From Closterium sp. NIES-65 (Eukaryota; Streptophyta; Zygnematophyceae; Desmidiales; Closteriaceae), in NCBI GenBank assembly GCA_948144175.1, contig CANXME010002128.1, forward strand, positions 372,001 to 436,000: a DNA stretch of 64,000 nucleotides, written 5' to 3'. Shown in pieces: positions 1-64,000 of the stretch. The notes under the pieces were generated by a model. That model saw only the letters and a list, made by a program, of their open reading frames with translations. It was not told where the DNA came from and searched no databases. Position numbers and translations under genes: made by a program. How positions within the stretch are numbered: the stretch's first letter is position 1; each line of letters starts with the position of its first letter.

Positions 1-840
1 GGCCGGTGGCGGGCTGTAGCAGGGCCGGCGGCGGGCTGTAGCAGGGCCGGCGGCGGGCTGTAGCAGGGGCCGGTGGCGGCTGTAGCAGGGCCGGTGGTGG
101 GCTGTAGCAGGGCAGGTGGCGGGCTGTAGCAGGGGCCGGTGGCGGCTGTAGCAGGGCCGGTGGCGGGCTGTAGCAGGGGCCGGTGCGGGCTGTAGTGGGG
201 CCGACGAGGGGCCGAAGTGGGGCCTAGGCGGGCCGGCGGGCTGTAGGCGGGGCCGACGCGGCGGGCTGTAGCAGGGGCCGGTGGCGGGCCTAAGCGGGGC
301 CAGCGCGGGGCCGACAGGGCGTAGGTGGGGCCGGCGCGGGGCCGAAGAGGGGCCTAAGCGGGGCCGACGGAGCCTACGCGGGGCCGACACGGGGCCGAGA
401 CGGGGCCTGGGCGGGGCCTACGCGGGGCCGACGAGGGGTACGCGGGGTCGACGAGGGGTACGCGGGGCCTACGCGGGGCCGACGAGGGGTACGCGGGGCC
501 TACGCGGGGCCTACGTGGGGCCGACGAGGGGTACGCGGGGCCTACGCGGGGCCGACGAGGGGTACGCGGGGCCGACGAGGGGTACGCGGGGCCGACGAGG
601 GGTACGTGGGGCCTACGCGGGGCCGACGAGGGGTACGCGGGGCCGACGAGGGGCCTAAGCAGGGGCCGACGAGGGGCCTAAGCGGGGCCGACGAGGGGCC
701 TAAGCGGGGCCGACGAGGGGCCTAAGCGGGGCCGACGAGGGGCCTAAGCGGGGGCCGACGAGGGGCCTAAGCGGGAGCACGACGGGAGGGGCGACTCGGA
801 GGGTCGCTAAAAAAAATTGCGCGCCTCGGGGCGCGCTTCG
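1..840 (-). repeat. GC-rich leader minisatellite of Copia element G
   Basis: Two blocks of short tandem repeats. 1-250 is built on a unit like GGGCCGGTGGCGGGCTGTAG, and 400-780 on units like GGGGCCGACGAGGGGTACGC and GGGGCCGACGAGGGGCCTAA. It lies between the primer-binding site and where gag would begin. Every relative in this window has a GC-rich array in the same place but with a different unit. Open frames across it are low-complexity Gly/Arg strings with no sign of being genes. Confidence 0.85.
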
Positions 841-886
841 GTGGGCCCTAGGAACAGGCCCTAGGAAGGGACCTGCTCTGATTCCA

Positions 887-1018
887 TGAGAAAGTACGAA
901 CGAGAAGTGAAATGACTATGAACGAAGTGAGTACAAATAGGAAACCCTAATTGGGTTGTACCCCCTATGGGATACCCCACTATAGCCTACAGAAACAAGT
1001 AAGCTATAAGTTCTGACA
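887..1018 (-). repeat. 5' LTR of Copia element G
   Basis: 132 bp, beginning TGTCAGAACTTATAG and ending TTTCTCA on the minus strand. It is closely similar to the LTRs of E (55414-55544) and D (43504-43634) and shares with them the core around CTATAGTGGGGTA. Confidence 0.9.
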
Positions 1019-1917
1019 CAGACCTGGGTGAACTGCGCAGCTACCTTGGCTTGCAGATCACTCGGGACAGAGCACGCCGCACCATTACCTTGACTCAGTC
1101 ACACATGGTGCAGCAGGTCCTTCAGCGCTTCGGCTTCACGTACTCCTCGCCTCAGGCCACTCCTCTGCCTACTCGCCACTCACTCTCAGCTCTGCCTTCG
1201 GATGAGTCCGTAGAGTCGAGTGGTCCGTATGCAGAGCTTGTTGGCTGCCTCATGTACCTGATGACCTGCACACGACCTGACCTTGCATACCCTCTGAGCA
1301 TTCTTGCACGCTATGTTGCTCCTGGGAGACACAGACCAGAGCACATGGCTGCAGCGAAGAGGGTATTGCGCTACCTGTGCAGTACGTCGGGCATGGGGCT
1401 TGTGCTTGGAGGGCGGAGTCCAGTGGTCCTTACCGGCCACGCGGACGCTTCTTGGGCTGACGACCAGGCTACGCAGCGGTCGTCACAGGGTTACACCTTC
1501 AGCCTTGGTTCCGGCTCTGTCTCGTGGCGGTCTACTCGCTCGTCTTCGGTTCTCGGCTCCAGTTGTGAGGCTGAGATCTACGCCGGGGCCATGGCTGCAC
1601 AGGAGCTTCGCTGGCTCACCTACCTGCTGACTGACCTTGGAGAGCCGCCTCGTTCTCCTCCAGTGCTGTACGTAGACAACAAGGCCATGCTGGCCTTGTG
1701 TCGAGAGCAGCGCTTGGAGCACAGAACGAAGCACATTGCTCTCCGCTACTTCCTTGCTCGTGAGCTGCAGCAGCGTGGTCAGTTGCGACTTGCGTACGTG
1801 GCCTCTGAGGCCAACACTGCTGATGTGTTCACCAAGGCACTCGCGCCTTGTGATCATCAGCGCTTTTGCACCCAGCTGGGTCTTGTGTCTGTCTTGCCTC
1901 ACTTGCTCTCCTCTTGA
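1019..1917 (+). pseudogene. Copia reverse transcriptase C-terminus and RNase H (element H)
   Basis: The frame enters from the insertion junction with G and stops at 1915-1917. It carries the late reverse-transcriptase motif GLQITRDRARRTITLTQ and a Copia-type RNase H with HADASWADD, the SSCEAEIYAG segment, YVDNKAMLAL and the closing KHIALRYFLARE and ADVFTKAL motifs. The same order recurs in B, D and E. It lacks gag, protease, integrase and the catalytic YVDD part of reverse transcriptase, so it is a truncated relic. Confidence 0.9.
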
Positions 1918-2123
1918 CTTTACTTGTACTGTGACATATATATATACCTGCTCTTGCTTGTCTAGTTTTATATATATGTCTGTACTCCTGCATGTGAACT
2001 AGCCTCTGGCCCTGCTCTTGTGCTCGGACTGTGTGGTGACTTTGTGATCCACCCTGAGCTTGCTTTGCTTTGCTTGACTGGTCTTGTGACCCCTTGTTCT
2101 CCCCCACTTTGCCTATGGGGGTG

Positions 2124-2255
2124 TGTCAAACATTATATATGTTATACTTGTGTAGGCTACAGTGGGTTAGCCTATAGGGGGTACACAATTCTAGGGTTTA
2201 CTACTTGTACTCTTTTCACTTCTAGTTCATCCATTCGTGTTCGCTTATTCTCACA
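2124..2255 (+). repeat. 3' LTR of Copia element H
   Basis: 132 bp, TGTCAAACATT at the start and TTATTCTCACA at the end. It follows the CCCCCACTTTGCCTATGGGGG hairpin and polypurine tract that precede the 3' LTR of all family members here. The LTR is diverged from those of G, D and E but shares the TGTAGGCTA core. Confidence 0.85.
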
Positions 2256-2430
2256 CGGAATTATGGTCCGACGGACGGACTACCTCGCGGACCAAGAGTG
2301 GATCAGACACGGACAGGTCTGCATGACACATCGCGTCACGGGCTGTGCAGTTTATGCAAAACGCGATAGTATCGACGAAAATCAGACATGCTGAAATCTA
2401 GTTACCATTGTTTTTTTGCCAGGTAAAACT
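2256..2430. other. Spacer between two Copia elements
   Basis: About 175 bp of single-copy-looking sequence between the end of H and the young element F. I see no gene. Its last five bases (AAACT) are the left target duplication of F. Confidence 0.6.
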
Positions 2431-2860
2431 TGTTGGAAACAATAAGTCCTAAGTGCGCTTCTGTCGTATCAAAATCCAAGGTACCAAGCGAAGCAGTCCC
2501 AATCGAAGCATCGAGTCAACCTCGGAGGTTAGGGTAACCGCCTGGAGGTTACGAGAAAGTCAAAGGTCGCTGACCTTTGACTCGACAATTACAGCGCGAC
2601 AGTTAAGGACACACAACTGACTCGTTACAGAGCAGTTGCCCGAGTCGCGCTATATCGAACCGCAACAGCAATACAGTTATCTATCTATTCCCTGTACTCT
2701 TATATAAATCCTTGTATTTGCTTGTTTAATTCAATCAACTTTGCTCTCACACACCAGTGCAAGGTCGGTTCAAATTCTTCACTAAACGCTTCCGCTATTA
2801 CAACTACTTCACCTAGAGTTATCCCTTGCAAAGATCCTAAGGGGCTATCTCAGCCCAACA
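2431..2860 (+). repeat. 5' LTR of element F
   Basis: 430 bp, TGTTGGAAACAATAAG to CAGCCCAACA. A TATATAAAT-type box near 2700 would fit the U3 promoter of the element. It has no visible difference from the 3' copy at 8072-8501. Confidence 0.96.
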
Positions 2861-2877
2861 TGGTATGAGAGCAGACA
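2861..2877 (+). promoter_or_regulatory. Primer-binding site of element F
   Basis: TGGTATGAGAGCAGAC directly follows the 5' LTR and resembles the complement of an initiator-methionine tRNA 3' end (TGGTATCAGAGC), the usual Copia primer. Confidence 0.8.
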
Positions 2878-5800
2878 AGGGAAACTCTACTCTTTTTTCA
2901 ATATCATTACAAGACATGGCAACAAACAAGGAAAGGAGCTCCCCTAATGGCTCCTCGGGCACTACTCCTACTCCACCGTCAGCCTCTGGCCTGCAGACAG
3001 AAGAAGGCACGGCAACAAGACCAAGAGGAACGTCAACCGAGACCCCCATGAACCACCCTTCGGACTTTGACCAGAACATGATGGAGAAATTTTTCTCCTT
3101 CATGTCCTTCTACGAACAACACCAGCAGTCGGGACCTGCACAAACACACAACAGCAACAACGGAGCGACACCCATGAGTCTTGATGGGTCGTCATATGCG
3201 CGAGGAAACCAGCAGCAGCAACCTACCTTTGCTCCGTACGAGCGCGGGTCAATCAGCTTCGTGCCCCACCCGCAACCTTCACCTGGACAAGAAAGACCAC
3301 TGGACGCACTTCAAGTTCAGTCGCAGTTTGCACACGTCTTAAAACTGCAAACGTCAAGACCCTTCGACGGCAAAGACTTCTTTACCTGGTCCTTTGAATT
3401 CGAGCTGATGATGGAGGGCGCGCAGATACTCGGCTTCTTCGACGGGTCCCTGCAGTATCCAGCCAACGGGACACAATATGAAAAGCAGCAGTATACGTAT
3501 CAATCAATGATGGCGTATACAATCCTATTGAGGAATGTGACACCAACTCAGCAGCAGAACATTCGCTCTTACCGGACCTTCGGCAACTCGGCGGAGCTCG
3601 CGTACAGCCATCTGAAGAACCTGTATCAAGCAACAGACAGTGTAAACCAGAGCAGGTTAATGGCGCAGTTGACGACAGTCGAAATGAAACCAGGAGAAAA
3701 AGGACTGGCGTATATCAGCCGATGTCGCGAACTGCGCGACAAGCTGCTTCGATGCGGAGGGTCAATCTCTGAAGACGCCTTCGTGACAGTCATCATTGGT
3801 GGGCTTGGTCCTCAGTGGCGCGCCACCAAAGCCATTCTTCGAGCCCACGGAAGAATCTCTGAAGCTGCACTCTGCGCCGAAATACATGCCGAGCAGCAAG
3901 ATATGGACCTGCAGGAAGAACGACACAGGAAGAAAACGACAGTATCAGAGTTCGCATTCCACACTCAACGACGACACAGCAATTATAACAACCGACAGCA
4001 GCAACCGAAGATAGTACCTCCCTTCTGCCACATCTGCAAGACTTCAGGGCACCCGCGCACACACTGCCCGAATCGTCAGCAATCAACGGCACCACAGCGA
4101 CAACTTCGACCTTCAAGCTCCCAAATGGCTTCAACACAAGCAAGTGCGACGACCACTATTCAAGCTTCAACGACTTCACCCGGACAACCTGCACAAGGAG
4201 CAAGAAATATAATCAACTGCATGACGAAGATAACCGATTCATGTACAACCGAATCACCACCACACTACTCACCGGAAGAAGAGCTTAACAACAGAACGCC
4301 TCGCCGTGAGCTACTCCAGCCGAATCCAACGTACGCCGCCATCGCTCAAAGTGAACCGTCCGGCCAAGACACCTGGTTCTTGGACAGTTGCTGCGGGCAA
4401 CACATGTGCTCGTCCGGGCGTTTCGTACAACGCGAACATCGACTCCAACGGGAAGTGATCATCACGGTTGCCAACAACCAAAACCTGCGCACACGAAGAC
4501 AAGGAGTGGTACAGCTTCAGTCAAGAGAAACAAATGTCATACTGCACATGTCTAAGGTACTCATCGCTGAAGGACTCGGCTACAACTTACTGAGCGTTAG
4601 CCAGTTGATGGCGAAAGGAATTCATCTGGAAGCCGACAGCACGACCCAGGAGTTCAAACTTTACCACGGGAGAGGCGGTCTCTACATCGGGAAAGCAGTG
4701 CTGAAGAACAACGTCTTCGTCCTCGACTTCGTTCCTGACCTGGGCACTGCAGACAGCGACGCCATCGTGAATTTCACTGACTGGACACACCCTCCGGATC
4801 TCGACCCCGACTTCAGCCCAGGAGGCTTCTGGTACTCGCACACCATTCCTGAAGCAGAACGAACACGAGCATTAGCAACAATTCGACAATCGGCAGCAGT
4901 AACAACATCGGCAGCAGCAACAACATCAGCAGCAGTAACAACATCGGCAGCAGCAACAACATCAGCAGCAGTAACAACATCGGCAGCAGCAACAACATCA
5001 GCAGCAGCAGGAACAACGACACCAGTCACAGTCGACGAAGCACCACCAACACCCGCGAAACAGCTGAATCCGACTCAACGTGAAGTCCACCGAAGCGCCA
5101 ACCTCGTCGCCAGCTTTTACTCCAACTCCGACGCATATCAGCGTTCACCTGGACACCGTGCCTCTGAAGAGATCTGGCACGCACGAACAGGACATCCAAG
5201 CAACACGGTTTTGAATAACACGATAAGAGCAGGAGTCCTTGACAAAGATTCTCTACTTCTACCCGATGGCAGAGAACTCCAGAAGGCACGAGGGACTTGC
5301 CTTATATGTCCCGAAGCTGACTTACCTCATCGACCGTTTGCTTCACATCACAACCCGAGCGCTCCAGCGTACGCACCACTCGAAAAAGTCTACAGCGACA
5401 TCCTCTACAATCGCGAGCCAGGACAAGTCAACTACAACTACACCATCACCTTCATCGACGCCGCCACTCGATACGTCTGGCATCGCAACCTACCCAGCCG
5501 CGACATGGCGCTCGCAGCATTCGCCGCCTGGCTACCGATAGCAGAGAGAGAGTCTGGAACACAACTGAAAAAATTCCAGTCAGACGGAGGTGGCGAGTAC
5601 ACCTCTCACCGCTTCAAGCAGTTCTTGGCGGAAAGGGGGATCAAGCAACTCCTCTCCCTTCCTTACGCACATCAGCAGCAAGGTGTTGGAGAACGACTGA
5701 ACAGGACCCTGCAGAACAGCATGCGCAAACTATTACGTGGCATGCGGCTACCCAACCACCAGTGGCCAGCAGCAATGGACCACGCTGTCATGCTACACAA

Positions 5801-8093
5801 CTTGTTGTCGTCGTCGTCACTCCCGAACAACGCATCACCGCATCTGCTGTGGACAGGGAAGCAGGGCAGCACGAAAATGTTACGAGTTTTCGGGTGCATG
5901 GTACAGTACAGACCCCCAGAAGCACGAGCGGGAAGATTTTCGCAACGGGCACAGTGGGGACTACACCTCGGCATCGAGAAAAATTACAACGCATGGAAAA
6001 TCTTCGACGTCCACACAAAGGAAACAGTAGCAGCACGTGACGTGATCTTCTACGAAAGACTCACCCTTCAGACGTACCTCGCCAACTTGCACGAGAATCG
6101 GGACCTCACCAGTGGTTTTCGTGGTGACCGAGCCTTCGCGTCAGCAGCGGACGAAGCAGACTGGGATGAACAGAACGTCGACAACGCCTCAGAAGAAGCC
6201 GGACCTCTCCCATACTGCTCCGTCGACGTGCCCATGGATGAGGATAATCCTCGCGACAGTAACAACGCCGAACTCTTCTACCGTTTCGCCGACGATGGTT
6301 ACGTAACACCTGTGACAGTCAACACCAACGAAGCAGAAAGGGTAGGGCCAAATTTCATGCCCGACCCAGAAATGGGAGACGAAGCAGCTTATCCCGAGGA
6401 TCCAGAACTCCCTCGATACTCACAGACTGGGCTGCAAATCCTCGGCCTCGTCACCGCAGTCCACGGGAACACACGCAGCTCGCTTCCTAAGGAGCCTGCA
6501 ACGGTTCAGCAGGCTCTGGGGGGGGAACACAGGGAGAAATGGCGTGAAGCCATGGATAGAGAACTGAAGGCATTAGAGGAACGCAACACTTGGAAGGTTG
6601 TTCCCGTAAGCGTGGCACGGAACAAAACCATCCTTACCGGGAAATGGGTCTTCCGCATCAAGACGAAAGCAGACGGCACGATCGAAAAATTCAAAGCACG
6701 CTGGGTCGTACGTGGATTCGACCAAGAGCAAGGACGAGACTTCACCGAGACCTTTGCTCCAGTCAGCCGCCACACGTCACTCCGAATTCTCCTCGCCATT
6801 GCCGCCATGAAGAAGAAGAAGTTACGGCAGATCGACGTCGCGAATGCCTTCCTCTACGCACCTGTGGATGCAGAAATCTACGTCGAGCTCCCGCACGGTT
6901 CCCACGGCGAACCCAACCGAATCTGTCAACTACTTAAGTCGCTCTACGGGATCAAGCAGGCACCGCGACTGTGGCAGCAGTACCTGCACGCCCGTCTCAT
7001 CCGCATCGGCTTTAGTCAACTACCTCACGACCAAGGCATGTACCGCCTCACTAAGGGAAGCGACTACGTTCTCCTGATCGTCTACGTGGACGATCTCCTC
7101 TACATTGGGTCAACCGACGGCATCGCCACGTGGTTCGAAGGAGAGCTCCAGAAAGACCTCACGCTCACGGTCTCCTCCACCGTTACACAGTACCTCGGGC
7201 TCAACATCCGCGAAGAAGAAAACGCCATCTATCTAAGCGCCGAGAAATACGCCGACACCATCGCGAAACGCTTCAGCCTCACACCAAGCGCCATCTCCAC
7301 GCCCTACCGCTACACATCAGGAACCGAGAAGGAACGAACTACTCTACTCAAGCCCGCCGGCATACGCGACTATCAGAAGAAGCTCGGATGCCTGCTATTC
7401 GCCGCCGTCACCTGCCGTCCTGACTTATCCTACTCCGCAAGTCAGCTCGCCACCTATCTCAAGAAGCCTGAAGCTGAACACCTGGCGGAACTTGATCGCG
7501 CTCTCCACTACTTCGTCAGCACCGCGACGATCGGGCTAACCTACCACAAGAGCGCAGCTACACCGACTAAGCTAATCGGCTACGTCGACGCCGATCACGC
7601 CGGCGACACCGACAACAGGCGCTCACGCACCGGCTATGTCTACCGCCTTGAGCCTATCGGTCCTATCTCCTGGCAGTCGAGCAAGCAGGAGTTAATCGCA
7701 CTATCTTCAGCAGAAGCAGAATATATTGCACTCTGCTCAGCCACCAAGGAGGGACTTTACCTTCGCGAACTACTGGAAGAAGCGAAGCTAGCCGAGTTAC
7801 CCAGCTTCACCGTGTTCTGCGACAACGAGTCAGCAATTCGCATCGCCAACAAAAACGGCTTCGCAAACAGGACGAAACACATCGCCCTGCGCTATTTCTT
7901 CGTGAAGGACGAGATAGAAAAAGGGAAACTCGATCTGTCATACTGTCCAACATCCGAGATGGCAGCCGATTACTTGACCAAGAAACTCGGCAAGCAGAAG
8001 TTCGAATACTGCATGATGCTGACTGGACAAGGCCACGTCACCAGCAGTAACACTCCAGAAGCGAAGGGGAGTGTTGGAAACAATAAGTCCTAA
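2865..8093 (+). CDS. Copia gag-pol polyprotein (element F)
   Basis: One frame of 1742 codons. Approximate residue positions: gag domain 100-350; a CCHC zinc knuckle (CX2CX4HX4C) near 387-402; protease region near 500; GAG-pre-integrase zinc-binding segment (IWHARTGHPS) near 768; integrase core from about 840 with QSDGGGEY near 906 and GVGERLNRT near 940; reverse transcriptase from about 1225 with YVDDLLYIG near 1406; RNase H with YVDADHAG near 1571 and SSAEAEYIAL near 1613. The first ATG (2865) falls inside the primer-binding site; the ATG at 2916 is a more usual start. The stop lies 20 bp inside the 3' LTR. An Ala-Thr-Ser repeat separates protease from integrase. The product would be cut into capsid and enzymes for copying and inserting the element. 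Confidence 0.95.
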   Translation: MRADKGNSTLFSISLQDMATNKERSSPNGSSGTTPTPPSASGLQTEEGTATRPRGTSTETPMNHPSDFDQNMMEKFFSFMSFYEQHQQSGPAQTHNSNNGATPMSLDGSSYARGNQQQQPTFAPYERGSISFVPHPQPSPGQERPLDALQVQSQFAHVLKLQTSRPFDGKDFFTWSFEFELMMEGAQILGFFDGSLQYPANGTQYEKQQYTYQSMMAYTILLRNVTPTQQQNIRSYRTFGNSAELAYSHLKNLYQATDSVNQSRLMAQLTTVEMKPGEKGLAYISRCRELRDKLLRCGGSISEDAFVTVIIGGLGPQWRATKAILRAHGRISEAALCAEIHAEQQDMDLQEERHRKKTTVSEFAFHTQRRHSNYNNRQQQPKIVPPFCHICKTSGHPRTHCPNRQQSTAPQRQLRPSSSQMASTQASATTTIQASTTSPGQPAQGARNIINCMTKITDSCTTESPPHYSPEEELNNRTPRRELLQPNPTYAAIAQSEPSGQDTWFLDSCCGQHMCSSGRFVQREHRLQREVIITVANNQNLRTRRQGVVQLQSRETNVILHMSKVLIAEGLGYNLLSVSQLMAKGIHLEADSTTQEFKLYHGRGGLYIGKAVLKNNVFVLDFVPDLGTADSDAIVNFTDWTHPPDLDPDFSPGGFWYSHTIPEAERTRALATIRQSAAVTTSAAATTSAAVTTSAAATTSAAVTTSAAATTSAAAGTTTPVTVDEAPPTPAKQLNPTQREVHRSANLVASFYSNSDAYQRSPGHRASEEIWHARTGHPSNTVLNNTIRAGVLDKDSLLLPDGRELQKARGTCLICPEADLPHRPFASHHNPSAPAYAPLEKVYSDILYNREPGQVNYNYTITFIDAATRYVWHRNLPSRDMALAAFAAWLPIAERESGTQLKKFQSDGGGEYTSHRFKQFLAERGIKQLLSLPYAHQQQGVGERLNRTLQNSMRKLLRGMRLPNHQWPAAMDHAVMLHNLLSSSSLPNNASPHLLWTGKQGSTKMLRVFGCMVQYRPPEARAGRFSQRAQWGLHLGIEKNYNAWKIFDVHTKETVAARDVIFYERLTLQTYLANLHENRDLTSGFRGDRAFASAADEADWDEQNVDNASEEAGPLPYCSVDVPMDEDNPRDSNNAELFYRFADDGYVTPVTVNTNEAERVGPNFMPDPEMGDEAAYPEDPELPRYSQTGLQILGLVTAVHGNTRSSLPKEPATVQQALGGEHREKWREAMDRELKALEERNTWKVVPVSVARNKTILTGKWVFRIKTKADGTIEKFKARWVVRGFDQEQGRDFTETFAPVSRHTSLRILLAIAAMKKKKLRQIDVANAFLYAPVDAEIYVELPHGSHGEPNRICQLLKSLYGIKQAPRLWQQYLHARLIRIGFSQLPHDQGMYRLTKGSDYVLLIVYVDDLLYIGSTDGIATWFEGELQKDLTLTVSSTVTQYLGLNIREEENAIYLSAEKYADTIAKRFSLTPSAISTPYRYTSGTEKERTTLLKPAGIRDYQKKLGCLLFAAVTCRPDLSYSASQLATYLKKPEAEHLAELDRALHYFVSTATIGLTYHKSAATPTKLIGYVDADHAGDTDNRRSRTGYVYRLEPIGPISWQSSKQELIALSSAEAEYIALCSATKEGLYLRELLEEAKLAELPSFTVFCDNESAIRIANKNGFANRTKHIALRYFFVKDEIEKGKLDLSYCPTSEMAADYLTKKLGKQKFEYCMMLTGQGHVTSSNTPEAKGSVGNNKS
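4885..5012 (+). repeat. Ser-Ala-Thr coding microrepeat in element F
   Basis: Tandem units of about 18 bp of the type TCGGCAGCAGCAACAACA, coding for SAAATT/SAAVTT repeats. They lie in the linker between the protease region and the pre-integrase domain and probably form a flexible spacer. Confidence 0.85.
8058..8071 (+). promoter_or_regulatory. Polypurine tract of element F
   Basis: GAAGCGAAGGGGAG immediately before the 3' LTR, the expected plus-strand primer site. Confidence 0.85.
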
Positions 8094-8501
8094 GTGCGCT
8101 TCTGTCGTATCAAAATCCAAGGTACCAAGCGAAGCAGTCCCAATCGAAGCATCGAGTCAACCTCGGAGGTTAGGGTAACCGCCTGGAGGTTACGAGAAAG
8201 TCAAAGGTCGCTGACCTTTGACTCGACAATTACAGCGCGACAGTTAAGGACACACAACTGACTCGTTACAGAGCAGTTGCCCGAGTCGCGCTATATCGAA
8301 CCGCAACAGCAATACAGTTATCTATCTATTCCCTGTACTCTTATATAAATCCTTGTATTTGCTTGTTTAATTCAATCAACTTTGCTCTCACACACCAGTG
8401 CAAGGTCGGTTCAAATTCTTCACTAAACGCTTCCGCTATTACAACTACTTCACCTAGAGTTATCCCTTGCAAAGATCCTAAGGGGCTATCTCAGCCCAAC
8501 A
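8072..8501 (+). repeat. 3' LTR of element F
   Basis: 430 bp, identical by eye to the 5' LTR. It contains the stop codon of the gag-pol frame and is followed by the target duplicate AAACT. Confidence 0.96.
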
Positions 8502-8820
8502 AAACTCTCCATCTCGTCAAGCGAAAATCATGATTGACGAGAGTTTCGCAAGGGATACTACAGTGATCGGACCAGCCAGGGGCTGGTCTGTCGAACCAGA
8601 TCAATGGTTCAAAATCCCGTAGCTTTCAGTCCGTCGGTGGTTCACCCCCTGGTTCTCGAGCTGGTCCGGCGGGTCCGCGTCGGACTCGCGCGGACTCTCG
8701 CATTTGAGACACGTCCTGAGGCGGACCAGCCATGAGGGCGCGTCATTTTCTTCTCAAAATATGTCCTCCCCATCCCGAACCATCTTTCCATTGATTGTAT
8801 CGATGTAAGACGTTTTGTGT
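8502..8820. other. Intergenic stretch upstream of SF3B1
   Basis: About 320 bp with no gene seen. It contains an exact inverted repeat GACCAGCC/GGCTGGTC near 8569-8587 and a broken hairpin near 8504-8547 (CTCGTCAA against TTGACGAG). A GGTTCAAAATCCC string near 8607 recalls a tRNA B box but has one base too many and no tRNA fold around it. Confidence 0.5.
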
Positions 8821-9314
8821 ATACTAAGGCATTTGACCCGAACGGGTCAGGTAACCCGACCTGACCGACCTTTTTGGCGGGTCGGGTATATAATTATGAT
8901 TGGATTATCCGGGCGGGTCGGGTATGTATACCCACGTCGGGTAACCTATACCCGATACCCGACCCGGGTGTTCAAACTCGGGGTTTGAGACCCGATACCC
9001 GACCTGGTTAAACATGCTTGAGGCTTGCAAAATGCCATAAGAAGCGCCTAACTACTAATTTTCAACTAGGAGTTTAGGTAATCAATGAGAGCGCACCGTC
9101 ACATTGTGTGAAATGTAAGATGAATTAAAATTTAATCACATTGTCTTTACGGGTACCCGGCCCAACCTCGGGTTATAAATACCCGAGGTGTACAAAGCGG
9201 TTCGGGTACTAACCTGACCCTTAGTACCCGAGGTCGGGTACCCGATCCGACCCCACCAAACCTAGGGTAGCCCCCAAACGGTTCGGGTCGGGTCGGGCCA
9301 ATGCCTAAGCCTAG
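8821..9314. mobile_element. hAT-like MITE upstream of SF3B1
   Basis: Imperfect terminal inverted repeats (CTAAGGCATTTGACCCG at the left; CTTAGGCATTGGCCCG as the complement of the right) enclose about 490 bp filled with inverted GGGTCGGGTA/TACCCGACCC motifs. TTTTGTGT flanks both sides (8813-8820 and 9315-9322) as an 8-bp target duplication, the size made by hAT transposases. No transposase frame is present. The exact ends are uncertain by a few bases. Confidence 0.65.
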
Positions 9315-9580
9315 TTTTGTGTCTCATTGAGCCTCACATTCAAACGAGCGTAAATGACGCGCCCTAATGAGAACGACAGTGATATTAGGGCGTGTGTGAT
9401 TTTATTCTAGGTTCTAGGCTGCGGTAGTGTCTGCCACAGTTATCACACGACGGGTTATAGATTCCCCGTTTCACCGCTCTAAGCTCACCGCAGAAAGGCG
9501 CTTGTAAACTGGAATAGCACTCCATCTCAGCTCTTTCGCCTTGCCAGATTTAACCAAATCAACCCGCGGATCTCGCCGCG
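9315..9580 (+). promoter_or_regulatory. Probable SF3B1 promoter and 5' UTR
   Basis: The 266 bp between the MITE and the SF3B1 start codon. There is no clear TATA box, as is common for housekeeping genes. The start context GCCGCGATGG is favourable. The MITE thus sits directly against the likely promoter. Confidence 0.5.
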
Positions 9581-12500
9581 ATGGACGCGACGGAGGACGA
9601 GATCGCGCGCATGCAGGAGGAGCGGCGCGCCAAGGAGCAGGAGCTGGCGGCGCTGGCGTCGGTGAGCTTCGACAAGGATCTGTACGGCGGCGGCGACAAG
9701 GACCGCTTCGCGGGCTACGAGATGTCGATCCCCGTGATGGAGGACGAGGAGGAGCAGGATGCCACGGAGCGGGAGGTCGCCAGGTTAGTTTCTCCGTAGG
9801 ATCTTGAGACGTTGCAGCACGGGTAGAAGTAGATGGTGGCGAGCGGCAAGGACCGGTTCGCGGAATACTACGAGATGTCCATTCCCGTCATGGAGGACGA
9901 GGAGGAGCAGGACGCAACTGAGCGGGAAGTCGCGAGGTGGGATTCCACTCTAGAGTGTTTAGACACGGAGAGGCGCCATACTTGCCTGTTTCCACTTCTC
10001 GATTTTTTTTTCCAAAATCTTCGGAGCAGCATTTATTGGTTCCGTTTCCGTCTGTAGCCGGCGTCGTCCCCTTTTTTTCGAGCATATTGTTGTCCTTGGT
10101 CATTCGTCGAGCTGCATGGCTGCCAATTCTCCATACGCGATAGTTTTCCGCCACCGGCCGTTGGACTCGCGGAACCAACCAAGCATTTCATTAAGCTCCG
10201 CCTTTCTCCCAAGAGCCGCAATCTCAGCGATCCTTTCCTTAGATTCCGCAAGCTCCCCATGTTTCCTCCGCTGCACGGACATCGCTTGTACAACTCATTG
10301 ATTTTCCCGATTTTTGGGAGATTTCGCTCTTGCTTGTCCGACACGTCATGCCGCCAGCAGAGTTTTCATTCACCAACCGTCATACGTCTCTATTTTGCTC
10401 CATCTCCAGTGCGCCGGCCGACTTAATCCTCTATCGCTTATTCTGCTCTTAAGGAGCGCATGCTTCGTTCCTTGGATTAGATCCGTTCTGACCCTAGCCT
10501 ACCTCTTTAATTATTCCCTTCCCTTATCCCGCCATGTTGTCTTTTAAGCTACCATCGACGAATTCCACGGCACACAGCGCCCAACGAGCTGCTGCACGTA
10601 CTCGTGGATGATGGGAGCGTGGCGTCGCCTTTTTTCTAGTTTTGACGGATTCTTCTGCTCTCCGCGTTCCCTCCTTCGCTCCCCTTTAGGAAGCTGGCGT
10701 CCTACACGGCGCCCAAGGAGCTGCTGCACGAGGTGAGGTGCATGCATCTGCGCTGCGACACTGACTCACCTCGCCCCTTGTGCTCTCTCACTCTCCCCTC
10801 TCTCACTCTCCCCTCTCTCACTCTCCCCTCTCTCTCCCCCCCTCTCTCTCTCTCCCCTCTCTCTCTCTCTCCCCTCGCCAGGAAGCTGGCGTCGTACACA
10901 GCGCCCAAGGAGCTGCTGCACGAGCTGCCGCGCGGAGAGGCGGAGGAAGAGGTGCGACGGGGGGTGGGGAGGGGGGAACGGGGTGGGGGGGAAGGGGAAG
11001 GTGAGGTGGGTGGGTGGGGGAGTGAAGGGGGACGGGAGAGAGGCGGAGAGATTGTTGAGGCGTGCGAGGAGGGGGGGGAGATAAAGCTGTAGGGAGGTCA
11101 GACGGAGGTAACGATGTGAGGGAGGGACGAGGGGGAAGTGAGGGGGAAGAGAAGAGGGAGGGAGAAAGGTGAGAGGAATTGGGGTGAGGAAATGGTAGGC
11201 TCTGCGGGTAGCGGGAGAGTGGGAGAAACTGTTAGATTGTTGGGCCGAATAGGGCAGGCATGTTGCTGTGTGGTATGAGGAATGAAGGTATGCCCTTCCG
11301 TCCCATACTTCCCTTCCCACACTGCCTCTTTCAATCGCCCTCGCCTCCTCGTTATCATGTCCCACTCCCTTTCCACCTCTCCACCTCTCCACTTCTCTGC
11401 CTCCCACTCTCCCTCTCTGCTCCCTCTCCAGGTTGCATGGCTAAAGGAACCATCACACATCATGTTGCGTGTGTGACAATGTGACCAGCTGATTTCTGAG
11501 CAATTGGCAACCCCCACTTACCCTCTCTCCCCCTCCCCCCCTCCCTCTTCTTCCCCCAGCCGGTGGGGTTCAAACAAGAAGCCATCGCGCATCATAGACA
11601 GGGAGGATGACTGTCGGCGCCGCTGCCTCTTGTAACCTTGTTCATGCCCCACTCTCCGTCCCTCCTTCTGTTCCCCCTCCCCCCCAAACCCCCCTTTTCT
11701 CCCCCTCACCAGCCCGCGGGGTTTAAGAAGCCATCGCGCATCATAGACAGGGAGGACGACTACCGGCGCCGCCGCCTCAACCGGATTATCTCGCCCGACC
11801 GCCATGATGCCTTTGCCATGGTATGTATGTACGGCCCGTTCTCCATTATACAGCCCGGTCGCAATGGTGCGTACGAAGCTGACGTGGGACTGACGGGATC
11901 TTGAAGTGTCTAGATTGTTATGCCTGTTGCGTTGCAATGCTGACGGAGGGAGGAGGAGGCGAAGTCGCAAGGTGGCTAAAACGTTGCTGCATGTATGTGT
12001 GTGTTGCTCTCGTTCGCTTTCTCTCTTGCCCTCCTCTCCCTCTTCCCATCCTCCAGGAAAACGCGACGCCTGATGCTGCAGTTCGCACATACGCGGACGC
12101 GATCGAGTGGGAGGCACTGAATCGGGACAAGGAGATGTTGGGGCGCCAACACATATGCTGCATGTATGTGTGTGTGTGTGTGTCTCTCTCCCTCTCTCCC
12201 CTCACCCTTACCCCATGCACCAGGGTGACGCCACCCCTGATGCCGCAGTGCGCACGTACGCGGACGTGATCAAGGAGGAGGCGTTGAAGCGCGAGAAGGA
12301 GGAGACGCTGAGGCAGATCGCCAAGAAGAAGGCGGAGGAGGCTGAGAGGAAGGCTGCTGAGCTCTCCTCCGCGCCCACCAAGGCCCAAGGCGCCGCTGCC
12401 GCCCCCGCTGCCGCTGCTGCCGCCCCTGCTGCTGCAGCTCCCAGTGCTGCTGCTGCTGCTGCTGCGGGGAGCAAGAGGAGGAATCGGTGGGACGTGGCGG

Positions 12501-15500
12501 GAGGGGGAGGGCCTGGTGCTGCGGAGGTTGAAGCCAAGTGAGTGTGGTGGGGTGGACGAGGGGGATGAAGGTTGGGAGGGGGAGGGCCTGGTGCTGCGAG
12601 GTTGAGGTCAAGTGAAGTATGGGAGGGTGGGTGGGGAGGGGAGGTTCTGTGTGTAGTGTAGGTGTGTGTGTGTGTGATGTTCACTCTTTCGCATCCCTTC
12701 ACCTTAGTTCTTTTGATCTTGCTGCCGCTGCTGCCCTGTCGGGGTGGCTTCAATGTATGTGGTGCGTGCGTACACCATGCGTACACCTTGGCCTTGGAAC
12801 TCTGTAACTCGCAACGTGTGGATCGCTCGGCTCGGCTCGGCTTTCCTGTGCTAACTTCAATGCCTCCCTCCCTCACTCCTCGTGTCGTTGCCGCTGCGGT
12901 GGATTGCAGGAAGCCCAAGGCAGCAGCTGATTGGGATGCTCCAGATGCCACTCCCGGCGCTGCTAGGTGAGAGACCGTCACATGCTAGGTGAGACACCGT
13001 CACATGCTAGGTGAGACACCGTCACATGCTAGGTGAGACACCGTCACATGCTAGGTGAGAGACCGTCACATGCTAGGTGAGAGACCGTCACATGCTAGGT
13101 GAGAGACCGTCACATGCTAGGTGAGACACCGTCACATGCTCTCCTGCTGCCGCTTCTGCTCTTTTCCTCTGCGTTTTGTCGCACTGCACTGCACGGCACA
13201 CTGCTGCTCTTTGCATAAGCCACCACCATGTCTCGCATTTTCTACCATACCTACCAACCTAGGGTTGTGTTGTGGGTCAGTCGTTGCACCACCATCCCCT
13301 GCCAATTCTGATCTAGGGTTCCCCAGATTAGCTCGTGTTCTCCACCTCAGTTCATTCCCCCTCTCCCTGCCTATCCCCTTTCCCCGTCTAACTCCGCTCC
13401 CCTCCTATCCGTACCCGCCCCTCCCTCCTCCCCCCCCACCCACCCTCTCATCTCTCCTCTTTTCCCTCCCCCAGTCGCTGGCACGCCCCTACCCTGGGGA
13501 GTGGCAGTGCGGTCGACGCCACCCCCACGCGCGAGTGCATTCTGGATATCTCACTAATCCTCAACCTCATCTGTTCCCCTACCTTCCCTTCGCCTCCCCT
13601 CCCCTCCCCTCCCCTCCCCTCCGCTCCCCCTGCCCTCCCCTCCCCTTCCCTCCCTCCCCTCCCCTTCCCTCCCTCCCCTCCCCTTCCCTCCCTCCCCTCC
13701 GCTCCCCCTCCCTCCCCTCCGCTCCCCCTCCCTTCCTCCCCTCCTCTTCCCCTCCCCAGTCGTTGGGACGCTCCCACCCCTGGTCGGGGCAGTGCAGTGG
13801 ACGCCACCCCCACGCCCGGCCCCCGCCGCAACCGATGGGATGAAACCCCCTCCCACGGCGGAGTAATGCCGGACGACGCCACCCCCTCCGCGCTCCCGGG
13901 CGGCGGCGGCGCCACCCCGGGGCTGGGCGGCGGGGCCACGCCGGCCGGCATGGCTTGGGACGCCACGCCGAAGCTCTCGGCCGGCGCCACCCCGACCCCG
14001 AAAAAGACGCGGTCCAGATGGGACGAAACGCCGGCCGGCGGAGGCGTTACCCCCGCGGGCGGCGGGGGCGGCGCCACCCCGTCCGCTGCTGTAGGCATGA
14101 CCCCCTCGGGGATGACTCCGGGGGGGGTGACATTTGGGGGAGCTACACCTGGTGGGTTCGGGGTCACACCGGTGGGAGGAATGGACATGGCAACTCCCAC
14201 CCCGGGTCAAATCGCCCTACGGGGGCCGCTCACCCCGGAGCAATTCACCATGCTGCGATGGGAGAGGGAGATTGAGGAGCGGAACAAGCCACTCTCAGAT
14301 GAGGAGCTGGATGCCATGTTTCCCTTAGACGGATATAAGGTGCTCGAACCCCCTGCCTCGTACGTCCCCATCCGCACCCCTGCGAGGAAGCTCCTCGCGA
14401 CGCCGACCCCGATGGGAGGAGCAGGGGGGGGTGCGACGCCGCTGTATGCGATTCCGGAGGAGGATCGGCAGCAGCTGTTTGACGTGGGGAAGGAGGTGCC
14501 GGGGCTGCCGAACCTGAAGCCGGAGGACTACCAGTACTTTGGCGCGCTGCTGAACGAGGAGGAGGAGGAGAAGATGAGCGCGCAGGAGAAGACCGAGAGG
14601 AAGATCATGAAGCTGCTGCTCAAGGTGGGTGGGGGAGAAGAGGGAAGTGGGTTGGGGTTGGAATGGGAAAGAGGGAGGAAGATGGGTTGGTGTGGGTGGG
14701 ATGGTAAGGAGGAGGTGCTCGTTCTCACCTGCTTGCTTCTTGCACTCTAACCCACACTCTCTTCCACTACTCACACTTATCGGTTTTATCTCCCCTGTAC
14801 CCCTCTGCACCACCCCACCCCGCATCCACGGTTACAGGTGAAGAACGGCACGCCTCCCCAGCGCAAGACGGCGCTGAGGCAGCTGACAGACAAGGCGCGG
14901 GAGTTTGGTGCGTCCGCCCTCTTCAACCAGATCCTGCCGCTGCTCATGTCGCCCACCCTGGAGGACCAGGAGAGGCATCTGCTCGTCAAGGTGAGTCAAT
15001 GCTGGTCAACGCTGGTGAACGCCGGCCGGTCAGCGCTGGTCAATGCTGTTATAGCTACCCTTTTCCAATCACATCCTCCCGCTGCTGATTTTGCACAAGA
15101 TGCCACAAGATGCCACTTGCACCTCATCACATCCCTCCGCTCTCCTTACACCTCATCTTGCCCACACCACAGGTCATCGATCGCATTCTGTACAAGCTGG
15201 ACGAGTTGGTGCGCCCCTTCGTGCACAAGATCCTGGTGGTCATCGAGCCGCTGCTCATTGACGAGGACTACTATGCACGTGTGGAAGGCAGAGAGATTAT
15301 CTCCAACCTCAGCAAGGTAAGCTGGTGGGGAGGGAGATCAACTGAGAGGGCCTTAGCAAAGGGCTGTGGTTTTTGGGCCTCTGCAAGTGTAAGCTGGACA
15401 TTTTCTGACTCGACTCAAAGCAAAGGGCCAGGAGATCATCTGTAGCGGCAAGTCTTTTCTTGATTGATCTGCACAGTTCGTGTGGCTGAAAGCTCTCAGA

Positions 15501-18500
15501 GCCAAGGTGCAAAAAAACGACGTTTTTTTCAAATTTTGATCGTAAAATACCGTATTGTAAGAAATGATCGTAAAAAACGATAAAAAAACTGTTTTTGAAA
15601 ATAAATACTTTTGGTGCAAAAAAAACCTTCGTTTTTTTCAGTAAAAATACCAAAAATGCTGCTGAAACAAGGGGATTGATTGGTGAGAAGAACAAGGGGG
15701 CCGTTAGAAGTGCTGATGATGCAGCGGAAGATCGGTAGAAGTGCTTTTGTGATCAGAACAGCATCTTTGAACAGCAACAGAAAAACGCATTTTTTTCTCA
15801 AAAGGTACCGTAAAAAACCATTGAAAAAAACAATCGTATTTTTCGACAATCGTTTTTTTCTACCTTGCTCAGAGCGCTTGGAAACCTTGTGTATTCCACT
15901 TTCCGGTATGAGAAAACAAGGCTTTTATCTTCCTATCTTGACACTTTTGTTTCTGTACGTCCTCGCATGGCATGTGTCCCGTCGTCACAACCCCTGCTTT
16001 TCTTCCTCGTGTCCTTAGTCTTGCTTCTCCCCTTGTCTTTCCACTCACAAGCAGCAGGCCTGGCAACGATGATCGCAGCCATGCGGCCGGACATAGACAA
16101 CATGGACGAGTATGTGTGCAACACCACCGCACACGAATTGCCAGTGCTGGCCTGACGTCCTCATTTCCGCCTCACTCACACCCTTATTTTCCTCTCTCCC
16201 CCTGTCATCTCCTCTTCTAACAGGCAGCAGGCCTTGCAACGATGATTGCAGCCATGCGGCCCGACATAGACAACGTGGACGAGTACGTGCGCAACACCAC
16301 CGCGCGCGCCTTCTCCGTGGTGGCCTCCGCGCTCGGCATCCCCGCTCTGCTGCCCTTCCTGAGGGCCGTGTGCGCCAGCAAGAAGTCGTGGCAGGCGCGG
16401 CACACGGGCATCAAGATCGTGCAGCAGATTGCGATTCTCATGGGGTGCGCCGTGCTGCCGCACCTGCGCTCCCTGGTTGATATCATTGAGCATGGGCTGG
16501 GAGACGACAACCAGAAGGTGAGAGTGGGGGTGGGGTTGTGCATGTGTGTTGACTCGATCATTGAACTGTCTCTTGCTTGTGAGTATTTATCAAGCATGGG
16601 CCGGGGGACAACGACAACCACAAGGTGAGACTTGGGGCGGAAAGGGATCCGATGAGAATGTAGGGATAGGAATGTGTTTGCGACATCACGACACAACTAG
16701 GGTTGCTGATGGATCACTGACCATGGGCTGGCTGGGGGACCACAAACCAGAAGTCGCCATCACATGGTGGTTCCTCGCAGATGCACTACCCCAAGTGTCA
16801 GCACACCATCCGCCAGAGCTCTGACTTGGGTGCTCTCTCTCACATCCCTCCATTCGCTTTCTTCTCTCTCTCTTCTCCTTCCATGGCTCCAGGTTCGCAT
16901 CGCACCATCACGTCCCTCTCCCTCGCAGCTATAGGAGAGGCATCGGCGCCCTACAGCATCGAGAGCTTTTACTTCGTGCTCTCGCTCACAACCATTCCAT
17001 CCATGTCTCCCTCCCTTCCTTCCCCCCCATCCCCCCTCTGCCTCTCCCCACCTGTCCCCATCACCTGTCCCCCCCTCTCCCACCTCTCCCCACCTGTCCC
17101 CATCACCTGTCCCCCCCTCTCCCACCTCTCCCCACCTGTCCCCATCACCTGTCCCCCCCTCTCCCACCTCTCCCCACCTGTCCCCATCACCTGTCCCCCC
17201 CTCTCCCACCTCTCCCCACCTGTCCCCATCACCTGTCCCCCCCTCTCCCACCTCTCCCCACCTGTCCCCATCACCTGTCCCCCCCTCTCCCACCTCTCCC
17301 CACCTGTCCCCATCACCTGTCCCCCCCTCTCCCACCTCTCCCCACCTGTCCCCATCACCTGTCCCCCCCTCTCCCACCTCTCCCCACCTATCCCCATCAC
17401 CTGTCCCCCCCTCTCCCACCTCTCCCCACCTGTCCCCATCACCTGTCCCCCCCTCTCCCACCTCTCCCCACCTGTCCCCATCACCTGTCCCCCCCTCTCC
17501 CACCTCTCCCCACCTGTCCCCATCACCTGTCCCCCCCTCTCCCACCTCTCCCCACCTGTCCCCATCACCTGTCCCCCCCTCTCCCACCTCTCCCCACCTG
17601 TCCCCATCACCTGTCCCCCCCTCTCCCACCTCTCCCCGCCTGTCCCCATCACTCAGGTGCGCACTATCACAGCGCTCTCTCTGGCAGCGCTGGCAGAGGC
17701 GTCAGCACTGTACAGCATTGAGAGCTTTGACTCTGTGCCCAAGCGGCTGCTTACTTGTGATCCCTCTCTCTCCCCCCCACCCTCCTTACTCAGGTGCGCA
17801 CCATCACGGCGTTATCCCTGGCAGCGCTGGCAGAGGCGTCAGCCCCCTACGGCATTGAGAGCTTTGACTCCGTGCTCAAGCCGCTGTGGAAGGGTATTCG
17901 TGCGCACCGCGGGAAGGTTCTTGCGGCCTTCCTGAAGGCGATCGGGTTCATCATCCCCCTGATGGACGCCATGTATGCCAGCTACTACACCCGCGAGGTA
18001 CGGAGAGACAGGGGTGCATGTGTATTGGGTTGGGTTCATCATAGGGGGCTCATGGGGGCACATGTGTTGGGTTCATCATAGGGGGCTCATGGGGGCACAT
18101 GTGTGGGGTTCATCATAGGGGGCTCATGGGGGCACATGTGTGGGGTTCATCATAGGGGGCTCATGGGGGCACATGTGTGGGGTTCATCATAGGGGGCTCA
18201 TGGGGGCACATGTGTGGGGTTCATCATAGGGGGCTCATAGGGGCACATGTGTGGGGTTCATCATAGGGGGCTCATGGGGGCACATGTGTGGGGTTCATCA
18301 TAGGGGGCTCATGGGGGCACATGTGTGGGGTTCATCATAGGGGGCTCATGGGGGCATATGTGTGGGGTTCATCATCCCCCTGATGGACGCCATGTACGCC
18401 AGCTACTACACTCGTGAGGTGCGTGGGCGATGGGGGGAGATGGGAGGGAAGGACTGGGATACATCGGTCCTTATGGGTGGGTATGGTGGGGTACGTCTCT

Positions 18501-21500
18501 TCATCATTCCCCTGATGGACGCCATGTATGCGAGCTACTGCACACACGAGGTGAGTGGGAGAGGGATGTGTAGGGGAAGGGTGGGGGTGGCATGAACGGG
18601 AGGGCACGGGGCGGGGGCGGAATCACCAGATCATCCATCTTTTGGATGCCATGCATGCGAGCGACTGTGCATGCTGGGTGACTGCACTCTGTGTGCATGG
18701 ACTGACAATGCCTCTTCTTTTCCTTGCATCTCCAACTCTCCCACCCTCCCTTCCCCTCCCTTGCCTCCCCTCCCCTCCCCTTCCCACCTCCCTGCTCGTT
18801 CAGGTGATGGTGGTGCTGATCCGCGAGTTCCAGTCACCAGACAAGGAGATGAAGAAGATCGTGCTCAAGGTGGTGAAGCAGTGTGTGGGCACGGACTGAC
18901 CCTGTCTCTTCCTCCCTCTCCACCTCTCCTCTTCTCCCCTCCCGCCCACTTATAGGTGATGGTGGTGCTGATTCGCGAGTTCCAGTCGCCGGACGAGGAG
19001 ATGAAGAAGATAGTGCTGAAGGTGGTGAAGCAGTGTGTGGGCACGGACGGCGTGGAGCCGGACTACATCCGCACGGAGATCCTCCCCGAGTACTTCAAGC
19101 ACTTCTGGGTGCGCCGCATGGCGCTCGATCGACGGAACTACAAGCAGCTCGTTGAGACCACAGTGGAGATTGCTAATAAGGTTAGTGGATTGACCAGTTG
19201 GGTCCTTGTTTGGGGTGCAACAGCCCAGCAGGAGATCCTCCCCGAGTACTTCAAGCACTTCTGGGTGCGCCGCATGGCGCTGGATAGGAGAAACTACAAG
19301 CAGCTGGTTGAGACGATGGTGAAGATTGCCAATAAGGTGTGTGAGTTGGGTATTGAGGGAGGGGAGGGGGGAGTATGGGTAGGTTGTTGACTGGTTGGGT
19401 CCTTGTGTTGCAGTGTCTAATCTTATCCGAGCCGACGTTGACTCAGTGGTAGCAGTTGCAACACGACCAATGGAGGCAGAAGAGGGAAGGGAGGTTGAGG
19501 AGGGGTAGGGGAGGGGACTGTGCAAGGCAGGTGAAACGGGAATCAGGACGTGGGAGTTGTTATCAGAAGCTCCGCAAACCATGTGTTGTCACAAGTGGAA
19601 ATCTGGCGAAGGGACTCACATGATTCGCAGAGTTTCTTATAACAACTCCCACGTCCTGATTCCCATTCTCGCTGCCTTGCACCATCCAATCCCCCATCCC
19701 CTCCCTCCTCTGCCTCCCTTCCCTCTTCTGCCTCCATTGGCTGTCTGTGTTGCAACTGCTCTCATTGTGTCAACGCCGGCTCGGTTGCGACAGGAGAATG
19801 TGGTGTAGCAGCGTGAGGGGACAGTCAGTGTGCGACCAGGCGGGCATGAGTGACATAAGTAGTTGCATTGCAGGGCATTACAGCAGAGTGACGTGATTGC
19901 AGGGCAGGGTGGGTCGTATTTGGCAGAAGACCTTGAGGAGGACCACAGCCAGCCATCTCTGTCCTCCGCTCACCTGTTTCTTCCCTTCACCATGTCCCCT
20001 TATCCCCATGTACAAACTCATCACCTTCCCTTCCCTTGCAGGTGGGGTTGAGCGACCTCAACGTTATCCTTCACTCACCATTCCCCTCGCTTCACCGTAT
20101 CCTCTTATCCCCTCACTCACATCTCTCTCCCCCCCCCCTAACAGGCGGGGGTGAGCGACATCATAGGGCGTGTGGTGGAGGACCTCAAGGACGAGAGTGG
20201 TCCGTCTTTGGCCTTCACTACCATATCCCTCACCTCACCATATCCCTCCCTCGATCACATCTCCCTCTCCACCCACTCCCACCCACTCCCACCCACAACC
20301 CCCCATCCTCAGGCGGGGGTGAGCGACATCATAGGGCGCGTGGTGGAGGACCTCAAGGACGAGAGTGAGCCGTACCGGCGCATGGTGATGGAGACGGTTG
20401 AGAAGGTGCTCACCAACCTGGGGGCCGCTGACATCGACGCGCGGCTTGAAGAGTTGTTGATCGACGGCATCCTTTACGCATTCCAGGAACAGGTGGGTGT
20501 GTGTTTGTTTTGGTGGGGACTTTTTGCTCTATGCATGACAGAGGGTGCATGGTGATGGAGACGGTGGAGAAGGTGCTCACCAACCTGGGCGCCGCTGACA
20601 TTGACGCACGGCTGGAGGAGCTTCTGATCGATGGGATTCTTTACGCCTTCCAGGAGCGGGTGGGTGATTTGAAGGAGCAGGAGATGCGTGAAGGGTGGTG
20701 TAGGCTCGACACATGACAGAGGGCGCATGGTGATGGAGGCGGTGGAGAAGGTGCTCTCTAACCTGGGGGCCACTGACATCGATGCCAGGCTGGAGGAACT
20801 ACTGATTGACGGAATCCTCCATGCGTTCCAGGAGCAGTTGGGTGGGTGACTGGCAGCAGGTGGTTGCGTATGTGCGTGGGCTAGTGAGGCACATCGCATG
20901 GTGATGGAGACGGTGGAGAAGGTGCTCACTAAGCAGAGGGCTGCTGATATTGATGCTCGACTTGAAGAGCTGCTGATCGGCAGCTCTGGTTAGTGAGCAC
21001 CTTCTCAACCGTCCATCAGGAGCAGGTGAGTGTGTGTGTGGGTGATTAAAGATGTGGGGTGGGTGGGGACAGCAGGTGAGGGGGGGATATCATGGAATAT
21101 CAGTTAGTCTAGTGAGGCGCATGGTGTTGGAGACAGGAAGGGCGATGGGAAGGCATGAAGCTTGCATGCATGGGGATGGGAAGGCATGAAGCTTGCATGC
21201 ATGATGTTAAGTTGAGTTGCTGCTTCTGTTCATGCTATTGACGATGTTGTTCTCAATGTCTTTGGCAATGGCAGGCAACGGCAACAATCGGCTCATGCTT
21301 TGTATGGTTATTTTGTAGCAATAATAACTCCATCCCTCTCTTGGACACATACACCACACCATGATGGTATGGCATTGACGCATGGGTGATGGTGCTGTTG
21401 TGCACTGTACATGCATGTGCAATCATGTCTGTGTCATTGCGTGTGAGTGCAGACAAGCGACGACGCGAATGTAATGCTCAACGGCTTTGGCACGGTGGTG

Positions 21501-24500
21501 AATGCGCTCGGGCAGAGAGTGCGTCCCTACCTCCCCCAGGTCAGTGCCTCCCTCTGCAGTGCAGCTCAGCATTTATATCCGCTGTGGATGCAGCTAGTTC
21601 TCTGTAGCCTTAGCACCCCTGTCTACTGTGACCACTGTTTGCTCTCTTGTCTCTGCAGCGTCCACAGGTCCTTTGCTCGTCTCTGTTTCTCCCCTCCATT
21701 TTCGTCGCCTCTTTTTCCCTTCCGTTTTCCCTGTCTGTGTTTCAGATCTGTGGAACGGTGAAGTGGCGGCTGAACAACAAGAGTGCCAAGGTGCGGCAGC
21801 AGGCAGCGGATCTGATAGCGCGCATTGCCGTGGTCATGAAGGCGTGCGGGGAGGAGCAGCTTATGGGGCACCTGGGCGTCGTGCTTTACGAGTACCTGGG
21901 AGAAGGTGAGTCGGGTCCATGGTGTGGCACAGTGCAGTGCGGTTGAGTACACTGCAATGTGATTCAATGCGGTGCAGTGGCATGTCGTGCATGTAGCAAG
22001 AGTGCGGCAGCAGGCGGCGGACCTGATAGCGCGCATTGCCGTGGTGATGAAGGCGTGCGGGGAGGAGCAGCTCATGGGGCACCTGGGCGTCGTGCTCTAC
22101 GAGTAGGGATGAGCATAAGGCGAACGCGAACATGTTCGCGTTCGTCTTAGCTCGAACAGGGCTGTTCGGCGAACCGAACTCACCAGAAAGGGTGTTCGAA
22201 GTTCGCCCATAGAGGCGAACATTTCGAACGTTTTGGCGAACACGAACACGTTTGCCGAGAACATGTTCGTGTTCGCTTTAGAGGGGTAGCACTACAATTC
22301 TATAGATTTAACGGTGGAAACCACTTCAACGGTGGTGCAAACCCTAAAAGTACAGACGAATCTTCAACCTTGGAGTAGATGCTACGTTCTTAGTGTTGAA
22401 CATCGAAGTCACCATAAACCCTAAACGCCATAGTTTTATAAGTACGGTCTTGGGCCTATGCTACTACTAGAAGGTGTGGGTGTGGTTGGTGGTTGTGGGG
22501 TGGGCGGGCTGTTGGGAGCGCCATGGTTGACAAGCTGAAAAAAATGAGCAACAATTGTGAGGGCCGCGACCCTAAATTAGGTCGCGGCACTTTCAGCGAC
22601 GAACATTTTAGGTGTTCGTCGACAAGTGTGTTGAACACGAACATGTTCGCGTTCGACGCGCCTCAGGACATCGCGGCCGGCGAACAGCGAACATATTCGC
22701 CCGAACGTCGAACATGTTCGGGACGAACATTTTCAGGCAAAAAAAAATCCCGTTCGGTTCGTCTCGAACATGTTCGAGACGAACCGAACGGGTGTTCGCC
22801 AATATGCTCATCCCTATTTACGAGTACCTGGGAGAAGGTGAGTAGAGTAGGATATGGTGTGCATGGTGCAGTAAGGTGCAGTGTGGTGCAGTAGAATAAT
22901 AGAGCAGTGGTGATGAAGGCGTGCGGGGAGGAGCAGCTCATGCGACATCTGGGCGTCGTGTTGTGCGAGTACCTGGGAGAAGGTATGATGCAGTGTAGTG
23001 TGGTGCAGTGTGGTGTGTATGGTGTGGTCTGGTGGTAACATAGAGCTGTGCTGATGAGGGCATGTGGGAGGAGCAGCTGATGGGGCACCTGGCTGGGCAT
23101 CGTGTTATACGTGTACCTGGAATGTGGGTTGAATTCAGTGTGTCATGGTTCAGTGCGGTTCAGTGCGGTGTCATGCGTTCAGTGGAGCAGCTCACGGGGC
23201 ACCTTGGTGTGGTGTTCGCGAGTACCTGTAGGTAGGTACCATGCGGTAGGGCTCGGTGTCATGCGGTGCAGTCCGATGAAGTGTCATGCATGCAGTGGAG
23301 CAGCTCACGGGGCACCTGGGCTGGCTCACGTGATTGGCATGATCAAAATGACTCCCCCTCCCAATTGTTGCTGATATCCACACACCACACCTATGTGACA
23401 CACTCTCTCGCCCTCTCCCTCCCTCCAGAGTACCCCGAGGTGCTGGGGTCCATCCTGGGCGCGCTCAAGGTCATAGTGAATGTGATTGGCATGACCAAGA
23501 GGTTCCCTTCCACCCCTTGCTGCTCATACCCACACATTAATGCCCACCCCACCTGTGTCACTCTCTCTCCCAACTGTGCCATGCCCCTTCCCCTCCCTCC
23601 AGAGTACCCCGAGGTGCTGGGGTCCATCCTGGGAGCCCTCAAGGCCATAGTGAACGTGATCGGCATGACCAGGATGTTCCTCCCCTTGCTACTCCTTCCC
23701 ACACGCACATCACAACACACCAATGCGCCATGCACTTGTGCCACCCTCTCTCTCTTCCCTTAATCCCTCCAGAGTACCCCGAGGTGCTGGGGTCTATCCT
23801 GGGAGCGCTCAAGGCGATAGTGAACGTGATCGGCATGACCAAGATGACTCCTCCCATCAAGGACCTGCTGCCCCGCCTCACGCCCATCCTCAAGAACAGG
23901 CACGAGAAGGTAAGTCGCCGTTGTTTTGTTCTTCCTTCACACGAATTTGGGCTGCATATGTGGCCCGCTCCGCTCCTCCCCCCCCCTCCCCTCTCCCCCA
24001 ACCCCACTGCCAGGATAAAGCATTTCGTTGAGTAGTGGGATGCATTGCAGGCTCACAGGCTGAACCATCCTTCCTTCAATCCGTGTCCTCTCCTGTGTGT
24101 GGTGCAAACACCACCCTACTGCCACCATCATTCCCACCACCACCTCACCAAACCCCGCTCCACCCACAGGTGCAGGAGAACTGCGTCGATCTGGTGGGAC
24201 GCATTGCAGGCACACAGGCTAAACCTCTGGTTTCACCCATCCTTAACACGCCGCCTCCTCTCTCCCCTGACCCCTTCCCCCCCTCCCTTGTCTTCCACCA
24301 ACACTATTCCACCCCACAGGTGCAGAAGAAGTGCATTGCAGACAGACAATCTGAACCCTCCTCTCTTCAATCCGTCTCTCTCCCTGTATGTGTGTTGCCA
24401 ACACCACTCACACCACCCCCATACGACTTTCCCACCACCCCGCACTACCATTCGCAGGTGCAGGAGAATTGCATCGACCTGGTGGGGCGCATTGCGGACA

Positions 24501-27356
24501 GGGGAGCGGAGTTCGTGCCGGCGAGGGAGTGGATGCGCATCTGCTTTGAACTGCTCGACATGCTCAAGGTGCGTGACTGGGATAGACCGTAGGGTGGAGA
24601 TGGGTGTGCTTAAGGTGAGGCGGAGGGAGAAAAAAAATCGCTCCATTGAGCAGCGAGGGAGTGGATGCGCATGTGCTTTGAGCTGCTGAACATGCTCAAG
24701 GTGCGAAGGGAGGGGGTGAGAGGGGTGTGGCCAGGGAGTTAAGGAGAATGGATGAGGAAATCGCGGCATAGGTTAGGAGTGAGAGGCAATTACGCACGAG
24801 GGAGTGCATGCGCATATGCTTCGAGCTACTGGACATGCTCAAGGTGTGTGAAGCGTGAGGAGAGCGGGCTTGGTCAAGGTGATGGATGGTCAGGTGGAGG
24901 GGGCTATGCCGGTGTGGGAAAGTGCGAGCATGGGTGCAGTACCAGGTAAACAGGTGAGGGAAAAGATGCTGTTATGCTTACAAGGTGGTGATAGTGGTGG
25001 TGGTAGTGCTGCTATGAGTAGTGGCGACTGCCACAGGGCAGGGCGTCTCCCAAATGTTCTTGAGATGCTGCTCCAAATCCGTTTCTCTCCTGCTGCCCCT
25101 CTTTATTTTCCCCTCTGCCCTCTCTTCAGGCGCACAAGAAGGGAACCCGGGGAGCCACGGTGAACACCGTTGGGTACATTGCCACATGATAAGAGTGTAG
25201 TTTTGAGACGTCTCAAAACATCGCCAAGGCCATCGGCCCACAGGATGTGCTGGCAACGCTGCTGAACAACCACAGGGTGCAGGAGCGGCAGAACAAGGAG
25301 CGGCAACCTATCTTCTTCTCTCACCCTGCTGGCCCTTCCCTCTCCCCCAGGCACACAAGAAGGGAGTCAGACGTGCTACAGTGAAAACCTTTGGTTACAT
25401 CGCCAAGGCCATTGGCCCTCAGGACGCGCTGGCAACGTGGCTCCTCCCTCTCTTACCCTGCTGCGCCCAATTCCCCCTCCCTTTTCTACTCCCTTTCAGG
25501 CACACAAGAAGGGAATTCGGCGTGCCACGGTGAACACCTTTGGGTACATCGCCAAGGCCATCGGGCCCCAGGACGTGCTGGCGACGCTGCTGAACAACCT
25601 CAAGGTGCAGGAGCGGCAGAACCGCGTGTGCACCACCGTGGCCATTGCCATTGTGGCTGAGACCTGCTCGCCCTTCACTGTGCTGCCTGCCCTGATGAAC
25701 GAGTGAGTGCCGCATGTAGCAACAATAGCTGATCAGACTCTGCTTTTGAGGTGCCTCGAAAGCAACTGCTGGGCAGGATTGAGGTGAGTGATGGTGGTGC
25801 TGAACAACCTCAAGGTGCAGGAGCGGCAGAACCGCGTGTGCACCACCGTGCTCTTGTTGCTGAGACCTGCTCTTCCTTCACCGTGCTGCCTGCTCTCATG
25901 AGCGAGTGAGTGCTGCTTTGATGAAGACAATGAAACTGTGAAGCAGAGGGGTGACTGTTTTGTTCATCTGATTCTTTCCAGTCAAACATGGTTCATCGTT
26001 TCTTTTTGCTTCCCCTCAGCCGAAGCCAAACGTGCAGAACGAAGGGATCAGGCCTTTATGCTGTCCATCCCCCAACCCCTTCTCACCCTTATCCTCTCCT
26101 GCCTCTCGCTCTTCTCCCTCCCACCTCTCAGGTACCGAGTGCCAGAGCTGAACGTGCAAAACGGGGTGCTCAAGTCGGCATGTTTCTGAGCCTTCTTACT
26201 CTTCTCCTCTCCCACCTTTCCCGCCTCTCCTCTTCTCTCAGGTACCGAGTGCCGGAGCTGAATGTGCAGAACGGGGTGCTCAAGTCGCTGTCGTTCCTGT
26301 TTGAGTACATCGGCGAGATGGGGCGAGACTACATCTATGCCGTCACTCCGCTGCTGGAGGATGCGCTCATGGATCGAGACCTGGTGCACCGACAGGTGGG
26401 TAGTGTATGGTAGGGTGTGTGTGGGGTTAGGGGGCCCAGACAGTAGTTATGAGTCCGTCTCGCTCTTGCATGTGCTTTCCACCGACCGTCTTTGGAGTCA
26501 AACCACTGCTCTCGCATTTGTTCTTTCATCTGGCAACCCGAATTTTGTTTGAACCGAACATCTCCTCTTCCGCTTACTTGTGTTTCAGACGGCAGCATCG
26601 GCAGTGATGCACATGACGCTGGGAGTGGCAGGGCTTGGTTGTGAAGATGCTCTGGTGAGTCCTCTGTCTGCTGGTCGGGCATGCTATCGACCAGGCTCCT
26701 TGTCCATTAGGCTTGTTGGCCATCAGGCTCCTTCCCCGTCAGTCACATGGTCCACGCCTTCTTGCTGATTTTGACCTGTCCCGCCCTTCTTACTGCGCAT
26801 CTCGTTAGTGTTTATTCCTGATTTTTGCTCAACTATTATCTCGGCTAGGTGTTTCAATAATTACCTTACTGGTTCATTCATGTTTGTTATGCAGATTCAC
26901 TTGCTAAATCTGGTGTGGCCCAACATCTTTGAGACATCGCCTCACCTGATTCAAGCAGTCATGGGAACCATTGACGGCATGAGGGTGGCTCTGGGCCCTG
27001 CGCTCGTGCTTGGCTATGTCCTGCAGGTATGCAGCTTTTTATGTTGTCATCAGCATGTGCCAGGTTTGCTGGGTCGTTCCATTGTTGCATACATGTGGTT
27101 CTCTTGCTATAGAGCAAGGATTGTATTTCAAACTAGCTTGTCCTTGTTGTAGACTTTAATCTTAACCCCTTATCTTCCCTGTTTGTTTTCCATGCAGGGT
27201 CTATACCATCCAGCTCGTAAGGTGCGTGAGGTGTATTGGCGTATCTACAACAACCTGTACATTGGTGCACAAGATGCCCTTACGGCTGCATACCCACGCC
27301 TGCCTGACGAGCCGAACAATACCTACACTCGAGCGGAGCTTGACATGTTCATCTGA
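9581..27356 (+). CDS. SF3B1: Splicing factor 3B subunit 1 (SF3b155)
   Basis: Core U2 snRNP protein that clamps the intron branch site during spliceosome assembly. Exons I place, all with GT-AG and consistent phase: 9581-9783, 10882-10951, 11713-11820, 12224-12537, 12910-12966, 13760-14624, 14838-14990, 15173-15316, 16224-16517, 17794-17997, 18956-19180, 20313-20492, 21453-21539, 21746-21905, 23773-23909, 24458-24568, 25500-25702, 26242-26395, 26589-26654, 26895-27026, 27198-27356. The sum is 4026 nt, 1341 residues (human 1304). The N-terminus has the plant-like [19 protein letters not shown], a poly-Ala stretch, U2AF-binding RWD motifs ([18 protein letters not shown]) and the p14-binding [23 protein letters not shown] repeats follow from exon 7. 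The residue matching human K700 is the last codon of exon 9 (NQK/VRT); the drug-site [10 protein letters not shown] is in exon 17. Exon choice between true exons and their partial copies rests on family alignment and phase. Confidence 0.96.
9833..9936 (+). repeat. Exon 1 echo of SF3B1, possible alternative first exon
   Basis: A diverged copy of the second half of exon 1 ([20 protein letters not shown]) lying in intron 1. It has its own ATG at 9833 and a donor GAG/GTGGGA. From that ATG it is 104 nt, ending in the same phase as true exon 1, so joining it to exon 2 would keep the frame and shorten the N-terminus. Whether it is transcribed is unknown. Confidence 0.75.
10563..10732 (+). repeat. 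Exon 2 echoes of SF3B1
   Basis: Two partial copies of exon 2 upstream of it. 10690-10732 ([14 protein letters not shown]) keeps acceptor TTTAG and donor GAG/GTGAGG; at 43 nt it is in the same phase class as true exon 2 (70 nt) and could replace it without a frameshift. 10563-10608 is a decayed copy around CACAGCGCCCAACGAGCTGC. Confidence 0.8.
10776..10880 (+). repeat. CT-rich microsatellite before exon 2
   Basis: Repeats of CTCTCACTCTCCC and CTCTCTCTCCCC form an extended polypyrimidine tract running into the true exon 2 acceptor at 10880-10881. Confidence 0.85.
11560..11628 (+). repeat. Exon 3 echo of SF3B1
   Basis: Copy of the first half of exon 3 ([12 protein letters not shown] region) about 150 bp upstream of the real exon. 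It keeps a CCCCCAG acceptor with a pyrimidine tract. The spacing and the shared flanking CT-rich intron indicate tandem duplication across the 3' splice site. Confidence 0.85.
12057..12137 (+). repeat. Exon 4 5'-edge echo of SF3B1
   Basis: Copy of the start of exon 4 ([19 protein letters not shown] against [19 protein letters not shown]). It keeps the acceptor CCTCCAG and lies 167 bp upstream of the true exon start. Confidence 0.85.
12573..12618 (+). repeat. Exon 4 3'-edge echo of SF3B1
   Basis: The end of exon 4 and its donor (GGGCCTGGTGCTGCGGAGG... CCAAGTGAGTG) is repeated just downstream in intron 4, again with GTGAAG at the donor position. Confidence 0.75.
12961..13136 (+). repeat. Minisatellite of the exon 5 donor site (8 x 22 bp)
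   Basis: Eight tandem copies of a 22-bp unit that begins TGCTAGGTGAGA. The first copy contains the real exon 5 end and donor (CTAG/GTGAGA), and every further copy repeats the same consensus donor. Units differ only at one position (GAGAGACC or GAGACACC). Confidence 0.95.
13475..13548 (+). repeat. Exon 6 5'-edge echo of SF3B1
   Basis: Copy of the first 70 or so bases of exon 6 ([19 protein letters not shown] in the corresponding frame) 285 bp upstream of the true exon. The CCCCCAG acceptor and CT-rich tract are intact. Confidence 0.8.
13578..13752 (+). repeat. CCCCT/CCCTCC microsatellite before exon 6
   Basis: Almost pure pyrimidine repeats (CCCCTCCCCTCC, CTTCCCTCCCTCC) of about 170 bp forming the polypyrimidine tract of exon 6. 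Confidence 0.85.
15503..15867. mobile_element. hAT-like MITE in SF3B1 intron 8
   Basis: 365 bp, AT-rich. Terminal inverted repeats CAAGGTGCAAAAAAACGA and, as the complement of the right end, CAAGGTAGAAAAAAACGA (16 of 18 matching). A perfect 8-bp target duplication CTCAGAGC lies at 15495-15502 and 15868-15875. The CAAGG terminus fits the hAT end consensus. There is no coding frame. The many ACGTTTTTT and AAAAAACGA motifs inside are likely subterminal repeats. Confidence 0.9.
16051..16155 (+). repeat. Exon 9 5'-edge echo of SF3B1
   Basis: Copy of the beginning of exon 9 ([20 protein letters not shown]) 173 bp upstream of it. The base before the exon edge is A instead of G, so the original AG acceptor position is lost here, and the copy runs into a stop (GCCTGA). 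Confidence 0.85.
16590..16756 (+). repeat. Exon 9 3'-edge echoes of SF3B1
   Basis: Two partial copies of the last 35 bases of exon 9 (GAGCATGGGCTGGGAGACG...). One at 16590-16624 keeps the donor AAG/GTGAGA; the other at 16720-16756 (CCATGGGCTGGCTGGGGGACC) has lost it. Confidence 0.75.
16893..16985 (+). repeat. Exon 10 5'-edge echo 1 of SF3B1
   Basis: Decayed copy of the start of exon 10 after an intact GGCTCCAG acceptor, no longer open in the exon 10 frame. It is separated from the next copy by the 42-bp minisatellite. Confidence 0.8.
17036..17640 (+). repeat. 42-bp polypyrimidine minisatellite in SF3B1 intron 9
   Basis: About 14 nearly identical copies of a 42-bp C/T-rich unit (CTCCCCACCTGTCCCCATCA and following). 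It makes a 600-bp pyrimidine-rich plus strand ending at a CACTCAG acceptor used by the exon 10 echo at 17657. Because 42 is a multiple of three, long meaningless open frames occur on both strands. Confidence 0.96.
17657..17755 (+). repeat. Exon 10 5'-edge echo 2 of SF3B1
   Basis: Close copy of the start of exon 10 ([20 protein letters not shown]) with acceptor CACTCAG, 137 bp upstream of the real exon start. The frame stays open to the copied edge, but no good donor follows. Confidence 0.9.
18029..18370 (+). repeat. 37-bp minisatellite derived from exon 10
   Basis: About nine tandem copies of a 37-bp unit beginning GGGTTCATCATAGGGGGCTC. The GGGTTCATCAT part matches the exon 10 segment coding for GFIIPL, so the array appears to have grown from exon sequence. 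The last unit runs directly into an exon 10 echo. Confidence 0.92.
18365..18552 (+). repeat. Exon 10 3'-edge echoes of SF3B1
   Basis: Two copies of the end of exon 10 ([18 protein letters not shown] and [18 protein letters not shown]), each followed by an intact donor (GAG/GTGCGT and GAG/GTGAGT). A third, fainter trace (TTTTGGATGCCATGCATGCG) lies near 18640-18665. Confidence 0.9.
18804..18897 (+). repeat. Exon 11 5'-edge echo of SF3B1
   Basis: Copy of the first 90 or so bases of exon 11 ([18 protein letters not shown]) with acceptor GTTCAG, 152 bp upstream of the true exon. It ends in a TGA right after the copied part, so inclusion would stop translation. Confidence 0.9.
19228..19336 (+). 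repeat. Exon 11 3'-edge echo of SF3B1
   Basis: Copy of the last 105 or so bases of exon 11 ([20 protein letters not shown]) in intron 11, with donor AAG/GTGTGT. Confidence 0.9.
19427..19784. mobile_element. Foldback (long inverted repeat) element in SF3B1 intron 11
   Basis: Two arms of roughly 140 bp in inverted orientation around a centre of about 75 bp. Matching pieces include CCGAGCCGACGTTGAC (left) with the complement of GTCAACGCCGGCTCGG (right), TTGCAAC, CCAATGGAGGCAGAAGAGGG, and GGGAATCAGGACGTGGGAGT next to the centre. The transcript could fold into a long imperfect hairpin. No coding frame and no clear target duplication, so the family is unknown. Confidence 0.8.
20038..20200 (+). repeat. 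Exon 12 5'-edge echoes of SF3B1
   Basis: A short trace (20042-20065, after TTGCAG) and a good copy (20145-20200, [18 protein letters not shown] after AACAG) of the start of exon 12. The true exon begins at 20313. Confidence 0.85.
20546..21026 (+). repeat. Exon 12 3'-edge echoes of SF3B1, one with an inverted piece
   Basis: Three copies of the end of exon 12 ([20 protein letters not shown] region) at about 20549-20660, 20728-20837 and 20896-20980. The first has a donor CGG/GTGGGT. After the third, AGTGAGCACCTTCTCAACCG near 20991-21010 is the reverse complement of part of the same exon, so one fragment is inverted; it is followed by GAGCAG/GTGAGT. Confidence 0.88.
21142..21204 (+). repeat. Short tandem duplication in SF3B1 intron 12
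   Basis: GATGGGAAGGCATGAAGCTT and following bases are present twice in a row (about 31 bp each). It is not derived from an exon. Confidence 0.8.
21994..22103 (+). repeat. Exon 14 3'-edge echo 1 of SF3B1 (left part)
   Basis: Copy of the second half of exon 14 ([20 protein letters not shown]) broken at its end by the MITE at 22104-22816; it resumes at 22825 and reaches a donor GAAG/GTGAGT near 22841. Confidence 0.9.
22104..22816. mobile_element. hAT-like MITE inserted in an SF3B1 exon echo
   Basis: 713 bp with terminal inverted repeats TAGGGATGAGCATA, flanked by an 8-bp target duplication with one difference (TCTACGAG at 22096-22103, TTTACGAG at 22817-22824). TAGGG fits the hAT end consensus. 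The unoccupied sequence is visible in true exon 14 (CTTTACGAGTACCTGG). No transposase. The interior has five exact copies of GAACATGTTC and a 44-bp perfect palindrome. Because it sits inside a duplicated copy, it is younger than that duplication. Confidence 0.93.
22749..22792. repeat. 44-bp perfect palindrome
   Basis: Centred at 22770/22771 on GAACATGTTC, near the right end of the MITE. Each half reads CCCGTTCGGTTCGTCTCGAA toward the centre. It could form a cruciform in DNA or a hairpin in RNA. Confidence 0.95.
22817..23330 (+). repeat. Further exon 14 3'-edge echoes of SF3B1
   Basis: After the MITE: the end of echo 1 (22825-22841), echo 2 (about 22907-22981, donor GAAG/GTATGA), echo 3 (about 23046-23120, CATGTGGGAGGAGCAGCTGA), and shorter GGAGCAGCTCACGGGGCACC traces near 23177 and 23295, interspersed with GGTGCAGTG-type microrepeats. 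Confidence 0.85.
23330..23675 (+). repeat. Exon 15 5'-edge echoes of SF3B1 (about 173-bp tandem unit)
   Basis: Two good copies of the start of exon 15 ([20 protein letters not shown]) at 23429 and 23603, each after CCTCCAG, and a short trace at 23330 (GTGATTGGCATGATCAAAAT). Spacing of about 173 bp to the true exon at 23773 shows a direct tandem array of exon edge plus intron. Confidence 0.93.
24033..24350 (+). repeat. Exon 16 5'-edge echoes of SF3B1
   Basis: Three copies of decreasing clarity: 24170-24232 ([16 protein letters not shown], acceptor CCACAG), 24320-24350 (acceptor CCACAG) and a trace at 24036-24062. The true exon starts at 24458. Confidence 0.88.
24600..24845 (+). repeat. Exon 16 3'-edge echoes of SF3B1
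   Basis: Copies of the exon 16 end ([14 protein letters not shown]) at 24653-24700 (donor AAG/GTGCGA) and 24797-24843 (donor AAG/GTGTGT), plus a short trace GTGCTTAAGGTGAGG at 24606. Confidence 0.88.
25130..25437 (+). repeat. Exon 17 5'-edge echoes of SF3B1
   Basis: 25130 to about 25300 (acceptor CTTCAG) covers the first half of exon 17 and is interrupted by an insert of about 39 bp that carries a 20-bp perfect palindrome at 25200-25219. 25351-25437 (acceptor [27 protein letters not shown]) is a cleaner copy. The true exon starts at 25500. Confidence 0.9.
25797..25905 (+). repeat. Exon 17 3'-edge echo of SF3B1
   Basis: Copy of the second half of exon 17 ([17 protein letters not shown]) with a small internal deletion and an intact donor GCGA/GTGAGT. 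Confidence 0.88.
26132..26180 (+). repeat. Exon 18 5'-edge echo of SF3B1
   Basis: Copy of the first 49 bases of exon 18 ([15 protein letters not shown]) with acceptor CTCTCAG, 110 bp before the true exon. This is the last echo in the gene; introns 18-20 have none. Confidence 0.92.
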
Positions 27357-27761
27357 TGCACGTTTGTAGAGACCAGAGCTGGTTGGCTATAGGTGGTTGC
27401 ACGGCAAGCGCAAATGCTTGGTGTCAACTGGTGTCATTTTACGAACCAACTTTGAATGATGATAGTGTGGAGCAGCGATCAAAGCTTTGCATCAGAATCT
27501 ACTGTACTGTTGTAATCGGCTTGCTGTAACACTGCATTTGTGACTGACCCTTCATGTTAAAATACAGTAGGAACACAAGAACCATATCTTCATCCGTCAA
27601 CAGACGTGATGGCTGACAGGCTCAACTCCACACAGGAGGGGCCAGCTCCAGAAGCACAGCGTAGCACAAAATCAGAATCACATATTGTTGGCTCCTGCAA
27701 AGCACCAAGGAATTTCGTAAAAGACTGTGATGTGGTCAAGCGAAAGATGATGAAAGGATTG
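27357..27761. other. Shared 3' region between two convergent genes
   Basis: 405 bp between the SF3B1 stop (27356) and the stop of the minus-strand gene (27762). It must hold both 3' ends. TGTAATCGG and CTGTAACAC near 27513-27531 are TGTAA-type strings of the kind used as poly(A) signals in some green algae. No other feature seen. Confidence 0.5.
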
Positions 27762-30700
27762 TCACTGTGCTGATCCAGCAGACATGCTCACCCTTCGTTC
27801 TGGAGGCAGCATGTTGTGGTGGTGTGCCAGGTTCAACAGCACCATTAGGTATCTCTGTGCTGTCACTGTTCCTGCAGCACTAACCACAGTTAGGAAATGA
27901 AGTGACCTCTCAACAAAGGATTGTGATTTTGATGCATTACCTTTTGCAGCAGTTTGTCCAAGCATGTTTGTTAGGTGATCTCTTCCAAATACTCTCTCTC
28001 CGGACTTGACAGCCACAGCTATGTCCTTTTCAAGCTTATGTGAAAGCGCAGAGATGCTTGACGGGTCAGATAAATGCTCCTGCAGTGGCAACATAAACAC
28101 AAGCATTGTGCACGATGATGACAGCAACATTAACCAGAGTCAAACGATCATCCACCAAAAAAACGTACCGGATATGCATCTCGACTCATCACTTGCTCGA
28201 TCAGGTCTTGGAGCCTGGGGCGCTTCCCTCGGGCATTACCACAAGAGGAAGTTTCCACAGCTGATGAACCCATGGAACATTGTGGATGAGTTGCAGTAGA
28301 TTGAGATCCAACTGCCTGTGAACTAGGAGCTGCATGTCCGGTGGACGGAACATAATGACAGGATGCCATTGCAGGTCGTACGAGTCCATCGTTAACGGGA
28401 GGTGGTACCGTCTCAATTCTTGTGGGCACAGGAACACTGTTGCACATATCTGCTACTTTTGAAAAACGGTCAGTTCCAGGCATCGGATGAACGTCAGCGT
28501 GCCTCGCATCATCACGTAAAAATGATGATCCTGGTTGGTCATGGTCAGCGGCAACTGGAGCAGTGAACGAAACTGGATAGTTGCAGTTTCTTGCAGGATC
28601 TGGAGCAGATGCGGGCTGGATGTTCTCAATATGGACCCTTGAATCTCCTGATGTTGGAATCCTAAATGTAGTATTGGTACATGGCTCACCACTTGGCTTG
28701 CAATAAGCCACCACTGGCGTAGGTCGCTGAGGTTGATGCATTACAGTTGGACCATCATGATTGGGAGAGTGAACTGGGTCCAGATCCTCCCACCCGCATA
28801 AATCCCAGAAATTCTGGTCATTGTGGCCTTCTTCAGGCATCGAGGAACCAGATGGCTCCTGAACTGGGATTTCCAATGGATTGTCAAGGTCTTCAACATA
28901 TTCATGGATTCCTTCCATCTCAGGCGGTGGAAGTTGGAAAATGTCGTCTTCATATACTACAAGTGACATGTCAGATATCTTGGAGCCTGGAAATCACACA
29001 AATTTAGTCACGAGGCCAGGGAAGACAAGAATAGCAATGAAAACAACATACATGAGACAGTGGAGAAGCCAAGGTCGAAACCCCCCTCAATCTGTAGAGC
29101 ATCATGAAAACATTATTATCACCACGAATCAGAACCACAACTTTTGTACAAAAGTAGCACCATACCACGGAAGGGTCGGAAAACAGCTTCTCACGATACG
29201 AAACAATGTCAAATCTTCCTGCACAAGCAAAACAAAAAGCCCTCAATAGAAATGCCAGGAATAAAAATTGCCTTTAAAAGGGAAGTCTCTGAATTTAGAA
29301 AATCATTTGCTTTCTCTTTGTAACCCTATCATCACTTACGTCTGTACAGTGAAAGCCTGAACATGTCTCGGTCCATATCGGTATCATCCCACGGATCTGA
29401 GGGAATTGGTTCCTCACACTGTTGTGGTGGCATAAGAAGCCTCTCTGCATCACGAATTTGCCTGCAAATTTGACAAGCTCACGATCATCCATTTTCATGG
29501 AGAACAGAATGGGCCGTAAGGAATCAACGAAGCTTTGGCTGCACACACGGATTGTGCACAAGCTTGCTTTACTTACCTGCTTTGTCGGGTGGTGCTGCTG
29601 GAATCAGCCTCTCGAAACTTTGAAACCACAAGCCGATCGAGGAGGAGGATACTGGGTCCCTGCTGAAGTAGGTTGAGTTGAGAGAGCATGAACAGCTAAA
29701 TATGTGGCACAAACCCCAAGAATCATACCTTGTCAACCGCTGGGGCCTCCTCAGCTTGTATTGAATTATCTGGTGGGCCACTTCCATCCACAGTCATTTC
29801 TGCTGGTTGTTCCTCAAATTGGCACTCTGGTGGGCCCATGGGGTCACCATCTGGCTGCTCCATTGGAGTTGACACCACTTTTTCCAGACGTGATTTTCTT
29901 TTACCGAACTGTGGCTTGTACAGACCACAGACTTGAGTCACCTCATGATCGCGAGGTTTGACTTGGTCTGCGTCCGGACATTCTGTGATCACGTCAGGGA
30001 AAGGCTCAGGAGGTGCATGCCATTGCTCATGTTCTTGAGGCGGGTGCAGCTCTTCAGCAACCACATGCTGTGCATGAGCTTGGACAGGAACCGCTTGTGG
30101 GGTCCTTGCCGTCATGGCCTGCCAGGCGTGAAACAATAGCTCAGAGACAGTTGCAGCACACAAGACAACTAGGAAAGCACAACTAAGGAGTCTACCTCCT
30201 CTGGTAAGTTAGCATTTTCTGCAGCGCGAGCAGCCTTCTTCGCTTCATGTTCCTCAACAAGCTTATCCACAAGATCAAAGTCGTCGAAGTCACAAATATC
30301 ATCGAAATCCTTGTCCTCTCCATTATCAGCATCATAGCGCAAGGCTTCCCCGTGCACCTGCAGCATCCAAGATTAATCAATACAGGATTGCGGCTTGCGC
30401 CATACTGATGATGAGTATGTTGCACAGCGCAGGTGCGGGCTCCTCCGGTGCAATGGCTAACTTACGTCTGGCTCCAAATTTGGAAAAGAAGTGTCAGATG
30501 CAGCCTCGCCATCAAACAGTGACGGAACTTCGATTGGCGCATCATCTTCGGCAGATTCATCATCCAATAGGTCTTCCTCAATGGGAACAACGAGACCTTT
30601 ATACGGTCTTAGATCAAAATATGTGGGAATGCTTATCTCGGGGTAACCATCATCGTTTCCATGCCAGTCGAGCACTCTTTGCAAACAAAGACTGATGGTT

Positions 30701-31787
30701 AGAGAGTGTACATGCAGATGCGCCCATAAGTGGCTCATCTTGAAGTTGTCTACCTTGAGATCGTGGATTCCAAGTTCCCAGAGGTGGAAGAGGTTAGGTT
30801 GTAACACAATTCGTCCCGCTTGAGAAAAAGGGACTTGTTTTCAGATATTTTACCGATCTGCCAGGGATGTATACCGTCAGTGTGGTTTCAACTGATCTTG
30901 ATGTTGCGGAATATGTCCAGATTATGGTACATCAAATCAAACTTACTGCACTGGCCACCGCATTGTCCAGGTTTAATTCCAGCACTCCATGATTGTTCCT
31001 TCGCTGCGTTGTGGTGTCAATGAAGCTACCAAATTTACCATGTCTGCTCTTCTCTTCACCGCTCACTAGTTGCCCATCCCCGAAAATAGTTTTGTACCGA
31101 TCGAGATCAGACTCTGACGATTCTTGCCCATTGACGATTCGGGCTGTAAAATGTAGATGCTGTTAGCTGTGAGCATTAAAACGACCTAAGTATCACCACA
31201 AATTTGTCCTGACCTGATTTTGTAGGCTTTGAACCAGGCTCCCTAGCTGTGGTCTTGAGCTCACGAACGGCCTCAGTGGTCTTCTTAGACAACACGTCTG
31301 TTTCGAATGGAACGCGTCATTGGCAAGAGCCTCCTAGGGTTTCATCAGCCAGCAAAACATGGATACTCGCGTACCTCGCATTGTTCGAATAAGCTGCACG
31401 CATGAACGTTGACGTCAGATGCAAGACGGAAAAAAACACTCAAATCATTCATGGGTAGTTTCTTACCTCCGCTCGGACATGAACGTTGGTTGACGCCTCC
31501 TCCACGTCAGCCTTAGTAACGACATTTTTCATTTTTCCCTTGTTATCCGCCTGTAAATAAAAGCTTGACATCACTGAACAGGAAAGTGGCCAATATATCG
31601 TGCTAAGTATCCATAGCCTTACAATATCAAATGGTGCCAACGCTAGCGAAAGGTACTTCTGATCGAATGGGTTCTTCTTGTGCCTCTTGTGTGCGACATC
31701 ATCAGCAACTGATAATATTGAATAACGTCGTTCGCCCCCTTCCGCAATTGATGACTGGATTCTGTACTTGACCGCAGGTGGCGCCAT
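27762..31787 (-). CDS. Unrecognised 15-exon gene, about 900 residues
   Basis: Exons read on the minus strand, all GT-AG with consistent phase: 31787-31623, 31550-31467, 31393-31375 (19-nt microexon), 31297-31214, 31143-30947, 30818-30754, 30676-30466, 30357-30196, 30118-29729, 29659-29577, 29461-29340, 29218-29166, 28987-28169, 28079-27941, 27871-27762. The sum is 2703 nt. The N-terminus is MAPPAVKYRIQSSIAEGGER; the middle is acidic (EEDLLDDESAEDD, DKDFDDICDFDDFDLVDKL) and Pro/Glu-rich; a basic GKRKSR lies near 30 kb; the C-terminus is helical (TAQRYLMVLLNLAHHHNML). That last segment loosely recalls the C-terminal winged helix of kleisin (condensin/cohesin) proteins, but the N-terminus does not fit and I do not assign a function. 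Acidic low-complexity sequence suggests a nuclear protein. It converges with SF3B1. Confidence 0.75.
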
Positions 31788-32088
31788 GCTCCTAGTCTAA
31801 GGAGAAGCGATAGGCCTAGTTTCAAAAATCTTATGTGAGTCACTGATGTTCCTTATCATAGATTCAGGAGAGCTCATGCACAGGTAGCGGCTCGAACAAC
31901 AGTCAATTCTAGTTTAGCCGCAGTAGTAGTGATAATCGCTTCGATGGTTCTCTAATCCTTCCCCTTCGCCCGACCGTGTTTCTGCAGATTTGTTGTCAGT
32001 GCTATGGAATGAGCTAGAAGATTGCAGGCATGAGAGTACGTGCTGTTACTGATAATCCCAGGGACAATCCCAGGGACAGGGTGAAATC
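31788..32088 (-). promoter_or_regulatory. Upstream region of the unrecognised gene
   Basis: 300 bp between the start codon and the left target duplication of LTR element A. No clear TATA box seen. Element A inserted here, so the promoter of this gene is now separated from the original upstream DNA by about 21 kb. Confidence 0.4.
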
Positions 32089-32093
32089 GATCT

Positions 32094-32369
32094 TGTTATG
32101 AGTTGTACTAAGAAGAGTGCGCGGAAGACTTAATAAAAAGGATGAGAACTCCAGAATGACGAGAATGATAAAGAAGCAAGCATTTATAGGGTCGAAAGCG
32201 TGGTAGGCGAGGACCTCGGGACGTGGATGGGTTGGAAGTGTCGCGAATGGTGCGGGGCGACTCGGAAGTGGTTCGGGCCGAAGTGTAGGCCGAACCCAAA
32301 CTGACGCGAACAGTTCGGGCTGTCCTCGCTAGGAGTAGCCTCTACAGTAATGAATTCACATTCATTACA
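32094..32369 (-). repeat. 3' LTR of element A
   Basis: 276 bp. A CTATAAATGC TATA-like box is visible on the minus strand. It pairs with 52780-53055. Confidence 0.93.
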
Positions 32370-33145
32370 CTCTCCCACCTTCTAAATAAGGTGTCCTTAT
32401 ACGTAGGCGAGTCTTGCAGTAGCGTGAAAACTGCAGATCTCGGTCGAAAACCGATCTGACGGCGCGGAAGCATGTTGACTTTCGAGTTGACGCGTGGCTG
32501 AATGCATTGACCAGACGAATTTCAAAGAGTTGGAATGTCAGCCGTTGATACTGAAGATGTCGATCGGGCGGTTGAAAGCAAATGTCCTTGTGAAATCGTT
32601 CGACGAAGGAAAACCGTCGATGTCGCGGATGTGTATCGGATGGTTCTGGTGAATGTCATGTCGGCGGGAATTCTGACGCGTTGTCAGAGATCGATGAATC
32701 TGGTTCCGTCGATGCCGATGAAGCCATCGCGGGCGTCCGTCGTGCTGGGTGTGTCAAACGAACTGTCAGAAATAACTGCCGAAATGTCAGAGGCCTGCCA
32801 ACAACAGTGCGTGAGCACTCTTTCTCCCCCCCCCCCCCCCCTTGGAAGAGAACTGCTGCCCACCAAAATGTGCACAGCTGCGCGGGCACAAAACCACAGC
32901 CCCCCTCACGCCGAGGGTAGGACAGAATACCAAGTGTTATGACCTCCCGCCTGAAATTCAGCCACTGTGTAGTCTAAATTGCTGTCGGTGGCGAAATCTT
33001 CACTGTCGAAAACCCCGAAAATGCCCAGGGTAAACTCTGTCGAAGTCCCTTCGAAAGAATATCGTTTTTGCAGGGGCTCGGCATTAAGAAAATCTTCTTG
33101 TTGTCTTGTTGTCGCGACTGTTGCTATAGCATCTCTCGTGACTGC
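32370..33145 (-). other. Interior block 1 of element A
   Basis: Between the LTR and the insertion point of B (target duplicate ACTGC at 33141-33145). It contains a run of 18 C near 32826. Open frames are short and unlike any retroelement protein I know. Confidence 0.7.
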
Positions 33146-33268
33146 TGAGGAAAGTAGAACGAGAATGAGGATGACTAAGGAATGGAAGTGATACAAATAT
33201 GCAACCCTAGAAATGTGTACCCCATATGGGCTACCCCACTATAACCTACACAATATTATAATTTGACA
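33146..33268 (-). repeat. 3' LTR of element B
   Basis: 123 bp, TGTCAAATTATA to CTTTCCTCA on the minus strand. The hairpin and polypurine tract CCCCCACTTTGCCTATGGGGG lies just inside it (33270-33290). Confidence 0.92.
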
Positions 33269-33475
33269 CACCCCCATAGGCAAAGTGGGGGAGAACAAGG
33301 GGTCACAAGACCAGTCAAGCAAAGCAGACAAAGCTCAGGGTGGATCACAACGTCACCACACAGTCCGAGCACAAGGTCAAGGCCACAAGGCCAGTTCACA
33401 TGCAGGAGTACACATATATATATAAGGCTAAACAAGCAAGAGCAGGTATATATATATGTAAGAGTACAAGCAAGG

Positions 33476-36400
33476 TCAAGGGGTGAGCAAGTGAGGCAAG
33501 ACAGGCACAAGACCCAGCTGAGTGCAGAAGCGCTGATGATCACAAGGCGGAAGTGCCTTGGTGAAAACATCAGCAGTGTTGGCCTCAGAGGCCACGTACG
33601 CAAGTCGCAACTGACCACGCCGCTGCAACTCACGAGCAAGAAAGTAGCGGAGAGCAATGTGCTTCGTTCTGTGCTCCAGGCGCTGCTCCCGACACAAGGC
33701 TAGCATGGCCTTGTTGTCTACGTACAGCACCGGAGAAGAACGAGGCGGCTCTCCGAGGTCAGTCAGCAGGTAGGTAAGCCAGCGAAGCTCCTGTGCAGCC
33801 ATGGCCCCGGCGTAGATCTCAGCCTCACAACTGGAGCCGAGAACAGAAGACGAGCGAGTAGCCCGCCACGAAACAGAGCCGGAACCAAGGCTGAAGGTGT
33901 AACCCTGTGACGACCGCTGCGTAGCCTGGTCGTCAGCCCAAGAAGCGTCCGCGTGCCCAGTGAGGACCACTGGACTCCGCCCTCCAAGCACTAGCCCCAT
34001 GCTCGACGTACTGCACAAGTAGCGTAACACCCTCTTCGCTGCAGCCATGTGCTCTGGTCTGGGTCTCCCAGGAGCAACATAGCGTGCAAGAATGCTAAGA
34101 GGGTATGCAAGGTCAGGTCGTGTGCAGGTCATCAGGTACATGAGGCAGCCAACAAGCTCTGGAAACGGGCCACTCGACTCTACGGACTCATCCGAAGGCA
34201 GAGCTGAGAGCGAGTGGCGAGTAGACAGAGGAGTGGCCTGAGGCGAGGAGTACGTGAAGCCGAAGCGCTGAAGGACCTATTGCACCATGTGTGACTGGGT
34301 CAGGGTAATGGTGCGGCGTGCTCTGTCCCGGGTGATCTGCAAGCCAAGGTAGCTGCGCAGTTCACCCAGGTCTGTGCACGTGTGTCTCTTCTGCAGCTCG
34401 GACTTCACGTGGGCGAGTCCAGCAGTGTCACCTGTGGCAAAGACCAAGTCGTCGACGTACACGAGGATGTAGAACGGCGGCAGAGAGGTGTCGGTGCGTA
34501 GAAACAGCGACGGGTCAGTAGTAGAGGGAGCAAACCCAAGAGCCGCAAGTGTAGTCCTAAGTGTGTCGTGCCACTCGCGCGGTGCCTGGCGGAGACCGTA
34601 GACTGGCCGTCGGAGGCTCCACTGGGTGCTAGGAGGGAAAGTCCCAGTGAAGCCAGGTGGACGGCGCAACCAGATCTCCTCGTGCAGGCTACCCTGCAGG
34701 AAAGCAGTGCTGAAGTCAAGGGAGTGAAGCTCGTAGTCACGCTGAGCGGCTACGTGTAGCAGCACCCGAAGAGTGGTCATCTTCGGGGTGGGAGAGAAGG
34801 TCTGAAAGTAGTCAACTCCCTGCCGCTGACTGAAGCCACGAGCCACGTACCGCGCCTTGAAGACAGGTGGAGAGCCCGGCGGCCGCTTCACCCTGAAGAT
34901 CCACATGCCACTGACGATGTTCGCCCCAGGAGGGGGAACCGCGTCAACGTAGGTGCCTGTGGACTTCCAGGAAGCCATCTCTGCATCCATAGCTGCCTGC
35001 CAGTGAGAGGAGTAGGGACCCTCTACGGCCTCCGCGTAAGAGCGCGGAGTCGGGATGTCTAGTGCATCCGGGTCTCCCTCAAAGGTAAGCAGTACGGATG
35101 CGAGATGAGGTGAAGCAGCAGCCAGACACTGGAACTCCTCCTGCCTGTCCTCAAGGACGTCCGTGCCAAGAGCACACTCACCCCCGACGGACGGAGGACA
35201 GACAGACGCAGACTCAGCAACAAGACTAGCAGCGTAGTCTAGACGACAGCGAGCAGCAAAGTCGACGAGCTCAGCAACAAGAGCAGACGCAGCAGTGGAC
35301 TCAAAGGTTGGGTCAGTGACAACAGTAGCAAGGAGACGCGTGACACTAGGACTGGCAGCACGAAGAGAGTCCGACTCAGGGTCGGCAAGCACAGGAAGAG
35401 AGGACTCAGGAGGAGAGGGCAAAGGGGCACGCAGAGGAGCAGTGGACGGACGCAGAGACATCCGGTGCGTGCCAGGGACAGGAGGAGGACGCTGACGCGA
35501 ACTGCGACCACTAGTGCGAGCAGCACGAACAGGCGACGCAGGACGAGACGCAGGCTCACGAAGCTCAGCAAGACCTCCAGTAGGACCAGTGTACGGAGAA
35601 GGAGAAGGCAGTGGGGAGGCCGGCGGTAACTGTGACTGCGACTAGACAGGCGGTGGACACTCTAAGGGAGGAGGAAGACCAAGAACCTGCTGAAGGAGCG
35701 GAACAAAGTACGGCCGAGGCCGCGCGGCGACTCCAGACACAGGAGAGACAGCACCAGCACCCCCAGCGGCAGCACCAGCGTCAACAGCACCTCCAGCTCC
35801 AGTACCTCCAGCAGCACCAGCAGCACCCGCAGCAGGACCGCCGCCAGGACTGACAGCAGTAGCCTCAGCGCCAACACCCTCAGCAGCTCCGACTCCAGTA
35901 GCACTCGCAGGACTAGCACCTCCGAGACCAGCGGCACCAGCACCCTCAGCAGCCGAAGAAGCACCAGCTCCAGTAGTACGCCTCTAGCGCCGGGCAAACC
36001 ACTCGCGCAGCTCCTTTGGAGAGAGTGGCTCCCGCCGAGACGAAGCACCCGGAGAACCAGCAGGCCCAGCACCGCCAGACGCCACACGAGCAGGTCCAGC
36101 GGCTTCGGGCTCCGCACCCCCAGGCTCAGTAGCTCCAGACTCAGCACCCCCAGGCTCAGCAGCTCCAGACGCAGCACCCCCAGGCGAAGGACCCCCAGGC
36201 TCAGCGCCCCCAGTCGTAGCACCCCCAGGCTCAGCACCCCCAGTCGCAGCACCCCCAGACTCAGCACCCCCAGGCTCAGCACCCACGCGCGCAGCACCCC
36301 CAGAGTTAGCACCCCCAGGCTCAGCACCCGCAGCAGTACCAGAGTCACTAGCAACCTTGACCGGCTCGACTGCATCTACGTGGGACACACCTGAAGGGGC

Positions 36401-39389
36401 AGGACCCTGAGGGGGGAGGGGGTCTACCGGGGGGGGACCTGGCACAAGGAAGTGCGGTGGCGGGGGGAGGGAAGGAGTGCGGTAGGGGAAGAGGCGGTAG
36501 TAGGGTACTGACTCGTCGAACGTGACGTCCTGGGAGGACAGAACACGACGAGAGGTGGGGTGGTAGAACTGCCACTCAAGGGCGTCAGGGGGAAAGCCAA
36601 GGAAGACACAGGGAGCAGCACGAGGGGACAGCTTGTCCGCAGACAAGTCGCGGACAAACGCCCGAGATCCCCAGACACGGAACGCAGACGCATCGCCGAC
36701 CTTCCCCGTCCACAGCAAGGTTGGGGAGGTCTCCGGCCTGGAGACCCTGGGGTGAAGGTTGATCTGATGCGCCGCGTACCGAACCGCAAACGTCCACAGA
36801 AAATGGGGGGCAGCCGCATGCATCATGGACGTACGAGTGACGTCCATGACCATGCCAATGCGGCGCTCAGCAATCCCATTTTGCTGTGGAGAGTCCGGAA
36901 GCGTAAAGGTCAAGCGGATGCCTCGCGCACGACAGTAGGCTCACAGAAGGCCAGAGGAGAACTCTCCGCCTCGGTCAGAGTGCAGACGCAGAACAGGAAA
37001 GTCCGAGCCGATGCTCCTCCTGAGCTGGAGACGAGCTGCGCGGATCCAGTCGATCAACACCTCAGCGACATCACCCTTGCTGCGCAAGGGGAAGACAATG
37101 GTGTAACGCGAGTAGTCGTCAACCACCAGCAGGAAGTAGCGCTCGTGACCCTGTCCACGGACGCGGGCCGGGCCCCACACGTCCATGTGAAGCGTCTGCA
37201 GCGGGGCCTCTGTCAGGGGAAACTGAGAGGAGTGAGGGGCAGCTCGGAGCCGCCCCTCGACACAGGGGACACAGGAAGGACCAGGCCCCGGAGGAAGGGG
37301 AGGGAGGGACCGGGGAAGACCAGAGACAAGGACACGGGAAGCCATGCCTCAGAGACGAGGCAAGGAGGGGTGACCAAGACGGTGGTGCCAGAGGAGAATC
37401 TCGTGAGACAGGAGGCAACACAAGCAAGGGGCAGACTCAGGACCAGACCTGGACGCTGCAGCAAACACCTGACCCGACGCAGCTACCTGACCAGACGCAA
37501 TGACTGGAGGAGACGCAGTGGTCAGTGTGTACAGGCTCGCCCCCGGCCGACGTGTAAGCGTGGCTAGGTGTCGGCCTGTCCGAGCGTCCGTGCAGTGGGT
37601 CACCCGCTGACTCGCAGGAGTAAACTGGTGAACCCCCGTATCCTGCAGGTCAGCACCACTCACCAAGTTCGTAGAGAACGAGGGGAGGTAAAGACCAGAC
37701 AAGGTGCCAGAGGGGGCAGCCGGACACGGGAGGACAGTGGAGAAGTGAGAGAGGACAGGACCCCCAGAGGGGTCTGCCAGGGAGACTGTAACTGGCCGAC
37801 CAAGCGGCGTGAGTGTGGTGCGGTCTCGAAAGAAGGAGCGAGAAGCCCCTGAGTCAAGTGTGAAGGTGAGGGAGGCCGAAGCCGACGTGGTACCTGAGAG
37901 CGCAGACTCACCAGCACGTGAGGGCGTGGACGCACTAGCACCTAGAGCAGCAGCCTCACCAGTACCTAGAGCAGCAGTACCAATGCCCGGGTCGGGCGGG
38001 AAACACCGGTAACAGTCACCCTCATCACTAATAGTCACAGCATACATGGCAGCAATGATAGCATCAAATTCAAGATCAAAGATAGCTACGCGTGCCCTAG
38101 ACAGCTCTCCCCAGCGGGGGATCTCACTAGCCTCCGGGAACTGCTGACGCCAAGCGTCCGTCAGGCGGCCAAAGCAGCGCTGGGTGGGGTGAGAACCCCC
38201 ACACTGCTCACCCGCGCGGTCGCCGGAGCGAAGGACGTAGGTGCACGGGCCAAAACCCCCACCACGCTGACGCTGCGTGTACCACTCACGGAGCTGTTGA
38301 GGAGGGGGGGATGTCCCGAGAACGCTGCTCCTGCTGCTGCTGCTGCTGGCGCTGACCACTCCCGGAGCCGCTCCGCTGAGAAGCACCACCCCGACCAGCT
38401 CCACCTCCTCCACCACCGCCGCCTCCACCTCCGCCGCCACCGCCGCCTCCGCTCCCACCGCTACCCGCCACCGCCGTCTCCGCCTCCGCCGCTGCCACCA
38501 CCACCTCCACCCCCGCCACCACTCCCACCGCCACCCCCACTCCCCTCGCCGCCCCCACCGCCACCTCCACCACCCCCGCTAGCCCCACCCGCGCCCTTGC
38601 CCCCTTTGCCCTTGTCAGAGCGGCATCTCACGCTAGGGGCAAACGCCGCACGGACCGACTCAAGACCAACGAGGTCGGCCGCAGCAGTAGAGGCGACAGA
38701 GGGCAACAGGGGGGAAGGGGAACACCCCTCAAAGATGGGGGTGCGAGGGTCACCACGAGAGGCTCCTACAGCGACTATGCTCTTCTCCGCCGCTAGGAGG
38801 GCCTTCTCTAGGAGGTCAACAGTGAGAGTGGTGGGACAGACTGAGAGGAAGTGGTCCTTGACTACACGAAGGGAGTCAGGGAGGCGGGTGACTATATAAT
38901 AGAGAGTGATGTACATGGGGGGGGGGGTTCTTGGCGCAGAACTCAGCAGGAAGCGCGGCGCGGTAGCGAGTGTCACTAGTGCGGAGGTGCGTAATGAGGT
39001 AAGCGACTGTGGGAAAGGCAGCAAGGTTAGGAAAGAGGTAAGGTAGCATGAGGCGGCTCAGTGCAGCAGTGGCAGGGGAGGAGTAGCGTGCAACGACAGC
39101 GTCGTACAAGGTCTGAGCATTCTTGTACTGGCTAAAGTGCGCGCGCTCAGTGGTAGGCAGGTGGCGACGCACAGCAAGACGTGCAGCAGCATCGTGAGTG
39201 GCCCACTGGGAGCGAACAGTGGCGTCGGCATCGGCAGTAGGGGCAGGGGAAGCACCAGAGGTGAGGGTCAAAGAGGAAAAGACCGTCTGCCCTATCGCAC
39301 TGTAGGAAAAGCTGCAAGTCATCCACCCAAACCTCAAAGTCAATGGCTCGACCCTCAGCGTCAAAAGCGAGAACACTGGGGGTAGCCAT
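33476..39389 (-). pseudogene. Relic gag-pol of element B
   Basis: Begins MATPSVLAFDAEGRAIDFEV (gag), continues through a Gly-rich stretch, the protease motif LDSGASRSFF, GAG-pre-integrase (ETLLWHHRLGHPS type), integrase with HSDRGGEFSS and SPQQNGIAERR, a low-complexity GGAEPGGA linker, reverse transcriptase with YVDDLVFATG and RNase H with HADASWADD. It is broken about half a dozen times, so not a working gene as read. Confidence 0.9.
36105..36345 (-). repeat. 15-bp minisatellite in the pol linker of element B
   Basis: Tandem units like CTGGGGGTGCTGAGC on the minus strand, between integrase and reverse transcriptase. Equivalent arrays are in D (about 47770-48010) and E (about 59690-59960). 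Confidence 0.9.
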
Positions 39390-39499
39390 GATTACAGTGG
39401 ACTAGCAGTACCAACTGTAGGAGAGGGGCAGTGCAGTGACAGAAGCGCTGCTCTCACCAGGCAGGGCGGGTTGGGCAGCTCAGCGGTACAGCAGCACGG

Positions 39500-40620
39500 C
39501 AACACGGCTGCTCGGACGGCATTGCAGCAACTGCGGCTCCGTGGCACTAGCGGCTCGGCTCCTCAGGCTGCTCGGGCGGCTCAGGCGGCTCGGGTGGCTC
39601 GGGCGGCTCGGGCGGCTCGGGCGGCTCGGGCGGCTCGGGCTGGTCGGGCGGCTCGGGCGGCTCAGGTGAGTCGGGCGGCTCGGGTGGCTCGGGCAGCTCG
39701 GGGAGGTCGGGCGGCTCGGGAGGCTCGGGCGGTTCGGGCGGCTCGGGCGGCGCGGGCGGTATAGGGTGGCAGGGCCGCAGGTGCGAGGGGCGGCTGGGCC
39801 GCTGAGAAGGGCGGCGAGGCCGCTGCGGAAGGGCGGCGGGGCCGCTGAGTAGGGCGGCGGGGCCGCTGAGCAGGGCGGCGGGGCCGCTGAGGAGAAGGGC
39901 GGCGGGCCGCTGAGTAGGGCGGCGGGGCCGCTGAGGAGAAGGGCGGCAGGGCCGCTGAGGAGAAGGGCGGCGGGGCCGCTGAGTAGGGTGGCGGGGCCGC
40001 TGAGGAGAAGGGCGGCGGGGCCGCTGAGTAGGGCGGCGGGGCCGCTGAGGAGAGGGGCGGCGGGGCCGCTGAGTAGGGCGGCGGGGCCGCTGAGGAGAAG
40101 GGCGGCGGGGCCGCTAAGTAGGGCGGCGGGGCCGCTGAGTAGGGCGTCGGGGCCGCTGAGGAGAAGGGCGGCGGGGCCGCTGAGTAGGGCGGCGGGGCCG
40201 CTGAGGAGAAGGGCGGCGGGGCCGCTGAGTAGGGCGGCGGGGCCGCTGAGGAGAAGGGCGGCGGGGCCGCTGAGTAGGGCGGCAGGGCCGCTGAGTAGGG
40301 CGGCGGGGCCGCTGAGGAGAAGGGCGGCAGGGCCGCTGAGTAGGGCGGCGGGGCCGCTGAGCAGGGCGGCGGGGCCGCTGAGGAGAAGGGCGGCGGGGCC
40401 GCTGGGTAGGGGCGGGGCCGCAGCGACGGGCGGCGAGGCCGCGGAGACGGGCGGCGGGGCCGCGATGCGAGGCGACGGGGCCGCTGTGACGGGCGGCGGG
40501 GCCGCACTAAAGGGCGGCGGGGCCGAAACGAAGGGCGGCGGGGCCGCTAGGGGAAGGGGCCGCTAGGGCGGCTCGGCGAGGTGAGAGCCCGGAGCGCGAC
40601 TCGGGCAAAGCGCGCTTCGG
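39500..40620 (-). repeat. GC-rich leader minisatellite of element B
   Basis: Two arrays: 39540-39760 with units like GGCGGCTCGGGCGGCTCGGG, and 39770-40560 with a unit of about 21 bp or its multiples, GGGCCGCTGAGTAGGGCGGC, alternating with a GAGGAGAAGGGCGG variant. It lies between the gag start and a poly-A/T tract (40631-40646). Low-complexity frames here are not genes. Confidence 0.93.
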
Positions 40621-40667
40621 GCAGGAGAGAATTTTTTTTTTTTTTTAACTCGATGTGGTGGGCCCTA

Positions 40668-42182
40668 TGTCAGAATGTCTTCTTATGCTCTAGCCTGTAG
40701 TGGGGTGCTCTATAGCGAGTACAACCCTTCTAGGGTTTCCTATTTGTATCCCCATTCTTGCTAGTGCAGTCCTCTTCTCTCTTCTAAATTTCACATGCTA
40801 TCAGAGCAAATCAATCCCCTTGGATCGATCCTGTGGGTGGACTTACCACCTCGTTGCTTCCGCTGCAACTCCTACTGCTACTGCTATCACTACTCTCTGT
40901 GCCGCACGCCCCGTGGCGTGCGGCAGTTTTTCATCCCGCCGTGCGCCCCGAGGTGCGCGGCGGTTTTCTGCCCGCCGTGCGCCCCGAGGCGCGCGGCGGT
41001 TCTCTTCCCGCCGTGCGCCCCCAGGCGCGCGGCGGGTTACTGCCCCGTCACACACCGCGCGCCGCTCCTGGGAGGCGCTGCGACGGGCGACGGGGACCTC
41101 CGCGTCGCCCCCCGTCGCCCGTCGTGGCCTGCGCACGGCCCGTACAGCCTGCGCGCGGCACGTACGGGCCGCGCCAGACCCGTCCGCGGCCCGTACGGGC
41201 CGCGCCAGGCCTACGCGCGACCTGTACGGGCGGCGCCAGGCCCGCGCGCGGCTCGGGCCGCCTGCGCGCGGCTCGGGCGACCCTACCTGCGGCCCTGGCC
41301 CCGGCCCCGCCGCCCTACCTGCGGCCCCGTCGTCCCGTCGCCCTACCTACGGCCCGGCTCCGTCGCCCTACCTACGGCACCGCCCCCCCCCCCCCCCCCC
41401 CCCCTTTTCCCCGTCGCCCGTCGCGGCTCCTTCGGGGGCCGCGACCTGGGGGGTGGCGGGTGTGTAGTCTCCCCTGCTCCTCCTCCTCCTCTGTCTCCCA
41501 CTGCTGCAGCTACCGCTGAGGGGGGTGGGTGTGTGGGATTTGACGGAGTGGTGCTAGGGGGTGGGGTGAGAGTGGAGCTAGGGGTGTAGCAGCGGCTGTG
41601 TGTTAGGGGGAGTGGGATCGTTTGGGGAAGCTGAATGGAGGTTGCCGTCGTGTCGCCAGCAGCACCTGTATTCCGGGGACTTCGTCCGGTAGCCCTGTCG
41701 TAGCCAGCTGTGCCAGCCGCCCGTGGGTCCGTTGCTCGTCTGCCGCTACTTTAGCCGCGGGGCCAGTTACTCCAGTATTCCGGAGCGTTGTTCCGGTAGC
41801 TGCTGTGCCAGTGTGCCTCCTGTTGCCCGTGTGTCTGCAGCTTCATCCGTCGCCTCCTATCTCCTCTCCTCTCACTCTCTCTCCTCCTCCTCACTTGCCC
41901 GTTGTGACTACCACTAGCTTTGCTCATAATTGTTAACTTTAAACTATTGCTTCTTGAACTTGTGCTCAGAATGTGTGGTGACATTGTGATCCACCCTGAG
42001 CTTGTACTGCTTTGCTTGCTCTGCTGATTACACCCCACTTTGGCTATGGGGGTGTGTCAGAATGTCTTCTTATGCTCTAGCCTGTAGTGGGGTGCTCTAT
42101 AGCGAGTACAACCCTTCTAGGGTTTCCTATTTGTATCCCCATTCTTGCTAGTGCAGTCCTCTTCTTTCTTCTAAATTTCACA
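40668..42182 (+). mobile_element. Small non-autonomous LTR element C, inserted in the leader of B
   Basis: LTRs of 128 bp (40668-40795 and 42055-42182; 1 difference), target duplication CCCTA (40663-40667 and 42183-42187), primer-binding site TGCTATCAGAGCAA right after the 5' LTR. The 1.26-kb interior holds a GC-rich leader like that of the Copia family and, at its right end, the family's 3' untranslated sequence (CTTGTGCTCAGAATGTGTGG), with no gag, protease, integrase or reverse transcriptase. It is an internally deleted derivative, likely moved by proteins of full-length relatives. Confidence 0.92.
40930..41410 (+). repeat. GC-rich leader array of element C, ending in a C homopolymer
   Basis: Imperfect repeats of CCGTGCGCCCCGAGGCGCGC and CCGTACGGGCCGCGCC types, then a homopolymer of about 18-20 C around 41386-41404. 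It occupies the leader position of the Copia family. Confidence 0.85.
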
Positions 42183-42222
42183 CCCTAGGCACAGTTCCCA
42201 AGGTAGAACCTGCTCGATACCA

Positions 42223-42345
42223 TGAGGAAAGTAGAACGAGAATGAGGATGACTAAGGAATGGAAGTGATACAAATATGCAACCCTAGAAATGTGTACCCC
42301 ATATGGGCTACCCCACTATAGCCTACACAATACTATAATTTGACA
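42223..42345 (-). repeat. 5' LTR of element B
   Basis: 123 bp, 2 differences from 33146-33268. Confidence 0.92.
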
Positions 42346-43503
42346 ACTGCCACCTCGTAATCCCACGCGTGGCAGTATCGAATCACTTTATTGCTGTCCA
42401 ATCTCCAGTTGGCAGCTGCTGCAATCCCGAATTGCTGCTGCCGTTTGGCTGGTTGCTGTGGCGAAAATCTTCGCTGTAGTGTTCCAGCTGACGGCGCCCT
42501 CGGCAGTTTTGTCCAGACTCGCCCGGGCCTTTGTCGCGTTGCTCCGAAAACTCCCGGGCAGGGACGAAAACAGCTGCTGCTCTTCCCCCTAACCCCGCAA
42601 ATATTTTTCAAAGTTGAAAACTCGAACTGTCGATGACGTCAGGTACCTCGGGTGTTGTCGTGACTCGCCGAAGACTTCGGGGCCGAGGCGAAAAAGCTGT
42701 CCTTCCTCCCCCCCACCTGTTGTGATACATTTCACCAGTGTTGCGGCTGGTACCCCTGAAACTCTGCAGATTTTGCCACCATGAAGTTCACCACAGCAGT
42801 ATTCGCGCGCTTAACCCAGCGCCGCCGCAACTACTCCGCCGTTGTCGCAAAATTGTCGGCCGTCACCGCCGAACTCATGTAAAGACCCAGCTCCCAGTAC
42901 TGCTGCTGAAACCCGTAAGTGTTGGTGTTGAAATTTCTCGTACGTCTTGGTCACCTGCAGGTTATCCCCTTGAAGAACCGGTGTATCTAGCGTGCCCACC
43001 CGTCACCATTTTTATTTCCTGCGATTAAGCACACTAGCCACCCACCAACAGGAGGTGCTTTTTGTGCGGAACCCAGAACTATGGGTCTACCGGGACCGAA
43101 TTTCACGGAACCTAGCCCACATCGACGCCGCAGATCTCGCTGTAGAATTTCCCCAGATGGCTTCGAAGTACACCATAAACCGCTGAAACAGCTGGCGAGC
43201 AGACGTTCACCCGTCTCCCACCATTGGAATAAAACCCCGAAAATCATGGTTGTTGAAGAAGTCCCGAAGTATTTTCTGCCGCGTAACCCCGACGCTTCCG
43301 CCGTTAACCCTGGACTCCGACGTCACCCGTCTTCGCACCCGTCGAAATTACTTAGCGAATCCCTGGTATCCTTGGCGATACACCGCTCGCCGCGCCTCCA
43401 TGTAACAATATCAAACCCTTTCGGGGGTCTACCGAATAGACTCCGAAATTCGCGGTGGATTGGTGTACGGGCTCAACCTTTCACTCTGGAGATCTGCTGG
43501 GAG
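42346..43503 (-). other. Interior block 2 of element A
   Basis: About 1.15 kb of A between the insertions of B and D. No retroelement protein recognised. Short motifs of the CCGAAAA/TTTTCGG kind recur. The last five bases GGGAG are the left target duplicate of D. Confidence 0.7.
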
Positions 43504-43634
43504 TGTCTGAACATATAGCTTACTTATTTGTGTAGGCTATAGTGGGGTATCCCATAGGGGGTACAACCCAATTAGGGTTTCCTATTTGTACTCACTTCGT
43601 TCATAGTCATTTCATTCTCGTTCTATTCTTCTCA
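43504..43634 (+). repeat. 5' LTR of element D
   Basis: 131 bp, TGTCTGAACATATAG to TTCTTCTCA. Confidence 0.92.
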
Positions 43635-43719
43635 TGGTTTCGAGCAGGTTCCCCTGTGGGAACTATGCTTAGGGCCCACCACTACCTCGAACTTTTTTTT
43701 TTTACCCGGAGCGCGCTCC

Positions 43720-44650
43720 GGGCTCTCTCTCTTACCTCTGTCGACCGGCCCTTAGCCGCCCGCGCGCCGCCCGTTCAGGCCTCACGCCGCCAACGCGCCG
43801 CCCTAGACGCTAGCGCGCCGCCCGTCCCGGCCCCTGTGCAGCCCGCGCGCCGCCCTTAGCAGCCCGCGCGCCGCCCTTAGCAGCCCGCGCGCCGCCCTAA
43901 GCAGCCCGCGCACCGCCCTAAGCAGCCCGCGCGCCGCTCGCCCGGCCCCAGGCCGCCCACAGGCGTCGTCCGCGCGCCGCCCTTAGCCGCCCGCGCGCCG
44001 CCCGCCAGGCCTCTAACCGCCCACGTGCCGCCCGTGCGCCGCCCTTAGCCGCCCGAAGCGCAGCCCGTGAGCCGCCTGTGAGCCGCCCGTGAAGCCGCCC
44101 GTGCGCCGCCCGTAGCAGCCCGAAGCGCCGCCCGTGAGCCGCCCGTGAGCCGCCCGTGAGCCGCCCGTGAGCCGCACGTCAGCCGCCCGTGAGCCGCCCG
44201 TGAGCCGTCCGTCCCGGCCCCGAGCCACCCGTGAACCGCCCGTGAGCCGCCTGTGCGCCGCCCGTGAACCGCCCGTCCCGGCCCCGAGCCACCCGTGAGC
44301 CGCCCACCCCGGTCCCGCTCCCAGCCGCCCCTCGCGCCACGCTGTCCCGGCCCTTCGACGCCCGAGCCGCCCGTGCCACCCGCGTCACCCGAGCCGCCCG
44401 AGCCGCCTACGCAGCTGAGGAGCCGAGCTGCCCGAGCCACCTTTGCCGCCCGAGCCGCCCGAGCCGCCTGTACCGCCGAGCGCCCGAGCCGCCTGTACCG
44501 CCGAGCGCCCGAGCTGCCCGAGCCGCCCGAGCCGCCCGAGCCGCCCGAGCCGCCTGAGGAGCCGAGCTGCTGGTCCTGTGGGACTGCTGTTGCTACTGGG
44601 CCGGCAGAGCTGCTGTGTTGCCGTGTTGCTGTGCTGCTGAGCTGCCCGAC
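43720..44650 (+). repeat. GC-rich leader minisatellite of element D
   Basis: Units such as CGCGCGCCGCCCTTAGCAGC (43800-43990), CCGCCCGTGAGCCGCCCGTG (44060-44300) and GAGCCGCCCGAGCCGCC (44350-44560). Same position as the arrays in B, C, E and G. Confidence 0.92.
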
Positions 44651-44728
44651 CCGTCCTGTCTGGTGAGCACAGCTCCACTGCTACTAGCGTACCCCTTCCC
44701 GCACTACTTGCACTTCTAGTCTGTCGTC

Positions 44729-47700
44729 ATGGCTACCCCTAGTGTCCCTAGCTATTGACGCTGAGGGTCGCGCCATTGACTTTGAGGTCTGGGTCGACGA
44801 CCTGCAGCTGTTCTTATAGTGCGATAGGGTAGACGATCTTTCTCTCTTTGACCTCACCTCTGGCGCCGTCCCTGCCCCTGCTGCTGATGCTGACGCCACT
44901 GTTCGCTCACAGTGGGCCACGCGCGATGCTGCTGCACGTCTTGCTGTGCGTCGCCACCTGCCTACCGCTGAGCGCGCGCACTTTAGCCAGTACAAGAGTG
45001 CCCAGACCTTGTACCACACTGTTGTTGCGCGCTACTCCTCCCCTGCCACTGCTGCACTGAGCCGCCTCATGCTCCCCTTCCTCTTCCCCGACCTTGCCGC
45101 CTTTCCCACTGTCGCTGATCTCATTACGCACCTCCGCACTAGTGACACTCGCTACCACACGCGCTGCGCTTCCTGCTGACTTCTGCGCCAAGAACCCCCC
45201 CCCATGTACATCACTCTCTACTTTTTAGTCACTCGCCTCCCTGACTCGCTTCGTGTAGTCCGGGACCACTTCCTCGCGGTCTGTCCCACCACCCTCACAG
45301 TCGACAGCCTCGAGAAGGCCCTCCTAGCGGCGGAGAAGAGCATAGTTGCTGTAGGAGCCTCTTGAGGTGACCCCAGCGCCCCCATCTTTGAGGGGTGTTC
45401 TCCTTCCCCTCTCCTGCCCTCTGTTGCCTCTGCCGCTGGCGGCCGACCTCGTTGGTCTTGAGTCGGTTGGTGCGGCATCTGCCCCTAGCGGGAGACGCCG
45501 CTCTGGCAAGGGCAAGGGGGGCAAGGGAGCGGGTGGGGCCAGCGGGGGCGGTGGAGGTGGAGGTGGAGGCAGCGGAGGGAGTGGGGGTGGTGGTGGAGGG
45601 GGTGGCGGGGGTGGGGGTGCTAGTGGCGGCAGTGGAGGCGGGGGTAGCGGCGGCGGTGGTGGTGGGAGCGGAGGTGGCGGAGGCGGCGGCGGTGGAGGCG
45701 GAGGCGGGGGCTGTGGAGGCGGAGGCGGGGGTGGCGTGGTGGAGGTGGTCGGAGTGGCACTTCGCAGCGGAGCAGCACTGGGGGTGGTCAGCGCCAGCAG
45801 CAGCAGCAGCAGCAGCGTTCTCGCGACATCCCCACCCCTCAGCAGCTCCGTGAGTAGTACACGCAGCGTCAGCGTGGTGGGGGTTTTGGTCCCTGCACCT
45901 ACGTTCTTCGCACTGGCGACCGCACTGGAGAGTAGTGTGGGGGTACCCACACCGCCCAGCGCTGCTTTGGCCGATTGACGGACGCTTGGCGCCAGCAGTT
46001 CCCGGAGGCCGCGGAGATCCCCCGCTGGGGAGAGCTGTCTAGGGCTGGTGTAGCTATCTTTGATCTTGACTTTGATGCTATCCTTGCTGCCATGTATGCT
46101 GTGACCATGAGTGATGAGGGTGACTGTTACCGGTGTTTCCCGCCCGACCCGAGCATTGGTACTGCTGCTCTAGGTGCCAGTGCGTCTGTGCTCTCAGGTA
46201 CTGGTGAGGCTGCTCTCTCAGGTACTAGTGAGTCTGCGCTCTCAGGTACTGCTTCGGCTTCGGCCTCCCACACCTTCACCCTTGACTCTGGAGCGTCTCG
46301 CTCCTTCTTTCAGGACCGCACCACCCTCACGCCGCTCAATCGGCCGGTTGCGGTGTCCCTGGCTGACCCCTCTGGGGGTCCTGTTCTGTCTCGCTTCTCC
46401 ACAGTCCTCCCGTGTCCGGCGGCTCCTTCTGGCACCCTGTCTGGTCTCTACCTCCCCTCGTTCTCTACGAACTTGGTGAGTGGTGCTGACCTACAGGATG
46501 CGGGAGTCCACCAGTTCACCCCTGCTCGTCAGAGAGTGACGCACTGCACAGAGGCTAGCACAGGTTGTCACCTGGCTACGTTTACCACGTCAGCCAGGGT
46601 CGAGCCTGTACACACTGACCACTGCTTCTCCTCCAGTTCCTGAGTCTGGTAGGGTCCCCTCGTCAGGTCAGGTGTTTGCTGCAGCGTCCAGGTCTGGTCC
46701 TGAGTCTGCCCCCTGTTCGTGTCGTCGCCTGTCTCACCCCTCTCTCCTTCGGCTCAAAGGCATGGCCTCCCGTCTTCTTGTGTCTGGTCTTCCCCGGTCC
46801 CTCCCTCCCCTTCATCAGGGCCGCTGGCCCTGCCTGTGTCCCCTGTGTCGAGGGGCGCCAGCGTGCTGCCCTCACTCCTCCCAGTTTCCTCCGACAGAGG
46901 CTCCGTTGTAGACGCTTCACATGGACGTGTGGGGCCCTGCCCGCGTCCGTGGACTCGTCACGAGCGCTACTTCCTGCTGGTGGTTGACGACTACTCGCGT
47001 TACACCACAGTCTTCCCCCTTGCGCAGCAAGGGTTTATGTCGCTGAGGTGCTGATCGACTGGATCCGCGCAGCTCATCTCCAGCTCAGGCAGAGCTTTGG
47101 CTCGGACTTTCCTGTGTTGTGTCTGCACTCGGACAGGGGCGGAGAGTTCTCCTCTGGCCTTCTGCGTGCCTACTGTCGTACGCGAGGCATCCATAAGACC
47201 TTCACGCTTCCGGACTCACCGCAACAAAATGGGATTGCAGAGTGCCGCATTGGCATGGTCATGGACGTCGCTCGTACGTCCATGATGCATGCGGCTGCCC
47301 CCCATTTTCTGTGGCCGTTTGCGGTCAGGTACACGGCGCATCAGATCAACCTCCACCCCAGGGTCTCCAGGCCGGAGACCTCCCCTGCCCTACTGTGGAC
47401 GGGGAAGGTTGGCGATGCGTCGGCGTTCAGGGTCTGGGGATCTCGGGCGTTTGTCCGCGACTTGTCTGCGGACAAGCTCTCCCCTCGCGCTGCTCCCTGC
47501 ATCTTCCTGGGGTTCCCCCCCGACGCCCCTGGGTGGCAGTTCTACCACCCCACCTCTCGCCGTGTTCTGTCCTCCCAGGACGTCGCATTCGACGAGTCGG
47601 TACCCTACTACCGCCTCTTCCCCTACCGCACTCCGTCCCTCCCCCCACCCCCGCTCTTCTTGGTACCTGGTCCCCCCCCGGTCGACCCCCTTCCCCCTCA

Positions 47701-50686
47701 GGGTCCTGCCCCTTAAGGTGTGTCCCCAGGTAGACGCGGTCGAGCCTGTCGAGGTCACTGGTGACTCTGGTGCTGCTGTGGGTGCTGAGCCTAGGGGTGC
47801 TGTGACTGGGGGTGCTGTCCCTGGGGGTGCTGAGTCTGGGGTGCTGAGGCCTAGGGGTGTTGTGCCTGGGGGTGCTGAGCCTGAGGGTGCTGAGCCTGGG
47901 GGTGCTGAGCGTGGGGGTGCTGAGCCTGGGGGTGCTGAGCCTGGGGGTGCTGAGCTTGGGGGTGCTGAGCCTGGGGGTGCTGAGCCTGGGGGTACTGCGA
48001 CTGGAGGTGCTTCGCCTGGAGGTTCTCTGGGTGCTTCGTCTCGCCGAGAGCCACTCTCCCCGCAGGAGCTGCGTGAGTGGTTTGCCCGGTGCTGGAGGCG
48101 TGCTGTTGGTGCTGGAGGTTCTTCGGCTGCTGAGGGTGCTGCTGCCGCGCGTCCCGGAGGTGCTCGTACTGGGAGTACTGGAGCTGCTGGGCCTCTGGGT
48201 TCTACTGGAGCTGGTGCTGCTGAGCGTGTTGGCGCTGAGACTACTTCTGGCGGTCCGGCTGGCAGTGCTCGTGGTGCTGCTGGAGGTTCTGGAGCTACTG
48301 GAGGTGCTACTGGAGGTGCCGCTGGAGGTGCTCTTGGGGGTTTCTGGAGCTACTGGAGGTGCTGCTGGAGGTGCTACTGGAGCGGGTACTCCTGCTAGGG
48401 GTACTGGTGCTGTCCCTGCTGTTTTCTGGCGTCGCCTCGCGGCCCCGACCGTACTTCGTTCCACTCCTGCAGCAGGTTCTTGGTCTTACAACCTTCTCCT
48501 GGTCCTTCTCCTCCTCCCTTAGAGGGTCCACAGCCTGTCCAGTCACAGTCACAGCTACAGCCCTGCCTCCCCTTTGCCTGCTCCTTCTCCCTACGCTGGT
48601 CCGACTGGAGGTCTTGCTGAGGGCCGTGAGCCTGCGTCTCGTCCTGCGCGCCTGTTCGTACTGCGCGCACTAGTGGTCGCGGGTTCGCGTCAGCGTCCTC
48701 CTCCTGTCCCTGGCACGCACCGGATGTCTCTTGCGTCCGTCTACTGCTCCTCATGCGTGCCCCTTTGCCTTCTCCTCCTGCTTTCTCTCTTCCTGCTCTT
48801 TGCCGACCCGGAGTCGGACTCTACTTCGTGCTGCCAGTCCTACTACTGTCACGCGTCTCCTTGCTACTGCCGTCACTGACCCTTCTTTCGAGTCTTCTGC
48901 TGCGTCCTGCCCTTGTCACTGAGCTCGTTGACTTTGCTGCGCGCTGACGTCTAGACTACGCTGCTACTCTTGTCGCTGAGTCTGAGTCTGCCTGTCCTCC
49001 GGTCCGTCGGGGGTGAGTGTGCCCTTGGCACGGACGTCCTTGAGGACCAGGCAGGAGGAGTTCCAGTGTCTGGCCGCCGCTTACACCTCATCTCGCGTCT
49101 GTACTGCTCGCCCTTGAGGGAGGACCCGGATTGCACTAGACATCCCGACTCCGCGCTCTTAACGCGAGGCGATAGAGGTCCCTACTTCCTCTCAGGTGGC
49201 AAGGCAGCTATGGATGCAGAGATGGCTTCCTTGGAAGTCCACAGGGCACCTTAAGTTGACGCTGTTTCCCCTCCTGGGGCGAACATAGTCAGTGGCATGT
49301 GGATCTTCAGGGTGAAGCGGGCCGCCGGGTTCTCCGCCTCTCTTCAAGGCGCGTTACGTGGCTCGTTGGCTTCAGTCAGCGGCAGGGAGTTGACTACTTT
49401 CAGACCTTCTCTCCACCCCCGAAGATGACCACTCTTCGGGTACTGCTGCACGTTGCTGCTCACCGTGACTACGAGCTGCACTTCTCTCGACTTCAAGCAC
49501 TGCTTTTCTTGCAGTGGCCAGCCTGCACGAGGAGATCTGGCTGCGTCGCCCACCTGGCTTCACTGGGTCTTTCCCTCCTGGTACCCACTGGAGTCTCCGG
49601 CGTCCAGTCTACGGTCTCCGCAGGCGCCACTGTGAGTGGCACGACACACTGAGGACGTACGCTGGGCGCACTTGGTTTGCTCCTTCTACTGCGACCCGTC
49701 GCTGTTTTCTGCGCACCGACACCTCTCTGCCGCCGTTCTACATCCTCGTGAGTACGTCGACGACTTGGTCTTTGCCACAGCTGACACAGCTGACTCACCT
49801 ACGTCAAGTCCGAGCTGCAGAAGAGACACACGGTGCACTGACCTGGGTGAACTGCGTAGCTACCTTGGCTTGCAGATCACCCGGGACAGAGCACGGCCGC
49901 ACCATTACCCTGACTCAGTCACACATGGTGCAGCAGGTCCTTCAGCGCTTCGGCTTCACGTACTCCTCGCCTCAGGCCACTCCTCTGTCTACTCGCCACT
50001 CGCTCCGTCAGCTCTGCCTTCGGATGATCCGTAGAGTCGAGTGGCCCGTATGCAGAGCTTGTTGGCTGCCTCATTACCTGATGACCTGCACACGACCTGA
50101 CCTTGCATACCCTCTTAGCATTCTTGCACGCTATGTTGCTCCCGGGAGACACCGACCAGAGCACATGGCTGCAGCGAAGAGGGTGTTGCGCTACTTGTGC
50201 AGTACGTCGGGCATGGGCCTAGTGCTTGGAGGGCGCAGTCCAGTGGTTCTCACTAGGCACGCAGATGCTTCTTGGGCTGACGACCAGGCTACGCAGCGGT
50301 CGTCACAGGTTTACACCTTCAGCCTTGGTTCCGGCTCTGTTTCGTGGCGGGCTATCCGCTCGTCTTCTGTCCTCGGCTCCAGTTGTGAGGCTGAGATCTA
50401 CGCCGGGGCTATGGCTGCCCAGGAGCTTTGCTGGCTGACCTACCTGCTGACCGACCTTGGAGAGCCGCCTCGTTCTCCTCTAGTCCTGTACCTAGACAAC
50501 AAGGCCATGCTGGCCTTGTGTCGAGAGCAGCGACTGGAGCACAGGACAAAGCACATTGCTCTCCGCTACTTTCTTGCTCGTGAGCTACAGCAGCGTGGAC
50601 AGTTGCGACTTGCGTACGTGGCCTCTGAGGCCAACACTGCTGATGTCTTCACGAAGGCACTTGCGCCTTGTGATCATCAGCGCTGA
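44729..50686 (+). pseudogene. Relic gag-pol of element D
   Basis: Opens with the family's gag start (MATPSVPS), then a Gly-rich tract (45.5-45.75 kb), protease LDSGASRSFF, integrase HSDRGGEFSS and SPQQNGIAE, the GGAEPGGA linker, reverse transcriptase and RNase H (HADASWADDQATQ, YLDNKAMLAL). More than ten breaks; not a working gene. Confidence 0.9.
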
Positions 50687-50949
50687 TGCACGCAGCTGGG
50701 TCTTGTGCCTATCTTGCCTCACTTGCTCACTTCTTTACCTTGCTTGTACCTTCACCTATATATACTCTTGCCCTTGCTTGCTTGACTCTTGTATATCTCT
50801 GTATATGATCTTGCATGTGGACTGGCCTTCTGGCCTTTGAACTTGTGCTCGGAATGTGTGGTGACTTTGTGATCCACCCTGAGCTTTGCTTTGCTTTGCT
50901 TGACTGGTCTTGTGACCCCTTGTTCTCCCCCACTTTGCCTATGGGGGTG

Positions 50950-51080
50950 TGTCAGAACATATAGCTTACTTATTTGTGTAGGCTATAGTGGGGTGTCCCA
51001 TAGGGGGTACAACCCAATTAGGGTTTCCTATTTGTACTCACTTCGTTCATAGTCATTTCATTCTCGTTCTATTCTTCTCA
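50950..51080 (+). repeat. 3' LTR of element D
   Basis: 131 bp, preceded by the CCCCCACTTTGCCTATGGGGG hairpin and polypurine tract. Confidence 0.92.
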
Positions 51081-52779
51081 GGGAGCACCCACAAATTTCC
51101 CTCCATTTGTTTTGTGTCTTCACCCCCCGACAATTTCGCTTGCCGCCGTTCACCCAGCGTTCGTTTTTGTCGGATGAGGTATAACTCCTTGTTGCCCGCG
51201 ATTTTTCTTACATTCGGTGAAGGCGCGAACGTTATCGTAGTCGGGTCATGTTTATCGGATCAAACAGTCGGACCGGCCGCTTCGCTGCCCACTGCGTCTA
51301 TCGCGTTTAAAACTCCTCAGCTTCGGAAACCCCTTCTTCGCCGCTACACCGCCGTCGGGTAGACCGTTGAATCAGGAGAAACTCCGACAGCTGCACCAAC
51401 TGCTTCAGCTCCGACTTTTTCGGCGGGGTAACTGCTGCCGATGGTCCGGTTTTGTCGGGGCCGAAACAGTGTCGCTCCCAGAAAATTTCTTGTACGCCCA
51501 GCTGTCGAACTGGCATAATACCCGTGCTTTTTAGCCAGCACAGGGCTAAACACAGGGCCCCACCTTTGGATCGAGTGGCCAATAGGACTTACTCCTTGCC
51601 TTCGAGGCCTTCTATGCGTGAGGTATGTGAAACGTCGGTAGACTTTGGCCTGTAGGGAGCTCCTTCTGCTACCGCCGCTTAGCCGCAAAACTCGGCCCTC
51701 AGCAAAAAGTCGTCGCAGTAGGTCGTTTTCGCCCCTCCCGAAGCTCGGAATCCGTTTCTCTCGCCAGACCCGTATTTGTCGCAACTCCGTTTATTGTGAC
51801 CGGTAGACCAGGCGAAATTCGCGGGTCTAGACGCTGCGATAAACCGTTGTCCCGTCGGTGTACTGCCCTGTCTGCGGCGTAACTTCCCTTGATCAGGGGG
51901 AACCTGTGCCGCATGAAGTACAGTGTCGGCTGCTGCTGTTGCTCCGAAAATTTCGGCCGGCCTTGTTGCAGGCGCATAAGTGACCCTAACGTAGACAGTC
52001 TAGTTGTAGGCGGCCTTTTCCGAACTTTTCGGCGGTTCGAAAAAAACTTCCGTCCCACACTGTGCCGCACCTGCCGAAAACGCCAAAGACGCACCCTCCT
52101 GCAGCCACACCGGCCACACCCGGGCGGAACGACGGTAGACCCCCGCTTTCTTCGGGCAGTCGTCACGCCGTCTCTCCTCGCCGTTTGCATTTTCCGATGC
52201 AAATCACCATGCGCCTGGCCTGTCCGGCCAGCTGTCGTTTCTGCCGTGAAGCCACCCGAAATCTTCGAGCACAGTAACGATGCTCACAACGTGCCGAAGA
52301 CCTCCGTGTTTCTCGTGCGCAACTTGACGAAAACGCCTGACGCCACTTGCCGCACGCATTAACTCCGATTTCTTCGTGCGCAGTTGACGACCACGTGAAA
52401 ACTTCAACTCGCCAACCAGCTGCTCCGAGAATCTCGCGCATGCAGTGACGACAACCGTCCTGACGCCAACTGCCGCATAAAAACAGCGTCGAGATTAACG
52501 GAAACGACGAAATTAACTCACGCAATTAAATGCGACAACAGCAAAAGCTGTCCGCCACCCGGGGGGGGGGAGGCCACGGTCCATCTCGACCGTCGAGGGC
52601 AAGGATCCGTCGGTGCAGCAGGAGCGCCCGTAAAAACATGGCCGCTAGGAGCAACTATCTGTTCTCCTGGCCGGCTACTGCGCTGCTCCTGTCACCACGG
52701 CATCCTTCCCTGTCCCCCCCCCGAGGGGTAATACACTCTAAAAAATGGGGAACCTAGGAACTTAGGCTCTGATACCAAG
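51081..52779 (-). other. Interior block 3 of element A with its primer-binding site
   Basis: 1.7 kb of A from the insertion point of D to its 5' LTR. The minus-strand primer-binding site TTGGTATCAGAGCC is at 52766-52779. Recurrent TCCGAAAATTTCGG-like strings. No protein domain recognised in any frame. Confidence 0.7.
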
Positions 52780-53055
52780 TGTTATGAGTTGTACTAAGAA
52801 GAGTGCGCGGAAGACTTTATAAAAAGGATGAGAACTATAGAATGATGAGAATGATAAAGAAGGAAGCATTTATAGGGTCAAAAGCGTGGTAGGCGAGGAC
52901 CTCAGGACGTGGATGGGTTGGAAGTGTCGCGATTGGTGCGGGGCGACTCGGAAGTGGTTCGGGCCGAAGTGTAGGCCGAACCCAAACTGACGCGAATAGT
53001 TCGGGCTGTCCTCGCTAGGAGTAGCCTCTACAGTAATGAATTCACATTCATTACA
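52780..53055 (-). repeat. 5' LTR of element A
   Basis: 276 bp, about 9 differences from 32094-32369; followed on the plus strand by the target duplicate GATCT. Confidence 0.93.
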
Positions 53056-53060
53056 GATCT

Positions 53061-53216
53061 ACTGCGAGACGAGCGTGTGTTGGGGTGGCGCACGGCAAGC
53101 GAAGAGGTGAGTGGTAACGAAGGAGGAACATTCGTGGTTCGATGAACAGTGCTGTACATGGGCTACATTTAGGCTCTCGACATTGTAGTACCTCGATTGG
53201 AATATAGCAGGCCTTA
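53061..53216. other. Host sequence between A and the Harbinger element
   Basis: About 155 bp with no gene seen; ends in TTA, the likely Harbinger target site. Confidence 0.5.
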
Positions 53217-53234
53217 GGGCGTGTTCCTACAGCC
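53217..53234 (+). repeat. Putative left terminal inverted repeat of the Harbinger element
   Basis: GGGCGTGTTCCTACAGCC, preceded by TTA. The call rests on resemblance to PIF/Harbinger ends and on position; the partner repeat is not in view. Confidence 0.55.
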
Positions 53235-53668
53235 TCCTATCAGAGCTACCTCATATCAGATAATGAAAAAGTTGCAGACAACGTTATACAACACCTCTTG
53301 TCAGCCCTGTACCGAAACTGTGCACAAATCACAACATTCGCTTGGCCTCGCATGGTCGTGCTGACTCACCTGTGCACGGTTGGAGTAGACCCGCATGCAG
53401 ATGCCATTGCCTGTCTGCCGACATCCTAACCTGCGCACGAAGGTGACGCGACCTGGTCTGTGCACGTCTGGACGTGCCATAGTTGCACAATTTGTCAAAC
53501 ATTGGATGATTGGCGCAACGGGAAAGATCTTTGGCGCCTCTTTCACGCCACGTTTAGCCAGCAAGTTCAGAGTTTCCCGTCTCACTCACAAACAAATCCG
53601 CACAAACGAACTCAAACACCAGGATCGACACATGCGTACATAATCCACTCGACCACGCAGGTTGTGTT

Positions 53669-55012
53669 ATGCAGGCACTAGAACTTCCTAGCATGGCTCG
53701 CAAACGCAAAAGCAATGTCGGCGCGACAGAGGAATACTTGTGGCGACCGGAAGACCTGGCCTACGTGAAGTGGATGAATGCGGAACTTGCATCAGGGAGA
53801 CCTACCACGAAGCCCCTTCGTAACGTCCATGCCACCGGCTCAACGCCAGCGCAATCGACCGTCAATCCGCATCGCACTCAAGGTCCACACGTGACCGACT
53901 ACGACACTGACGAGGATTTTCCGGAGAAGGACTCTGAGGACGAGGATCTGGAGCAAGGGTCGGACGGGGAACATCCCGTTGCTGCATGGCATGGGGACGT
54001 TCAGTACAACGGTCCGGCTGAGCAGACCGCGAACGCCACCCACGCTGTTCGGGACGGGGCTGATCCGAGCCCACACGCCAGGGCAAAGCGTAACGGCAAG
54101 GCTAAAGCACAGCCAGAGTCGCCTAACGAGACGTCAGTGAGCGGCATTGCGCAGAAAGGCCAACGGTTGGAGTGGTCACCCAAGGAGTCGACCGTTCTCG
54201 TGGCCGCGCGGTGGTTTACGAAGGACGAGCTGCAACAGATGACGGGCAAGCAGGGGTCGCAGTATTGGCTCCGGCTAATCGAGCGTATCAAACTGCAACA
54301 CCCTGATTGGAGTCGGAACGCCTTAGCATGCACTAACCAGTGGAAGCGGTTGAAGGCGTTGTGGAAGCAAATCGACAAGGGCGACTCCGCTTCGGGTGGG
54401 GGGACGGTGATTAAGCCACCGTGGTGGGAGTGGATGGTGCTTTTTTATAAGGATACGGCAGCTGCAGAGCCTCACGCCCTTGACGGCGGCGGTGCGGTTA
54501 AGGTCAATGTTGACCCGGGTGTGAAAGTCGTCACGCCCTCGAAGACCGATGCTACGGGCACCACGGGTACGTATTGCTATCAATGTATAACTCTGCATGT
54601 TCCAACATAGATCGTGGTTGTTTTATTGATATCCAGCTCTTATTAGCATTAACATACATTACTAACATTCTTTATGACATACAATACCCTATCTATGTCC
54701 TTCGTGTCAGAAGTGCGTCGCACCCCACCTAGTGCTCGTCGTAGGGTCCACGAGACGGCAACCATGGCGGTCGCCCAGCTCTTATCCGACACTCTCAAGC
54801 AGTGCTCGGCTGATGGCGTGGCGCAGATAACTGGGGTGATTCGGGAGTGGATGGCGACGCAGCAGTCGCAGACCAGTCGCCCCCTTCACTTCTCGGGATC
54901 CCGCCACGGCGACGATGACAGCTGGCATTACAACCGTGAGGGCAGCGAGGGCAACACCAATGCTGACCTCAGTGACGGGGTTGAAGAGTGGCGTCGCGGC
55001 GACGACGCTTAA
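53669..55012 (+). CDS. Myb/trihelix-like protein of the Harbinger element
   Basis: Two exons, 53669-54566 and 54711-55012 (donor GG/GTACGT, acceptor TGTCAG), in phase, about 399 residues. An in-frame ATG at 53693 (MARKRKSN) may be the true start. An acidic stretch (YDTDEDFPEKDSEDEDLEQG) lies near residues 75-95. A SANT/trihelix-type domain at about residues 165-265 has the spaced tryptophans of W(S/T)P...W...W...WK (LEWSPKES, SRNALACTNQWKRLKALWKQ, PPWWEWM). A helical C-terminus follows. In Harbinger elements such proteins bind the ends and bring the transposase into the nucleus. Its last 44 bases overlap the end of the transposase gene on the other strand. Confidence 0.82.
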
Positions 55013-55413
55013 GGTAAGCGTCGTGAAGGGTCATGCCAAGCCTCTTACGCCGCTCTTTCAGCTCCGCCTGCGTACCTGTCTCACATGCACTCCAGTTGTA
55101 CACAGCAAGCTCGCCCCTCGTCCACCATGGGTCGCGGTTGAGTGCAATTGCTTCCCATTTGTGGTTCGGGTTTTTCATCCGTGAACCGGCCATCGGAATC
55201 TCCATGTTGTGCAGGATTACGACACAACTGGCCCCGGCGAGTACGCGCCATAGCGCATAGTCGTGTCGGCCGGCGAAAAGGCGGTAGCGGCCTTTAAACT
55301 GACCGATGGTGCGCTCGACGGACATTCGGGTGGCGGACTGGCAGTAGTTGTATGTCTGTTCCCACTCGAGCATCAGGCGGCCAGTGGGTGCATGTAAGGG
55401 GGTGAGACAATAG

Positions 55414-55544
55414 TGTCAGAACTTATAGCTTACTTGTTTCTGTAGGCTATAGTGGGGTATCCCATAGGGGTACAACCCAATTAGGGTTTCCTATTTGTAC
55501 TCACTTCGTTCATAGTCATTCCATCCTCGTTCTTTGTTTCCACA
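55414..55544 (+). repeat. 5' LTR of element E
   Basis: 131 bp, TGTCAGAACTTATAG to TTGTTTCCACA. Confidence 0.95.
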
Positions 55545-55560
55545 TGGAATCAGAGCAGGT
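55545..55560 (+). promoter_or_regulatory. Primer-binding site of element E
   Basis: TGGAATCAGAGCAGGT directly after the 5' LTR, resembling the complement of the initiator-methionine tRNA 3' end. Confidence 0.8.
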
Positions 55561-55619
55561 TCCCTCCTAGGGACTGCTTCTAGGGCCCACCGAACCGCGC
55601 CCCGAGGCGCGTTTTTTTT

Positions 55620-56575
55620 TTAGCGACCCGTCGTGTCGCCCCTAGCGGACCGTTGCGCCGCCCTTCCCCCTCGCGGCTCCGCCGCCCTTCCCTAGCGGCC
55701 CCGCCGCCCTTCGATCGCGGCCCCGCCGCCGCCCTCTGCTACGCGCCCCGCCGCCGCCCTTCGATCGCGGCCCCGCCGCCCGCCGCCCTCGGCTACGGGC
55801 CCCGCCGCCCTCTGCCTCGCGGCCCCCGCCGCCCTCTGCTACGCGGCCCCGCCGCCCTCTGCTACGCGGCCCCGCCGCCCTCTGCTACGCGCCCCCGCCG
55901 CCCTTCGATCGCGGCCCGCCGCGCCGCCGCCGCCGCCCTTTGCCACGCGGCCCCGCCGCCCTCTACTACGCGCCCCCGCCGCCCTCTGCTACGCGCCCCG
56001 CCGCCCTTCGATCGCGGCCCCCGCCGCCTCTGCTACGCGGCCTCGCCGCCCTCTGCTACACGCTGCCCCCCGCCGCCCCCTGCTACGCGGCCCCCGCCGC
56101 TCTCTTCGGTCGCGGCCCCGCCGCCCTCTGCTACGCAGCCCCGCCGCCCTCTGCTACGCGCCCCGCCGCTCTCTTCGGTCGCGGCCCCCGCCCCGCCGCC
56201 ACTCTGCTACGCGCGGCCCCGCCGATCCGCCCAGCAGCAGCCGCCGCCGCCTGAGCCGCCGCCGAGCCGCCGCCGAGCCGTCGCCGAGCCGCCGCCGAGC
56301 CGCCGCCGAGCCGCCGCCGAGCCGCCGCCCGAGCCGCCGCCGAGCCGCCAGAGCCGCCGCCGAGCCGCCCGTGACGCCCGAGCCGCCCGCGCCGCCCAGC
56401 AGCAGCCGAGCCGCCGCCGAGCCGCCGCCGCCTGAGCCGCCGCCGAGCCGCCGCCGAGCCGCCGCCGAACCGCCGCCGAGCCGCCGCCCGAGCCGCCGCC
56501 GAGGCCGCCCGCGCCGCCCGAGCCGCCTGCGGAGCCGTGCTGCTGTTCCTCTGCTGCTGACCTACCCGCCTCTCC
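55620..56575 (+). repeat. GC-rich leader minisatellite of element E
   Basis: First part (55620-56215): units like CGGCCCCGCCGCCCTCTGCT. Second part (56220-56530): GAGCCGCCGCC repeats. Same position as in B, C, D and G, with a different unit. Confidence 0.93.
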
Positions 56576-56603
56576 CAGCCCGGTGAGATTTTCAGCTGCT
56601 GTC

Positions 56604-59600
56604 ATGGCCACCCCCAATGTTCTTACCTTTGACGCTGAGGGGAGGGCCATTGACTTTGCCGTCTGGATTGAAGACCTGCAGCTGTACTTACTGTGTGATG
56701 CGATAGATGAGGTCTCTCTCTTTGACTTTGTCTCTGGCGCTGTCCCTGCCCCACCTGCTGATGCTGACTCTGCCGTTCGCTCCAAGTGGGCGACCCGCGA
56801 TGCTGCTGCACGTCTTGCTGTGCGTCGCCACCTCCCTTCCTCTGAGCGTGCCCACTTTAGTCAGTGCAAGACCGCTCAGGCCTTGTACGACGCTGTAGTT
56901 TGCACGCTACTCCTCCCCTTCCTCCGCTACCCTTAGCCGCCTCATGCTACCGTTTCTCTTCCCTGACCTCGCTTCCTTTCCCACTGTCGCTGACCTCGTT
57001 ACCCACCTCCGTGCTAGTGACACCCGCTACCGACGCGCGCCCTTCCTGCTGAGTTCCGCGCTGCGAACCCTCCTCCCATGTACATCACTCTCTACTTTCT
57101 CGTCACCCGTCTCCCTGAGTCCCTTCGTGTCGTTAGGGACCAGTTTCTCTCTGTCTGTCCCACCACTCTCACTGTCGACCTCCTTGAGGAGTCCCTGCTA
57201 GCGGCTGAGAAGAGTATTGTCGCTGTAGGGGCCTCTCGGGGTGACCCTCGCACCCCTATCTTTGAGGGGTGTGGTCCTTCCCCCCTGCTGCCCTCTGTCG
57301 CCTCTGCCGCTGCGGCCGACCTCACTGGTTTTGAGTCGGTCGGCGCGGCGTCTGCCCCCAGCGGCAGACGCCGCGCTGGCAAGGGCAGGGGGGCAAGGGA
57401 GCGGGTGGAGCTAGAGGGGGCGGTGGAGGAGGCGGTGGGGTGGCGGGGATGGGGGTGTCGGCGGTGGGGTGGTGGCGGAGTGGAGGTACTGGTGGCGGCG
57501 GTGGAGGCGGAGGGGCGGCGGAGGTGGTAGCGGAGGAGGCGGTGGGAGCGGTGGGAGCGACGGTCCTGGTGGGGGAGGTGGAGGTGGAGACGGGGGTGGC
57601 GGTGGAGGCGGGGGTGGCAGTGGAGGCGGGGGTCGGAGTGGCTCGTCCCAGCGGAGCAGCTCCGGGGGTGGTCAGCGCCAGCAGCAGCAGCAGCGCTCTC
57701 GCACCGTCCCCCGCCCCTCAGCAGCTCCGTGAGTGGTACTCGCAGCGTCAGCGTGGTGGTGCGCTTGGTCCTTGCCCCTACGTTCTCCGCACCGGTGACC
57801 GTGCAGGGGAGAGGTGTGGAGGCGCCCACACTGCCCGCCGCTGCTTTGGCCGCCTGACTGACGCCTGGCGTCAGCAGTTTCCGGAGGCAGCTGAGATCCC
57901 CCGCTGGGGAGAGCTGTCTAGGGCTGGTGTAGCTATTTATGATCTTGATTTTGATGCTATTCTCTCTGCTATGTATGCTGCGATTGGTAGTGATGAGGAT
58001 GACTGTTACCGGTGTTTCCCGCCCGACCCGGGCATTGGTACTGCCGCGTCAGGTACTAGTGAGGCTGCTGCTCTAGGTGCCAGTGCGTCTGTGCTCTCAG
58101 GTGCTGGTGAGTCTGCCCTCTCAGGTACTGTGTCGGCTTCGGCCTCTCACACCTTCACCCTTGACTCTGGAGCGTCTCGCTCCTTCTTTCGGACCGCACC
58201 ACTCTCACGCCGCTGAGTCGGCCGGTTGCGGTGTCCCTGGCTGACCCCTCTGGGGGGCCTGTCCTGTCTCGCTTCTCCACTGTCCTCCCGTGTCCGGCGG
58301 CCCCCTCTGGCACCCTGACTGGTCTCTACCTCCCCTCGTTCTCGACGAACTTGGTGAGTGGTGCTGACCTCCAGGATGCGGGTGTCCACCAGTTCACCCC
58401 TGCTCGTCAGCGGGTGACCCACTGCACGGAGGCGGATACAGGTCGCCACCTGGCTACGTTTACACGTCGGCCAGGGTCGAGCCTGTACACTCTGACCACT
58501 GCTTCTCCTCCAGGTGCTGAGTCTGGTAGGGTCACTTCGTCTGGTCAGGTGTTTGCTGCAGCGTCCAGGTCTGGTCCTGAGTCTGCCCCCTGCTCGTGCC
58601 GTCGTTTGTCTCACGAGACCCTCCTCTGGCACCACCGCCTTGGCCACCCCTCTCTGCTTCGGCTCAGAGGCATGGCCTCGCGAGTCCTTGTGTCTGGTCT
58701 TCCCCGTCTCTCTCCCTCCCCTTCCTCCGGCCCTGGCCCCACCTGTGTCCCCTGTGTCGAGGGGCGCCAGCGTGCTGCCCCTCACTCCTCCCAGTTTCCT
58801 CCGACAGAGGCCCCGTTGCAGACGCTTCACATGGATGTGTGGGGCCCAGCCCGCGTCCGTGGACAGGGTCAGGAGCGCTACTACTTCCTGCTGGTGGTTG
58901 ACGACTACTCGCGTTACACCACAGTCTTCCCCTTGCGCAGCAAGGTGAGGTCACTGCGGTGTTGATCGACTGGATCCGCGCAGCTCGTCTCCAGCTTCGG
59001 AGGAGCTTTGGCTCTGACTTCCCTGTTTTGCGTCTGCACTCGGACAGAGGCGGAGAGTTCTCCTCTGGCCTCCTGAGTGCCTACTGTCGTGCGCGAGGCA
59101 TCCGTCAGACCTTCACGCTTCCGGACTCACCGCAGCAGAATGGGATTGCTGAGCGCCGCATTGGCATGGTCATGGACGTCGCTCGTACGTCCATGATGCA
59201 TGCGGCTGCTCCCCATTTTCTGTGGTTTTTTGCGGTCAGGTACGCTGCGCACCAGATCAACCTCCACCCCAGGGTCTCTCGACCGGAGACCTCCCCAGCC
59301 CTGCTGTGGACGGGGAAGGTTGGCGATGCGTCGGCGTTCCGGGTCTGGGGATCTCGGGCGTTTGTTCGCGACCTGTCTGCGGACAAGCTATCCCCTCGTG
59401 CTTCTCCCTGCGTCTTCCTGGGGTTCCCCCCCGACGCCCCTGGGTGGCAGTTTTACCACCCCACCTCTCGACGTGTTCTGTCCTCCCAGGACGTCACGTT
59501 CGACGAGTCGGTACCCTACTACCGCCTCTTCCCCTACCGCACTCCGTCCCTCCCCCCACCCCCGCTCTTCTTGGTACCAGGTCCCCCCCCGGTAGTCCCC

Positions 59601-62574
59601 CTCCCCCCTCAGGGTCCTGCCCCTTCAGGTGTGTCCCAGGTAGACGCGGTCGAGCCTGTCGAGGTCACTGGTGACTCTGGTGCTGCTGCGGGAGCTGAGC
59701 CTGGGGGTGCGGAGTCTGGGGGTGCTGAGCCTGGAGGTGCCGAGTCTGGGGTGCTGAGCCTGGGGGTGCTGAGCCTGGGGGTGCTGTGCCTGGGGGTGCT
59801 GAGTCTGGAGGTGCCGAGTCTGGGGGTGCTGTGCCTGGGGGTGCTGAGCCTGGGGTGCTGAGCCTGGGGTTGCTGAGCCTGGGGGTGCTGAGCCTGGGGG
59901 TGACGTGCCTGGGGGTGCTGTGTCTAGGGGTGCTGAGCCTGGAGGTGCTGTGCCTGGGGGTGCTTCGTCTCGCCGGGAGCCACTCTCCCCACAGGAGCTG
60001 CGTGAGTGGTTTGCCGGGCGCTGGAGGCGTGCTGCTGGTGCTGGTGGTTCTTCGGCTGCAGAGGGTACTGCTGCTGCGCGCGCCCGCCGGCGCTCGTACT
60101 GTGGGTGCTGGAGCTGCTGAGTCTGAGAGTTCTCCTGGAGCTGGTCCTGCTGAGGGTGTTGGTGCTGAGCCTGCCGTTGGCGGCCCGACTGACAGTGCTC
60201 CTGGTGCTGCGGCTGGAGGTTCTGGAGCTTCTGGTGGTGCTGCTGGAGGTGCTACTGGAGTGGGTGCTCCTGCCGGGGCTGCTGGTGCTGTTCCTGCTGT
60301 TTCTAGCGTCGCCGCGCGGCCCCGACCGTACTGTTCCGCTCCTGCAGCAGGTTCTTGGTCTTACACCTCCTCCTCCTCCCTTAGAGGGTCCGCAGCCTGT
60401 CCGGTCACAGCCACAGCTACAGCCTGCCTCCCCTTTGCCTGCTCCTTCTCCCTACGCTGGTCCGACTGGAGGTCTTACTGAGCGTCGTGAGCCTGCGTCT
60501 CGTCCTGTGTCGCCTGTTCGTACTGAGCGCGCTAGTGGTCGCGGGTCGCGTCAGCGTCCTCCTCCTGTCCCTGGCACGCACCGGATGTCACTGCGTCCGT
60601 CCACTGCTCCTCTGCGTGCCCCTTTGCCTTCTCCTCCTGCTTCCTCTCTTCCTGCTCTTGCCGACCCGGAGTCGGACGCCCTTCGTGCTGCCAGTCCTAC
60701 TGTCACGCGTCTCCTGGCTACTGCTGTCACTGACCCCTTCCTTCGAGTCGTCTGCTGCGTCTGCCCTTGTCACTGAGCTTGTCGACTTTGCTGCGCGCTG
60801 TCGTCTAGACTACGCTGCTCGTCTTGTCACTGAGTCTGAGTCCGCCTGTCCTCCGTCCGTCGGGGGTGAGTGTGCCCTTGGCACGGACGTCCTTGAGGAC
60901 AGGCAGGAGGATTTCCAGTGTCTGGCCGCCGCTTCACCTCGTCTCGCGTCTGTACTGCTAGCCCCTGAGGGAGACCCGGATGCACCAGACATCCCGACTC
61001 CGCGCTCTTACGCGGAGGCGATAGAGGGTCCCTACTCCTCTCAGTGGCAGGCAGCTATGGATGCAGAGATGGCTTCCTGGAAGTCCACAGGCACCTACGT
61101 TGACGCTGTTCCCCCTCCTGGGGCGAACATCGTCAGTGGCATGTGGATTTTCAGGGTGAAGCGGCCGCCGGGTTCTCCGCCTGTCTTCAAGGCGCGTTAC
61201 GTGGCTCGTGGCTTCAGTCAGCGGCAGGGGGTTGACTACTTTCAGACCTTCTCCCCCACCCCGAAGATGACCACTCTTCGGGTTCTGCTACACGTTGCTG
61301 CTCACCGTGACTACGAGCTGCACTCTCTCGACTTCAGCACAGCTTTCTTGCAGGGCAGCCTGCACGAGGAGATCTGGCTGCGTCGCCCACCTGGCTTCAC
61401 TGGGTCTTTCCCTCCTGGTACCCAGTGGAGTCTCCGGCGTCCAGTCTACGGTCTCCGCCAGGCGCCACGTGAGTGGCACGACACACTGAGGACTACGCTC
61501 GCGGCACTTGGGTTTGCTCCTTCCACTGCCGACCCGTCGCTGTTTCTCTGCGCACCGACACCTCTCTGCCGCCGTTCTACATCCTCGTGTACGTCGACGA
61601 CTTGGTCTTTGCCACAGCTGACACTGCTGGACTCGCCTACGTGAAGTCCGAGCTGCAGAAGAGACACACGTGCACTGACCTGGGTGAACTGCGCAGCTAC
61701 CTTGGCTTGCAGATCACCCGGGACAGAGCACGCCGCACCATTACCCTGACTCAGTCACACATGGTGCAGCAGGTCCTTCAGCGCTTCGGCTTCACGTACT
61801 CCTCGCCTCAGGCCACTCCTCTGCCTACTCGCCACTCGCTCTCAGCTCTGCCTTCGGATGAGTCCGTAGAGTCGAGTGGCCCGTTTGCAGAGCTTGTTGG
61901 CTGCCTCATGTACCTGATGACCTGCACACGACCTGACCTCGCATACCCTCTTAGCATTCTCGCACGCTTTGTTGCTCCTGGGAGACACCGACCAGAGCAC
62001 ATGGCTGCAGCGAAGAGGGTGTTGCGCTACTTGTGCAGTACGTCGGGCATGGGGCTAGTGCTTGGAGGGCGCAGTCCAGTGGTCCTCACTGGGCACGCAG
62101 ACGCTTCTTGGGCTGACGACCAGGCTACGCAGCGGTCGTCACAGGGTTACACCTTCAGCCTTGGTTCCGGCTCTGTCTCGTGGCGGGCTACCCCGCTCGT
62201 CTTCTGTTCTCTCGCTCCAGTTGTGAGGCTGAGATCTACGCTGGGCTATGGCTGCACAGGAGTTACGCTGGCTCACCTACCTGCTGACCGACCTTGGAGA
62301 GCAGCCTCGTTCTCCTCCAGTCCTGTACGTAGACAACAAGGCCATGCTGGCCTTGTGTCGAGAGCAGCGACTGGAGCACAGAACGAAGCACATTGCTCTT
62401 CGTTACTTTCTTGCTCGTGAGCTACAGCAGCGTGGACAGCTGCGACTTGCGTACGTGGCCTCTGAGGCCAACACTGCTGATGTCTTCACCAAGGCACTTG
62501 CGCCTTGTGATCATCAGCGTTGCTGCACGCAGTTGGGTCTTGTGCCTGTCTTGCCTCACTTGCTCTCCTCTTGA
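56604..62574 (+). pseudogene. Relic gag-pol of element E
   Basis: Starts MATPNVLTFDAEGRAIDFAV (gag). It includes a Gly-rich tract (57.4-57.65 kb), protease LDSGASRSFF, pre-integrase HETLLWHHRLGHPS, integrase HSDRGGEFSS and SPQQNGIAERR, the VLSLGVLS/GGAEPGGA linker (59.69-59.96 kb), reverse transcriptase YVDDLVFAT and RNase H HADASWADDQATQ. About eight interruptions; not a working gene as read. Confidence 0.92.
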
Positions 62575-62772
62575 CCTTGCTTGTACTTTCGCATATATAT
62601 ACTCTTGTTCTTGTATATCTCTATATATGATCTTGCATGTGAACTGGCCTTGTGGCCTTTGAACTTGTGCTCGGAATGCGTGGTGACTTTGTGATCCACC
62701 CTGAGATTTGCTTTGCTTTGCTTGACTGGTCTTGTGACCCCTTGTTTCTCCCCCACTTTGCCTATGGGGGTG

Positions 62773-62903
62773 TGTCAGAACTTATAGCTTACTTGTTTCT
62801 GTAGGCTATAGTGGGGTATCCCATAGGGGTACAACCCAATTAGGGTTTCCTATTTGTACTCACTTCGTTCATAGTCATTCCATCCTCGTTCTTTGTTTCC
62901 ACA
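62773..62903 (+). repeat. 3' LTR of element E
   Basis: 131 bp, identical to the 5' LTR; preceded by the CCCCCACTTTGCCTATGGGGG hairpin and polypurine tract. Confidence 0.95.
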
Positions 62904-63597
62904 AATAGTTGCGGAGGGGATAAGCTGCATCTCCAACCAGCTGGTACGGGGAAATGTCGCCTCGTTCTAGTCTTTCGTAGAGGCTAGATTTGATGAACAC
63001 TCTCTGATCGTGTGCTCTGCCGGGATACCCGATGAGGTAATCCCAAATGATCCCTCTAGCATCGCATGTGATCTGCAATTGAACCGCGTACTGTGATTTG
63101 CGGGTGTAATATTCAGTCCGATGCCCTTCCTTCCCTCTGATTTGAATATGTGTGTCATCTATTGCACCCACTACTGCTGGAACACCCTTTATGCTCCTAA
63201 ACTCTTCTGCCATCGTCCGCATCTCTTCTTGTGATGGAAATCGGACCCAGTCCGATTTAAAGACGCGCGGGAAGTTTGTGAGGAAAATGTCTACGAGTAA
63301 GTGGCATATCGTCTTCGGAACCCCAAACCAGAACGCGAGGTCAATGTACGACAGGGCGCTCGCGAAGTATTTGATCGGCACAAGTATGGCGATGCTAATC
63401 GGTAAGGAGTGTTTTTGTATGACCGGGTTTAGAACTGAGCGCATTCCTTCACTGATGTAGTCTAGAATGGATCGATTGATTCTGAACAAGTCCATGAAAA
63501 CCTCCTCTGGCATCGCCTCCATTTCATCCACCCATATCCCTAGGCGTCGCCGCCTCAGACCTCGATTCCGTGCCCGGATCGCACTACGGATTCTCCG

Positions 63598-64000
63598 CTA
63601 GTTTCCTCATTTGCGGCCTGGTCTATCTGCTCGAGCAACTCAGTACAAGCTTTCGTAGCAAGCGCGAGGAAGGTGTTGTAATAAAAAGCATGCCACACAA
63701 TTAAGAGTCTAGGGAGAAAAGGCACATCATTCATGGTGGCTGGAGGTAATTAATAACCCATTTAGCTGGTTCTCGATAGTTTATCATCAGTTGCAGCGGG
63801 AGGCGAGTCCGTTCCCGCTTGTTATGCTTTGGCTAGAGTAGATGGGACTGGTGCTGCATGAATGCTTACGTGGTGGTGGTGATGGTTTAGTCTGGAACTA
63901 GACGGGCGTGTCCTTGCGCACATTTACAGGGTGGGTCGCATGGTGCCACATCAACGCTCATTTACAGTCGCGCAACAGCTCAAACCGGCAAGTACACCGG
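63598..64000. other. Right edge, probably Harbinger 5' region of the transposase gene
   Basis: 403 bp upstream of the transposase frame. No convincing exon, inverted terminal repeat or other gene seen. GGGCGTGTCCTTGCGC near 63904 resembles the left terminus of the element but is in direct, not inverted, orientation. Confidence 0.4.

Follow-up and report, generated by a model that had tools for sequence, protein, structure and literature searches.

Exon edges of multi-exon genes in Closterium sp. NIES-65 recur as partial copies, here called echoes, in the introns beside them. Echoes occur in 9 of the ten multi-exon genes that we modelled and in at least one place in 66 of 109 introns, a tally that in CCT1, CCT3 and CCT6 includes short minisatellite copies. 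The echoes look dead. Their divergence is best fitted by two phases, a first in which exon and echo both still functioned (silent divergence about 0.26) and a second after the death of the echo (about 0.06); a constant weak constraint does nearly as well. Our preferred reading, held tentatively and at somewhat short of even confidence, is that echoes are dead exon halves left when diverged functional copies of one gene recombined or served in break repair; both the diverged lineages and the repair route are what we infer.

Results

The window, the whole stretch of 64,000 nucleotides analysed (contig CANXME010002128.1), holds the gene for SF3B1, a protein that acts in branch-site recognition, at 9581..27356 on the + strand. 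The gene model has 21 exons, GT-AG introns and an intact open frame of 1341 amino acids, and was built with tblastn and human SF3B1; the predicted protein is 67% identical to that human sequence. Exons 1-7 lie at 9581-9783, 10882-10951, 11713-11820, 12224-12537, 12910-12966, 13760-14624 and 14838-14990; exons 8-14 at 15173-15316, 16224-16517, 17794-17997, 18956-19180, 20313-20492, 21453-21539 and 21746-21905; and exons 15-21 at 23773-23909, 24458-24568, 25500-25702, 26242-26395, 26589-26654, 26895-27026 and 27198-27356. A search of the assembly (874 Mb, 2400 contigs) located the gene on two further contigs: C1786 carries a second copy of the locus, 97.0-99.3% identical to the window, and C249 carries it at 99.8% identity, beginning at window position 9989, after exon 1.

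Each SF3B1 exon was aligned with the introns on either side of it; 100 dinucleotide shuffles of each intron and a score floor of 85 served as thresholds. Thirty-nine intron matches, 19 upstream and 20 downstream, exceed both the floor and all shuffles, showing that the echoes are real; an earlier note, made from the sequence alone, had put them at about 34. All 39 lie in adjacent introns on the same strand (+) as their source exons. Upstream matches begin within 15 nt of the exon start in 16 of 19 cases, and downstream matches end within 15 nt of the exon end in 16 of 20. The rule proposed in that note, that copies of exon starts always lie upstream and copies of exon ends always downstream, is nearly right: 32 of the 39 reach the expected edge, and the other 7 are internal, weak or chance. 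Matches were obtained for exons 1, 2, 3, 4, 6, 7 (weak), 9, 10, 11, 12, 14, 15, 16, 17 and 18. The list given before thus stands except for exon 5, which has no match above shuffles and floor in its adjacent introns, and gains the weak case of exon 7. The last bases of exon 5 and its donor recur in the unit of a 22-bp tandem array of 8.2 copies (12961..13140, +; TRF, 98% matches). The same scan found no echoes of exons 19-21, which lie past the end coordinate of the earlier note, in their adjacent introns, and no SF3B1 exon copy with both sides.

Along the gene (all echoes + unless stated, scores in brackets), the end of exon 1 is echoed with its donor kept at 9835..9936 (312; codon-position differences 0/2/10), and the start of exon 2 with its acceptor kept at 10690..10735 (197), with a second and shorter echo of the start region at 10572..10598 (124). 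Further echoes represent the starts of exon 3 (11576..11629; 226), exon 4 (12061..12134; 216) and exon 6 (13475..13533; 163, acceptor kept), and the end of exon 4 (12574..12611; 150). Exon 7 has a weak echo of its interior (15058..15097; 89 against a shuffle maximum of 79), and the echo of the start of exon 9 has lost its AG (16051..16153; 361). The start of exon 10 has an outer echo (16901..16981; 229) and an inner one with the acceptor kept (17657..17749; 333). Three echoes of its end follow, the first two with the donor kept (18365..18418; 237 and 18500..18550; 200) and the third degenerate (18630..18666; 97). Exon 11 is echoed at its start with the acceptor (18804..18896; 399) and at its end with the donor (19231..19336; 409); a weak match to its interior lies at the floor of 85 (19796..19832; 86 against a shuffle maximum of 69). 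Exon 12 has one start echo with the acceptor kept (20145..20205; 272) and three of its end, at 20544..20655 (406; codon-position differences 3/0/11), at 20722..20837 (349; donor GT lost) and at 20895..20984 (285). An inverted partial copy of exon 12 on the - strand (20974..21018; 139, or 121 as the reverse-strand score in the shuffle scan) accounts for the 1 of 40 exon sides, exon 12 downstream, that rose above threshold on the reverse strand.

The end of exon 14 is echoed five times. The first echo comes in two pieces, apparently severed by an inserted element (first piece 21997..22105; 467, codon-position differences 0/0/5; last piece 22817..22837; 105). The second keeps its donor (22904..22982; 296) and is followed by a third (23045..23120; 188), a fourth (23184..23228; 130) and a short fifth (23297..23321; 103). 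The start half of exon 15 recurs as an outermost fragment (23328..23358; 111) and as outer (23429..23512; 299) and inner (23603..23684; 337) echoes that both keep the acceptor. Exon 16 has a start echo with the acceptor (24170..24212; 149) and two end echoes with the donor (24653..24700; 196 and 24797..24843; 169), the former overlapped by a short match to the interior of exon 17 that is probably chance (24682..24704; 93). Start echoes of exon 17 with the acceptor lie at 25130..25184 (198) and, the inner one, at 25351..25442 (295), accompanied by a copy of the exon middle (25218..25294; 319) and an end echo with the donor (25798..25905; 393). The start of exon 18 is echoed with its acceptor at 26132..26177 (197). 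Splice sites are mostly retained, as had been claimed: among well-anchored SF3B1 echoes of at least 40 nt, AG is kept in 11 of 12 and GT in 8 of 9.

The earlier note proposed that unrelated genes be compared, and we did so with CCT1-8 and the clathrin heavy chain, whose exons were modelled from human proteins with automatic splice refinement, so that some edges are approximate and some genes incomplete. All eight CCT genes carry echoes: 24 in CCT1, 16 in CCT2, 32 in CCT3, 6 in CCT4, at least 25 in CCT5, 27 in CCT6, 12 in CCT7 and 11 in CCT8, where counts include short tandem-array copies and stop at 10 per exon side, a number reached by CCT5 exon 8. The clathrin heavy chain has no echoes on 32 exon sides; its introns are short (mean 228 nt). 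Across the 109 introns of the ten genes, median length is 758 nt with an echo and 256 nt without. Reverse-strand matches occur on 1 exon side in CCT3 and on none in the other CCTs. HMM matches of the MCM and RPB2 families overlap in similar fashion, as judged by eye. The PROCN domain of PRPF8 sits within one long frame. 'Exons 8 and 9' of our CCT1 model turn out to be a single exon flanked by echoes on either side; together with a copy of CCT8 exon 6 they are near exceptions to the half-exon pattern. A gene-specific role in splicing feedback for the SF3B1 echoes is not supported.

In nine genes, anchored echoes of at least 40 nt keep AG in 47 of 52 start-halves, mostly behind a pyrimidine tract, and GT in 41 of 47 end-halves, plus two GC; anchoring at the edge favours retained splice sites in this count. 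By hand calculation, retention is about the 88% expected from neutral decay at t=0.06. Past the splice site the flanks soon cease to match, with similarity dropping towards background over about 4 nt at the acceptor and 8 nt at the donor. The claim that each copy carries the neighbouring intron bases holds in part: of the 99 anchored flanks of 70 nt that lie outside the CCT5 exon 8 array, 22 score above every one of 60 shuffles and the other 77 stay at shuffle level (hand count). Within that array, which has at least 10 upstream copies at a 124-nt period, 9 of 10 flanks beat all shuffles. Elsewhere in that gene, the flank of a CCT5 exon 2 echo is identical to that of the exon at 70 of 70 bases. 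Ten echoes outside the array show 1-5% exonic divergence, and a recognisable flank is present in only 2.

We saw no clear splice signal at the inner edges of echoes, 57 of them upstream and 57 downstream. Start-halves lead into C/T-rich sequence, and G/T-rich sequence precedes end-halves. The best donor score near start-half ends is 8.3, slightly above the 7.7 of control stretches, and the best acceptor score near end-half starts is 8.1 against 8.0 in control stretches. AG|GT stands at the inner junction in single cases such as SF3B1 exon 2, not regularly. The repeat unit, measured as the offset from the nearest echo of at least 40 nt to the corresponding exon copy, is 110-175 nt on 65 of 88 exon sides and in no case smaller than 110, with spacer medians of 75.5 and 81 nt; shorter tandem units occur among short matches. 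In the 22 exons flanked by echoes on either side, the closest upstream half and the closest downstream half break off at nearly a common point: the median gap between them is 13.5 nt, where permutation gives 54, and it is at most 14 nt in 12 of the 22 exons, where 3.2 are expected. The farther echo is the more diverged in 31 of 48 consecutive pairs (31 vs 17), and in 11 exons the upstream and downstream halves show no correlation in age. On 27 of 88 exon sides, about a third, the nearest offset is a multiple of three (hand count). We rejected four ways in which the halves might be spliced: joining of start-half to end-half (inner edges lack a clear donor or acceptor signal), internal AG|GT splicing of the repeat unit (only some exons have AG|GT), retention of the spacer in frame (just 27 of 88 offsets fit) and recursive splicing (many exon starts are not GT).

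The echoes bear signs of death. A frameshift or stop breaks 39 of 135. Amino-acid changes fall equally on sites identical to human (264/2239) and different from human (119/972; p=0.72), and their BLOSUM classes are close to the single-step neutral expectation. Stops make up 9 of 383 changes where about 15 (3.9%) are expected, slightly fewer than neutral.

A copy neutral since birth should, by our reasoning, give a dN/dS of about 0.5 or more against a working exon, because the working exon adds mainly silent changes. Exon-echo dN/dS is 0.18 for 192 echoes and 0.16 for the 136 of at least 40 nt, and echo-echo dN/dS is 0.19 (66 pairs). Third-position transversions are found at 209 of 1505 fourfold sites (0.139) versus 36 of 1140 twofold sites (0.032; p=3e-15), a twofold/fourfold ratio of 0.23 where 0.5 is expected under neutrality from birth. 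Transitions are similar (0.120 fourfold, 0.131 twofold), and this pattern indicates that past constraint acted on the protein. Third-position GC stays near the exon level, with 314 S-to-W and 261 W-to-S changes. In 35 triples, the changes private to the younger echo divide into 49 silent and 34 replacement, where a silent share of 24% would be expected (p=8e-12); the exon's own branch holds 38 silent and 19 replacement changes, not silent ones only. Fifteen echoes without any replacement differ at 57 of 219 silent sites, and silent differences per site, after trimming, range by gene from 0.195 (CCT8) to 0.387 (CCT7).

We fitted three models to 131 echoes: S=2t for duplication followed by decay, S=F+2t for a fixed silent head start F before the death of the echo, and S=ct for constant constraint. 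Log likelihoods were -741.6 for S=2t, -588.7 for S=F+2t (F 0.256, t 0.062) and -592.1 for S=ct. With inner ends trimmed (106 echoes) they were -573.2, -445.6 and -446.7. The lead of S=F+2t is thus 153 log units over S=2t (128 with trimming) and 3.5 over S=ct (1.1 with trimming). We favour the fixed head start over S=ct mainly because the replacements look neutral in kind. Other accounts of the silent excess were rejected: the transversion test and SNP rates argue against a third-position mutation bias, the changes private to the younger echo against fast silent change in the exon alone, and mild overdispersion (chi2 150 on 117 df) against a mixture of live and dead echoes. The drop in constraint seen more than about 70 nt away from the splice edge appears to come mostly from where alignments stop on their inner side.

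Between the two gene copies of 8 genes, SNPs occur at 21 of 7781 echo positions 1+2, 17 of 3874 echo positions 3, 197 of 43750 intron positions, 9 of 9276 exon positions 1+2 and 18 of 4636 exon third positions. Echo positions 1+2 have fewer SNPs than introns (p=0.023; about 31.5 expected at per-gene intron rates, by hand), a deficit driven in large part by SF3B1, with zero SNPs in 2534 echo bases. By type, echo SNPs are 22 replacement and 16 silent. This mild deficit at positions 1+2 hints at some present constraint and is the main fact against fully dead echoes.

Materials and methods

Echoes below 40 aligned nt were left out of unit spacing, GC3, echo-echo dN/dS, splice retention, flanks, inner edges, the 136-echo dN/dS, transversions, breakage and conservation, BLOSUM and model fits; the cut-off was 36 nt for triples, 60 nt for one constraint-drop analysis and mainly 85 nt for a second, while the check on the inner alignment end used 40 nt. 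Short echoes were counted in the SF3B1 and CCT scans, the 192-echo dN/dS, the SNP comparison and the intron tally. CCT1 exons 8/9 were dropped from triples, BLOSUM, model fits, half-age pairs and the gap test, and kept in codon tallies (breakage, conservation) and in the dN/dS, unit-spacing, splice-retention, flank, inner-edge, SNP, constraint-drop and transversion analyses. The array upstream of CCT5 exon 8 was either omitted or reduced to a single copy in echo-echo dN/dS, flank profile, inner edges, 136-echo dN/dS, constraint drop, transversions, triples, BLOSUM, fits and codon tallies.

Discussion

How could recombination between diverged gene copies leave half-exons in introns? The copies may be homeologs brought together by hybridisation, or alleles if the population is very diverse. 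The event would begin with a break or switch within an exon, and synthesis on the other copy would supply the rest of the exon, the splice site and some tens of bases of its intron. The new end would not be captured by homology, because only exons are similar enough to pair, and would be joined to the old break. The exon would thereby be rebuilt whole, while its old half stayed behind in the intron, downstream if it was an end-half with its donor and upstream if it was a start-half with its acceptor. The direction rule would follow from selection, which would remove every event that does not leave the exon complete. Functional divergence followed by recombination would give the silent head start, the neutral replacements, the neutral-looking loss of splice sites and the largely unrelated flanks; homology limited to exons would give half-exons, their direction and a tract length of about 150 nt.

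We count in favour of recombination scars the wide occurrence of echoes, their signs of death, the silent excess, the meeting break points, the unit of about 150 nt, splice-site retention close to the neutral expectation, and the hybrid origin reported for strain NIES-4550 of this complex (PMC10407611). Several results count against them. Among the matches listed, this genome shows no diverged copy that could have been the donor; for a 2-kb DNA query of SF3B1 these matches comprise two full copies and one cut by a contig start, and for the CCTs two copies each with a partial third for CCT6. The uncorrelated ages of the two halves mean that these need not come from one event, and a recognisable flank in just 2 of 10 young echoes implies more change in flanks than silent sites suggest. 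The replacements on the exon's own branch, the near-tie of S=ct, the SNP deficit and the plain tandem arrays also weigh against this reading.

Plain tandem duplication across the splice junction in one lineage, by slippage or unequal sister exchange, would yield copies neutral from birth, and would explain the direction rule since other duplications would break the gene. This is close to the local by-product suggested in the earlier note, and parts of it hold: recent perfect tandem arrays exist, as in CCT5 exon 8, a CCT5 exon 2 flank is identical throughout, 22 of 99 flanks outside the exon 8 array beat all shuffles, farther echoes tend to be more diverged, and inner edges lack clear splice signals. 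The silent-site excess does not fit, however. S=2t loses by 153 log units, dN/dS is 0.16 rather than 0.5 or more, the transversion ratio is 0.23 rather than 0.5, and 77 of 99 flanks are at shuffle level. Silent mutation would have to be about 3 times faster, and the SNPs at exon third positions and in introns show no such excess. We regard this explanation as doubtful, and tandem duplication with neutral decay as the sole cause is strongly disfavoured; unequal exchange is also still acting, as the CCT5 exon 8 array and exon 2 flank show.

Alternatively, echoes may be functional now, as alternative or decoy splice sites with coding sequence kept by purifying selection; unproductive splicing at them might adjust expression. 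Low dN/dS, also among echoes, would agree with this, as would the kept splice sites, third-position GC near the exon level, fewer SNPs at codon positions 1+2 than in introns, the close fit of S=ct and stops slightly below neutral. Yet inner ends without clear donors or acceptors make halves that are not obviously joinable in frame, offsets are multiples of three in only about a third of exon sides, 39 of 135 echoes are broken, replacements ignore conservation and chemistry, and unrelated genes have comparable echo density. From sequence comparison, present function seems unlikely. Regulation specific to SF3B1, in which echoes make the transcript a sensor of spliceosome activity, was the idea first raised for this locus and would suit the branch-site role of the protein and 39 echoes in one gene. 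It is very improbable, and the comparison with unrelated genes that the earlier note named as a check goes against it, as CCT1-8 carry 6-32 echoes each at comparable density, MCM and RPB2 matches overlap likewise (by eye), and the echoes show neutral-looking amino-acid changes, stops and frameshifts. An assembly or polishing artefact is barely conceivable, because the locus stands on two further contigs and echo-exon divergence ranges from 0 to more than 20%.

Tandem duplications and templated insertions arise at repaired double-strand breaks. Echoes resemble these in being local copies, with no clear inner-junction signal and a unit of one to two hundred bases. They differ in that the inner junction lies inside exons, repeatedly and in 9 of 10 modelled genes, and that their silent divergence seems older than their death. 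Introns are also known to be gained by tandem duplication of an AG|GT-bearing exon piece, and there too intron sequence is built from exon copies; echo inner junctions, in contrast, lack regular AG|GT, and splicing of the host introns takes place elsewhere. Mutually exclusive tandem exons likewise place repeated exon sequence and splice sites within introns, whereas most echoes are halves with a single splice site and 39 of 135 are broken. Splicing-factor genes carry poison exons, which are similarly exon-like intron sequence in a splicing factor, but echoes are not gene-specific and SF3B1 has no two-sided exon copy. A search of the literature by title and abstract opening found no description of exon-edge copies of this kind.

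According to the available part of a report on the Closterium psl complex (PMC10407611), strain NIES-4550 is of hybrid origin with recombination between genes of different origin, such genes lie on one contig with recombination borders confirmed by PCR, and gene duplicates in the group of NIES-65 are at least partly recent. That system would supply what our reading calls for, divergent versions of a gene within a single nucleus; the part of the report available does not describe exon-edge copies (PMC10407611).

If recombination scars are the right reading, echoes would lengthen the introns of many intron-rich genes and add sequence with splice sites to them, and would bear on recombination where introns are too diverged to pair. 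Gene predictors would meet exon-like halves with real splice sites in most introns of affected genes, which calls for caution. Extinct allelic lineages would be readable from introns. More speculative than the origin of the echoes themselves is the possibility that introns preserve, much as fossils do, past sex or hybridisation between widely diverged genomes: each exchange within an exon that ends in end-joining would strand a half-exon of a lost lineage. Introns would then lengthen by about 150 nt at a time and hold extinct alleles that can be dated, perhaps in most genes.

Echo scan of CCT5 and clathrin heavy chain

Scanning the comparison genes for echoes, partial copies of exon edges lying in the adjacent introns, revealed at least 10 copies of the start of CCT5 exon 8 upstream of that exon (L019, reverse strand, 5221-6514), repeating with a period of ~124 nt. 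Among the matches listed, 9 of 10 copies were identical to the exon, and the array is a recent amplification. In the clathrin heavy chain gene (L028), whose introns are short, the scan detected echoes on none of 32 exon sides, with 17 exons chained.

Sequence context of the SF3B1 echoes

Examination of echo surroundings in SF3B1 (9581-27356) and in other surveyed sequences (L016-L025) displays G/T-rich sequence ahead of end-halves and C/T-rich sequence past start-halves, and thus the introns appear to carry a strand skew running from their donor side towards their acceptor side.

SF3B1 introns also harbor other repeats. Minisatellites occupy 17041-17652 (42 bp, 14.6 copies) and 18032-18375 (37 bp, 9.3 copies); the 37-bp unit starts with GGGTTCATCAT, as does the adjoining exon 10 end echo (18365-18418). 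Between exons 11 and 12, the intron contains a self-complementary stretch of ~358 bp (19427-19784), 77% identical to its own reverse complement. Reading the sequence further, we found that the first exon 14 end echo is split after its first piece (21997-22105) by a stretch at 22106-22816, beyond which the echo picks up again (22817-22837). This stretch is possibly a small DNA transposon; its termini resemble inverted repeats, with TAGGGATGAGCATA... at one end and ...TATGCTCATCCCTA at the other. Around SF3B1, several retroelement reading frames, which we take to be copia-like, lie in window 1-9000 and 33000-63000, one being a stop-to-stop frame of 1750 aa (2841-8093).

At 9833-9936 (ATGGTGGCGAGC...), the sequence and exon-intron alignment place an ATG ahead of the exon 1 echo and in its coding frame, so this echo could in principle be used as an alternative first exon.
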